64,000 nucleotides of DNA from positions 1-64,000 of the forward strand of contig NC_080672.1 of assembly GCF_030247195.1 (NCBI RefSeq), in the 5' to 3' direction. The position numbers and the translations under genes were made by a program. The notes below the pieces were generated by a model. That model saw only the letters and a program-made list of their open reading frames with translations, searched no databases and was not told where the DNA came from. This DNA comes from Topomyia yanbarensis (Eukaryota > Arthropoda > Insecta > Diptera > Culicidae). Of this stretch, positions 1 through 64,000 are shown piece by piece; position 1 is the first letter of the stretch; every line of letters begins with the position of its first letter.

Positions 1-47
1 AATTATGGTTAAACTGCCAACAAATAACAATATTTAAAACGGGGGTG

Positions 48-212
48 GGCGTAGCATAGTTGGTAAATCGATTACCTTGTACGTAGTGCACCTGGGTTCG
101 AGTCCCGACCCCGTACATAGGGTTTGAAATTTTTCATGTGAGATTTTTCTAACCTGTAGAGGCGACTGACTTTAAGTTTAAAACCTCTATAATCGAAATA
201 AAAAAAATATTT
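48..212 (+). mobile_element. tRNA-derived SINE (Feilai-like)
   Basis: This short non-coding retroelement has a tRNA-like head and is transcribed by RNA polymerase III. Positions 52-63 match the A-box consensus (TAGCATAGTTGG) and positions 95-105 match the B box (GGTTCGAGTCC). A tRNA-unrelated body follows and ends in ATAATCGAAATA plus an A-rich tail. The same body and tail recur at 24930-25085 and, reversed, at 23700-23852, so this is a dispersed family and not a tRNA gene. The head cannot be trusted to fold as a functional tRNA. The Feilai name is from memory of Aedes SINEs and is tentative. Confidence 0.8.
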
Positions 213-220
213 GAACCGGT

Positions 221-345
221 GTTCGGTCATTTTGTCGAATGCTATTTGGGCGAACGCTATTTGGCCGAATGGCTTAATTGGCCGAACGGGTCGTTTGGTC
301 GAATGCCGTTCGGCCGAATACCGCTTGGCAAAACCGTTTGGTTCA
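221..345. repeat. Degenerate 15-17 bp minisatellite
   Basis: About seven or eight tandem, imperfect copies of a unit close to GCTATTTGGCCGAATG are visible, with alternations such as TTTGGTCGAATGC, TTCGGCCGAATAC and TTGGCCGAACGGG. The array follows directly after the A-rich tail of the SINE at 48-212. Similar CCGAATG-type minisatellites are common in mosquito DNA, as far as I recall. No coding or regulatory role is visible. Confidence 0.7.
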
Positions 346-414
346 AGAGTTATTTGAAAGATTTTTCGTAATAGAGAAATACATAGATATGACCTAATTA
401 GTAATGAATGAAAT

Positions 415-2778
415 CAGAGCCGTAGCATGCGGCCAAGGGCGCCAACCGTAGGGGGGCGCTTAAATCTTGATCTGCTTTATAAAATAAGTAAGAATAGGAA
501 TATCATTCCACATCAAACTATTGTTTGAAAGTCAAACTGAAAAAGAAAGCCAAATCAGAGAACAGGCGCATAACTGAGACTCTACCAGAGTCGCCAGAAA
601 ACTACACTACGGTCCTGTTAGTCCAGTATAAACAGCAAACAAGAAAAAGACTTCAAATTTCAACAAAAATAGCGAAAATTATTGCAAACTTTTTCCGCTC
701 GTTTGCGGAAGAAGCGGAACGGAAATATTGTCATGGGCAGTAAAGCAGGCCACCTTTCAAAAACTGCTAAAAGGTCGTAGAGTAAGCTAGATCAATTATC
801 ATAGAGAAGATAACCTTATGCTATACCATGGAAATTGAAGTCTCCTCGATGCTTTAAGCTGAATCTCTGGTTGAAATGTCACATGAGATTTTTTATGTTC
901 CTGGAAGCGTTGGAAACTCTTTGTTTTTTTTCTCAATTGTCTAAGACCAGGTGCTATTTGCTTCAAATTTGTGGCAGAGCTTTCTCTTGCTGGTATATTC
1001 GGCGGCCTTTCAAGAGAGAAAAATTTTTTGCTACAAGGACCCATTTGCTTGTAATTAGTGCAATACTTCATGTATAACGAGTGGTACAAACAACCGATGA
1101 TGCAGACGATCCTTGTCGAAGAAGACGCAAAGTAGTATCGCCAAAGGTTGCCCGACGCTTGTTTGAAGGGACAAACCATTTTGTCCCGTCTTTCAGTAGA
1201 TCCACGCATGCCAAGTGCGAATCGATAACTACACCATCGATCTCAACTTTGGGGCGGGCATGTAAACGCGTCAGTTCATGAAAGTCTTGTCGCCAGTAAC
1301 ATCAATTGTTTGTTTTAAAAAAAATGTCACAATTTTGAACTTAACTAGGTTAACTTTCCTGGCACAGCTGAATATTTTGCGAAATATTGGAATCCTTCGC
1401 ACTATCTTTGACTCGAAAGAAGATCGGATATGGTCGAACCCAGTTCAATTTGTTTGATTTTAAAAGGCGGCTCGGCGCCTTTGGCGACGAATCTTGTTCG
1501 ACATCCATTTTAGGATCATTTTGATCAAATCCGGAGAGTTTATTCATGCACGGATCTAAATCCAGACGCAAAGTGAAAACTGATGAATATGAAGGAAGAG
1601 AGAGAATTTCTGGGGGATATAATTCGATAGATAAGTCTGAATTTGATAGTAAAGGAATAACGTGGTCATCTATCTGCACACGCTATATGGCTGGATGTAA
1701 CCTATTTTATTAGAAACTGAAACGAAGAATAAGTGAAAAAGTTAATCAGCAATGGATCGTAAAAGCACCTTTGTTTCATTTATTTGTGCTAAATTATAAT
1801 AAATCAAATCCAATGATATGCACCGTAATCAACAATCCACCAATCAATTCCTAAAATTGTCTCCTCAGTATGCTTGATATACGGTAGAGTGCCAACATTT
1901 ACGGTCGTCCTGAAATTTCAAACCGGACACACCTCAAAAGTATTGGTACCTTGAAATAATGTTCCTACGCAAAATTTGAGCGCAATCGAAAGACAATGTC
2001 ATGAAGCGGTGAAGTGTTGGAAAAAATGGATTTGTGGTATAAGAAAAATTCTTGAATTTATATGCGACTTGAATTTGTAAATTCAACTTTTCTTTTTTTT
2101 TTTGGTATGCCAAGTTATTTGAAAATCCGTTTTTTATTTTTGTTTGAAAAGCTCTGTTTAAAAATTAAAAGTATCAAAGAAGCAACTTACCGTTGTTTCA
2201 AGCTTTTATAAAGAATTTGGCATTGAAAATAATTCAAAAGCAGCCTTTTAAACCCCCGTGTCAACACAAATCCAGAATTATCCAAGTTCCATAAAAGCTA
2301 TCTAAAAAAATCAGGATGGCAATAGATCTTGACGTTTCATTATATTTTAAGCCATTTAATTTTTGTATATTCTAAGGATCCTTTTGTGTTTTTCCACTGG
2401 TGAAAATTTTTGCACTTTGATTGTTTTGCGCAACCCCATAATCGTGTCCGATTAAGCTAAACTTTTGCAAAGATACTTTTTTCGAGGTGCTTATACTGTT
2501 AAGGTGCGGCCGGTTATTAAATTCGTTTCCTATACATGCCATTGGTACCCTAATATACAGTGTTCTGAATAGATGCTCCCTCCGTCGCCTTCAAACACCT
2601 AGCGTAAACTGAAATTATAAATATACAGCTAAAGAGTTGTGGCTGGAATTTATATGAAATGAACGACAGTCAAACATGAATTATATAGAGAGTAGGTGTG
2701 CAATTTCCGAGGTAAACACCAAAGGGCCGCAAAACTGAGACTCTACCAAGGGCGCCAGAAGACCACGCTACGGCTCTG
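415..2778. mobile_element. hAT-like non-autonomous element, 2.36 kb
   Basis: The left end starts CAGAGCCGTAGC at 415 and the right end finishes with its inverted copy, GCTACGGCTCTG, at 2778. The flanks AATGAAAT (407-414) and AATGTAAT (2779-2786) form an 8-bp direct repeat with one mismatch, as expected for hAT insertion. Both ends also carry a GGCGCC-rich subterminal block. A second copy of the right-end sequence lies internally near 565-615 (AACTGAGACTCTACCA shared with 2735-2750), so the element may be composite. No intact transposase is seen. The interior from about 660 to 1935 is repeated at 15940-17497. Confidence 0.6.
660..1935. repeat. Dispersed repeat, copy 1 (partner at 15940-17497)
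   Basis: This tract aligns in the same orientation with 15940-17497. Shared words include ATAGCGAAAA, CACATGAGATTTTT, GACCAGG, ACCATTTTGTCCCGT, TTCAGTAGATCCA, ACACC(A/G)TCGATCTCAAC and GTAATCAACAATCCACCA. Divergence is substantial and indels are common. On the minus strand both copies stay open across the same stretch (1350-1679 here). The two predicted peptides share NKLS, VEQ, KSN, PY and IFFR in the same order. The family is unrecognised; it could be the inside of a transposon or a fragment of a duplicated gene. Confidence 0.6.
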
Positions 2779-2786
2779 AATGTAAT

Positions 2787-3539
2787 TAGTTTGTCTTTAA
2801 TTGAATACTGTTTCTTTATTCTTGTAATTACTATATTTGTTCATATTGGTTCGAGCATTCTGTGGATATTTTTCTTTTTTTTAACATGAGCTGTTCTTTC
2901 TATATATTCATTTTATATCTGTCTGTAGTAAAAATGAACAATATTTAACATGTTCTTCATCGAGCTCGATAAGGTCTTCAGTTTTCAGAAAGAGAGAGGT
3001 ATTAAACGACATGTATTCTTTTCGGGTTTATAAGCATTATATTCTAGAGAAATGTTCATTCATTGTAAATACATTTATAAAGTTATTATACAATTCATTT
3101 TTAGTTTTTGACGTAATTGTCTATCTGAGATGTTTAGTAATGTCCAACAGAATGATATACTTAAATTATTGATATTTCAATCTGTTATTTCGTTGGAGAT
3201 TTCGAAAAAATCTCAATTTGCAAATGATTTGTATTTCAGTATGATTTCGCTCGCATACTCCTAAAATGAACTCTGATTTCAGATGAATCGACTTCAACAA
3301 TACCTGCACAAAAGATAGGGACCGAAAACACGGTCAAAAGATATTCTTTTTTCGTACATATTGCAATCAAAACATTCCTAGATTGTTTTTTTCGAGGCTT
3401 CATCAATTTTTTTTTTGAGATTTCATCAGATCTCAACGTTTTATGCATTTTAAAATTATTTGGCCTCAAAAATACAAATTCGATTTTGAAATTTTCCCTC
3501 ACTACCTCCCTTTGAGAATTTTTCAATTCAGTTTATTGT
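2787..3539. other. AT-rich stretch without recognised features
   Basis: I see only low-complexity AT-rich sequence here, with short T-runs and no open frame, inverted repeat or known motif that stands out. The reverse-strand open frame at 3236-3526 has no recognisable domain and is treated as chance. Confidence 0.5.
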
Positions 3540-3700
3540 GGTCGCACTCTTCAACCCGTAACTCCGGAACCGGAAGTCCAATCAATAAAAAAATTCAATA
3601 GCAGCCGATGGGAAGGTTGTACCTTTCATTTGAGACTAAGTTTGTGCAAATCGGTCCAGGCTGGACCGATTTGCCTTTGCACATGCACACACATACATAC
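3540..3700 (-). repeat. Reverse unit of the 320-bp repeat family
   Basis: Read on the minus strand, this matches the tandem units at 33885-34850. It contains the GCTGGACCGATTTG motif, a 'TTTGAGACTAAG' block (seen as TAAGTTTCAAATGAA in the other copy) and the CCGGTTCC and GTGCG(A/G)(T/C)CAC blocks. It ends at a perfect palindrome at 3646-3674, where GCAAATCGGTCCAG is followed, after one base, by its inverted copy. A CA/TACA microsatellite follows near 3680-3710, mirroring the TG/TATG tract beside the forward copy near 33840. Confidence 0.55.
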
Positions 3701-3989
3701 ACACATATTATCCAGAGCAACTCCCGAAAAAACCGGTGGTGGAGCTGACTGCAGTTCATGTGGCTCGGCGTCGGGTTCGGATGGATTTTTCATCCCCCTG
3801 CTACTGTTGGCGAGCTTTCTTACAGAACGCCACTAGTCTCGGTGTATATTGTCATTGGACCAGTTTTATCGGTGATCTTGATGATGTTGGCTCCCAAATT
3901 TCAGAGATGGTGAGCAGGAATCAAATCCGGAGTACAGCTATATGCGCACAATTTTACTACTACACTTGTTAAGTTTATCTTTAGCATTT

Positions 3990-4560
3990 CCTATGTCAAA
4001 AAGTCCAGAGAATCAGTTGGAGATAATTGGAATAATCTTACGAAACTTATACATCCATTTTACCCCAATTTTTCGTACAACTAAAGTTAGAAGTTAATCC
4101 TGGCTTTGTATTTCGGTAAAAGGCTATATGTGGCTGATCAAAAGTAGTAATTCTCATGTATAAAAGTCCAAGTTATCGTTTGAATATAGTTAGACTGACC
4201 GCCTGAAACTGGTGTACCCGTTTTACCTCGCATAACTCAAGTATGAAGTTAAGCCTGGCTCTACATTTCAGAAAGAGGCTGAATGCGGCTGATCAAAAGT
4301 ATATTTCTATTATAAATAGTTCAGGGAATCGATTAAGGATAGTTAGAATTACAGGACAAAAAATGTGTGCCCGCTTTATCCCAAATTGCTCCCATAACTC
4401 AAGTGTGAAGTTAAACCTAGCTGTACTTCTCGGAAAGAGGCTAATCAAAAATAGTAATTCTTATGCACAAAATTCCGAGGAATATCAGAGGTAGTTAGAC
4501 TGACTGCACGAAACATGTATGCCCGTTTTACCCCAATTCTTCACATAATGTTTGTGTACA
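3990..4560. repeat. Tandem repeat of about 150-160 bp, 3.5 copies
   Basis: Landmarks recur near 4058, 4220, 4372 and 4522: a TTTTACC(C/T)C block, then an ACTCAAG or equivalent, then 'GAAGTTAA(G/A)CCT(G/A)GCT'. A further 'GGCTGATCAAAAGTA' block and a 'TAGTTAGACTGAC' block complete each unit. Spacing is 162, 152 and 150 bp. Copies are diverged and none codes for a recognisable protein; the open frame at 4243-4494 simply spans two units. Confidence 0.7.
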
Positions 4561-5140
4561 GTTATGTCGTACTCATCATAATTATTAATAAGGTCTTTTT
4601 TCTTTTTTCTTCTTTCTAAAACTGTTAAAAAATCGAGAATCGATTGAAAAATGACAACGTAGTTAATTTTTTGGTGCTAAAGGTTTAAAAATTTTTTTTA
4701 CCATGATCCAAGATTTTGAGGGTGATGATACCTACATCCTATACTAGTTCACTTGAAACGTTCAAAATCACTGTAGTGCCGTGTCATCAATCGCACAAAG
4801 TAGATAGTCGAAGCTCTTCTTGACTACTGAGAATGAACCTATTGTGAATAGTGCTTAATGGAATAAATATTTTTTTCTTTAAATATCTCGGAAAATATTT
4901 TAACATGTTAGTCAAAATTTAAAACAAATTATTATCATCACTTACATTGTGTCAGGGAATCGGAATCAGGAATCAGAATATATCGACTTTGGCACGTTCA
5001 TCGTGTTGATCAGAGATTTGTGCTTTGCCACGTCATCTCATCACTTTGCTGATAATAAGGGAAGGGGAGGTGAAAAAATGTAGGGAAATGTAAAATGACA
5101 AACACCATACAATAATAACACAAAACAGTATTTAGCCTTG
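4561..5140. other. No recognised feature
   Basis: AT-rich sequence with T-runs near 4595 and 4690. I see no supported gene, inverted repeat or transposon end in this stretch. Confidence 0.4.
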
Positions 5141-5145
5141 ATTAT

Positions 5146-5364
5146 TCACTCCTGAAAAAAACAATTAACCGGTTCATCTATGTATGGAGAACCAAAAATC
5201 CGGGAACGCAATTGCGTTACTGCAGGGCAAATACATTTCAAATTATATGTAGCTTCGTAATCGGATTCACAAAGATCACACGAGGAATACTCAACACGCT
5301 GAATAGTAGCCCTGACTAGAATACTGCTATTGTGCTTGGAAAAATGCAACAAATTCTTCGACAT
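5146..5364 (-). pseudogene. LINE C-terminal fragment (LOA/I-like), decayed
   Basis: The 72-residue minus-strand frame contains a cysteine cluster, C-x2-C followed 11 residues later by C-x-C-P-A, then a hydrophobic 'RSRIFGSP' stretch. This resembles the Cys-rich tail after the RNase H domain of LOA/I-type non-LTR retrotransposons, where a His normally lies between the cysteine pairs. Here an Asn sits near that place. No reverse transcriptase is seen upstream on the same strand, so at best this is a 3' remnant. The family is inferred from the pattern only. Confidence 0.35.
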
Positions 5365-5692
5365 TTACAGACTCACTATCGGCAGAAAATTTTGCAAGCT
5401 ACGCCAATGGTCAGAATGCTCGAAAACATGACTATAAGAGTAAATGCCCGAGAATTAGAACTACTTTAAAGATCCCGGTTTATAGATTTGGGATTACGAT
5501 ACGTAACGATGTCTAGGAAGAAGTTTGAATGATCAAAGATGAAGTATGTATGCTCAAATAACGACGGTTCGAACTCGTTCGGACTAGGCAGTTTGCCAAC
5601 TTATGCGCAACACTGTCAGAGCAGAAAGTTACATCTAACACCTCTTCCCTACCAGATTGTGCAAAAACAATAGACTCTCATCAACCTCCAAG

Positions 5693-7116
5693 TGCAACGG
5701 TTCTCAACTTTTTTCGTATCACGGTCCCCTTCGAAATCACCCAGGGTTGTTGTGGACCCCCACGGCTTAACATCGTTTTTTATATTCATTTTTGTCATAT
5801 TATACGACTTAATGCGTTAGCACGACTTGGCCGTGGAGCTTCTGGTTTTTACAGTATAAAAAAAATGCAAAGTTTAAATGAAATTCAACGTTTCATTTGG
5901 TGACAAATATATCTTCTAAGCAAAAAATGTCTTTTACAAATTTCCGATATATTCTGCGAAAGCAGTTGCCCAGTAAACGAAAGAGTTACTAGGCCGCCTT
6001 ATCTACGTACTGGCGAGCGGCAGGCTATTAGTTATTCGTACTATGATATCCGCCGTAACTTGCTTACCCAAGTAACAATTGAAGTTTTATAGTACGCTAC
6101 AAGTGCAATCTTAGTTTTATGAGTGGCTATAAAACCACCATGAAATCTTAATTGTTACTAAGGTAATCTTGTCGTGACTTAAGGGGTTATATACAAAGTT
6201 GTGGCGAAAAAGTGAGGTAAGTTCGTGATTTTTTAAAATGTTTTATGCAAATTTTATTTGAAAACGACAGTTTGTTAGTAGTACTAGCGAAGTTCGAAAA
6301 AAAAACAGATTGAATTAAGAAAATATTCAAGGTTGGTGAAGTTATGGCCTATCCCCATACAAAGTGTTTTTTGGCAGAGGTTTGCGGTGAACACTCTCCA
6401 AGCCGAACCGCTCAACAGAAATCAAAAAAGTAAAAAGATTATTGAAGAAAAATGAATTGTGGTGTACTTGGTGTATCATCATCTGTTGAAAACTGCTTTT
6501 TTGGTATTGGTTGTAATGGGTTGATTTTTCTTAGCGACACACAGCGTTTTTTGCCAACCACATTTTAACAACATGACCGCCGTTGGGAAAGCCACTGAAA
6601 AGACATTCCTCAAGTATCTTTTAAAGGGATTAACTTTCCATATTTTGACATAAAGCTTCCAATGTGGTCTGGTCTAATCGTGTAGGCGCACCTCAATTTT
6701 ATCATAATCCATATATTCAGGATCTTGGCTTTAACGTTGTCACAGTTGACGCCGTAATGCATGTTGTTCCTCGCAATGAAGTTTCCTGCCTTGTGTTGCT
6801 CAAGTGGTGTAACCGTATGTATGTTAAGATCCGTTTTCACAGTTCAACAGTACATAACTGTAGGTCAAAGAGGAATCAATCGAAATTATATTTCCCCCTC
6901 CCCTTTCATTTTTTTGTGTCTGATTCATTTCACTGCGCATCCGTGGAAGCACTATAATACTGTCTGTGGAGATCGATTTTGTTTACTATCAATATATTAT
7001 TTTCTGTTTGTGGCGAAAAAACTTTAAATTTCAATATCTAACCGGATAAAATAGTCATCTTTGTGGACTCCTTTTCACGGTCTCCTAGGGGTCCGCGGAT
7101 CCCAGGTTGAGAGTCA
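5693..7116. mobile_element. hAT-like element, about 1.4 kb, non-autonomous
   Basis: The left end reads CAACGGTTCTCAAC with a GGTCCCC block after it. The right end, inverted, reads CAGTGACTCTCAACC followed by a GGGGTCC/GCGGACC block. The right end is very similar to the left end of the 34084-34320 element, so the two belong to one family. No matching 8-bp target duplication is obvious. A small hairpin element (6068-6163) lies inside. No transposase was recognised; open frames at 6610-7027 lack known motifs. Confidence 0.45.
6068..6163. mobile_element. Small hairpin MITE
   Basis: The left arm AGTAACAATT(G)AAG...TTTTATAG is matched by an inverted right arm CTATAAAA...CTTAATTGTTACT, giving imperfect arms of about 30-40 bases and a short central part. 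It contains no coding sequence. It is nested in the hAT-like element at 5693-7116. Confidence 0.5.
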
Positions 7117-7119
7117 CTG

Positions 7120-9590
7120 TCATAGGAACTAGAGCCACCTCGCTTTGATTGGAAATTGGAAATATAGTTCGGTATACAAAAGGGGGACAATTGATTATTA
7201 TTAAGAGTAAGTTGGGAGGGAAGTCGCATAACCTATTGAAGTCTATTGGAATGCAAAAGTTGGCTATAGACTTTCGGCGTAAAAGTAACCGGTCATGATA
7301 AATTTTCAGTATAAAATCGGATAAATACACATCATTCGTGCCTATAAAAATCCATATATCGTAGTACTCAACATGGAAAGTTTGTTAAAAATACCACTCT
7401 GAATAAACCGGATATATTTAAGTCCGGATTTTATACAGAAAATTCCTCTAACCGAAAAGTGGCAATCTTTGAAAAGAAAAATAAGCGCTTTTTTCCACAC
7501 TGTTAGCCAAAACTTCATAAAAATCAACAAATAATATACTTACAATGTCCCGTATACATTTTAATGATGCTTGTGTAAAGGATAGCGAACAAAACTACTT
7601 TTTTGTTTTGAAAGATGACCACTTATTGAAGCTTTCTCAGTCAAACCATAAAGTTTATATTCGACTTTTACATTACAAACGAATTTAATGGGTTTTACGA
7701 AGCATGATCTGTTATCAAAATCTTTCTGCGTAGAGTCAAGCGGTACATTCAGTCTACATTTACCCAGTATGAATGTTCAGATACATACAGCTGCTAGTTC
7801 AGGATGCATTATACAATGAACTACTGGCATTAATCGATGGAACGGTGTGCAATAAAATCGTTTAAGTATCCACTGTTTAAACAGCTGCATGCCAGAAGAG
7901 GAGAAGAGTGTATCTACTATGAGCGCCAATTAAACACGCAAAGCAAAAAGAGCATGTAGTTCATTTCCAGAAGAGATTAATTTATTCGGTAAGTTAGATA
8001 AATCACAGACCTATTTAATAAAACGTAACAAAGATACTTCCCAGACATAAGCTTTGCATGATTATCTATTTGCATCTACGATGGTAAGTAAACGATTCGT
8101 TTTCTTTGTTTCTTTTTGCACCTGGAGTTTTGATATTTTCATGTTTTATCTAACTACGCAATAAGTCATATCGTATTAACCAAGTCAGACCGATATTAGG
8201 AATAATTATTAATGACCTTCTAAGGCTTTCAATTTTGTTTTTTTATTCGGGACTGACAAATTAAAAAAATAACTTCTTCTTTTTCACATTTCAACCCACA
8301 GCTCTGGAATCTGGAATCGAAAAGTTATCTTCGAACCTTGTCATTAATAATAATCCATTGTACATGAAAGTGAAAAAAAGACACGATTAATATTCAACCA
8401 TATCGGGTTGTGAAAGGTGCGCTGCGATTGCCTGATTTGAATACCAGTGGGACAGGTCCACTTTTTTGCTCCTGTATCAAATTTCTAACAAGTGGTTGCA
8501 AATCGAAATACGATAAAACATAGCAGGTTCAGATAACAGGGGCCCCGGTTGTCGTGAGTTCTGGATTAGAGCGAAAGTAATTCCGTCATTCCGAGTCAAT
8601 CGATGACATACACAGCTTTAGACCCAACCCAGCTGACACGCACTTTAGATCCAACTTTCTAATTGCTACACTTCATCTTTTCACCGGAAAGTTGGCATTT
8701 CGAAGCTGCCGTAGATGAGAAACTAATTGCAGCAACCGTAGGGAGATGTCGATGAACGATTGGTTCACACGGTAGGCTTTGAATTAATTGCTATGGAGAC
8801 ATCCACCAACGGGCATGTGAAATGGTCAAATCAGTGATAGCTCGATGTACCAAGCCTATTAGCGACATGGCCTGCTTCCTGTGTACAACTCAAACGTTAC
8901 TCAACCGAATCGAACTGTAAATTTTTCATCATTACTGACTGTTGATGGGGATTTGATTGAACGACTCGACGATTTTGATTCTCCTTGTCCCAAGGTCGGT
9001 GAATGGGAGGTTCCGTCAAAAACAATTCACACTCGCCCACCTAACCCGGAGCAGGTTCTAACGTTGCCGAATAATTAGCATATTAATAATTCATATGAAA
9101 CTAACCGCGCTGTAGATTGAATGACTTTCAAACCGCAAAACCGTAACCGGGCTGTGTGGTCAGAAGTAGTTAAAGGCATTTATTTATCCATAGTGTTAGT
9201 TTCAAGCTGAGTACTTTTCGCCTTTCCACTGGTTGGTGATCGATGAGGAAAAGGTTGCACTCCACTTGCACTTTTCATGAAATATATAACTATTTGTTTT
9301 GCGAAAATCTGTTCCAACACTGGATAGCTTATTCGTCTACCATACATACTCAAATGATCCACGGTGGTTGATCTTGAACTACAGAGAGAATAGCGTTTTC
9401 ATGGTCACGTCAGTAAACGCATTACTTTTTAAAAGGTGACATCAAAGTATCGTAAAATGTGCGCATTCCAACTACACTCTACGCTACACTCAGTCACTCA
9501 ACGAGCCTTCATCGAGTGAGGTCGGGTTCCGCACTTTATGCCGCTTCAAGTTCTGCTTGTCGTGCCCTCAAAGTGGTTGCGACATGTGTT
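7120..9590. other. Long stretch without recognised genes
   Basis: Apart from scattered short open frames (for example 8881-9078 on the plus strand, without any recognised domain) I see nothing supported. The base composition becomes less AT-rich from about 8400 to 9100, so unrecognised exons or an old transposon body cannot be excluded. Confidence 0.35.
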
Positions 9591-9594
9591 TGAC

Positions 9595-9626
9595 CCTATA
9601 TATAATCGTTCAACAGTCTCAGGTGT
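9595..9626 (+). promoter_or_regulatory. Possible TATA/initiator core promoter
   Basis: CTATATATAA at 9596-9605 is followed by TCAGG at 9619-9623, close to the 25-30 bp spacing of an arthropod TATA box and initiator. It lies within a relatively GC-balanced island (about 9480-9830). No convincing open frame follows, so a downstream transcript is unproven and the match may be chance. Confidence 0.2.
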
Positions 9627-9829
9627 GATTTGCTGCTGACCTAGCGAAGCACGTGGGACGTTATTGAGTTCGATTGAACAGGTAGCTCACGCTGATGGCA
9701 TATTGATCGACGCCGGAGTTCAATTATTGAATTTGCACGAAGAAGCAGGCTGTGTAAAAAACGGTCACCAGCGGTGATGTTGTACGGCATTGGTTTGTTT
9801 TGCCCCCGATGTCAATGGCGTCTTCAGTA

Positions 9830-11680
9830 GCGCTGCTGCAAAAGTTTCACTGTGTTCAGAAATGTGTGACGTGAATGTTGACTATTAATTGATTGGTGTG
9901 ATTGAGTAATAAATCTACAGTAGAAACCTTTTTCCTGACAATGAAATGAATAAAATGTGTGAACAAAACTGTAGGTAAATATATATTTGAATTTAATTTA
10001 ATCAAACCCACGACTGAAAATTGATATTCTGACCTTGTCGTGTAATTTTCTCGTTCATAACAGTTTAATTACACGCACTTAAACTATCACTTGATAATTG
10101 GTTCTAGCGAGATAATTATTCTTTGACATGAATCATGACGTTCACAATGAAGCAAAAAATTGCACGGGAAGGAAACGAACAATAAGTACTTGATTTTTAC
10201 ATTGTACGATGAGTCAGTCAGTTCAACGCTTTTACGTCAACTGATGATTTGCATTTGTCATTTAAGTTCACTTTCTAACCAAAAACTTCTGTGATTTCAG
10301 CCATTTCAGAAACTTTATCGTTCTTGGCTGGCGTCACATAAATACAACAATCAAATGACATTGATTGTTTAAAATCACACTAAAAAGTCCTCCATAAAGT
10401 ACAGGACAACCAGGAGCGGTCGCGTCCTCTTGAGGACGTCAATCGCAATCTCCGAAAATAATCTTAATATGTACTCTACATTATTTTTATTTACCGTCGG
10501 CTAATAAATCCCTTTTGTTACGAGCCGAACAAAGTGCGCAGATTTCTGCGAATGTAATTAGTTATTCATATTTGATGTGATCTTCAACAACCGCTATACC
10601 GCTTTTTTACCGCTAGTACGTGAATCACTTCAAACTGAAATGACGTCCGGAGTCTAGTTCTCGTCACCCGAACAATTTCCCGATTGTTCTATTGTTCTCG
10701 GTGTACCCCCTGGGCAGGGGCAGAAATAGTTCAAATTCCTCGGCAAGCTGCTATAGTACAGTGTTAGCGATCAGCAACAATCGAAATTGTGATGTAAATA
10801 GTCAATCTTTTTCCTGCCCTTAGGTCATTAGTCAAACAAATCTCTCCATCTTAGAGTTTTTATGTAACAAGTACTTGCTTTGTTCCTACTCGATGAGGTT
10901 AGCGAGTTGAACACGTCAAATGACATACCGTTTTTTGTTCGCACCTTGCAAATGTTCATTAGCGTGCCACAGTTATGTAATCTCAATCCAAGCAAACTAT
11001 GTTTTCCTGTTCTCACTGACAGGTACAGTCAAAATATTCTTGAAACCATCAACTTTGGTGACAAAAAATGGCTCTGTAATTCAATTCATTTACTTAGCTA
11101 TTAACTAATCAAAGAGCTGACTGCGACTATAAAACAACACACAAGTTGGCCTCACCGGCCAGCTTCTGTAGGCGTCGTTGAACACGTCACCTAGGTCGCT
11201 AGGTGAGTTTTTCCTATCTAAACCACGTGTAATAAACCGACTCAAGTTCAAGTTCGTCGTAATAGCAAAATGGCTCATGTGTGAAAAATTGCAGCACACA
11301 CCGCGCTCTGCAATCAAGATAGGCTAATCTCCTATATTCAACGCCTGCTGATCAGTTGGTAGCGGTGTTGTGTAGGTGGATGACACAGGAGTCCGGAGAA
11401 GCGTAACAAATTCACAAACTGCTACGCCTAAATTATTTCCTGGTTTCTTGGTTCACCTACTGCGGTGTCGAAAGAGATTGGCTTTTGTCTTTCTGCTATA
11501 CGTATTCATATTTTTGGCGAGTAATCCAGAAGTAATCAAAATGCAAGAAATAAAAATTCATATTTAATCATCCGAGTTTTATAGCTGGAACGATTTTTTT
11601 TTGGGTTTCTACTACTATGCGGCATTTTTTTTTCAAAATAACCACGTTATTTTTTATATAGCGGAATACAATTACTATCA
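9830..11680. other. No recognised gene
   Basis: Mostly AT-rich sequence with short chance frames. A small hairpin, CGTCCTC-TT-GAGGACG, lies at about 10423-10438. I see no transposon ends, SINE or domain-bearing frame. Confidence 0.35.
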
Positions 11681-11683
11681 ATA

Positions 11684-11793
11684 ATACTACGTTCACACTA
11701 CATAGTTAAAACATGTTTTAATAATTGGCAACAAGAAAAACGTCATCAAGATAGCGTTAAAACACGTTTTAACTCGTAGTGTGAACGTAGTAT
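11684..11793. mobile_element. 110-bp hairpin MITE (copy 1)
   Basis: The left arm begins ATACTACGTTCACACTAC and continues AGTTAAAACATGTTTTAA. The right arm is its imperfect inverted copy, ending GTAGTGTGAACGTAGTAT. The whole element is little more than the two arms. A diverged second copy is at 18741-18836. The superfamily is not certain. Confidence 0.7.
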
Positions 11794-12640
11794 AAAACAA
11801 CATGTTTTTCCTATTCGTCATTCAATATACTCGGAATGGAGAGTAGGCCATGCCTTCGTAGCGAACACTCCATTTTTAGCAGATTTTTTATCTCTGTGCA
11901 AAATCTATTAAATCTCAACGATCAAATTTGTATTCCTCTGCTCGCTAAACTTAAGCTACGGGAAGTGAATTATCCTGTCATTATTCCCATCCCCACATAT
12001 CCTTTTCGGAAATTTTCCTTTTGGATTTCGACGCGAGTGACGTATACAGATATTCATACCCAAAATCAGACACAAAACGGAGAGAAATTAAAATCCTTTT
12101 TTTCCGTATTATGGGCCGCCGTCTCTCGATGCCGAGCCTTTCTTTCAACTTCTCAAACAAAAACCGAAAGAATAGTGCAACAAAAATACCAAGTTTGAAG
12201 GAAAAGTGAAGATTTTCCTCAAAAATTCTCGCCAATGTGGAAAAATTGACAAATCTGTTAAATTGATACCACACCAAGTCTCGCACCTTTAACCAATACA
12301 GATCAACCGCCAAATTCAAGATTTTCCGTGAGTTTTCCCGCACTTTCAAGAACTCGTATGTCGGTGAAAGAGAATGGGTGTTTCTCACTCGCAAATGTGG
12401 GTTTGCGTCTGGAGTCTATAGGTGAACTTAGGGTCACCGATAGATCACGGAAGATCTACAGCCAGTGCCGCCAGAGAGACAACGGGAGCAGCAGTAACGG
12501 ATGTGTCAGGTTCTGTATCAGCTTCGGCGGGTATTCATTACCGGTGAGCTTGTTCTAGTATTATATATAATATTATATAGGTCAGTCGGTTTGAGTTCTT
12601 CCAAGTGACACCCTGCAGTTTGTGTCTTATGGAAATTAAA
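11794..12640. other. Unassigned sequence
   Basis: Contains overlapping open frames on both strands (for example 11981-12394 minus and 11836-12198 plus). None has recognisable motifs and the overlap argues for chance. A short TA-rich run lies near 12560-12580. Confidence 0.3.
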
Positions 12641-12649
12641 TTTTATCTT

Positions 12650-13245
12650 ATGTTAGTGTCTAACCCCTGCCGCGTGACATCGAATGACCAAGTGCGAAGG
12701 TAGTTTCGTATGGTTTGCATTAGGTAGATTGTATTGAATGCTCCGTATATTGTCGAACGATTTTTCCATATCCAGTAGAGCTATTGCCGTCGATTTGGAG
12801 ACAGCTTTGGATAGCCGTGGAGCTTCCAGTGCAAAATTGACATCGTTAAAGTAAGGTAGAAAAAACAATGGATCGAGATGGCTACCTTGTGAAATTCCGG
12901 ATGAGGCGAAGAACTCATCGGAAACACGGGAAGACGGCGGTTGTTGAGATATGATTGGATCCAGCAAATTGCTTTGAAACAGCAGCCAAGTTTATCCATC
13001 TTGGTAGCAGTAATGGGCATCTGAATCTTGTCGAAATCCACAGATAAGCCGTTGAGCGTTTCGGCATGTATCCATGTAGTAAATATAATAAGGCAGAACA
13101 AACATGGGTGTTGTTTCTATCCATAAACACCAACAAAGGATCCAGAAGAAGCTTCTCGAATATCTTTCTTATCGATGTCAAACAAGCTGATAGATTTGTA
13201 GTTTGGGTTTGAGGATGGGAATGATATTGGCGATTTTCCATATGG
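12650..13245 (-). pseudogene. Decayed CR1-type reverse transcriptase
   Basis: Frameshifted pieces of a non-LTR reverse transcriptase appear in order on the minus strand. They are 'TSIRKIFEKLLLDPLL', 'HGYMPKRST', 'VDFDKIQ...KMDKLG', and 'SGISQGSHLDP' with 'PYFNDVNF'. They align to the intact CR1 copy at 37612-39708. The FADD active-site segment is missing. In its place the frame runs into 'ALLDMEKSFDNI', which resembles a jockey-type palm motif, so the fragment may join two different LINEs. It is not functional. Confidence 0.75.
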
Positions 13246-13635
13246 AAAGAAAAGTATCATAATTTCAAAAATGTATTACAGATATAGCCAGAAATTTTTG
13301 GACTCGAAGGCTGAGCTTTTCAATCACCAGATTGGACACGTTCTTGGTGTTTGAACTGGCGAATTGTCAACTGTCACCAACTGTCCTGAGAGACAACGTC
13401 GATTGTCTTATCTGGTGAGCCAACGTTATTTTTTGTTGCCGTTTTAAAAAGACTTCGCTCATTGCTATTTTCCAGGTAAGTCGTAGTTTTTTCCGAAACA
13501 GTTTTTAGACCAATAAAAATGGTAAGCTGGCGGCTTCTTATTATTGTTTGGTTTTAGATTATAGGTTGCAATTCGATAAATCATTGGCTTGCTCAAACTA
13601 TAGTAGAGATTAAGTATGTTCCTTGCATTTTTTAA

Positions 13636-14530
13636 CCGTTATGTGTCCAACAAAAAAAACACCCTTAACAGGCCAACGAGGGTACCCGGGTACCCACAAA
13701 TTGAAATGCTCCTAACTATGGTCCTTTAACCGATTTGGACACTTTCAGATGTTTTGGATTCAAGAGCTCGTCCACTATTTGATTCGGTAAAATAGAACCG
13801 GATGAATGGATATTGTGCTTGGTAATCCAGATTTTCCGGAGTAATGTTCCAGTACTAGGGTATGATTTGTAAATTTTAATAATGTCCTAGCAATATGAGT
13901 ATCAAAACTCTTTAAGTTGTCTCGGAAGTCTGTTTTTATTGTTACGGGACCCTATGGCAATTTGAAAAATGGAATTCAAATGGAATGACCACTCACGGCC
14001 CTACGGTAACCTGCTCCAGAATGTCCGTTCCGGGGTCAAATCACCAAATGGTTCCAAAACCATGAGATACAGCCTACTGATGCAATTCGAAGAATTTCGA
14101 TACCCATATTGCCGGTATTCCATTGAAATTCACAAATAGTATTCCAGCACTGGAACATGCTTCCGGAAATCCGAATTTCCCGGAACCGAATGAAGTAATC
14201 CGATTCATTTTTACCAAGTCTAAAAGTGGATGACTTCTTGAATCCAAAACACCTAAAAGTATCAAAATCGGTTGGAAATTACCTTAGCTATTGGCATTTC
14301 AGTTTTGTGGGTACCCGGGTACCCACGTCGGCCTGTTACGTAGTAAAACAATTCAGGAGCCCCTCCTAACTCCACCCTTACTATATCAACAATATTATTA
14401 ACCCAAAAGCTTGACTTAGTGAAGTACTAAGATATCACAAAGGTTCAATTTCCAGCTATGGATAAAACATGGGAATTTCATTAATTGAAACCTAAAAAGG
14501 CACCCGGGTACCGCGTCGGACACATAACGG
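13636..14530. mobile_element. piggyBac-like MITE with long foldback core
   Basis: TTAA at 13632-13635 and TTAA at 14531-14534 bound the element. Just inside are CCGTTATGTGTCC and its inverted copy GGACACATAACGG. TTAA duplication with ends starting CC is the hallmark of piggyBac-type insertion. Within it, 13667-14337 is a second inverted repeat beginning AACAGGCC(A/G)ACG and containing GGGTACCCGGGTACCCAC on each side. The arms remain alignable nearly to the centre (about 330 bp each). Sites such as GGATTCAAGA and CAATATG(A/G)GTATC are found in both. No transposase frame is present. Confidence 0.75.
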
Positions 14531-14539
14531 TTAAACAAA

Positions 14540-15939
14540 CTACGTTATGCACCCATGAGGAGCAAACTCCTATGTGTAAGCTCTGTAATCAAACAGCACA
14601 ACCTTACGCGGAAGATACAGAAGAGAATGCATCGCAACCGATTGCCAACGCATCTACGGCAAACCAACCCAATACCTGAACCACAACCGGTTGCTAAATT
14701 TATGGTAGCTGTGTAAGCTATAATGAACCGTAAATGCAGCTTCCAGCACCTCAAAATCAACAGTAAGCAACATCGATGAAGAAGTCAATAACTATGACGA
14801 CGGATTTGCACTGACGCAGGGAGGAACATCTGATTGACTCAAAATAGCTTTAACGACGATGACCGTGAGGTGAAAGACCACCACGACGCAGTAAACAGGG
14901 AGAGAGGGGAGAAACATGCAACGTATCATCGGTGTTAGACGATGGGATCGGTCTCAATCAGAATTTCAGTACCTTAGTAACTTTTTAGAACGGTCTAGAA
15001 TTGTCCTTTACTGCCGTTATAAGGTTAATTATTGGGGTTCCCTATTTGGAGAAATGAATTGTTCTACACATACCATCAAATCTCAACTGTTACAAATGTA
15101 GTGAGTTCGAAATCGTTGTTTTTGCATATGAAACGATGTGATAAATATGATTTTGCGCCGAAACAAAAAGAGATATTTGAATGGAGTCAAAGAAAGAATT
15201 GTTGAAAATGCTGAGATGCACTATTTCCATAATAATAATGGTGATGTTTATTATTTACTAATTTAAGCATATTAACGAAAATGCTAATAATAACACTAAC
15301 TTTAAACTAATTTACTTCTAAATGAATACTAAATTCACAAATAATAATTTCGCTAGCTTTCACCTGGGAAGACATTACGGGTCTCTAACGAAAGGTTGTT
15401 TTTGTATATAAGCTTGCATGAAAAATGATGTTCCTCCTGTCCAACACTGACATCGCTAAGCCACAAACCCGCTCTGAACATAGCTCCGATCATATTACGG
15501 TAATTTTCAAATTTGGTGCTAAAGTTGCAGTAAAGTGTTAAAGGTCAATAAAAACTTTTATTTAGATTGTGAGATGATGAGAATTTTTCGCTTGATTCGG
15601 ACAACAAAGCTCGAATGATGAATATGGATTCGTCCTCTTTCAACATTAATTCTCAAGCCACGCTCTGTACATATGATTATCAGATTGCTTCGGGTCATTT
15701 CGGTCAGTAAATTGTTCATCTCTGCACTATTGACTTGTTGGGGATAAGATTGGTTGAAAATATTGACCTGTTTTTGCAAAATCTACTTGGAGAATTATCT
15801 ACAGCACAGCAAAACTTAGTCATCTGAACTCTGGTCGATAATTCAGAGGTGTAAATAGTGCTTTAATAACATAAATGGTGTTGAACAACGAGTGTATCTA
15901 AAGTTCACGACACGAAAGTTTCAACTGAAAAGACGTCAA
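14540..15939. other. No recognised gene
   Basis: Positions 14560-14900 are less AT-rich and include a short plus-strand frame with a single C-x2-C pair, too little to call. The rest is AT-rich. I found no transposon ends. Confidence 0.3.
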
Positions 15940-17497
15940 ATTAATAAATAGCGAAAATAATTGCAAACTTTATCTATCGTTTTCTCAGTATGACAGATAT
16001 GTGGTCATGGAACCTGCTTAAAGTAGTAGCAAAGGTGGTAGTAAGCTTGATCAATTACCATCGAGACGACGAACCCATGCCGTACCGTTGGAATTGAAAT
16101 ATCCTCAATAGGACGAATCTGTCGGTGCCCTAGGCCCAACCAGCCCTGCACTAATCCCTGGTTGAGACGTCACATGAGATTTTTGGTGTCCCTGAATTCA
16201 AATGTCCAAGACCAGGAGCTTTGTGTCAGAGTTTTCTTGAGTTGGTATATTTACAAGCAATCTCATCTGCCTATAATTTTAACGAACGTAAAAGATGTCT
16301 CCACATGGGGATCATCTGTTTTACACTCTTTCTGAGCCAAGAGAGCATATAAATTTGTCATGGTGAGTGACGAAGTTCTTTTTAGTATTTCTGCAAAAGC
16401 GTGCTTAGAGCGTTGTTTAAAGGCTGTTGGCCTGGTTATAAATCATGTAGACTCTACCAATACTAGATACTCTTTTCAGCATTTGCAATACATGAATCAT
16501 TATCTTGATTCTCTGTGCATTTGGCGCACCCTATCGATACAATTACCCATTTACCTGTATTTAATGCAACTATGCAAGACGTAATTAAGCGTTAAGCTGT
16601 CCCGACGAGTTGGATGGGACCCACCATTTTGTCCCGTTCAGTACGATTGCCATTCAAAATCAGCGCTCACTGGAGCAATCAATTTTTGAAATAACCAACT
16701 CCGTGCTTCAGTAGATCCATGCTTCAAAAACTCGAATCGGTGAATACACCGTCGATCTCAACGTTGTGAGCGAGCATGCAGACACGTTAGTCCTTCATAG
16801 CAGATTTGTCAGCAGTAACGTCATTTGCTTGCTTTATATAGAATATCACAATTTTGGACATTTCAGCTCGCTGTCACTGCTGAATATATCCGCGCCTTTA
16901 GAATACGGATTGTCTTTGATTCGAAAGAAGATCAGATATGGTCCAACGGAGTTCAATGCATTTGATTTTAAACGGGAAGTGAAAGTCATTGATGACGAAT
17001 TTTGTTCGACATACATTTTATCATAAGCTGGCTCTTTCCAGGAGAGTTTATTTATGGACGGGCCTAGAGCCTTGCAAAAAGCAAACACGGAAGGAATGCG
17101 AAAGAAGAGACATAAATAGTGGAAGATATAATACATTGAAAGACTAGTCAGGAGATAGTAAAGTAGTAATGTGGTCATTTATCTACGCTCGATGTATGAC
17201 TGAATGCTACCGATTTTCTTAGCAACTTACATGATAAAAAAATAAGAACCTTTATCAGCAATAGATCATATAAACTCCGTTGTTTCACTTGCATGTGCAA
17301 AAAGATGGATGGGTACTGTCTGGGACATAACCGGAATGTCATGACAGCACATGGACTGGTAATTCAAATCTAATGATATGCAACGTAATCAACAATCCAC
17401 CAACGAGGTAAAATTGTGCCCCCGGGATACTTTGATTTGGATATACGGAAGAGTGCCAATATTTATGGTCATCCTGAATTTTCAAACCGGAGTTCTG
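15940..17497. repeat. Dispersed repeat, copy 2 (partner at 660-1935)
   Basis: Same-orientation, diverged copy of 660-1935, with the shared words listed there and several insertions relative to it. The minus-strand open frame at 16846-17178 corresponds in position and phase to the one at 1350-1679. The clear hAT-like ends seen around copy 1 were not found around this copy. It may therefore be a truncated element or a segmental duplicate. Confidence 0.6.
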
Positions 17498-17499
17498 CA

Positions 17500-18735
17500 T
17501 TTTATTTACAGCAAATTCAGTGAAATCAAATTAATACGAATTATACTGGGGATATCAATTTGAGGCGATAGTGATTCAGTTTCTAACTATAACTTTTTTT
17601 TCAAAATGTGTATTCTGACAGCAGTCAGGTTGGAAACCTGACTCAGTTTCGGTGTCAACCAAAACCGGCATATTTTACAAGTTCGGTTGACTTGCCGTAT
17701 CGGACACGAAACTATTGGTATCGTGTTCATCGTGTGGCACTTTTGGAGTTGGAAAAATCCAAATATTTCGTTTCAATTTCGGTGGAACCTTCGAAGGAGG
17801 TGGACGGTGCCTGACGGTAAACATTGGTACGTGCTGGTAATTTTGATTGTATCGTGCATTGTGTATTGTAGGACACTATTTTTTCAGCGAATTAAATTAT
17901 ATGTATCTAATTGAAGAGCAGCAGTGTGTTCAATCGATACCCTTGGAAAAAGTACAGTCTGCTTGCCTCGATAAGTTCATTGTCACGCTAGCCGATCGAT
18001 ACGTGATTCGCGGTCGGCACGCTTTGAAATTGTTATGCGTTATGCATCGACTTTTGTGGATTCGTGTCATAGACTATAGCAAAGCCATTCCCAAGTCAGG
18101 GTTGACCTTTTTCTTAACTATCTTTTTTACATGATTTTTTTTTTAGCAGATCCGCTTTGTGTTGACCGTACAAGGCTTATTTGAAATTAATACTTACAGA
18201 TAGTCTATAATATAGAAATTCACTCCATTGACACAATTGGGTCATGATAAAATGTTGCTATTTCATTACAGCTCCTCAATTTCTCCCATCCATTTTAAAT
18301 TAAGTTTTAATGTATTTACTAAAATGAATGAAAGGAGGAAAGTGTATACCTTACCATAAGATAAGTGACATATACGCTGAATTTGAAACCGTAAGTCCTA
18401 CAATTCCAACCGATGTAACTATCAAAAAAGTTCACATTCTGTACCTCTAAAATCAAATAAAATTGCTTCTTCATCGATGTACAATCCGGAACTAAAGCTG
18501 CTGTTCATACACTTTTTCCATATTCGAACGTCTATTGCGATATAATTCTAATTTTCAGATAGCTCATCACGCTTCAGCTAGCATTCCTGCGTTTCGCTAC
18601 CTATATAGAAGATGCGAACTGTTGATACGAGATTAATGCGATAGCCTTGCTTCAATCGTTAATCTGTTTCAGTGCACATCTACACAATGTGGATAGAATT
18701 TGTGTTTCATGCTATGTTTTTAGAACACTTAGTTA
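17500..18735. other. Unassigned sequence
   Basis: Contains a small hairpin (AGTCAGGTT...AACCTGACT near 17621-17643) and overlapping open frames at 17608-18134 without recognised domains. I see no transposon ends. Confidence 0.3.
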
Positions 18736-18740
18736 AAACA

Positions 18741-18836
18741 ATACATAGTTAAAATCGAATTTTTATAATTATCAACAAGGAAAACATCACGAAGATAGTG
18801 ATAAAACACATTTAACTCGTAGCGTAAACGTAGTAT
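18741..18836. mobile_element. Hairpin MITE (copy 2, degraded)
   Basis: The right half matches the 11684-11793 element closely (ATCAACAAGGAAAA, AAGATAGTG, TTTAACTCGTAG, AACGTAGTAT). The left arm is eroded, so the hairpin is no longer symmetric. This is evidence that the family is mobile or was duplicated. Confidence 0.6.
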
Positions 18837-18839
18837 CAG

Positions 18840-19460
18840 AAGTTGTGGTTGCGTTTCCTTTAGTCGACTGATTGGTTCATGTTTCCTTAATTAGAGGTGA
18901 AAATTTAACACAAATTTGTGCTAAAAAGAATGATTCACACAGCTAGCAGTATCTAATGCAACGAAGATTCTGCCGAGCTTTTGAATCTTAAAATTCATCC
19001 AAATGGCAACCGGTTGGTTGGTCGTTGGTGCGTAAAGTCGTGATCCGCCACAGCTTGGTTCGGTTCGTTTGCCGACTTCGCATCTCAAGTAACCCAAGTC
19101 GGATGTGAGCGCAGCCAGGCATGGCTGAATTTTCCTTCTACAGCCGTTGACGAATTTTGTTTTGGTAGCTGGCCGAAACTGCGGAAAACTAAGAGGTTGT
19201 GTGCATGTCGAAATCTTTTGAAAGCGTGCTTTCAGTATGATAAATGAAGGTCGCAAATTTTTGATTGTGGGATTCGTCTCCCGCTTCGGGTATCGATTTA
19301 TTTTACATTTTTATGTGAAGATTGTATAAAAATCAGATTAGCTCGGGCAGTTGGAGGATATACTTCATTGAGGTAGGTGAGTCAATTATGGCACAACATC
19401 CGCATCAGTAAAACTAAATTATATAATAATTATTCTTAGTTGAATCTATTTATCTAGTTT
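18840..19460. other. Unassigned sequence with a reverse open frame
   Basis: A minus-strand frame (18921-19256, 111 residues) lies in a less AT-rich patch. It has basic and cysteine residues but no motif I recognise. It could be an old transposon remnant. Confidence 0.25.
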
Positions 19461-19461
19461 A

Positions 19462-19689
19462 TCTAGTCTAGATATATAAAAGTCAATGTTTGTATGTAAA
19501 TGATTTATGGACTCCCAAACGGCTTAACCGATTGCCATAAAAATTTATCCATAGTAGGCATTTGTTATGGAGCATGTTTGTGTGCTATTGGTTGGGCATT
19601 ATCTGCCCGCCAGATGATGCTTCAGAACAAATTATGTTTTCCCTCTATTTCGTTGAAAGTCACAGCAACGCGCGATGGGTATTAGCTAG
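19462..19689 (+). mobile_element. Short Helitron-like element
   Basis: The stretch begins TCTAGTCTAGATATATAAAA and contains the word ATGGACTCCCAAACGG. It ends with GCAACGCGCGATGGG and a terminal CTAG followed by T. A TC start, a GC-rich short hairpin near the 3' end and CTAG before T are the known signature of insect Helitrons, which transpose by a rolling-circle route and leave no target duplication. No Rep/helicase is present, so it is non-autonomous. The 5' boundary could also be at 19467. Confidence 0.6.
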
Positions 19690-19931
19690 TTTTATATAAA
19701 ACTATTTCAGTTGTTGAAATTGTTAATCCTGCTCAATTTTATACATAGTGTTATATAAACAATAAATCCAATAAACTGATTGATGATGAAAAGGCACTGT
19801 TTTTCATTATTAGTAGTATAGTGGAATTCGGAACGGAATACATCTGTTTTAACAGCATTAACAAAATTTTAATTAAGGAAGGAAATTTTTGAAAAGAAAA
19901 CATTGTTATAATACAGATTATTAGTAACTTT

Positions 19932-20185
19932 TCATATTTCATTAATTTTTTGCCATAAGTGCCTCTCGGCCTCTTGGATGTTGATAATCTTCCAGTTTAG
20001 TTCACTTAGTCTAATGGTTTTGTCATACAACGCTACATCGCCGTTGAAAACACAAGATGCATGAAGTAGCACTTCGATAAATTCATTCCTTTCTAGAGAA
20101 TCCTTCATTTCAGAAAACCAGTGCCGCAGAGAGAAAATACTGGCCCGGGGGGTCCAACGTACGGGCTCCCACCACTGTGTATTGC
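19932..20185 (-). CDS. Possible terminal exon, unrecognised
   Basis: On the minus strand a strong 3' splice-site pattern (TTTTTTGTACTCAG) is followed by an open frame of about 84 codons ending in TGA at 19934-19932. The frame starts 'NTQWWEPVRWTPRAS' and ends 'HLWQKINEI'. The patch is clearly less AT-rich than the neighbouring kilobase, which fits coding sequence. I do not recognise a family. No upstream exon was identified on the same strand and no AATAAA signal is obvious downstream. It could also be a transposon fragment. Confidence 0.3.
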
Positions 20186-20377
20186 CTGAGTACAAAAAAG
20201 TCAATGTTTGAAATCCATTGGAGTTCACTGATATTATGTATATTATACTGAAATTTTATATTTATGTACCATTTTGTTGCTCTAGTTGTTTGAAGTGCAA
20301 ATGAAGGAAAAAACGTAGAGTTTACCTTGGGAGTTTTTAATACCTCTGCGACAGTTTTGGTGATTTTGAAAAGCGCC

Positions 20378-21440
20378 ATTTTTGTAATAGTATTTATAAA
20401 AATAAGGAAATGCCAAGATTAAAAAAAGATAAAAAACAATAGGAAAACTAAATATTAAAAGCATGTCCAGAAGAGCAAAAACAACAAAATCAACCACATA
20501 CACAAATGTCAATTGCCAAAAAATGTTTAATTGAGAAAAACCAAAACAAAACCTATAAAAAATTGATAAAGGAAAACAGGAAACGAGAAAAACATATTGC
20601 GAAGATTAAAAAAGTCGAACACTATTGAACAGAAAATAATGAAAAATCGATAGGAAATTAGGAAAAAAATTAGAATCAATGAAAAAAAACTTCTAAAAAG
20701 AATACAAACAATAATATAAAAAATGCATAAAACTGAAAAACTCGATAAATCAAGAATAATAAAATTTATTTAACATTAAAAAAAAGAAATATTTAAAGCA
20801 ATAGAAAAAATAAATAAAACGTTAAGAATGTATAAAACTAGAGGAGTATATATAAAAGACAAGAATAGAATAACCATAGAGAAATTAAAAAAACATGGAC
20901 GAACCAGAAAATTTTGAAAAACTGGAAAATTTAAATGATGAAAAGACGAAAAATTAAAGAAAATTGGAAGTATTGAACAAAAACGGAGCCAACAGACAAA
21001 ATATAAAAAAATAGTATAAAAAAGCCATACTATAGAAACACAAAAATGAAGATATTAACACGAAAAAATGAATAAAATCACTAGAAATGAAATTTGAAAT
21101 AAATTCAAACAACGATATAAATGTAAAATTAAGAAAAAGTGCGCATAGCGTCACAAAAGCATAATTTTCTCAAACAATTTCGAATAAAATTAAGTAACAG
21201 AGAAAAAACTATATAGTGATAGTGATAGCAATAGAAAAAGCAAAAGTAAGGAACATAAAAAGATGGATAAAATAAAAGTATGCAAACAGATAAAAAAGGC
21301 AGAATCTTACAATTGTAGAAATATACATACATTCCACAACTTGAAAAAATAGATCAATGAAATTTTAACACCATAAAAAAAATCGATGTAGGATTAAAAA
21401 AAAATTAAAAATTCAAATAAGGGTTTGGTTGGATTTTACG
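20378..21440. repeat. One-kilobase A-rich, strand-asymmetric tract
   Basis: For about 1 kb the plus strand is dominated by A, with G in second place and few T and C. It is built of words like GAAAAAT, ATAAAA and AAGAAAA without a strict period. Several long reverse-strand frames rich in Phe, Leu and Tyr (for example 20954-21332) are produced by this composition and are not genes. The sharp left edge adjoins the possible exon at 19932-20185. Confidence 0.6.
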
Positions 21441-22230
21441 CTATGCTGGTTTCGAAAACATTCATAATCCTATAAAAACATGAATTATTCTTTCATTTGT
21501 GTTGGTGTATTAGCACACCTTAAAATATTTTACAAGAATGTTGTAACTGAATTATAGAAAATAGTTCAAAAATAAAAATAAAATCGTTACGTTCAGGAAG
21601 CGACGTTCAAAATCTCACGCTCACTCCTCCAAAACGAAAAGATTTTGTATGCGGATTTAACTTGCTACATTAGTTACGTAATCTTGCTAACTAGTTGGTT
21701 CAGTTTGGAAGCAGAGTTCAATTTTCTTTTCGAAATCAATCATACACAATTTAGCAATTTAGTTGAACGTATGCTTCTTAGAATCATTGGCAGCAGCAGG
21801 ATTGTGAACTGAGAGATCTTCTCGTCATGCTCCATGACATATAAAATTCAAAACAAAACTATTAACACTGTACTTGTCACGAAAGGGGCTTGTTGTGGAC
21901 GCAATTTGCTGTTAAAATGAAAATGTTGACAAAGGCCGTATTTGAAAGAATTGTAAAACGAATTTATTTTTTTCCATCTCTGGCCTCTTTGCTAGGGCGA
22001 ATTGGTAGTCGAAAATCGCCGAAAAAAGCTGCGTCATTTGAGTATGACCCCTTTACAAAAATGTTTCGGTATTATCTCGTATCTGAATATGATTTTTTAT
22101 AGATTTTGTATCAATGAACGGCAAACCAAATATATTAAATTTAAAATTTAAATTTTTGGATTAATTTCGAATTCTTTTGGTATATCAAGAGTTTTTGATG
22201 ACTCATTTGACCAATTGAGCTCTCAAATAG
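21441..22230. other. No recognised gene
   Basis: Less extreme in composition than the preceding tract. Short open frames (21890-22102) lack motifs. Confidence 0.3.
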
Positions 22231-22233
22231 AGG

Positions 22234-23530
22234 TAGGGTTACCACATCTAGTGGTACTTTGACCAGAAGAATTTTACTGAGCAGGGGATAGACTTCAAGA
22301 GGCACATGGGTATGTGTTGAAATCAATTCGAATTTCGAATTAAAGTGATCACTCGACAGAATTTTGGAGCGCTTCCATTGCTTTTTATTGTATAAAACGC
22401 TTAAAAACAAATAAATATGCACTGTTTTATTTCTTATGTAGCTCGTAGCACTAAGAGGAAAAATTTCTTTTTTTTCACATTCACCGTAGAGTGTAATGTT
22501 TTGGTAAAGCACTCCACCTTTCTACGACGTTCACATTTAGTTGTATGTTTTTGCATTTGTTAACAATTTTGTTGATTTAGTTGGATGTAGTGATTCGCTT
22601 TCTCGGATATTCACAAAGAATCCAAAAGCACCAACCACTCTCGCTGTGAAGGATAACCCGAGCGAGCTTTGCTCTGCTCCTCAGTAAACAAACACGGGGT
22701 GTGAAATCACACTTCAGTTTCCTTCGAGAATTTTTGTGAGGAACATAGGGCCTGCAACCCGAGGATGATGTTTATGAGGGCTGGGTGCTGGGCGATTTCT
22801 GCACAGCAAAAAATATGAAAATTAACTTAAGCGTATTTCATAATATCGCAGAAAACTATTCGTGTAATTATGTTTCACGAATAAATTTACGTTATATATC
22901 ATGCACATAAAATGACCCCTGAAAATCGTGCAAATCTGTATTTTCCTATGGAAATTTACATTATTCTTCTCGAGACTTGCGCGCTATTCATTCAATTTAC
23001 AGATAAAATATCTTATTTTTACACGATTTTATACGAAACGGTGTTTAGCAGAGCGAAAAACTAACTGCGTCATACACACACATGCACGAGCCGCAACTCA
23101 ATGCGCTCGAATCGTCCACGCTCAAGCGAAGCTTATGTACGCCACTTTGCAGTGACATTGTTATGTGTCGCTTTAGCCTAGTACATAAGGGGGTGTCTCC
23201 GGTGAGTCAATGATTGTCGGTTCAAGTCTTGGTAGTATTATTTAACGGATTTTTTTTATGTCAGTATCGTCACCAATACATACGTAAGTTATTTATAGTA
23301 CGATTTGTGGCTAATGTAAAATTAATCACTCGCATAATTTTACACTATTGGTCGCGTTCCCTTTATGTGCAGTATATTTAGCATAATTTTACATGAATTT
23401 TTTTATCTGTGTGGTAAAGCAAAGGGCAACGCAAAATTGCAAAATAATCCAATGGATTCTTCCGGGCGAATTTAGATTTACCTGAACGAAGACATGGAAT
23501 TCGCCTCCAAAAACCGGTGTGGCAACCCTA
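22234..23530. mobile_element. TIR element, TAGGGTT-type ends (possible hAT)
   Basis: The left end TAGGGTTACCACATC at 22234 is matched by an inverted right end TAGGGTTGCCACACC ending at 23530. Inside lies a block with homology to 35905-36300: a '(T/C)TTTTTATT' run, then 'CTCTCGCTGTG', showing a dispersed family. A second, smaller inverted-repeat element appears nested at about 22803-23413. No target duplication or transposase was seen, so the superfamily is a guess. Confidence 0.4.
22803..23413. mobile_element. Possible nested MITE with CACAG ends
   Basis: The left side reads CACAGCAAAAAATATG followed by AAAATTA. The right side inverted reads CACAGATAAAAAAATTCATG followed shortly by AAAATTA. 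In the middle (about 23160-23250) is a tRNA-like stretch with a B-box-like GGTTCAAGTC. The ends are short and imperfect. Confidence 0.35.
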
Positions 23531-23699
23531 AGCTGGTTTTTTTTTCTTTCAATAATTACTTTCGATACTAATCCAGCGCTTTCGAAGATTGGAAATTCAA
23601 TAAATCAAAAAAAAAAGATTTCAGATTGGCGAAATTTGAAGACAACCTCATGACTTCTAATCAAATCATTTATTTGTTTAACCCTTACAAGTTTGATCA

Positions 23700-23852
23700 T
23701 ATTTTTGTTTCGATTATAGGTCATTCGCTTCTTCATTCAGGTTAGTAATTTTCCTATAACAAATCTCTATTCCTGTGTGCGGGGTTGGGATTCGAACCTA
23801 GGTGAGCTGCGTACATGACATTCAATGTACAAATTCCGCTATGCCCGCTCGA
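23700..23852 (-). mobile_element. tRNA-derived SINE, reverse copy
   Basis: On the minus strand a tRNA-like head contains GGGCATAGCGG (A-box-like) and GGTTCGAATCCC (B box). It is followed by a body ending CCTATAATCGAAACAAAAA. The body and tail correspond to the SINEs at 48-212 and 24930-25085, but the head differs enough to suggest a different subfamily. Confidence 0.7.
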
Positions 23853-24039
23853 GTCTGATCTTGTTTCGATGCGAGATTTATGTTGGTATAAACATATTTG
23901 ATATCAAATATGCAGTACTTTAGAATTTTCGCCTTTCTAGTTACCTCATACACAAGATATTGAATTTTTAATTGTATTCTCAAATAATTTTTTGTCGAAA
24001 AAGTATTTGTCAAAATTTTAGTATCTGTTAAAAATCCGG

Positions 24040-24112
24040 GCCCCCTTCAAAACTCCGGGCCCGGGGGGAAACACCCCGGTCCCCCCCCCCCTCTCGGCGG
24101 CCCTGCAGAAAA
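24040..24112 (-). mobile_element. Solitary GC-rich transposon end
   Basis: Read on the minus strand it begins CAGGGCCGCCGAGAGG, followed by a run of G and CCCCGG/GGGCCC blocks. Such CAGGGCC...GGGGG ends are common in hAT elements. I did not find the partner end nearby. The C-run at about 24085-24097 is an obvious site for polymerase slippage. Confidence 0.4.
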
Positions 24113-24925
24113 CTCATTCTCGTTTTTTGAGGAAACCGTATAGACTATCACGGAAAAATCAATATGTAGTCGAACATTATGCTCAATATTTTGGTAACAC
24201 TCTTCGCAAGCACAATAATTACCCCTACCAGCCCAATATCTGATGTGCATCTGACTTATACCGATTGGAAATGAGCCTAGAATATGAAGCCCGATTTACA
24301 TCCAACTTTTTATACCTTCGTTGATAATCATAGGAATAATCATAAGGGCAGAAATCATTACAGATCTCCATCGATTGCCAACTATAAAAAGCGTCTCCTG
24401 ATGAGAAGCGCTATTACAATCATTAATAAATAGCACTGGATCTTTCATAAATTTCTTTCTTGATATAGTTACTCAGGTATTTCCACATCAGTCTCAAAAA
24501 GAACGGAACTTGATTTTGAACCTTCATTGAGTGTTGAACTTCAATTGTGCTGACACTATCCGTGAGGATGAAATAACGGCTCGGGAGTAATGCACCAATG
24601 AATCCCAAGATATTTATAGCGATCTGCTTTTAGTTTCGTATATGTATATATGTATGTATACAGAGGCCGGTTCAACAAGCTTGAGATAAAGCAAACTCAT
24701 TGATTCATGACATGTTCGTTGTAAAATATTTCATAGAAATCCAGGTATTGGTATTTAGTTGTGAATGTTATAGGGACTCCAACCCTAAGGTTAAAACTTC
24801 TATAACATAAAATTTGAAAATGGCGTTGAAAATTTACTGCACGAATTTATAAATTTGAACTTCCACTTGTTAAAATAAAATATAATGAATAGAATTGTGA
24901 GTTTATATATTCATAAGTTACTAAA
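24113..24925. other. No recognised gene
   Basis: Short frames only, none with motifs. A TATATG microsatellite-like run lies near 24640-24660. Confidence 0.3.
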
Positions 24926-24929
24926 GCGT

Positions 24930-25085
24930 AGTTGGGCGTAGTTGGTAAATCGATTGCCTTGTACGCAGCGCACCTGGGTTCGAGTCCCAACCCCGCACAT
25001 AGGGTTAGAAATTTTTCATAAGAGATTTTTCTACCCCGAAGAGGCAAATATCCTTAAGGTTAAAACCTCTATAATCGAAATAAAA
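24930..25085 (+). mobile_element. tRNA-derived SINE (Feilai-like)
   Basis: Shares GGTAAATCGATTGCCTTGTACG, split over the head, with the copy at 48-212. It also shares the B box GGTTCGAGTCC, the ATAGGGTTAGAAATTTTTCAT body and the AACCTCTATAATCGAAATAAA tail. The A-box region is partly duplicated (GCGTAGTTGG twice). Confidence 0.8.
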
Positions 25086-25359
25086 ATAAAATAAGTTACT
25101 AAAACAATTTGACTACAAAATAAGAAGCTGTGAAAAAAGTTGCATGAAAAATTGAACAGCAAACACAAACGTTGTTTTTTTTTCTTGCAATATGACATAT
25201 AATCAAATATAATATCATATATCCACAAATTGCTCAGATTGCTAAAAATGAAATGTTATTCAAACAAGCCTAGTACGAGATTGAATCTTTGATCATTGTG
25301 AAAACTAGATGAAAATGATATTAGTCCTTCATAACACTTCGAATTTTTGATCGAACACT

Positions 25360-26040
25360 CTTCATCAACTTCCGGACCACATGTTTTGGACGTTTTAGCC
25401 CATATATTTTTTTTGAAATTCTGGACATTCCCATCTGCTTTACCAGTCTTATTCTAAACCCTCGTCACAATCACCCAATAAAGTTCGATGAGCTTAAGCT
25501 TGGGCCAGTTGTGTGGTTTGATCAGAGCTGCCAGATGATTTTTGTGAAAATATGTATTCTCGTTTTAAAAAATCCGTTTTTGTCTGTATTCAACGAAGAA
25601 AACGAATTTTGACAATTGATGCGTCTACTATAAATTCGAGCACTATACAGGAATTTAAATTGAGTACTTTAAAGCAATCTATACATTTCCTGGCTAAATA
25701 GTTTTAAATTTTCTTGAAAATAAAAGTGTTATGATTCATTTGACAATAATTTATTTAAGAAATGGCCATAGTTAATGAAAACAGCGACAGGAAGGGTCCA
25801 CCAAAAACGTTACCAGTTGAAATTTCAAAAAATCTGTGTTAATCTGTATTGTGTATTGAAAATCTGTATTAAATCTGTATTCTGTATCAAGTCTGTATCC
25901 GTGCTTAAAAATCTGTATAATACAGATAAATCTGTTTAAATGGCAGCTCTGGATTTGATGTTTTTCTCAACGAAATCTACAGGGTCATAGGTTTGCCATA
26001 TTTGAGGTGAGGAACAGCTCGAAGAGATGCAAGGGCTAGC
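25360..26040 (-). pseudogene. Tc1/mariner-type transposase relic, split by a MITE
   Basis: The minus strand reads 'VDFVEKNIK' on the upper side of the MITE at 25523-25951. It resumes below it as 'PHNWPKLKLIELYWVIVTRV', then 'KTGKADGNVQNFKK'. The pattern N(W/C)P(K/Q)L(K/R)xIE.(Y/F)W is the C-terminal catalytic region of Tc1/mariner-type DDE transposases, which carries the last acidic residue. Stops and frameshifts show it is dead. The reading frame is continuous if the inserted MITE and one target-duplication copy are disregarded. Confidence 0.6.
25523..25951. mobile_element. 429-bp hAT-like MITE with target duplication
   Basis: Ends are CAGAGCTGCCA at 25523 and its exact inverted copy TGGCAGCTCTG at 25951. 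Flanks GGTTTGAT (25515-25522) and GATTTGAT (25952-25959) match at 7 of 8 positions, as expected of hAT insertion. The right third is a (TCTGTATT)-like minisatellite (about 25835-25935). The element sits inside the transposase relic at 25360-26040, so it is younger than that element. Confidence 0.75.
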
Positions 26041-26043
26041 ACT

Positions 26044-26345
26044 TTATCCACAAAAAATAACCGTTTGGTGTGGATTATTTCTTTAAAAATGAGGATGGTG
26101 GACCTGTCTATTGGCCTCCTATATCGCGCGATATCACTCCTCTAAACTTTGTTCTATGGGGCTGTGAGTCAAAAGACTATTTGAAAAGTCTGCAACGGTT
26201 GAAGCATTGGAAGCCATCATTACTGAAGTAGTTAGCCAGATTCCTCTTGAAATGCTCAAAGCGTCCTCAAAAATTAGACCACTCGAACGGACCACCTCAA
26301 GCGCTGCTACGGTATACATTCGAAAGAAATTTATTTTTAAACAAT
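26044..26345 (+). pseudogene. mariner-like transposase relic
   Basis: The plus strand reads 'YPQKITVWCG', then after a deletion 'YFFKNEDGGPV', then 'YWPPISRDITPLNFVLWGC'. After a frameshift it continues 'TVEALEAIITEVVSQIPLEML' (shown here in part). The first block is the strand bearing a catalytic Asp region in mariner-like transposases. The WPP(R)SPDLTPLDFFLWG-type block carries the third acidic residue. The Asp is kept as RDITPLN but the frame is broken. It faces the relic at 25360-26040. Confidence 0.7.
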
Positions 26346-26349
26346 ATAT

Positions 26350-27835
26350 GACAAATAGTGATAATAAAGATTTCGCGATTTAATTCATGTTTTTAATTAT
26401 TATGCTAGTTTAAAAAACTCTTAATGTACTACTTTACAGACCACAAGACCAACTCATTCAAACGAATTTCGGCCACGCAGTTTTTTCCCAAATAGCCTCA
26501 TTAAACAGGACCTCTGTCCCTTCCCAAAGGACCAAAGGAGTGACCCAGCCAACATTTTGGTTCACTTTAATAAGTTGCAATTTGATTAACTGCACTTTTC
26601 AACGATATGAATTGATTGTATAAAATGCGCAGATCTCTTCTATGTGAACAAAAGTGGAGGCCATATACGTACAACAAATCGGTATAGTAGAACTATGTGA
26701 TTTACGACGAATTTTGATCTCATAAGAAGCATTGTACAATCATCTAGCTTATCATTTTGAGTTTATATGTGATCAACTTTACAATCACACATGAAGGTTT
26801 ATGCAGCTTAAGGTCCCCAATGCGATAACAAGAAGTATTTTTTTAAAAATAATATTATGAAAATAAAAAAATCAGGATGGAATTTCCATAATTCCTTCAT
26901 AAGACACAGTTATGCCCACACTAGTAGATATGTTTTTCATGGGTAAGGTTGGAGTTACTGGAACATCAATTATTAAAATTACCTGATACGATTTACTTCC
27001 AGTTTCGAACCTGAGATCTTCGTATTCCCAGCATAGCCGCTATGTACTCATCTATTTATACACTGTCAAGCAACGATTATATTTGATCATTTTTATCGCT
27101 TTGTGATTACGATCTAAAAATACCATAATGCAATTTAAATATGGCACTCCAATGATACCTTCTATACCTGTCAAATCATAACCTACATTCTGTACTCAAG
27201 CCATTTTTTATTGCTCAAATATTGAACTAGTCTGGCAGAGAATTTGCGAAGTGCTATAAGGAGGTGACTATTTTTTGAACGATTTTGCAGTTTAATCCAA
27301 TTGCAAATTAATTTATATACAATGCTTCAAAATTGTCTTTATTATTCCGCATATACAATTTTGTTTTAAGTTGTAGTGGACTAATAAATAACTTCAAGTC
27401 AACATTGTATTTCGATCACAGATTTGCATTTTATGTGAACTTTTTACAACAAAACATAATTTTTGCTTGCACTATTTGTAATTTTGATTTAGTCTGTCAT
27501 TATTTGTAATTTATTGTAAACTTTTATATACGATTGCTGGTTTGCTGGGGACATTAACCTTCCTATCCAAGTCACTCACAACGATTTTTTATATCCCCTT
27601 TAACCTGAAACGGTCAGTACGGTTGTCGTCGTTTCTTCCTCCTCAAAGACTCAAAACGATTCGTTTAATAAATTATTCATTAAATGAATAATTTTATTAT
27701 CGTTTAATTTTGAAACATTTTCAAACCCAACTCTTCACAGTAGGCCTGGTCGTTTTAATCTTTGCGACATGTGAAAATATGCTTCAAATATTAATATTGA
27801 CAAGAAAAATACTACAGAATAACGGTAGTGTTTTC
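26350..27835. other. No recognised gene
   Basis: AT-rich. A weak tRNA-like reverse stretch (GGTTCGAA-type B box equivalent near 27003-27012) hints at another degraded SINE but lacks a clear body or tail. Confidence 0.3.
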
Positions 27836-27839
27836 CAGG

Positions 27840-28016
27840 ATGCTCGTCTGCGCTTTGCCTGCCTCTATCTAATGTTTTTAATATGTCATTCAGCTCCGGA
27901 GTGTTCCCTATCATTTGGAAATCGTCCCTCGTTTTTCCAGTTTATAATAAATGATCTAGACGTGAAGTACCAATTTTATCGGCGATTCTATGTGCACTCT
28001 CAAAAAACCGTTTAAA
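27840..28016 (+). pseudogene. CR1-type reverse transcriptase fragment (forward)
   Basis: The plus strand encodes 'GVFPIIWKSSLVFPVYNK', then a stop, and 'SRREVPILSAILCALSK'. This is the finger region of a non-LTR reverse transcriptase, matching residues 241-280 of the intact copy at 37612-39708. It abuts a reverse-oriented fragment of the same clade. Confidence 0.6.
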
Positions 28017-28575
28017 CCGTTAAGATAAAACAGAAATATAAATGGTCCAAGATGACTGCCCTTCGGGTCTTCTGAGCTCATAGTGAAAGGCGATGTCACG
28101 TCATTTTCACTGCCATATCCCGTTCAGTTAGATAGGATTGATGTCAGAACAGTAAAGAACCACTGAATACAAGCCTTTTTAGCTTGCCAACTGCTATCTG
28201 GTGGTTGATCTTGTCAAAAACAGCAAAGAAGTAAGTGTAGATAGCATCAACCTGTTGCCGTGCTTGTAAAGACTTGGATTTGGATACTGCACACAAATCA
28301 GTCATCCCGCGATGGTTTGGTATATTTGTTCCCTTTTTTAAACACTGAGAAAGTATAGGATTTCCTTGACCTTGTAAAAGTTTGAAGGAAAAGGTTCCCG
28401 TATATATTCAATAAACTACTAATTGTAATTTCTTCCAATAATCAGGGAATATTTCCGAACGTAACGAGAAGTTGAACAGCGTCGATGATGGTACCAGAAG
28501 ACTCGTTGCGCACTTCTTCGGCACTATAGACGGTATACCGTCGAGCCCGGCGTTGGATGATGACCTAATTTTAGA
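28017..28575 (-). pseudogene. CR1-type reverse transcriptase fragment (reverse)
   Basis: Minus-strand pieces in order are 'SSNAGLDGIPS', 'FKKGNKYTKPS', 'DAIYTYFFAVFDKINH' and 'DPKGSHLGPFIFLFYLN'. Each aligns with the intact CR1 copy. Stops and frameshifts lie between them, and the FADD segment is lost at the junction with the forward fragment. Confidence 0.75.
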
Positions 28576-28579
28576 CTAT

Positions 28580-29200
28580 TTCTAAGTCTTAAAACGGCGA
28601 ACCGAATGTACTCTCTTATTTGAAACCGAAGAAAATATTTTTTTTCTATGTATAATACCATAAAAAATGAAACATGCAGAAATTTTTAAAAAAATGTCCA
28701 TTTTTTTTGTAAAATGGCAAACACTTTATCGTTGAGGTCATTTATTTACGTAAAAATTGTATGTTAAATTGGGGCACTGGATTATATATGCATAAAGATA
28801 CCCTTAATAATCAAAAACAATCGTTAAATATTTTTAGCTGCCATCGGTTTGCCCGATTTAATAAACAGTAACATTCTACGGTCGGTGTGAGCCACCTTCG
28901 CAAACTATCATTAATGAACAGTTCATGATTGTTTCTAACCGCTTGGCCGTTTTTATTATTCTGGGGGGTTTGAGGAAGGTTTTTTCCAAATTGCATGGTG
29001 GCCTTACCTTACTCTGGAAGGCCAAGATCTGGTGATTGGTTAACCTACCCTACCGTGTGTTTGTAATCTATAAAATAACTCATGGAATTCAACCGCAAAT
29101 TCATTCAAATCCCACTTCTGTAATCACATTTAACCCAGTAGGCTCTTATTTATAATCTCATGTAAACAAACAAAAAAAAACAATCATCACACCGAAAGCT
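28580..29200. other. Likely first intron of the minus-strand gene
   Basis: No open frame with motifs. By position this follows the splice donor of the exon at 29204-29314 on the minus strand. Candidate downstream exons of a CD36-like protein were sought on the minus strand toward position 1 and not recognised. Confidence 0.35.
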
Positions 29201-29203
29201 CAC

Positions 29204-29314
29204 CTCAATAACTTTATCGTGAACCGCTCCGGGGAAAACTATCCACCCGAGTAGGGCCCCACTGATGGCCGTCAGGACACCGACACCGGCCCAAATCAGG
29301 GTCCATTGCACCAT
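29204..29314 (-). CDS. First coding exon, CD36/scavenger receptor B-like
   Basis: A 37-codon exon starts with ATG at 29314 in a favourable context (AAAGAAAATGG) and ends at GAG followed by the donor GTGAGC, in phase 0. The peptide begins 'MVQWTLIW', runs through a hydrophobic, glycine-rich segment of about 20 residues and continues 'GWIVFPGAVHDKVIE'. A short cytoplasmic start, one membrane segment, then (G)W..FP and an acidic/basic stretch is how insect CD36-family (class B scavenger receptor, SNMP-like) proteins begin. Later exons with the ectodomain were not found in the window. GC content is well above the surroundings. Other single-pass proteins could start this way. Confidence 0.5.
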
Positions 29315-29930
29315 TTTCTTTTAGGCCGCTTCGTCGTGGTCGCCGTTGACCAACAGCCACTTTATTCTGCGTCTATGCCCGAGACCGGTGTTGAGTGTCT
29401 GCACAACCCAACCAGCAACCGACCGAGAGTGATGAAAAAATTAAACAATCTTTTCGAGAGTTGATTTTTTTTGTTTATTTATTTCACTTATGTTGAGACT
29501 CTCGGCATTCACTTTCTTAGCTGCTAGATTCAGTGCTGCTACTGCTGGACATGTAAACTATCGGCGCTGAATGGCATTGCACGACCCACACTGATGATGA
29601 TGTATACTCGAAAGGCTCGACGCTTGAATGTTTGTTCTTTCACCAACAGCATTGCACACGCTATTTTTGTCGTCGGGATCCAAATCCTACATCACCGCTT
29701 GCCACTTGCTCAAGGAATGAGGCTTCGTTATTGACTAATTCAATTCGCCGCTCACTTAGATCAATCTCATAGAAGAAAACTAGTTTCCTCATCCACTAGA
29801 AATTTCCACACTTGAACACTGTACTTCGTCGAACAGGTGTTAAATATTATATGAATCGGAGCTTTCTGGCGAGCAACTGTGCAAATTCTCATCCCCAACA
29901 ACACACGATAAATAATTTCTTCTTTAAATT
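29315..29930 (-). promoter_or_regulatory. 5' UTR and upstream region of the minus-strand gene
   Basis: Sequence upstream of the 29314 start on the minus strand is less AT-rich than average. An arthropod initiator-like TCAGTG occurs on the minus strand at about 29590-29595, without a clear TATA box or downstream element. The transcription start is not established. Confidence 0.25.
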
Positions 29931-30459
29931 CTAGCCAGAATGACTAACTACTTAAATACAAATTCTAACAAACTACCAAGCTATTCCACGGAAGGAAAAA
30001 CTACGGTTCCTACACAGCTACCGCTTCCCACTAGTTCGTGTCATTCACGGAGCACGGTCATTGAGCAACTGAAATTCACCGATCGAATCAAACTGCGAGC
30101 CAGTCGATTCCGTTCACATTCGAAAATAGCAAAAAAAAGTTTATTTGAGCACGAGGCACTAGCCTCAAGCTCGAACCGTTCATCAAGCGCGCGCGAAGAG
30201 AGCGAGTCTGTTGTATATGTAGGAACCTGCCTCACATTATTAGCTATAGTCACAAACTTGTATGGTGGATGGTGGAAAATCCTGTCATCGACAGCGACAA
30301 CAGGCTCGACGAGTGGAACTCTCATCAGAATCGGAGACGGTCCGCGAAAATACATAAACCGCCAAATGAGGAGAAGAGCGAATGTAATCAAATATCATCG
30401 GCATGACGCCTCCTCTTTGTGGACGAAAAGTTGTGTACTTTTTTGTTGAACATATTTAC

Positions 30460-31067
30460 CGCAAATGTGGTGAACACGGACGGCGTGCGTGCTAGCTTTA
30501 CTACCCCTTTCGTTCTCCGGTAGATTTGTTTACTTGCGGTAGTCTTCGGTAATGGATCGCTACACTACTGTGCCATTGGAAAGCATTGGAATTACCCATT
30601 TGTTTGTTTTTGGTTGGTAAGCTACTTGATAAACGTGTTTTATATAAATTTATCAATAATAACATATTTACATATTCTTATTGGAGTGATGAATGAGGTT
30701 TTATGGTACACTCTTGGAATAACTTAATGGTGCTTAATTATTTTTTCATTTCTACTTAAGGTTTAGCTTGGCTCGGGTTTGATCGGGTTTTGAGTACTTG
30801 CAGCTCCAGGCATGTGCAAATGTTCTACTTCACTTAATAAAACACGGGTTTATTTTGAGATAGTTTTTATTCATCAGCGGTGCTCAAAGATAGTCTACAT
30901 ACAACTTACTTAATGGAGAGAAAATCATAAAGATGCTTGAGTTCAAGGGGCTAGCATATAGTAATATAATATCCTCCTTTCTTTATAACATAATTAACTA
31001 TACTTTACTTGATAACCTTTAAGTCGATCTGGTAGTTTTATCCAAGTTCTAAGGTGATTTGGCTTTG
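30460..31067. other. No recognised feature
   Basis: AT-rich sequence between the upstream region of the 29314 gene and the hAT-like element. Nothing supported. Confidence 0.3.
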
Positions 31068-31075
31068 GCGGTAAC

Positions 31076-32210
31076 TAGGGTTGTGGTACCGGTAATACTG
31101 GTACCGAAAATCCCAGTAATACCGACTCATTTTTGGAACCGAAATACCGGTACTGAAGAAAAGCCAGTACAGGTATTTTCGGTACCATATAATTTTTTTT
31201 ATAAAAATATGTGGACTCTCTATGGGGACCTGACAAAATATCGGTTTGCAAGATGACTTTTACCTTATGACTTTTCATTACCTTCTAGATAAATGGTTGA
31301 GTTAACATTTTTGTGGGGGAATGAGGTGGGGCCATCATCATAATTCTAGAAGCTAAACATTACTAGCTCCCGTTGTACTGAACGGTATGTTTAAATTCCT
31401 GCACTATTTTGTCGAAATTAAATTTTAACGATCTTCTAATAAATTTCAAAATATTCCCATCTAGCGCAAGAGACGTAAAAATTTGCTATGATTTTTTTAT
31501 TAGCGACATTCTGATTGGTTTCCATTATTCACTGGGTGGCGCGTAATAAGACTATGGTGTAAGTCATGTCTGTATTTGGTTTGCTCTTAAACATTTATCT
31601 ATAAAAGAACGAACAGCGATTTAGTAACTATTTTAGACGTTATGAACTGCTTCAAATGGGGCGATTTGTAATTATTGGTGATCGGAAAATTCAACAAAAC
31701 TCCATAATTTACAGGAAAGCAAGGAGCCTTGGTATGCATTAGAGAATAGTAGACAAACGATATAAAGGTCGAAACCAATTTACAGAAAAGCAAAAGAGGA
31801 AATACGAGTAACCTGCCCGGATTTACTGCCCTTCTCGCTTTGATTTACTGTTGTTAATAGGGTTTCTTACATTTACCATCTGTTGAAGTCGACGAAAGTA
31901 GCACCGATTAGCAGTTATTGATTTAAAGGTAACCTAGATTTCGAAATAAAAGAAGGTGCCGCTTACGAAAAATATCTTCTGCTGAAATGAGTCATGTCAT
32001 TCCGAAGAAATTAAAAACCATAAACATGTTTTTTGATCAGCACAAATCAATCATCTGAGAATAAGGTTATCAGTTTGAGCATTCAATTTCCCTTTGAAGA
32101 TTTTTTCGAATTTTTAAAAAAATATTCGAGTACCGGTACATTACCGGTACTGAGGGCTTCAGTACCGTAGTACCAGTTCTCACCAAAAAGGGTCGGCACT
32201 GCGAACCCTA
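31076..32210. mobile_element. hAT-like element, 1,135 bp, perfect 8-bp duplication
   Basis: The element runs from TAGGGTTGTGG at 31076 to its inverted AACCCTA at 32210. It is flanked by identical GCGGTAAC copies at 31068-31075 and 32211-32218. Just inside both ends are clusters of the palindromic word ACCGGTA (GTACCGG...CCGGTAC), subterminal repeats that would be transposase-binding sites in hAT elements. No transposase frame is recognised, so it depends on an autonomous relative. Confidence 0.85.
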
Positions 32211-32502
32211 GCGGTAACTAGGTGAGAAGTGAGGTAAGCGTGCAACATACTGCGGAGTCAAAAAAGTACAGTAAACAACTTTGTGTTCAAACGGAAATCC
32301 AAGCAAACAGATAGGCTTCATCGCTAGTAACTAGTAAACAATGTTGTTAGCTGTCATTTTGAGAATTAACATGACTGATCGGCGTTTTTGATAATCAAAT
32401 CACCTGAGAATAAAAGCTCCTTGATTTTTATTATTTTTCTTGGCCTTACATTACTGCCGTCGCACGCAGCAATCGGAGTGTCAATTGGTCGTTTTAAAGC
32501 CC

Positions 32503-32700
32503 GATTCAGACGATACATTAGCTTCCGTCAACGCAACCGTTCCGTCAGAATAAGTTAAATGCGTTTCTCGTGCCGTACGTCAAAACATTCCGTGCCGTTG
32601 ATGTTGTGTGTGAATGCCTCCATTTAACTGCATGTAACAAATCTTGACGTTCCGTTGACGCTCCGCACCGGTGACGGAAGCCTGATGTATCGTGTGAATC
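32503..32700. mobile_element. 198-bp hairpin MITE
   Basis: The left end GATTCAGACGATACAT...GCTTCCGTCA has an inverted right counterpart GATTCACACGATACAT...GCTTCCGTCA. A second internal pair, AACG(C/G)AACCGTTCC on the left and a matching inverted stretch on the right, extends the arms. It is non-coding. Confidence 0.65.
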
Positions 32701-32858
32701 GTAAAACTGCAGCACATGGTTGCCCACGTGGTAAATGATGATTATTCCTGCAACCCAATCGTAGTAGACGGGTTCCCTGAAGTCGGTTGGTAAGCAGTTG
32801 GAAAATTCACAATTCGATTCCGTACGTCACCCGAACTAAAGGCCCTAGTATAAAGGTA

Positions 32859-32998
32859 CGCAAAGAGCGTGCAGAAAGTAAAACCGAAAAAAGTCTACCT
32901 ATCGAGCAAAATTAGAATCCAACTTTGCTGCAGAGGTATCAGAGATGGATTCCAATTGTGCTCGATAGGTAGGCTTTTTTGACTTCACTCTTTGCGCA
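32859..32998. mobile_element. 140-bp foldback element
   Basis: The left arm contains GCAAAGAG and CTACCTATCGAGCA, ending GAATCCA at about 32930. The right arm begins TGGATTC at 32946, continues TGCTCGATAGGTAG and ends CTCTTTGCGC at 32998. The inner 27 bp of each arm differ at two sites, and only about 15 bases separate them. It is non-coding. Confidence 0.7.
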
Positions 32999-32999
32999 A

Positions 33000-33834
33000 C
33001 TGTTCTCTATAGACTGTGACCCGAACCAGCTGGATAGGGCTCCTCAAGACTTTGAAAGTTAGCAAGTGAACTATGTTGACAGGATGGCTCAAAACGGTTT
33101 GGCAGCGTTGAGGATTCCTGACGGGGCATCAATTTCAACAGACTGCGATGATATCCAGCACCATTTACATCCACTAAATAGGACTGCTTGTCAAAAACGG
33201 TTGGAAATAGACGCCGGTGTCCAGAGATTAGAAGATTCGCAGTTCAGTTGAACATAAACTGGAGATCCTGTTTCGATATTCGATAAGTTTTACGTATTCT
33301 TACCATATCGATATTTTGCCTTCTTGCTGTTCTTTGCAATTATTTCAGGAACATCTTGTACTACTTACCACAGCGAATAAAAACAAACGGCTGGTTGGAC
33401 TGGATCCAATTTTATTTGGGATATTTCGCCAGCACAATAGCGCGTAAGTAACTAATGTTGGCACCAGTGCCATTTAACAAATCACGGATTTCCACGCGTT
33501 TTCTAATTTGAGTTCCAGTTCCGCCAGGACATTTTCGCCATTATCCGAATTGTCATATACTTTACCAATTTCAATTCAATCTCTAGAGGATTCATTATTT
33601 TCTGTCGTAGAATTACGATCTGAGTCAGAGGCCGTTGACTCATCCTTGACTCCCTTGATCCGCTTCGTTTTCCTGCTTGTGCCTCTGCCGCTGGCTTTAC
33701 ACACCTTTTCGAAACGTTTTTGCCTTTCTCGTGCAAATAAAGGCTATGCAATCACTCCAAATATCGATTTTCCAACCGAGACCCGGATGGCCGAGTGTTA
33801 TATACAATTCGATTCAATTCCTTGAGATCGCAAA
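33000..33834. other. Unassigned sequence
   Basis: Contains open frames on both strands at 33503-33825 that overlap and lack motifs, and 33066-33251 on the plus strand without motifs. No transposon ends were seen. Confidence 0.3.
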
Positions 33835-34850
33835 ATGTCTGTGTATGCGTATGTATGTGTGTATGTATGTGTGTGTCAAATAATGTCACTCAATTTTCTC
33901 AGAGATGGCTGGACCGATTTGACCAAACTAAGTTTCAAATGAACGGTATAACGCTCCCATAAGACACTATTGAATTTTTAGTTGATCGAACTTCCGGTTC
34001 CAAAGTTATGTGTTGAAAAGTGCGGTCACACAGTAAATTCCCATGTAAACTAGTAACCCAATTGTGTCCGAATGGTGTAATACAGTGATTCTCAACCTGG
34101 GGTCCGCGGGCCCCTAGGGGGCCGTGAAGACGTTGCTGGGGGTCCGCAAAGAAAAATATATTCTCTGAGTGCAGATTGAAATTTCAAGTCTTGTTTCCGA
34201 ACAAACTGAAAAGAACATATTTTAAGCATACAAAATCGATGTTTATTCGCGGGGGTCCGCAGCAACCCAGAGTGATTTATAAGGGGTCCGTGGTTCGAAA
34301 AAGGTTGAGAATCGCTGGACTGTAATACACATTCAAATACGTTCAACATTAGGTACTTGGATTTGCGGGTCTAGATCACTAATCAATCAAAGTAGCTTTG
34401 AACACATTGACCACCTATGACGGATCTTGATTCCGCCAAGTTGCCGAGCTAATGTCACACCTATTTCCAAGCAAACTCTTGGCCGATTTTTACAAACTTT
34501 ATATCAAATGAAATATATAATACTCCCATGGAATGCTATTGAATTTCATTCAGTTCTGACTTTTGGTTCCGGTGTGACAGGTTAGTTATTGCGGTCACGT
34601 ATGAATTTCTCATATAAACCAGTACAATCGTATTATCCCATAGATTAAAAATCTATTAACATTAATATCAAATTACTTCGATTCGCAGGCCCAGATCACT
34701 GGGGGTAAATCAAACATCCTTGGAATAAATTGTTCACTATCGATATTTCTGGAAGGTCCGGGTTTCGGGCATATTCCAGAATTAAAGCCATTTCGGTGAT
34801 GACTAAACCAATTTTCACTAACCTAGTCTCAAATGAAAGGTGTAATATGC
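33835..34850 (+). repeat. Tandem 320-bp repeat units with TG microsatellite
   Basis: A TG/TATG microsatellite (33838-33878) is followed by three diverged units. Each starts near GGC(T)GG(A)CCGATTT or its equivalent (about 33905, 34480, 34797). Each continues with a TTTCAAATGAA-type block and a C(C/T)GGTTCCGG block, and the first two end with GC(G/A)GG(T/C)C(C/T)AGATCACT. Spacing is about 320 bp when the inserted MITE at 34084-34320 is discounted. A reverse unit is at 3540-3700. Confidence 0.65.
34084..34320. mobile_element. 237-bp hAT-like MITE with 8-bp duplication
   Basis: The left end AGTGATTCTCAACC and right end GGTTGAGAATCGCT are inverted copies, with a GGGGTCCGCGG block inside each. 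The word TGTAATAC occurs at 34076-34083 and again at 34321-34328. Ends resembling CAGTGNTTCTCAACC are typical of a widespread hAT group. The first C of the element and the last base of the duplication cannot be separated. It interrupts the first unit of the 320-bp tandem repeat. Confidence 0.8.
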
Positions 34851-35630
34851 AGTTCGGTGTTGGATCCCCATTAACCCCACCCCTCCTTCCTGTCAATTTC
34901 GGTGGTTCCCGACGCATCCTCCCCTTCCCACTAACTATACCCCATCCCTTCCCCACCACCCGCATTTCAAAATATGACATTGAACTCATGCTGATTAAGC
35001 TCATTAAATATTATATTTTTGTTTGTATCAAGTGTGTCAGCGTCGACATGCTTTTTATCAGGTTTGTGACAGTCGTGAACTTATGTATCCTTACGTTGAA
35101 TAAGAATGTAATATCTATTTCCACAATGTTATATTGAACGTAAAATGGGTTTTAAATCATAGCTTTGATAAATGAGAAAGGCTCAATTGCACTACTCGGT
35201 GGATTAAGAAAAGTTCTTCAATTTAATATTACCGTGGCTGTTGCTTTTTACAAAATTTTAGAACTCAAATAATGATTTCTTGTTTATAGCTGTCATGTGA
35301 TGTACAATAAAAATGTAATATATACATTTGAAAGCTTTTAATGAATACTAACAACGAAAAAATTCGCTCACTTTCGCGACGCCACACATCCGAACTAATC
35401 GAGAAACATTTTTCAACAGCAATAACACAAATTATTGAATTGAAGGCTTCGAGAGCAAATTTCGTTCCAATTTCATATGCGTGTGATCGTGTTTTATTAA
35501 AACCAACCATTTATCTCAATAAATAATATAAGATCAGAAAGTATTAACTGGAATCAAGAATAAAATAAATTTATTAAAAATGGCCATTGTTAGCTGGTTT
35601 CGGGATTCCGGAATCTGATTCTCTGGGTCG
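34851..35630. other. No recognised gene
   Basis: A C-rich patch near 34865-34965 is followed by AT-rich sequence. The open frames at 34696-35137 overlap on both strands and run through the repeat, so they are not taken as genes. Confidence 0.3.
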
Positions 35631-35634
35631 AATG

Positions 35635-35791
35635 ACAATCACACTTATTCTTGTTTACGACGAATGCGATATTCGTTCGAAAGCGATTCGAACAAATAGT
35701 AAGCCCATTTGATTTTGCTGTCGTAAACGGGAATACAAACCACTTTCGAACGAATCTTGCATTGGTCATAAACAAGATTAAGGGTGAATGT
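35635..35791. mobile_element. 157-bp hairpin MITE
   Basis: The left arm reads ACAATCACACTTATTC, CTTGTTTACGACGAATGC and ATTCGTTCGAAAG. The inverted right arm reads ACATTCACCCTTAATC, CTTGTTTATGACCAATGC and ATTCGTTCGAAAG. The arms are about 50 bp with scattered mismatches and the centre is about 50 bp. It is non-coding. Confidence 0.7.
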
Positions 35792-35904
35792 TTATGTTCT
35801 ATGGTGTGCTGTGCCACAAAAAACAACATGTGAAATGTGAAGGACAAGTGGGCCAAATCGGACCACTGGCCAATTCGGACCCTTAGCTGTTTCTCTACTA
35901 TGCT

Positions 35905-36300
35905 AATTAGGGTTGCCAACTCTGGAGAGGCTTACACCCGGAGATTTTCACTGACCTGGGGGGTGTTGGATTTTGAGTGGAAATAGACAGAAATTGGAAT
36001 CAAAGCGATTGCTCGGTATTTTAGAGCACTTTAATCGCTTTTTATTACTACGTTAAAATAAAGCTGTAAATTGTTCACGTTTGAGAACGGTTTTGTCGGT
36101 TCAATCTAGTAATACAAATACAAAAGCATCAGCTACTCTCGCTGTGGAGAGTAAGTCTCGTTGCGGGAGTAGCAACAACACCGGAAGAACTCGTTTGATG
36201 TTGACTTAGTCAGTTGAATTAGAACACATCTGCCATACCTTGGCGCAGTTGGTGATAAGCACCACTAACAGTAAAGTGATTTGGTAAAATTGCAGCAAAA
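35905..36300. repeat. Dispersed repeat related to 22234-23530
   Basis: It starts with TAGGGTTGCCAAC. It then has 'GAAAT(A)GACAGAAATTGGAATCAAAGCGATT', split by variable sites, and a CGCTTTTTATTA run. It ends with the CTCTCGCTGTG(G/A)A block shared with 22640-22652. The far end was not delimited. It is a second member of the TAGGGTT-type family. Confidence 0.45.
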
Positions 36301-37535
36301 TAATTTTTACACCATTATGGGCGATTTAGTGAGATGCAACATTTCAATTGTAGCATATAACTTTTCTTTCCTTAATTTGTAGTAAATTTGATTTGTTTTT
36401 CATTTTCATTGCTTTGTGAAAGAAATCAGCAATATTTGGTGAACTCATCTTCGCCACATTGAAACAAAAGGTTAGTCGGACAAAATAAATCTGAACTAGA
36501 GTATTAGACTTTAGACTTTTTAAAGAATCAATAAATTCAAATTTTAAATCAAATTTTGTTAAGTATCAATTAATTAAAAAAATGAAATTATGCTTCTTCC
36601 CAACAAACCCGGAGAAATTGATGTAAAAAATGTTAAAATGATGTTAAAATCGGATCCTCTTTTCACCAGATAATCACAATGTTTGTCAAACTGAAAGATG
36701 GATGGATATTGTGGAGCGAATTAGTTATCAATTTAGAACGGAAAACTAGAACTAGGCAGCATGAGCGGTAAGAAATGTGAAAAACTACAAGGGGCTGCCC
36801 TATGGGGTTGCACGAACTGTAGACGTAGGACTATACTACTTAATGTGAAACATTTATTTCCTTTGTAAATTTAGAGTAATAATAAATCAAGTATATTTCT
36901 TACATATAGTTTAAGCACAATCAATCAACATCGAATGTTACATTTTGATCCAAACCTTCTTGGTTATCAGGTCATTTCAGTTGTAGTAGGTGATCAAATC
37001 CGATTAAACTAAAGAAAGAAGACAGAAAACCGTTACCGAACTAATATCTGAAACTAAATCTTTATAGCACAAGATCAGCTTTTAAAAATTGTAAAAACTT
37101 TTCGATTGTGTGTGGTGAAAAATCCGAACCGGTGAAGAAAAATCAAATTTTAGACAATACAATCAGATTTTATGTATAGACTAAGCTTTCTAGTTATATT
37201 TTGCCATTATTGTAACTTTCCTAAAGCACGCATACAAATGTAGCGAATGCAGTGGTCTTAATCATATATCGAAACTATAAATATACAAGAATCGAAAATA
37301 ATTTTATATATGGACTTAGATGCGTTTTTGCAACGGTTTTTCGAGTGTATTCATTCATAAATAGGCTTTGTAGGATGTATCTATTAGCAGCATCAAAATA
37401 GAAAGTGAGTGGAAATGAATCAATGAATTGATCGAACGTAAATAATAGACTTTCGTTGTGCTTTCCATCGATCCGCGTATATTTGTTGCAAAGAAAGTTT
37501 TCGTCATTGCGCAACGAGAGCACAGATTGCTATCA
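36301..37535. other. No recognised gene
   Basis: AT-rich. Small open frames (37275-37523 minus) lack motifs. Confidence 0.3.
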
Positions 37536-37540
37536 TGCAG

Positions 37541-39711
37541 GTTTTTGTTTATTTGTTTATTTGTTGTACCGTCACCAACAGACCCCTTGGCCCCAATGGT
37601 GGTTACTTAAACTAATTACATTTCAGAATACGAATTATTTTAGTTTTTATCGAATTCCTTGTCAGGTTGAAGTCAAACGCCGTCGCCACACTGTTAAACA
37701 CACGCTGGAGTCCGGTAACAGCGCCCTGGCGCCCATAGTTAGTTCTCCTGAATGGGACTCGCAGAAGAGAGTTATTGCGCAGAGCTCGAACGCGAGCTTG
37801 AAGATCGAGGCGTCCGAGGATTGTAGGGCAATCCACCCTGGCAGACAGTAAGTCCGAGACGAACAGGGCTCGAGAGCAGTCCCTCCGGATGCTTAGAGTA
37901 TCGAGCTGTATTAACTGACAACGGTTTTCGTAGCTCGGCAGCTGAAATCTGTTTTGCCAAGGAAGATGTCGGAGTGCAAAGCGTATGAACCGGCGTTGGA
38001 CGGCCTCGATTCTGTCGACACCGTTCTGGTAGTAAGGGTTCCAAACAGCAGAACAATATTCCAGTGTTGAGCGAACCAGCGCACAATAGAGAGATTTTAA
38101 ACAGTATACGTCCTTAAAGTTTTTCGCTATTCGGAAGATGAACCCAAGCTGTCTTGAAGCCTTATCCACAATGGATGATGTATGTGGTTTGAACGTTAGT
38201 GCCGAATCCATGATGACTCCGAGATCCTTGACGTTAGAGTGTCTTGGAATACTCGAGTCGAAGAGATGGTAGTTAAACTGAATCGGATGGCGTTTCCGCG
38301 TGAACGTAACGATTGAGCATTTGCTCGGGTTTAAAACCATTCTGTTTAGATCACACCACGTACTAAAGCTGTCCAATTCCCTCTGAAGAAGCTCGGCATC
38401 GGTTTTATCCCGTATTTGTTGAAAAATTTTCATGTCGTCGGCAAAAGAAAGGCGGGGTCCTTGTAATTTGATGTTGACGTCATTAAAGTAGAGGAGGAAT
38501 ATCACTGGACCGAGATGGCTTCCTTGTGGGATGCCGGATGTAGCGAAGAATGGTGTAGATAGACAGTCCTTAATGCTGATTTGAAGTTGCCTTCCATCGA
38601 GGTAGGAACGAAACCAGCGCAGAAGTTGTCCATGAATACCGAGTTTGTCCAGCTTCGCTATTGCGATATCATGATTGATTTTGTCGAAGGCCGCAGATAG
38701 ATCCATGTAAATAGCATCGGTTTGCAATCCGTCCGCGAATCCATCCATTGCATATGTTGTGAACGAGAGCAGGTTAGTCGTTGTCGATCGTTTAGGCATA
38801 AATCCGTGTTGATCGTCTGCAATGTAGTGTTTGCAGTGAAAGAAAAGAGGGTCTAAGACAACCAGCTCGAATAGTTTTGATACTGCACTTAAACACGAGA
38901 TTCCTCGATAATTGTCAATGTTCGATTTGTTTCCTTTTTTGTGAACTGGAAACATGTGCGCTGCTTTCCAGCAGGAAGGGAATGTTCCAGTATTGAGTGA
39001 TAGCACAAAGACTCGCCGAAGTGGTTCAAGAAGCCCGCTGATGCACTTTTTGACAAAAATCGAAGGAACGCCATCTGGACCCGGGGAACTAGATGCTTTC
39101 AGCTTGGAATTTGCTGCAAGAATGGCAGCATTATCGACACAAATTCGGTTGATGGTTCGTCCTAGAGAAGGAGTTAGATTTGAAGCGGCAGCGACTTGTT
39201 GTGGGGAAAGGTTCTCGTCGGAAAAAACGCTTGAAAATTTGTCGGAAAACAATTGGCAAATTTCCTTAGTGTCGGTGCCTAAAACTCCATTTAATGACAT
39301 ACAAGATGGTAACCCGGATTCTTTTCGCTGCTCGTTCACATATTTCCAAAACGACTTGGGCTTGGATTTCAGTTGACGTTCGACGTTTCGCTGATATCTA
39401 AAAAAGGCACGTCTGCTTTGCTGTTTGTATTCGTGGTTGAGTTGAAAGTAGTGGTTTCGTAATGCAAGTGTCTTATGCTTCGAGAACTTTTTAAATGCGG
39501 CTCGTTTGGCAGTTTTTAATCGTCTAAGCACTGTTGATTGCCAGGGAGGGTGTTGATTTGTGCTGACTGTTCGTTTTGGCACATGACGGTCGATTAGGTA
39601 GTTAAGAATATTAGAAAACGTCATCGCTGCTTCGTTCGCGTCATCATTGTTAAGATTTTCGTCCCAGTTTATATCCAACAGCGTGCTAACGCATGCAACC
39701 GCTAACAAATA
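37541..39711 (-). mobile_element. 5'-truncated CR1-clade LINE
   Basis: The element extends on the minus strand from about 39711 to a 3' tail at 37541-37565 made of CAAATAAA-type tandem words, within a short 3' UTR after the TAG stop at 37612-37614. CR1-type LINEs end in short tandem repeats, not simple poly(A). The endonuclease domain and first open frame are absent, as expected from 5' truncation during target-primed insertion. The 5' edge coincides with a perfect palindrome (39710-39738). No clear target duplication was seen. Confidence 0.8.
37612..39708 (-). CDS. CR1-type reverse transcriptase, uninterrupted frame
   Basis: The 698-residue frame copies retrotransposon RNA into DNA in intact relatives. 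Residues 1-170 are a basic linker typical of the region after the endonuclease. Reverse transcriptase motifs follow: 'ASSSPGPDGVPS' (205-216), 'GTFPSCWKAAHMFPVHKKG' (241-259), 'DQHGFMPKRST' (299-309), 'MDLSAAFDKINH' (335-346), 'SGIPQGSHLGP' (391-401) and the active-site FADD (422-425). A C-terminal 'KDLGVIMDSALTF' and 'RFALRHLPW' stretch is shared with mosquito T1/Q elements. No stop or frameshift interrupts it, pointing to a recent insertion. The first codon is TTG at the truncation edge, so no authentic start is implied. Confidence 0.85.
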   Translation of the reverse strand: MLAVACVSTLLDINWDENLNNDDANEAAMTFSNILNYLIDRHVPKRTVSTNQHPPWQSTVLRRLKTAKRAAFKKFSKHKTLALRNHYFQLNHEYKQQSRRAFFRYQRNVERQLKSKPKSFWKYVNEQRKESGLPSCMSLNGVLGTDTKEICQLFSDKFSSVFSDENLSPQQVAAASNLTPSLGRTINRICVDNAAILAANSKLKASSSPGPDGVPSIFVKKCISGLLEPLRRVFVLSLNTGTFPSCWKAAHMFPVHKKGNKSNIDNYRGISCLSAVSKLFELVVLDPLFFHCKHYIADDQHGFMPKRSTTTNLLSFTTYAMDGFADGLQTDAIYMDLSAAFDKINHDIAIAKLDKLGIHGQLLRWFRSYLDGRQLQISIKDCLSTPFFATSGIPQGSHLGPVIFLLYFNDVNIKLQGPRLSFADDMKIFQQIRDKTDAELLQRELDSFSTWCDLNRMVLNPSKCSIVTFTRKRHPIQFNYHLFDSSIPRHSNVKDLGVIMDSALTFKPHTSSIVDKASRQLGFIFRIAKNFKDVYCLKSLYCALVRSTLEYCSAVWNPYYQNGVDRIEAVQRRFIRFALRHLPWQNRFQLPSYENRCQLIQLDTLSIRRDCSRALFVSDLLSARVDCPTILGRLDLQARVRALRNNSLLRVPFRRTNYGRQGAVTGLQRVFNSVATAFDFNLTRNSIKTKIIRILKCN

Positions 39712-39738
39712 TCTAATTTGTTAGTAACAAATTAGATA
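39710..39738. repeat. Perfect 29-bp AT-rich palindrome
   Basis: TATCTAATTTGTTA, one central G, then TAACAAATTAGATA. A shorter overlapping palindrome, CTAACAAAT...ATTTGTTAG, starts at 39702. It sits exactly at the truncated 5' edge of the LINE. Confidence 0.9.
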
Positions 39739-39739
39739 G

Positions 39740-40415
39740 ACTTAGCAACATATTGAACCCAAACGCACAAAGCAAAATGAGTCAACGCTGATGATGATGG
39801 GTAGAGCGAAAGAGACAACTAGTACCACAACACTATGTTAACCGTGTTTGCAAATGGAGCTCGAATGTACAAGCGATTTTATGTACGAATAATTGTGTTC
39901 GAGATTGTATATAGAAGTGTGCTGGAAACGAGCATAACACAAAAGAGAGCATAGTGTTTGAACGGACAAGCTCAGTCGCGTGTTGGACACTGGAATGCCA
40001 CATTGAAATCTGAATTTTTTTTTCGTGAAAAAATCTGGAAATCTGTTTCGTGGGAGAAAAATTCTGAATCGAAAATCTGTGTTCAAAAATTAACTAGAAG
40101 CTTAAAAAAATAATTTGGCAATGAAAAATTCATTGTGATATCCTATCACAAATATAACAACCAGACTGATTTTATTCTTTATCTGGATAACAAATGATAT
40201 CTAAAGTTGGCGTTTTTGTTCCATGTCCTAGCGGTTGGTTAAGGTCTGAACTGCATAGAATGCCTTTTAAATCCAAATTTACACTTTTCCGATCCGATTC
40301 AGTGACGGTTCAGCACCGTGCACGGACGCCAATATTATTTCATACAATTCAAATGCGAGTATTCACACTTATCCGGGACAGTGCCGTGGCGGACCATGAA
40401 AGAATATTGGTGTCC
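39740..40415. other. No recognised gene
   Basis: AT-rich, with AAATCTG-type words near 40010-40080 like those in the MITE at 25523-25951, possibly an old relative. No frames with motifs. Confidence 0.3.
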
Positions 40416-40416
40416 G

Positions 40417-40585
40417 CTAGAGATGGTCGGGTTTCAATTTTTTCAAACCCGAGCGCATGAAAATTTAAAAACCCGAACCCGACCCGAGCCCGATATTATA
40501 AAATTTAAAAACCCGAACCCGACCCGAGCCAGAACATTTTAAAACTTAAAACCCCGACCCGACCCAAGAATTTTAAACTTTGCCG
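40417..40585. repeat. CCCGA-rich tandem repeat with possible transposon end
   Basis: It starts TAGAGATGGTCGGGTTT, which looks like a hAT-type end, followed by about three copies of a 40-bp unit of AAATTTAAAAACCCG plus AACCCGACCCGAGCC. The minus strand at 40472-40491 has four GGG runs separated by two or three bases, a standard G-quadruplex pattern. The partner transposon end was not found. Confidence 0.5.
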
Positions 40586-40801
40586 AAAACACCATCTTTC
40601 TAAGTTATTAGACTTTTGAGATATATCATTATCTACTCCATGCTGAAAGCATCTACGCTCACTAGCGCCTCATAGTGAGAGTATTCTAAACTAATCTGTT
40701 ACCGTTGGGTAGTCCTCGACCTCTCGAGCAACTTTGCTGAAGGCAGTACTAGTCTATCTAATCACGTTGTTGAGATCATAGCTGGAAAATGTCATGGTTA
40801 T

Positions 40802-40824
40802 GACCAGTCATCTGGTGACTGGTC
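40802..40824. repeat. Perfect hairpin, 9-bp stem
   Basis: GACCAGTCA, loop TCTGG, TGACTGGTC. It lies at the head of a 250-bp stretch with five GACATGT words (40839-41052). The function is unknown. Confidence 0.7.
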
Positions 40825-41140
40825 GCATGTTTGCTCGTGACATGTACAAGTTGCGGATTCTTGCGACATGTGACACAAGCGCGTGTACTATGACACGATA
40901 CATTTTCCCCGTGACATGTCATAAAATTTGTACATTTTTGAAAACAAAACTGGTTTGTCAAGCGGCTGTACATTTACTGAACTGTGACATGTATGTTCGT
41001 TTGCGAACGGTCGCGACAATAGAAAAACAGGTTTGCTTGTTATGTGACATGTCGACAATGAACCGGTATTGAAAATGGGTAAAATATTGGATACCGTACT
41101 TTGGCGGATAATTGGAAATATAGAAAATGAGATAATTGTA

Positions 41141-41657
41141 TTTCTTTCAACATTTCATAAATTAATATTGTTTGTTATTGCGGTTGAGAGGTGTTGAAAA
41201 TCAATAGTTTTAGACATTTTAAACGCACACTGGGAAGTAAATGCGTCAAAATCGAAAAAAATTAAACTTTTCACAGATAAACATTGTTTGTTATTGCGAA
41301 TTAAGAGGTGTTGAAAATCAATAGTTTTAGACATTTTAAACGCACACTGGGAAGTAAATGCGTCAAAATCGAAAAAAAAATCAACTTTTCACAGATAAAC
41401 ATTGTTTGTTATTGCGAGTTACGAGGTGTTGAAAATCAATAATTTTAGACATTTTAAACGCACACTGGGAAGTAAATGCGTCAAAATCGAAATTTTTTCA
41501 ACTTTTTACAGATAAACATTGTTTGTTATTGCGAGTTACGAGGTATTGAAAATCAATAGTTTTAGACATTTTAAACGCACATTGGGAAGTAAATGCATCG
41601 AAATCGAAAATTTTTCAAATTTTCGCAGATAAACATTGTTTGTTATTACGAGTTGTT
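41141..41657 (-). repeat. 117-bp satellite, inverted left arm, about 4.4 copies
   Basis: These monomers are in the opposite orientation to the main array. Landmarks CGCACACTGGGA-type recur near 41224, 41341, 41459 and 41576, that is every 117-118 bp. They carry the TCGATTTTGACGC form (read in array orientation) also found in the outermost forward monomers, not the TCAATTTTGACGC form of the homogeneous core. They therefore look like older, unhomogenised edge copies. Confidence 0.9.
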
Positions 41658-41721
41658 TACTATTTTTACCTGCAACCGTCGGCGTGGCGGCGCTGGGCAC
41701 ACCTCTAATTTTAAACGCATT
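41658..41721. other. Inversion junction spacer in the satellite
   Basis: A 64-bp stretch between reverse and forward monomers, with a GC-rich patch (GTCGGCGTGGCGGCGCTGGG) unlike the AT-rich satellite. It is the loop of a potential large hairpin. Confidence 0.6.
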
Positions 41722-41911
41722 TTTAAATTTCCATTTTGTCGAAATTACTTCCCGTTGTGCATTTCAAATGTTCAAAACTTTTGATTTTCAAGTCCTAATA
41801 ACTCGGAAAACAAACAACATTCATCTGTAAAAAGTGAATTTTGCGATTTTGACGCATTTACTTCCCCATGTGCGTTTAAAATGTTCAAAACTAGTGATTT
41901 TCATATCCTAG
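41722..41911 (+). repeat. Diverged forward satellite monomers
   Basis: About 1.6 monomers in forward orientation, with variants such as TGTTCAAAACT(A/T)(G/T)TGATTTTCA. They continue directly at 43436 once the inserted Tc1-type element and one TA are taken out. Confidence 0.85.
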
Positions 41912-41913
41912 TA

Positions 41914-43433
41914 CAGTAGGATTCCGTTTTTGGCAACAATTTTATTTTTTGCTGTTGCCAAAACCGGATCCGTGCCAAAAATTGGACCTTATTTTTAAAG
42001 TTTGGATTTTCAATTTACGACTTCAAAAATGTTTCAAGGATTTTTAACCATGTGTGAAATGGAATTAGATGAAAGGAAAAAATAAGAAAATTCAATTTTA
42101 TTCATATGTTTATCAAATTCAGTCTTCGCACAGTGATCACCTTCCATAAAAAAAAGTCGGTCAAAACCTCAAAAGGGATCCGAATTTGATAAAAACTTCA
42201 CATTGGGGTAATTTTACGTCGCTGAATTCATGTTTGGTGTTAATTTATTATTTCTTTTTACCAGAACATTTTGGCACCTGGGGAGGTTTGCAAATTCAAC
42301 ATTTACGAATATAAAGTGCACTATATCTGAAAATGCATTTTCAAAAAGACATCGTAAACTATTTGGGAGCTATCAGTTTTGTATTCCTAAATACGGGCTT
42401 TCGATATGTATTGCAAATTTAGTGCCAAGTTTTGTAGTGACGTTGTATTATGCGGTGTAGCGCATTCATCTGCATTCGACTATAAAAATTGATTCCGTCT
42501 AACACTAGTTACACTGCTACCACATGTATTATACATAAACAATACATTTCTATACTTATTGTTATCATTAAATACGACACATATAGTGTGAAACATACTT
42601 ACGGACATTATACATGCGAGCCACAACATAGCTCCTGCGCCACACACACCCCTCTCCCCTGCCTAACCATGTATCTGACATGAGCAAATATAAAAATAGC
42701 TTTTTCAACACACTAACCTTGCTGGTGTGCCACGAAACTGCTACTTAAGGAAGCTAGAATATTTTCCTATACAATCAATCCGAGTTTTTGACGGAATGCC
42801 ATCTGTAGCTCCTATTTTGTGCGAAAATATCGCCTCTCTTCACTTGGGGTTTCTTTTCGAAACATTTCTTCTCGTTTTCATTGCACTTTTTCAAATGCAC
42901 TTTTTTCACACACCACTGCAAAAACACTCGCGAAACTTTAATCGTTTACTAACAAAACTTCAAATTTTCTGCCAATGCGCAGATGACCAAAGGAAAATGT
43001 TCGGAAACTCATTTGTGCGTTTGAATTTTCACTTCAGATTTCAGTTTTTCCTAATGTAAACAAGCGAGTCGGTGCCTAGCAACGTGGCTTCCGCATATCT
43101 TCACCTTAACCTTTAAATGCATAACGCTTTTTTAAAACAACATTGCGAAAAACATCACAAAATTATCACAGTAAAGTATTGAAACTGTAAAACAATTTTA
43201 ACAAAATTAAAAAAAAAAATGATTTGGGCTTTTGAGGATTAATATATGGGAGTTTGGAAATAAAGTCAAATACAATGTCAATTGATACAAAAAATATCTA
43301 TTGCACATTTTTAAAAGATTTATTATGTACAACAAGAATGTTGACAAAAACGGAACCCATTTGTTGCCAAAATCGGAGTGTGCCAAAATGGGAGTATGCC
43401 AAAAACGGAACGTGACAAAACGGAATCTTACTG
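41914..43433. mobile_element. Tc1/pogo-like element inserted in the satellite
   Basis: The element begins CAGTAGGATTCCGTTTT at 41914 and ends with the inverted AAAACGGAATCTTACTG at 43433. A TA dinucleotide lies on each side (41912-41913 and 43434-43435), as in Tc1/mariner-superfamily insertion; CAGT ends suit the pogo group. Subterminal TTTGGCA and TGCCAAAA words recur near both ends. Flanking bases join into a normal monomer (CTAG-TA-ACTCG). No transposase frame is recognised (an open frame at 42727-43059 has no motifs), so it is non-autonomous. Confidence 0.85.
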
Positions 43434-43435
43434 TA

Positions 43436-43773
43436 ACTCGAAAAACAAAAAAAAAATAGCGAGAAGTTGAAAAATTTTCCATTTTGACGCAATTACTTAC
43501 TAATGTGTGTCTAAAAAGTCCAAAACTATCGTTTTTCAACTTCACGTAACTAGCAATAACAAACAATATTTATCTGTGAAAAGTTGAAAATTTTTCGATT
43601 TTGACGCATTTACTTTCAAGTGTACGTTTAAAATGTCTAAAACTATTGATTTTCTACTCCTCGTAACTCGCAATAACAAGCAATATTTATCTGTGGAAAG
43701 GTTAAAAGTTTTCGATTTTGACGCATTTATTTCCCAGTGTGCGTTTAAAATGTCTAAAACTATTGATTTTCAA
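43436..43773 (+). repeat. Diverged edge monomers of the satellite
   Basis: Nearly three monomers with TCGATTTTGACGC, AAGTGTACG or ATGTGTGTC variants not seen in the homogeneous core. Divergence falls step by step from left to right toward 43774. Confidence 0.9.
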
Positions 43774-44241
43774 CACCTCTTAACTCGTAATAACAAACAA
43801 TGTTTATCTGTGAAAAGTTGAAAATTTTTCAATTTTGACGCATTTACTTCCCAGTGGGCGTTTAAAATGTCTAAAACTATTGATTTTCAACTCCTCGTAG
43901 CTTGCAATAACGAACAATGTTTATCTGTGAAAAGATGAAAAATTTTCAATTTTGACGCATTTACTTCCCAGTGTGCGTTTAAAATGTCTAAAACTATTGA
44001 TTTTCAATACCTCTTAACTCGCAATAACAAACAATATTTATCTGTGAAGAGATGAAAATTTTTCAATTTTGACGCATTTACCTCCCAGTGTGCGTTTAAA
44101 ATGTCTAAAACTATTGATTTTCAACTCCTCGTAGCTTGCAATAACAAACAATATTTATCTGTGAAGAGATGAAAATTTTTCAATTTTGACGCATTTACTT
44201 CCCAGTGGGCGTTTAAAATGTCTAAAACTATTGATTTTCAA

Positions 44242-47200
44242 CTCCTCGTAGCTTGCAATAACGAACAATGTTTATCTGTGAAAAGATGAAAAATTTTCAA
44301 TTTTGACGCATTTACTTCCCAGTGTGCGTTTAAAATGTCTAAAACTATTGATTTTCAATACCTCTTAACTCGCAATAACAAACAATATTTATCTGTGAAG
44401 AGATGAAAATTTTTCAATTTTGACGCATTTACCTCCCAGTGTGCGTTTAAAATGTCTAAAACTATTGATTTTCAAAACCTCGTAACTCGCAATAACAAAA
44501 AATATTGATCTGTGAAAAGTTGAAACATTTTCGATTTTGATGCATTTACTTCCTAATGTGCGTTTAAAATGTCTAAAACAATTGATTTTCAACTCCTCGT
44601 AGCTTGCAATAACAAACAATATTTATCTGTGAGAAGATGAAAATTTTTCAATTTTGACGCATTTACTTCCCAGTGTGCGTTTAAAATGTCTAAAACTATT
44701 GATTTTCAACACCTCTTAACTCGCAATAACAAACAATATTTATCTGTGAAGAGATGAAAATTTTTCAATTTTGACGCATTTACCTCCCAGTGTGCGTTTA
44801 AAATGTCTAAAACTATTGATTTTCAACTCCTCGTAGCTTGCAATAACAAACAATATTTATCTGTGAAGAGATGAAAATTTTTCAATTTTGACGCATTTAC
44901 TTCCCAGTGGGCGTTTAAAATGTCTAAAACTATTGATTTTCAACTCCTCGTAGCTTGCAATAACGAACAATGTTTATCTGTGAAAAGATGAAAAATTTTC
45001 AATTTTGACGCATTTACTTCCCAGTGTGCGTTTAAAATGTCTAAAACGATTGATTTTCAACACCTCTTAACTCGCAATAACAAACAATATTTATCTGTGA
45101 AGAGATGAAAATTTTTCAATTTTGACGCATTTACCTCCCAGTGTGCGTTTAAAATGTCTAAAACTATTGATTTTCAACACCTCTTAACTCGCAATAACAA
45201 ACAATGTTTATCTGTGAAAAGTTGAAATTTTTTCAATTTTGACGCATTTACTTCCCAGTGGGCGTTTAAAATGTCTAAAACGATTGATTTTCAACACCTC
45301 TTAACTCGCAATAACAAACAATATTTATCTGTGAAGAGATGAAAATTTTTCAATTTTGACGCATTTACCTCCCAGTGTGCGTTTAAAATGTCTAAAACTA
45401 TTGATTTTCAACACCTCTTAACTCGCAAAAACAAACAATGTTTATCTGTGAAAAGTTGAAAATTTTTCAATTTTGACGCATTTACTTCCCAGTGGGCGTT
45501 TAAAATGTCTAAAACTATTGATTTTCAACTCCTCGTAGCTTGCAATAACGAACAATGTTTATCTGTGAAAAGATGAAAAATTTTCAATTTTGACGCATTT
45601 ACTTCCCAGTGTGCGTTTAAAATGTCTAAAACTATTGATTTTCAACTCCTCGTAGCTTGCAATAACAAACAATATTTATCTGTGAGAAGATGAAAATTTT
45701 TCAATTTTGACGCATTTACTTCCCCTTGTGCGTTTAAAATGTCTAAAACGATTGATTTTCAACACCTCTTAACTCGCAATAACAAACAATATTTATCTGT
45801 GAAGAGATGAAAATTTTTCAATTTTGACGCATTTACCTCCCAGTGTGCGTTTAAAATGTCTAAAACTATTGATTTTCAACACCTCTTAACTCGTAATAAC
45901 AAACAATGTTTATCTGTGAAAAGTTGAAAATTTTTCAATTTTGACGCATTTACTTCCCAGTGGGCGTTTAAAATGTCTAAAACTATTGATTTTCAACTCC
46001 TCGTAGCTTGCAATAACGAACAATGTTTATCTGTGAAAAGATGAAAAATTTTCAATTTTGACGCATTTACTTCCCAGTGTGCGTTTAAAATGTCTAAAAC
46101 TATTGATTTTCAATACCTCTTAACTCGCAATAACAAACAATATTTATCTGTGAAGAGATGAAAATTTTTCAATTTTGACGCATTTACCTCCCAGTGTGCG
46201 TTTAAAATGTCTAAAACTATTGATTTTCAACTCCTCGTAGCTTGCAATAACGAACAATGTTTATCTGTGAAAAGATGAAAAATTTTCAATTTTGACGCAT
46301 TTACTTCCCAGTGTGCGTTTAAAATGTCTAAAACTATTGATTTTCAATACCTCTTAACTCGCAATAACAAACAATATTTATCTGTGAAGAGATGAAAATT
46401 TTTCAATTTTGACGCATTTACCTCCCAGTGTGCGTTTAAAATGTCTAAAACTATTGATTTTCAAAACCTCGTAACTCGCAATAACAAAAAATATTGATCT
46501 GTGAAAAGTTGAAACATTTTCGATTTTGATGCATTTACTTCCTAATGTGCGTTTAAAATGTCTAAAACAATTGATTTTCAACTCCTCGTAGCTTGCAATA
46601 ACAAACAATATTTATCTGTGAGAAGATGAAAATTTTTCAATTTTGACGCATTTACTTCCCAGTGTGCGTTTAAAATGTCTAAAACTATTGATTTTCAACA
46701 CCTCTTAACTCGCAATAACAAACAATATTTATCTGTGAAGAGATGAAAATTTTTCAATTTTGACGCATTTACCTCCCAGTGTGCGTTTAAAATGTCTAAA
46801 ACTATTGATTTTCAACTCCTCGTAGCTTGCAATAACAAACAATATTTATCTGTGAAGAGATGAAAATTTTTCAATTTTGACGCATTTACTTCCCAGTGGG
46901 CGTTTAAAATGTCTAAAACTATTGATTTTCAACTCCTCGTAGCTTGCAATAACGAACAATGTTTATCTGTGAAAAGATGAAAAATTTTCAATTTTGACGC
47001 ATTTACTTCCCAGTGTGCGTTTAAAATGTCTAAAACGATTGATTTTCAACACCTCTTAACTCGCAATAACAAACAATATTTATCTGTGAAGAGATGAAAA
47101 TTTTTCAATTTTGACGCATTTACCTCCCAGTGTGCGTTTAAAATGTCTAAAACTATTGATTTTCAACACCTCTTAACTCGCAATAACAAACAATGTTTAT

Positions 47201-48570
47201 CTGTGAAAAGTTGAAATTTTTTCAATTTTGACGCATTTACTTCCCAGTGGGCGTTTAAAATGTCTAAAACGATTGATTTTCAACACCTCTTAACTCGCAA
47301 TAACAAACAATATTTATCTGTGAAGAGATGAAAATTTTTCAATTTTGACGCATTTACCTCCCAGTGTGCGTTTAAAATGTCTAAAACTATTGATTTTCAA
47401 CACCTCTTAACTCGCAAAAACAAACAATGTTTATCTGTGAAAAGTTGAAAATTTTTCAATTTTGACGCATTTACTTCCCAGTGGGCGTTTAAAATGTCTA
47501 AAACTATTGATTTTCAACTCCTCGTAGCTTGCAATAACAAACAATATTTATCTGTGAGAAGATGAAAATTTTTCAATTTTGACGCATTTACTTCCCCTTG
47601 TGCGTTTAAAATGTCTAAAACGATTGATTTTCAACACCTCTTAACTCGCAATAACAAACAATATTTATCTGTGAAGAGATGAAAATTTTTCAATTTTGAC
47701 GCATTTACTTCCCAGTGGGCGTTTAAAATGTCTAAAACTATTGATTTTCAACTCCTCGTAGCTTGCAATAACGAACAATGTTTATCTGTGAAAAGATGAA
47801 AAATTTTCAATTTTGACGCATTTACTTCCCAGTGTGCGTTTAAAATGTCTAAAACTATTGATTTTCAATACCTCTTAACTCGCAATAACAAACAATATTT
47901 ATCTGTGAAGAGATGAAAATTTTTCAATTTTGACGCATTTACCTCCCAGTGTGCGTTTAAAATGTCTAAAACTATTGATTTTCAAAACCTCGTAACTCGC
48001 AATAACAAAAAATATTGATCTGTGAAAAGTTGAAACATTTTCGATTTTGATGCATTTACTTCCTAATGTGCGTTTAAAATGTCTAAAACAATTGATTTTC
48101 AACTCCTCGTAGCTTGCAATAACAAACAATATTTATCTGTGAGAAGATGAAAATTTTTCAATTTTGACGCATTTACTTCCCAGTGTGCGTTTAAAATGTC
48201 TAAAACTATTGATTTTCAACACCTCTTAACTCGCAATAACAAACAATATTTATCTGTGAAGAGATGAAAATTTTTCAATTTTGACGCATTTACCTCCCAG
48301 TGTGCGTTTAAAATGTCTAAAACTATTGATTTTCAACTCCTCGTAGCTTGCAATAACAAACAATATTTATCTGTGAAGAGATGAAAATTTTTCAATTTTG
48401 ACGCATTTACTTCCCAGTGGGCGTTTAAAATGTCTAAAACTATTGATTTTCAACTCCTCGTAGCTTGCAATAACGAACAATGTTTATCTGTGAAAAGATG
48501 AAAAATTTTCAATTTTGACGCATTTACTTCCCAGTGTGCGTTTAAAATGTCTAAAACGATTGATTTTCAA
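44242..48570 (+). repeat. 17-monomer higher-order unit, three variants
   Basis: A run of monomer types that includes the rare AACCTCGTAACTCG-head monomer begins at 44242, 46231 and 47752. The first two starts are 1,989 bp apart (17 monomers) and match for 11 monomers. The third start is 1,521 bp further (13 monomers) and matches for 7. In this part the rare monomer is followed by a TTCCCAGTGTG tail, whereas after 50 kb it is followed by TTCCCCTTGTG. Confidence 0.85.
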
Positions 48571-50223
48571 CACCTCTTAACTCGCAATAACAAACAATGT
48601 TTATCTGTGAAAAGTTGAAATTTTTTCAATTTTGACGCATTTACTTCCCAGTGGGCGTTTAAAATGTCTAAAACGATTGATTTTCAACACCTCTTAACTC
48701 GCAATAACAAACAATATTTATCTGTGAAGAGATGAAAATTTTTCAATTTTGACGCATTTACCTCCCAGTGTGCGTTTAAAATGTCTAAAACTATTGATTT
48801 TCAACACCTCTTAACTCGCAATAACAAACAATGTTTATCTGTGAAAAGTTGAAATTTTTTCAATTTTGACGCATTTACTTCCCAGTGGGCGTTTAAAATG
48901 TCTAAAACGATTGATTTTCAACACCTCTTAACTCGCAATAACAAACAATATTTATCTGTGAAGAGATGAAAATTTTTCAATTTTGACGCATTTACCTCCC
49001 AGTGTGCGTTTAAAATGTCTAAAACTATTGATTTTCAACACCTCTTAACTCGCAAAAACAAACAATGTTTATCTGTGAAAAGTTGAAAATTTTTCAATTT
49101 TGACGCATTTACTTCCCAGTGGGCGTTTAAAATGTCTAAAACTATTGATTTTCAACTCCTCGTAGCTTGCAATAACGAACAATGTTTATCTGTGAAAAGA
49201 TGAAAAATTTTCAATTTTGACGCATTTACTTCCCAGTGTGCGTTTAAAATGTCTAAAACTATTGATTTTCAACTCCTCGTAGCTTGCAATAACAAACAAT
49301 ATTTATCTGTGAGAAGATGAAAATTTTTCAATTTTGACGCATTTACTTCCCCTTGTGCGTTTAAAATGTCTAAAACGATTGATTTTCAACACCTCTTAAC
49401 TCGCAATAACAAACAATATTTATCTGTGAAGAGATGAAAATTTTTCAATTTTGACGCATTTACCTCCCAGTGTGCGTTTAAAATGTCTAAAACTATTGAT
49501 TTTCAACACCTCTTAACTCGTAATAACAAACAATGTTTATCTGTGAAAAGTTGAAAATTTTTCAATTTTGACGCATTTACTTCCCAGTGGGCGTTTAAAA
49601 TGTCTAAAACTATTGATTTTCAACTCCTCGTAGCTTGCAATAACGAACAATGTTTATCTGTGAAAAGATGAAAAATTTTCAATTTTGACGCATTTACTTC
49701 CCAGTGTGCGTTTAAAATGTCTAAAACTATTGATTTTCAATACCTCTTAACTCGCAATAACAAACAATATTTATCTGTGAAGAGATGAAAATTTTTCAAT
49801 TTTGACGCATTTACCTCCCAGTGTGCGTTTAAAATGTCTAAAACTATTGATTTTCAACTCCTCGTAGCTTGCAATAACAAACAATATTTATCTGTGAAGA
49901 GATGAAAATTTTTCAATTTTGACGCATTTACTTCCCAATGGGCGTTTAAAATGTCTAAAACTATTGATTTTCAACTCCTCGTAGCTTGCAATAACAAACA
50001 ATATTTATCTGTGAGAAGATGAAAATTTTTCAATTTTGACGCATTTACTTCCCCTTGTGCGTTTAAAATGTCTAAAACGATTGATTTTCAACACCTCTTA
50101 ACTCGCAATAACAAACAATATTTATCTGTGAAGAGATGAAAATTTTTCAATTTTGACGCATTTACCTCCCAGTGTGCGTTTAAAATGTCTAAAACTATTG
50201 ATTTTCAACACCTCTTAACTCGT

Positions 50224-53200
50224 AATAACAAACAATGTTTATCTGTGAAAAGTTGAAAATTTTTCAATTTTGACGCATTTACTTCCCAGTGGGCGTTTAA
50301 AATGTCTAAAACTATTGATTTTCAACTCCTCGTAGCTTGCAATAACGAACAATGTTTATCTGTGAAAAGATGAAAAATTTTCAATTTTGACGCATTTACT
50401 TCCCAGTGTGCGTTTAAAATGTCTAAAACTATTGATTTTCAATACCTCTTAACTCGCAATAACAAACAATATTTATCTGTGAAGAGATGAAAATTTTTCA
50501 ATTTTGACGCATTTACCTCCCAGTGTGCGTTTAAAATGTCTAAAACTATTGATTTTCAAAACCTCGTAACTCGCAATAACAAAAAATATTGATCTGTGAA
50601 AAGTTGAAACATTTTCGATTTTGATGCATTTACTTCCTAATGTGCGTTTAAAATGTCTAAAACAATTGATTTTCAACTCCTCGTAGCTTGCAATAACAAA
50701 CAATATTTATCTGTGAGAAGATGAAAATTTTTCAATTTTGACGCATTTACTTCCCCTTGTGCGTTTAAAATGTCTAAAACGATTGATTTTCAACACCTCT
50801 TAACTCGCAATAACAAACAATATTTATCTGTGAAGAGATGAAAATTTTTCAATTTTGACGCATTTACCTCCCAGTGTGCGTTTAAAATGTCTAAAACTAT
50901 TGATTTTCAACACCTCTTAACTCGCAATAACAAACAATGTTTATCTGTGAAAAGTTGAAATTTTTTCAATTTTGACGCATTTACTTCCCAGTGGGCGTTT
51001 AAAATGTCTAAAACGATTGATTTTCAACACCTCTTAACTCGCAATAACAAACAATATTTATCTGTGAAGAGATGAAAATTTTTCAATTTTGACGCATTTA
51101 CCTCCCAGTGTGCGTTTAAAATGTCTAAAACTATTGATTTTCAACACCTCTTAACTCGCAATAACAAACAATGTTTATCTGTGAAAAGTTGAAATTTTTT
51201 CAATTTTGACGCATTTACTTCCCAATGGGCGTTTAAAATGTCTAAAACTATTGATTTTCAACTCCTCGTAGCTTGCAATAACAAACAATATTTATCTGTG
51301 AGAAGATGAAAATTTTTCAATTTTGACGCATTTACTTCCCCTTGTGCGTTTAAAATGTCTAAAACGATTGATTTTCAACACCTCTTAACTCGCAATAACA
51401 AACAATATTTATCTGTGAAGAGATGAAAATTTTTCAATTTTGACGCATTTACCTCCCAGTGTGCGTTTAAAATGTCTAAAACTATTGATTTTCAACACCT
51501 CTTAACTCGTAATAACAAACAATGTTTATCTGTGAAAAGTTGAAAATTTTTCAATTTTGACGCATTTACTTCCCAGTGGGCGTTTAAAATGTCTAAAACT
51601 ATTGATTTTCAACTCCTCGTAGCTTGCAATAACGAACAATGTTTATCTGTGAAAAGATGAAAAATTTTCAATTTTGACGCATTTACTTCCCAGTGTGCGT
51701 TTAAAATGTCTAAAACTATTGATTTTCAATACCTCTTAACTCGCAATAACAAACAATATTTATCTGTGAAGAGATGAAAATTTTTCAATTTTGACGCATT
51801 TACCTCCCAGTGTGCGTTTAAAATGTCTAAAACTATTGATTTTCAAAACCTCGTAACTCGCAATAACAAAAAATATTGATCTGTGAAAAGTTGAAACATT
51901 TTCGATTTTGATGCATTTACTTCCTAATGTGCGTTTAAAATGTCTAAAACAATTGATTTTCAACTCCTCGTAGCTTGCAATAACAAACAATATTTATCTG
52001 TGAGAAGATGAAAATTTTTCAATTTTGACGCATTTACTTCCCCTTGTGCGTTTAAAATGTCTAAAACGATTGATTTTCAACACCTCTTAACTCGCAATAA
52101 CAAACAATATTTATCTGTGAAGAGATGAAAATTTTTCAATTTTGACGCATTTACCTCCCAGTGTGCGTTTAAAATGTCTAAAACTATTGATTTTCAACAC
52201 CTCTTAACTCGCAATAACAAACAATGTTTATCTGTGAAAAGTTGAAATTTTTTCAATTTTGACGCATTTACTTCCCAGTGGGCGTTTAAAATGTCTAAAA
52301 CGATTGATTTTCAACACCTCTTAACTCGCAATAACAAACAATATTTATCTGTGAAGAGATGAAAATTTTTCAATTTTGACGCATTTACCTCCCAGTGTGC
52401 GTTTAAAATGTCTAAATCTATTGATTTTCAACACCTCTTAACTCGCAAAAACAAACAATGTTTATCTGTGAAAAGTTGAAAATTTTTCAATTTTGACGCA
52501 TTTACTTCCCAGTGGGCGTTTAAAATGTCTAAAACTATTGATTTTCAACTCCTCGTAGCTTGCAATAACGAACAATGTTTATCTGTGAAAAGATGAAAAA
52601 TTTTCAATTTTGACGCATTTACTTCCCAGTGTGCGTTTAAAATGTCTAAAACTATTGATTTTCAATACCTCTTAACTCGCAATAACAAACAATATTTATC
52701 TGTGAAGAGATGAAAATTTTTCAATTTTGACGCATTTACCTCCCAGTGTGCGTTTAAAATGTCTAAAACTATTGATTTTCAACACCTCTTAACTCGTAAT
52801 AACAAACAATGTTTATCTGTGAAAAGTTGAAAATTTTTCAATTTTGACGCATTTACTTCCCAGTGGGCGTTTAAAATGTCTAAAACTATTGATTTTCAAC
52901 TCCTCGTAGCTTGCAATAACGAACAATGTTTATCTGTGAAAAGATGAAAAATTTTCAATTTTGACGCATTTACTTCCCAGTGTGCGTTTAAAATGTCTAA
53001 AACTATTGATTTTCAATACCTCTTAACTCGCAATAACAAACAATATTTATCTGTGAAGAGATGAAAATTTTTCAATTTTGACGCATTTACCTCCCAGTGT
53101 GCGTTTAAAATGTCTAAAACTATTGATTTTCAACTCCTCGTAGCTTGCAATAACAAACAATATTTATCTGTGAAGAGATGAAAATTTTTCAATTTTGACG

Positions 53201-55342
53201 CATTTACTTCCCAGTGGGCGTTTAAAATGTCTAAAACTATTGATTTTCAACTCCTCGTAGCTTGCAATAACAAACAATATTTATCTGTGAAGAGATGAAA
53301 ATTTTTCAATTTTGACGCATTTACTTCCCAGTGGGCGTTTAAAATGTCTAAAACTATTGATTTTCAACTCCTCGTAGCTTGCAATAACGAACAATGTTTA
53401 TCTGTGAAAAGATGAAAAATTTTCAATTTTGACGCATTTACTTCCCAGTGTGCGTTTAAAATGTCTAAAACTATTGATTTTCAATACCTCTTAACTCGCA
53501 ATAACAAACAATATTTATCTGTGAAGAGATGAAAATTTTTCAATTTTGACGCATTTACCTCCCAGTGTGCGTTTAAAATGTCTAAAACTATTGATTTTCA
53601 ACTCCTCGTAGCTTGCAATAACAAACAATATTTATCTGTGAAGAGATGAAAATTTTTCAATTTTGACGCATTTACTTCCCAGTGGGCGTTTAAAATGTCT
53701 AAAACTATTGATTTTCAACTCCTCGTAGCTTGCAATAACGAACAATGTTTATCTGTGAAAAGATGAAAAATTTTCAATTTTGACGCATTTACTTCCCAGT
53801 GTGCGTTTAAAATGTCTAAAACTATTGATTTTCAATACCTCTTAACTCGCAATAACAAACAATATTTATCTGTGAAGAGATGAAAATTTTTCAATTTTGA
53901 CGCATTTACCTCCCAGTGTGCGTTTAAAATGTCTAAAACTATTGATTTTCAACTCCTCGTAGCTTGCAATAACAAACAATATTTATCTGTGAGAAGATGA
54001 AAATTTTTCAATTTTGACGCATTTACTTCCCCTTGTGCGTTTAAAATGTCTAAAACGATTGATTTTCAACACCTCTTAACTCGCAATAACAAACAATATT
54101 TATCTGTGAAGAGATGAAAATTTTTCAATTTTGACGCATTTACCTCCCAGTGTGCGTTTAAAATGTCTAAAACTATTGATTTTCAACACCTCTTAACTCG
54201 CAATAACAAACAATGTTTATCTGTGAAAAGTTGAAATTTTTTCAATTTTGACGCATTTACTTCCCAGTGGGCGTTTAAAATGTCTAAAACGATTGATTTT
54301 CAACACCTCTTAACTCGCAATAACAAACAATATTTATCTGTGAAGAGATGAAAATTTTTCAATTTTGACGCATTTACCTCCCAGTGTGCGTTTAAAATGT
54401 CTAAAACTATTGATTTTCAACTCCTCGTAGCTTGCAATAACAAACAATATTTATCTGTGAAGAGATGAAAATTTTTCAATTTTGACGCATTTACCTCCCA
54501 GTGTGCGTTTAAAATGTCTAAAACTATTGATTTTCAACTCCTCGTAGCTTGCAATAACGAACAATGTTTATCTGTGAAAAGATGAAAAATTTTCAATTTT
54601 GACGCATTTACTTCCCCTTGTGCGTTTAAAATGTCTAAAACGATTGATTTTCAACACCTCTTAACTCGCAATAACAAACAATATTTATCTGTGAAGAGAT
54701 GAAAATTTTTCAATTTTGACGCATTTACCTCCCAGTGTGCGTTTAAAATGTCTAAAACTATTGATTTTCAACTCCTCGTAGCTTGCAATAACAAACAATA
54801 TTTATCTGTGAAGAGATGAAAATTTTTCAATTTTGACGCATTTACCTCCCAGTGTGCGTTTAAAATGTCTAAAACTATTGATTTTCAACTCCTCGTAGCT
54901 TGCAATAACAAACAATATTTATCTGTGAGAAGATGAAAATTTTTCAATTTTGACGCATTTACTTCCCCTTGTGCGTTTAAAATGTCTAAAACGATTGATT
55001 TTCAACACCTCTTAACTCGCAATAACAAACAATATTTATCTGTGAAGAGATGAAAATTTTTCAATTTTGACGCATTTACCTCCCAGTGTGCGTTTAAAAT
55101 GTCTAAAACTATTGATTTTCAACACCTCTTAACTCGCAATAACAAACAATGTTTATCTGTGAAAAGTTGAAATTTTTTCAATTTTGACGCATTTACTTCC
55201 CAGTGGGCGTTTAAAATGTCTAAAACGATTGATTTTCAACACCTCTTAACTCGCAATAACAAACAATATTTATCTGTGAAGAGATGAAAATTTTTCAATT
55301 TTGACGCATTTACCTCCCAGTGTGCGTTTAAAATGTCTAAAA
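50224..55342 (+). repeat. Higher-order block, first copy of an 8.5-kb-spaced duplication
   Basis: The order of monomer types from 50224 to about 54885 is repeated from 58765 to about 63426 at an offset of 8,541 bp (73 monomers). After one additional monomer in the second copy, the match continues to 64000 at an offset of 8,658 bp (74 monomers). The rare variant TCTAAATCT at 52411 has its partner at 60952, exactly 8,541 bp on. Confidence 0.9.
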
Positions 55343-58300
55343 CTATTGATTTTCAACTCCTCGTAGCTTGCAATAACAAACAATATTTATCTGTGAAGAG
55401 ATGAAAATTTTTCAATTTTGACGCATTTACCTCCCAGTGTGCGTTTAAAATGTCTAAAACTATTGATTTTCAACTCCTCGTAGCTTGCAATAACGAACAA
55501 TGTTTATCTGTGAAAAGATGAAAAATTTTCAATTTTGACGCATTTACTTCCCAGTGTGCGTTTAAAATGTCTAAAACTATTGATTTTCAATACCTCTTAA
55601 CTCGCAATAACAAACAATATTTATCTGTGAAGAGATGAAAATTTTTCAATTTTGACGCATTTACCTCCCAGTGTGCGTTTAAAATGTCTAAAACTATTGA
55701 TTTTCAACTCCTCGTAGCTTGCAATAACAAACAATATTTATCTGTGAAGAGATGAAAATTTTTCAATTTTGACGCATTTACTTCCCAGTGGGCGTTTAAA
55801 ATGTCTAAAACTATTGATTTTCAACTCCTCGTAGCTTGCAATAACAAACAATATTTATCTGTGAAGAGATGAAAATTTTTCAATTTTGACGCATTTACTT
55901 CCCAGTGGGCGTTTAAAATGTCTAAAACTATTGATTTTCAACTCCTCGTAGCTTGCAATAACGAACAATGTTTATCTGTGAAAAGATGAAAAATTTTCAA
56001 TTTTGACGCATTTACTTCCCAGTGTGCGTTTAAAATGTCTAAAACTATTGATTTTCAATACCTCTTAACTCGCAATAACAAACAATATTTATCTGTGAAG
56101 AGATGAAAATTTTTCAATTTTGACGCATTTACCTCCCAGTGTGCGTTTAAAATGTCTAAAACTATTGATTTTCAACTCCTCGTAGCTTGCAATAACAAAC
56201 AATATTTATCTGTGAAGAGATGAAAATTTTTCAATTTTGACGCATTTACTTCCCAGTGGGCGTTTAAAATGTCTAAAACTATTGATTTTCAACTCCTCGT
56301 AGCTTGCAATAACGAACAATGTTTATCTGTGAAAAGATGAAAAATTTTCAATTTTGACGCATTTACTTCCCAGTGTGCGTTTAAAATGTCTAAAACTATT
56401 GATTTTCAATACCTCTTAACTCGCAATAACAAACAATATTTATCTGTGAAGAGATGAAAATTTTTCAATTTTGACGCATTTACCTCCCAGTGTGCGTTTA
56501 AAATGTCTAAAACTATTGATTTTCAACTCCTCGTAGCTTGCAATAACAAACAATATTTATCTGTGAGAAGATGAAAATTTTTCAATTTTGACGCATTTAC
56601 TTCCCCTTGTGCGTTTAAAATGTCTAAAACGATTGATTTTCAACACCTCTTAACTCGCAATAACAAACAATATTTATCTGTGAAGAGATGAAAATTTTTC
56701 AATTTTGACGCATTTACCTCCCAGTGTGCGTTTAAAATGTCTAAAACTATTGATTTTCAACACCTCTTAACTCGCAATAACAAACAATGTTTATCTGTGA
56801 AAAGTTGAAATTTTTTCAATTTTGACGCATTTACTTCCCAGTGGGCGTTTAAAATGTCTAAAACTATTGATTTTCAATACCTCTTAACTCGCAATAACAA
56901 ACAATATTTATCTGTGAAGAGATGAAAATTTTTCAATTTTGACGCATTTACCTCCCAGTGTGCGTTTAAAATGTCTAAAACTATTGATTTTCAACTCCTC
57001 GTAGCTTGCAATAACAAACAATATTTATCTGTGAAGAGATGAAAATTTTTCAATTTTGACGCATTTACTTCCCAGTGGGCGTTTAAAATGTCTAAAACTA
57101 TTGATTTTCAACTCCTCGTAGCTTGCAATAACGAACAATGTTTATCTGTGAAAAGATGAAAAATTTTCAATTTTGACGCATTTACTTCCCAGTGTGCGTT
57201 TAAAATGTCTAAAACTATTGATTTTCAATACCTCTTAACTCGCAATAACAAACAATATTTATCTGTGAAGAGATGAAAATTTTTCAATTTTGACGCATTT
57301 ACCTCCCAGTGTGCGTTTAAAATGTCTAAAACTATTGATTTTCAACTCCTCGTAGCTTGCAATAACAAACAATATTTATCTGTGAGAAGATGAAAATTTT
57401 TCAATTTTGACGCATTTACTTCCCCTTGTGCGTTTAAAATGTCTAAAACGATTGATTTTCAACACCTCTTAACTCGCAATAACAAACAATATTTATCTGT
57501 GAAGAGATGAAAATTTTTCAATTTTGACGCATTTACCTCCCAGTGTGCGTTTAAAATGTCTAAAACTATTGATTTTCAACACCTCTTAACTCGCAATAAC
57601 AAACAATGTTTATCTGTGAAAAGTTGAAATTTTTTCAATTTTGACGCATTTACTTCCCAGTGGGCGTTTAAAATGTCTAAAACGATTGATTTTCAACACC
57701 TCTTAACTCGCAATAACAAACAATATTTATCTGTGAAAAGTTGAAAATTTTTCAATTTTGACGCATTTACTTCCCAGTGGGCGTTTAAAATGTCTAAAAC
57801 TATTGATTTTCAACTCCTCGTAGCTTGCAATAACGAACAATGTTTATCTGTGAAAAGATGAAAAATTTTCAATTTTGACGCATTTACTTCCCAGTGTGCG
57901 TTTAAAATGTCTAAAACTATTGATTTTCAATACCTCTTAACTCGCAATAACAAACAATATTTATCTGTGAAGAGATGAAAATTTTTCAATTTTGACGCAT
58001 TTACCTCCCAGTGTGCGTTTAAAATGTCTAAAACTATTGATTTTCAACTCCTCGTAGCTTGCAATAACAAACAATATTTATCTGTGAAGAGATGAAAATT
58101 TTTCAATTTTGACGCATTTACCTCCCAGTGTGCGTTTAAAATGTCTAAAACTATTGATTTTCAACTCCTCGTAGCTTGCAATAACGAACAATGTTTATCT
58201 GTGAAAAGATGAAAAATTTTCAATTTTGACGCATTTACTTCCCCTTGTGCGTTTAAAATGTCTAAAACGATTGATTTTCAACACCTCTTAACTCGCAATA

Positions 58301-58764
58301 ACAAACAATATTTATCTGTGAAGAGATGAAACATTTTCGATTTTGATGCATTTACTTCCTAATGTGCGTTTAAAATGTCTAAAACTATTGATTTTCAACA
58401 CCTCTTAACTCGCAATAACAAACAATGTTTATCTGTGAAAAGTTGAAATTTTTTCAATTTTGACGCATTTACTTCCCAGTGGGCGTTTAAAATGTCTAAA
58501 ACGATTGATTTTCAACACCTCTTAACTCGCAATAACAAACAATATTTATCTGTGAAGAGATGAAAATTTTTCAATTTTGACGCATTTACCTCCCAGTGTG
58601 CGTTTAAAATGTCTAAAACTATTGATTTTCAACACCTCTTAACTCGCAAAAACAAACAATGTTTATCTGTGAAAAGTTGAAATTTTTTCAATTTTGACGC
58701 ATTTACTTCCCAGTGGGCGTTTAAAATGTCTAAAACGATTGATTTTCAACACCTCTTAACTCGC

Positions 58765-61700
58765 AATAACAAACAATGTTTATCTGTGAAAAGTTGAAAA
58801 TTTTTCAATTTTGACGCATTTACTTCCCAGTGGGCGTTTAAAATGTCTAAAACTATTGATTTTCAACTCCTCGTAGCTTGCAATAACGAACAATGTTTAT
58901 CTGTGAAAAGATGAAAAATTTTCAATTTTGACGCATTTACTTCCCAGTGTGCGTTTAAAATGTCTAAAACTATTGATTTTCAATACCTCTTAACTCGCAA
59001 TAACAAACAATATTTATCTGTGAAGAGATGAAAATTTTTCAATTTTGACGCATTTACCTCCCAGTGTGCGTTTAAAATGTCTAAAACTATTGATTTTCAA
59101 AACCTCGTAACTCGCAATAACAAAAAATATTGATCTGTGAAAAGTTGAAACATTTTCGATTTTGATGCATTTACTTCCTAATGTGCGTTTAAAATGTCTA
59201 AAACAATTGATTTTCAACTCCTCGTAGCTTGCAATAACAAACAATATTTATCTGTGAGAAGATGAAAATTTTTCAATTTTGACGCATTTACTTCCCCTTG
59301 TGCGTTTAAAATGTCTAAAACGATTGATTTTCAACACCTCTTAACTCGCAATAACAAACAATATTTATCTGTGAAGAGATGAAAATTTTTCAATTTTGAC
59401 GCATTTACCTCCCAGTGTGCGTTTAAAATGTCTAAAACTATTGATTTTCAACACCTCTTAACTCGCAATAACAAACAATGTTTATCTGTGAAAAGTTGAA
59501 ATTTTTTCAATTTTGACGCATTTACTTCCCAGTGGGCGTTTAAAATGTCTAAAACGATTGATTTTCAACACCTCTTAACTCGCAATAACAAACAATATTT
59601 ATCTGTGAAGAGATGAAAATTTTTCAATTTTGACGCATTTACCTCCCAGTGTGCGTTTAAAATGTCTAAAACTATTGATTTTCAACACCTCTTAACTCGC
59701 AATAACAAACAATGTTTATCTGTGAAAAGTTGAAATTTTTTCAATTTTGACGCATTTACTTCCCAATGGGCGTTTAAAATGTCTAAAACTATTGATTTTC
59801 AACTCCTCGTAGCTTGCAATAACAAACAATATTTATCTGTGAGAAGATGAAAATTTTTCAATTTTGACGCATTTACTTCCCCTTGTGCGTTTAAAATGTC
59901 TAAAACGATTGATTTTCAACACCTCTTAACTCGCAATAACAAACAATATTTATCTGTGAAGAGATGAAAATTTTTCAATTTTGACGCATTTACCTCCCAG
60001 TGTGCGTTTAAAATGTCTAAAACTATTGATTTTCAACACCTCTTAACTCGTAATAACAAACAATGTTTATCTGTGAAAAGTTGAAAATTTTTCAATTTTG
60101 ACGCATTTACTTCCCAGTGGGCGTTTAAAATGTCTAAAACTATTGATTTTCAACTCCTCGTAGCTTGCAATAACGAACAATGTTTATCTGTGAAAAGATG
60201 AAAAATTTTCAATTTTGACGCATTTACTTCCCAGTGTGCGTTTAAAATGTCTAAAACTATTGATTTTCAATACCTCTTAACTCGCAATAACAAACAATAT
60301 TTATCTGTGAAGAGATGAAAATTTTTCAATTTTGACGCATTTACCTCCCAGTGTGCGTTTAAAATGTCTAAAACTATTGATTTTCAAAACCTCGTAACTC
60401 GCAATAACAAAAAATATTGATCTGTGAAAAGTTGAAACATTTTCGATTTTGATGCATTTACTTCCTAATGTGCGTTTAAAATGTCTAAAACAATTGATTT
60501 TCAACTCCTCGTAGCTTGCAATAACAAACAATATTTATCTGTGAGAAGATGAAAATTTTTCAATTTTGACGCATTTACTTCCCCTTGTGCGTTTAAAATG
60601 TCTAAAACGATTGATTTTCAACACCTCTTAACTCGCAATAACAAACAATATTTATCTGTGAAGAGATGAAAATTTTTCAATTTTGACGCATTTACCTCCC
60701 AGTGTGCGTTTAAAATGTCTAAAACTATTGATTTTCAACACCTCTTAACTCGCAATAACAAACAATGTTTATCTGTGAAAAGTTGAAATTTTTTCAATTT
60801 TGACGCATTTACTTCCCAGTGGGCGTTTAAAATGTCTAAAACGATTGATTTTCAACACCTCTTAACTCGCAATAACAAACAATATTTATCTGTGAAGAGA
60901 TGAAAATTTTTCAATTTTGACGCATTTACCTCCCAGTGTGCGTTTAAAATGTCTAAATCTATTGATTTTCAACACCTCTTAACTCGCAAAAACAAACAAT
61001 GTTTATCTGTGAAAAGTTGAAAATTTTTCAATTTTGACGCATTTACTTCCCAGTGGGCGTTTAAAATGTCTAAAACTATTGATTTTCAACTCCTCGTAGC
61101 TTGCAATAACGAACAATGTTTATCTGTGAAAAGATGAAAAATTTTCAATTTTGACGCATTTACTTCCCAGTGTGCGTTTAAAATGTCTAAAACTATTGAT
61201 TTTCAATACCTCTTAACTCGCAATAACAAACAATATTTATCTGTGAAGAGATGAAAATTTTTCAATTTTGACGCATTTACCTCCCAGTGTGCGTTTAAAA
61301 TGTCTAAAACTATTGATTTTCAACACCTCTTAACTCGTAATAACAAACAATGTTTATCTGTGAAAAGTTGAAAATTTTTCAATTTTGACGCATTTACTTC
61401 CCAGTGGGCGTTTAAAATGTCTAAAACTATTGATTTTCAACTCCTCGTAGCTTGCAATAACGAACAATGTTTATCTGTGAAAAGATGAAAAATTTTCAAT
61501 TTTGACGCATTTACTTCCCAGTGTGCGTTTAAAATGTCTAAAACTATTGATTTTCAATACCTCTTAACTCGCAATAACAAACAATATTTATCTGTGAAGA
61601 GATGAAAATTTTTCAATTTTGACGCATTTACCTCCCAGTGTGCGTTTAAAATGTCTAAAACTATTGATTTTCAACTCCTCGTAGCTTGCAATAACAAACA

Positions 61701-64000
61701 ATATTTATCTGTGAAGAGATGAAAATTTTTCAATTTTGACGCATTTACTTCCCAGTGGGCGTTTAAAATGTCTAAAACTATTGATTTTCAACTCCTCGTA
61801 GCTTGCAATAACAAACAATATTTATCTGTGAAGAGATGAAAATTTTTCAATTTTGACGCATTTACTTCCCAGTGGGCGTTTAAAATGTCTAAAACTATTG
61901 ATTTTCAACTCCTCGTAGCTTGCAATAACGAACAATGTTTATCTGTGAAAAGATGAAAAATTTTCAATTTTGACGCATTTACTTCCCAGTGTGCGTTTAA
62001 AATGTCTAAAACTATTGATTTTCAATACCTCTTAACTCGCAATAACAAACAATATTTATCTGTGAAGAGATGAAAATTTTTCAATTTTGACGCATTTACC
62101 TCCCAGTGTGCGTTTAAAATGTCTAAAACTATTGATTTTCAACTCCTCGTAGCTTGCAATAACAAACAATATTTATCTGTGAAGAGATGAAAATTTTTCA
62201 ATTTTGACGCATTTACTTCCCAGTGGGCGTTTAAAATGTCTAAAACTATTGATTTTCAACTCCTCGTAGCTTGCAATAACGAACAATGTTTATCTGTGAA
62301 AAGATGAAAAATTTTCAATTTTGACGCATTTACTTCCCAGTGTGCGTTTAAAATGTCTAAAACTATTGATTTTCAATACCTCTTAACTCGCAATAACAAA
62401 CAATATTTATCTGTGAAGAGATGAAAATTTTTCAATTTTGACGCATTTACCTCCCAGTGTGCGTTTAAAATGTCTAAAACTATTGATTTTCAACTCCTCG
62501 TAGCTTGCAATAACAAACAATATTTATCTGTGAGAAGATGAAAATTTTTCAATTTTGACGCATTTACTTCCCCTTGTGCGTTTAAAATGTCTAAAACGAT
62601 TGATTTTCAACACCTCTTAACTCGCAATAACAAACAATATTTATCTGTGAAGAGATGAAAATTTTTCAATTTTGACGCATTTACCTCCCAGTGTGCGTTT
62701 AAAATGTCTAAAACTATTGATTTTCAACACCTCTTAACTCGCAATAACAAACAATGTTTATCTGTGAAAAGTTGAAATTTTTTCAATTTTGACGCATTTA
62801 CTTCCCAGTGGGCGTTTAAAATGTCTAAAACGATTGATTTTCAACACCTCTTAACTCGCAATAACAAACAATATTTATCTGTGAAGAGATGAAAATTTTT
62901 CAATTTTGACGCATTTACCTCCCAGTGTGCGTTTAAAATGTCTAAAACTATTGATTTTCAACTCCTCGTAGCTTGCAATAACAAACAATATTTATCTGTG
63001 AAGAGATGAAAATTTTTCAATTTTGACGCATTTACCTCCCAGTGTGCGTTTAAAATGTCTAAAACTATTGATTTTCAACTCCTCGTAGCTTGCAATAACG
63101 AACAATGTTTATCTGTGAAAAGATGAAAAATTTTCAATTTTGACGCATTTACTTCCCCTTGTGCGTTTAAAATGTCTAAAACGATTGATTTTCAACACCT
63201 CTTAACTCGCAATAACAAACAATATTTATCTGTGAAGAGATGAAAATTTTTCAATTTTGACGCATTTACCTCCCAGTGTGCGTTTAAAATGTCTAAAACT
63301 ATTGATTTTCAACTCCTCGTAGCTTGCAATAACAAACAATATTTATCTGTGAAGAGATGAAAATTTTTCAATTTTGACGCATTTACCTCCCAGTGTGCGT
63401 TTAAAATGTCTAAAACTATTGATTTTCAACTCCTCGTAGCTTGCAATAACAAACAATATTTATCTGTGAAGAGATGAAAATTTTTCAATTTTGACGCATT
63501 TACCTCCCAGTGTGCGTTTAAAATGTCTAAAACTATTGATTTTCAACTCCTCGTAGCTTGCAATAACAAACAATATTTATCTGTGAGAAGATGAAAATTT
63601 TTCAATTTTGACGCATTTACTTCCCCTTGTGCGTTTAAAATGTCTAAAACGATTGATTTTCAACACCTCTTAACTCGCAATAACAAACAATATTTATCTG
63701 TGAAGAGATGAAAATTTTTCAATTTTGACGCATTTACCTCCCAGTGTGCGTTTAAAATGTCTAAAACTATTGATTTTCAACACCTCTTAACTCGCAATAA
63801 CAAACAATGTTTATCTGTGAAAAGTTGAAATTTTTTCAATTTTGACGCATTTACTTCCCAGTGGGCGTTTAAAATGTCTAAAACGATTGATTTTCAACAC
63901 CTCTTAACTCGCAATAACAAACAATATTTATCTGTGAAGAGATGAAAATTTTTCAATTTTGACGCATTTACCTCCCAGTGTGCGTTTAAAATGTCTAAAA
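58765..64000 (+). repeat. Higher-order block, second copy
   Basis: Partner of 50224-55342. It begins after a C/T difference at 50223 versus 58764 (CGTAATAAC against CGCAATAAC). It contains one extra monomer near 63430 and reaches the window end still matching, so its true length is unknown. Confidence 0.9.

What the first reader, a model, noticed from the sequence alone, without database searches (positions are those of the whole stretch)
43774..64000. A 20-kb, phase-perfect 117-bp satellite with higher-order structure
About 173 consecutive monomers keep an exact 117-bp period. The rare AACCTCGTAACTCG-head monomer occurs seven times, at spacings of 17, 13, 22, 11, 62 and 11 monomers. Type order is strongly non-random: the TACCTCTT head almost always follows the GAACAATGTT monomer, and CACCTCTT follows the TTCCCCTTGTG tail. 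This is higher-order repeat organisation, well known for primate alpha satellite and less described for mosquito satellites. It may mark a (peri)centromeric or otherwise heterochromatic domain.
Basis: partly seen in the sequence, partly recalled or inferred. Interest (0 to 1): 0.75.

Follow-up and report, generated by a model that had tools for sequence, protein, structure and literature searches.

The report
Transposon arm grown into giant satellite
The 117-base repeat array is one arm of a single jumping-gene insertion that seems to have grown to about 400 repeat units after landing, so it looks like a transposon turning into satellite DNA rather than a centromere.

Summary
In detail: a 117-bp array starts near 43.4 kb, keeps exact phase, and its monomer order is far from random. 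It does not end with the window: it runs to C3:90,757, about 404 monomers in 47.3 kb, and 400 phased monomers fall into only 28 sequences. The interpretation needs changing. Nineteen other places in the genome show that the array is one arm of a non-coding transposon: left end (40,777), short inverted array (4.4 monomers), 1.76-kb core, direct array, right end (C3:91,133). Nine of nine other copies with both ends in hand have perfect 8-bp target-site duplications; the window copy has the same 8 bp on both sides, with one extra base on the right. Ten copies with both arms readable have right arms of 3.9-32 monomers; this one has about 404. Its single-copy parts carry 5 private changes in 2,505 bases, yet 398 array monomers carry no singleton change, so the array probably expanded or was homogenised long after insertion. 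Higher-order structure is mostly nested block duplication; one tandem 19-monomer unit lies outside the window. Closest precedent: Tetris/TIR-220 of Drosophila virilis. Not tested: reads, alleles, transposase, other giant arrays.

The parts
40769..40776 (.). Left copy of the 8-bp target-site duplication, GTTGAGAT (right copy outside the window at C3:91,135-91,142, after one extra A)
40777..41145 (+). Left end of the transposon, begins CATAGCTGGAA; holds GACATGTC-type subterminal motifs
   Evidence: alignment with other copies
41145..41654 (-). Left arm: 4.4 monomers of 117 bp in inverted orientation
41654..43417 (+). Core of about 1.76 kb without recognisable coding capacity
41728..41903 (+). 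1.5 diverged monomers inside the core (83-86% identical to the consensus), present in other copies too
43417..64000 (+). Right arm: the 117-bp array, continuing outside the window to C3:90,757 (about 404 monomers); the right end of the transposon follows at C3:90,758-91,133 (ends TTCCAACTATG)
50324..54886 (+). Block of 39 monomers (4,563 bp) repeated with identical monomers at 58,865-63,427 (lag 73)

Best explanation
The array is the right arm of one insertion of a non-autonomous, foldback-like DNA transposon, most likely hAT-like. Shown: the stretch C3:40,777-91,133 (50.4 kb) has the ends, the inverted left arm and the core of a family present at many places in this genome, and it is bounded by the same 8 bp on both sides. 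Inferred: the element landed with a right arm of ordinary size (about 4-32 monomers). Repeated unequal exchange between sister chromatids or homologues, or gene conversion and replication-based duplication, in blocks of roughly 10-70 monomers, then lengthened and homogenised that arm to about 404 monomers, leaving diverged monomers at the left edge and a patchwork of identical blocks inside. The array has no coding role; it is a young satellite forming inside a transposon.
For: Same layout, left end / inverted array / core / direct array / right end, at dispersed loci wherever enough of a copy was in the fetched stretch. Common terminus CATAG(C/T)TGGAA and perfect 8-bp duplications in 9 of 9 other copies with both ends; GTTGAGAT on both sides of the window copy. 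400 phased monomers give 28 sequences, and variants seen only once sit only in the first two monomers. The single-copy parts of this insertion carry 5 private substitutions in 2,505 bp, so about 93 (roughly 30-220 from the Poisson range of 5) would be expected in 398 monomers had the array been that long since insertion; no singleton was seen. Giant-array monomers are more alike (mean identity 0.939, 9.6% identical pairs) than a pool of dispersed ones (0.881). The closest of the copies compared, L028+L032, has monomers matching types 22, 1, 8 and 5 at 100% of aligned columns in a 32-monomer arm. Smaller block expansions occur in other copies: a 6-monomer unit four to five times in L018 and a similar run of 13 and 10 monomers in L028+L032.
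Against: The right-hand duplicate is preceded by one extra A, so the window duplication is not perfect in register. Left arms of dispersed copies are about as homogeneous (mean identity mostly 0.91-0.95) as the giant array (0.939); only right arms are clearly more diverse. Lack of singletons could also come from assembly polishing. No transposase was found or could be sought; no reads and no second allele were available, because the genome search did not answer in 26 requests. The subterminal motif GACATGTC is absent from the consensus monomer, so a Galileo-like binding-site role of the repeats has no support here.
Confidence: 0.87

Rival explanations
1. Assembly artefact: the real right arm is much shorter and the assembler or polisher multiplied and homogenised blocks.
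For: No singleton variants in 398 monomers and long identical blocks up to 39 monomers; no reads could be examined.
Against: No N in C3:1-104,000; the blocks are nested at many lags and differ in detail (lag-73 identity is 96.3% overall, not 100%); smaller expansions of the same kind occur in other copies.
Confidence: 0.12
2. A functional (peri)centromeric satellite; the transposon copies elsewhere carry fragments of it.
For: Tandem, AT-rich, ordered monomers.
Against: Position 43 kb from a scaffold start; transposon ends and duplication around it; no CENP-B-like box in 28 of 28 types, which is weak evidence in insects (recalled).
Confidence: 0.03
3. Two transposon copies flank an independent satellite, or a transposon inserted into a pre-existing array, so that the two ends do not belong together.
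For: The right-hand duplicate is off by one base.
Against: Eight identical bases at both outer ends; orientation and order as in single copies; core-to-array junction 99.6% identical over 244 bp to the copy L028.
Confidence: 0.05
4. Same transposon, but the long arm arose by rolling-circle amplification of excised repeats and re-insertion, or by break-induced replication, rather than by unequal exchange.
For: A tandem 19-monomer unit in about three exact copies is what circular or template-switch amplification would give.
Against: Most blocks recur at many different lags, more like repeated unequal exchange; neither was tested directly.
Confidence: 0.2

Closest known systems
Tetris and its TIR-220 repeats, Drosophila virilis and D. 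americana (Dias et al. 2014, PMC4079207; abstract, Results part 1 of 2 and Discussion read)
   Same: Foldback-like and non-autonomous, without coding core; AT-rich tandem repeats of variable number in the inverted arms; 8-10 bp duplications; expanded arrays more homogeneous (94%) than repeats inside complete elements (87%); expansion took place inside the element.
   Different: 117 bp instead of about 220 bp; arrays there up to 66 copies in contigs, here about 404 in one insertion with both ends in one sequence; here the outer 370 bp of the two ends are inverted repeats of each other over about 11 bp only; 8-bp duplications in 9 of 9 complete copies. Sequence relation to Tetris was not tested.
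Galileo (P superfamily) of Drosophila (PMC3573991, passages; PMC3688188, abstract)
   Same: Foldback-like terminal repeats with internal tandem repeats whose number varies between the two arms.
   Different: Two or three copies of a repeat of about 210 bp in the F subfamily of D. mojavensis; 7-bp duplications; repeats hold transposase binding sites in Galileo, whereas here the subterminal motif is absent from the consensus monomer.
hAT transposons such as Hermes (PMC10368747, passages)
   Same: 8-bp duplications with T at position 2 and A at position 7 favoured (13 of 20 here); short terminal repeats; short subterminal repeats.
   Different: No transposase found; the terminus CATAG departs from the hAT consensus as I recall it; superfamily only suggested.
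Muta1 and other Mutator-like elements of Aedes aegypti (PMC5225508, passages)
   Same: 8-9 bp duplications, subterminal tandem repeats, many non-autonomous copies.
   Different: 12 of 14 families have terminal repeats over 100 bp; their tandem repeats are 9-15 bp; Muta1 has mixed 8- and 9-bp duplications.

Membership tests
Foldback-like DNA transposon | inverted arms made of tandem repeats around a core | tested here: met
Foldback-like DNA transposon | target-site duplications at the outer ends | tested here: met
   9 of 9 copies with both ends perfect (8, 1); window copy: same 8 bp with one extra base
Foldback-like DNA transposon | the outermost parts of the arms are long inverted repeats of each other | tested here: not met
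   left and right ends share about 11 bp (CATAGYTGGAA) and short motifs; hence foldback-like, not filed as a classical foldback
hAT superfamily | 8-bp target-site duplication | tested here: met
hAT superfamily | nTnnnnAn target preference, as reported for Hermes (PMC10368747) | tested here: inconclusive
   13 of 20 half-sites in 10 duplications, one-sided P = 0.0025 at 0.32 expected; small sample, pattern compared after the duplications were seen
hAT superfamily | hAT transposase acting on the same ends | not tested
   genome search for the hAT family did not answer
P superfamily / Mutator superfamily | transposase of that superfamily acting on the same ends | not tested
   no search was sent for these families
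Satellite DNA | long head-to-tail array of near-identical non-coding units | tested here: met
Regular higher-order-repeat satellite (alpha-satellite type) | one multi-monomer unit repeated in tandem through the array | tested here: not met
   nested blocks in the window; a 19-monomer unit about 3 times at 82.6-89.2 kb only
Centromeric satellite | CENP-A chromatin | not testable with these tools
   position near a scaffold start argues against

The most novel reading that the evidence does not exclude
One cut-and-paste transposon insertion, still bounded by its ends and target-site duplication, has recently grown to 50 kb by lengthening one arm to about 404 monomers while the other stayed at 4.4: a complete intermediate between a mobile element and a satellite. 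Because an inverted arm of the same monomer lies beside the array, read-through transcripts could form hairpins and feed small-RNA silencing that favours heterochromatin and further growth.
Probability: 0.3. Interest if true: 0.65.

Novelty: new member of a known kind. Interest (0 to 1): 0.5.

Why it matters
How satellites are born is often inferred after the founding transposon has lost its ends. Here the founder family with ordinary arms of 4-32 monomers and one derivative of about 404 monomers, with ends and duplication in place, lie in one assembly. Order of events (insertion first, expansion later) can be read from private mutations, and the rate and mode of expansion could be tested in populations.

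Tried and rejected
Centromere or pericentromere: not supported, on position, dispersal and lack of a CENP-B-like box. Known RNA families or tRNAs in the window: none reported. Coding core: only short frames, up to about 120 aa; five window frames, two of them overlapping the core, were scanned against Pfam and only the neighbouring reverse transcriptase matched. Single-strand DNA folding of three monomer-long pieces gave z-scores 1.00, -1.91 and -0.65, not convincing. Link to the Aedes satellite piRNA tapiR1: eight papers listed, listing and abstract starts seen; no sequence comparison made. Species by scaffold lengths: no paper found. A 117-bp mosquito satellite or a hAT foldback satellite in print: not found (listings only; the library lacks most subscription papers and preprints).

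In one search monomers were cut by a regular expression and some pieces came out short; counts and identities therefore rest mainly, and one search is used only for the unit in L018. In one search, 328 of 379 HMM hits (at least 100 columns) were kept and 51 dropped; this pool includes the window's own left arm, core piece and last monomers. In one search only blast pieces covering at least 90% of each query part at 88% identity or more were used (13-15 copies per part, the window copy included). Of the 40 places scored, ten (all from the top half of the list) were fetched.
Full report
Observation. The 117-bp array is real and more than chance. The two order rules hold in one direction each: 23 of 24 TACCTCTT heads follow a GAACAATGTT monomer and 19 of 19 TTCCCCTTGTG tails are followed by CACCTCTT in the window (56 of 57 and 40 of 40 in the whole array), while 8 of 31 GAACAATGTT monomers and 50 of 69 CACCTCTT heads in the window are not in these pairs. 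Neighbour order carries 2.43 bits of mutual information against 1.04 (sd 0.05) in shuffles; the longest repeated run of types is 39 monomers, against at most 15 in first-order Markov strings. The window is C3:1-64000 of a 1.168-Gb assembly. The array continues to C3:90,757. Cut in phase from 43,538, 400 monomers fall into 28 sequences; the 17 types with at least four copies differ from the consensus by 2-12 sites or, for type 0, by 2, and the mean pairwise difference is 6.1%.

Higher-order structure. 311 of 400 monomers lie in runs of 15 or more that recur elsewhere in the array. The largest recurring runs are 39 monomers at lag 73, 37 at lag 19, 27 at lag 86 and 26 at lags 91 and 164. Of these only the lag-19 one overlaps itself as a tandem unit (about 3 copies, 82.6-89.2 kb, outside the window). 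The rest is nested block duplication, so 'higher-order repeat' in the alpha-satellite sense is only partly right.

What it is. Monomer matches elsewhere led to nine loci (L013-L021), and a search with the left end to ten more (L022-L031). Where enough of a copy is present they share one layout: a left end of 369 bp, an inverted array, a core of about 1.76 kb containing 1.5 diverged monomers, a direct array, and a right end of 376 bp. Departures: L019 has no core; L018 and L021 lack about 0.5 kb of it, L031 about 0.4 kb; L013 and L023 carry further DNA in it; L015, L017 and L029 have an interrupted right array; L018 shows no right end and L016 no left half in the fetched stretch; L022 and L027 show only the left end, left arm and part of the core; others are cut by the end of the stretch. 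Left and right ends begin CATAG(C/T)TGGAA and share GACATGTC-type motifs, but are otherwise different. Nine copies had both ends in hand (L019, L020, L021, L023, L026, L029, L030, L031; L028+L032) and all nine have perfect 8-bp duplications. The window copy shows GTTGAGAT on both sides, the right one after one extra A. So the satellite is, on this evidence, an arm of one insertion.

How it got large. In the ten copies with both arms and both ends readable (the nine above and L014, whose left end is partly masked), left arms have 2.0-9.4 and right arms 3.9-32 monomers; here they have 4.4 and about 404. Incomplete copies reach about 15 (left) and 31.8 (right, L018). The left end, core and right end of this insertion carry 5 changes not seen in the 12-14 other copies aligned, in 2,505 bases; other copies range from 0.2% to 2.6%. 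At 0.2%, 398 array monomers should show about 93 private changes; none occurs as a singleton, and all variants seen once are in the two outermost monomers at the left. Two further rare variants occur in 2 and 4 monomers. The simplest reading is insertion first, expansion and homogenisation much later, with the edge escaping. With a recalled insect mutation rate of about 3e-9 per base per generation this is of the order of 0.7 million generations for the insertion and less than about 20,000 for the last homogenisation; these figures are rough. The closest of the copies compared (L028+L032) matches types 22, 1, 8 and 5 at 100% of aligned columns in an arm of 32, and L018 has a six-monomer unit four to five times, so arms of this family seem prone to block expansion in general. 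Against a simple homogenisation story, left arms of dispersed copies are mostly as homogeneous (0.91-0.95) as the giant array (0.939), while right arms are more diverse (mostly 0.82-0.90). Unequal exchange is inferred, not shown.

Family. The ten duplications favour T at position 2 and A at position 7 (13 of 20, one-sided P = 0.0025), the pattern reported for the hAT element Hermes (PMC10368747, passages). With 8-bp duplications, short terminal repeats and short subterminal repeats this suggests hAT; the terminal CATAG does not fit the hAT consensus that I recall, and P or Mutator elements (8-9 bp duplications in Aedes aegypti, PMC5225508, passages) are not excluded. No transposase could be sought because the genome search did not complete.

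Comparison. Tetris of Drosophila virilis is the same kind of event: a foldback-like non-autonomous element whose TIR-220 arrays grew to satellite-like length inside the element (PMC4079207; abstract, Results part 1 and Discussion). A 2025 review names growth of short internal arrays within transposons as a route to satellites (PMC12628747, passages). New here are the scale, the single sequence that spans ends, duplication and array, and the timing argument.

Limits. Assembly inflation or polishing cannot be excluded without reads. Copy number of the family is a lower bound (203 first-look candidates, 40 scored, all 40 at 99-100% identity to the left end). Whether other giant arrays exist was not tested: one search listed only part of its 228 matches.

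Noticed in passing
window 37612-39708 (-): A 698-aa reverse transcriptase frame (Pfam RVT_1); best relative 63% identical and unnamed, best named one 54% (Wyeomyia smithii). A LINE-like element just left of the transposon.
   Followed up: partly
window about 50-130: By eye and from recalled motifs, a tRNA-like stretch with A- and B-box-like sequences at the very start of the scaffold (sequence printed), possibly a SINE; ARAGORN and Rfam report nothing there.
   Followed up: no
L018 3493-7217 (C1:92.93 Mb): Another copy of the transposon has a 32-monomer arm with a 6-monomer unit (702 bp) repeated four to five times, a separate small higher-order expansion.
   Followed up: partly
L020 1684-1790 and 5482-5609 (C1:7.59 Mb): This copy seems to be inserted into an older relative whose left end is 80-87% identical: nested insertion within one family.
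   Followed up: no
L015 and L017 (C2:229.6 and 209.5 Mb): Both copies have left arms of about 15 monomers within the stretch and a right array interrupted at a similar place, perhaps one subfamily or a segmental duplication.
   Followed up: no
C3:90,453 (outside the window): A 55-bp partial monomer (about 62 bp missing) breaks the phase of the array shortly before its right end.
   Followed up: partly
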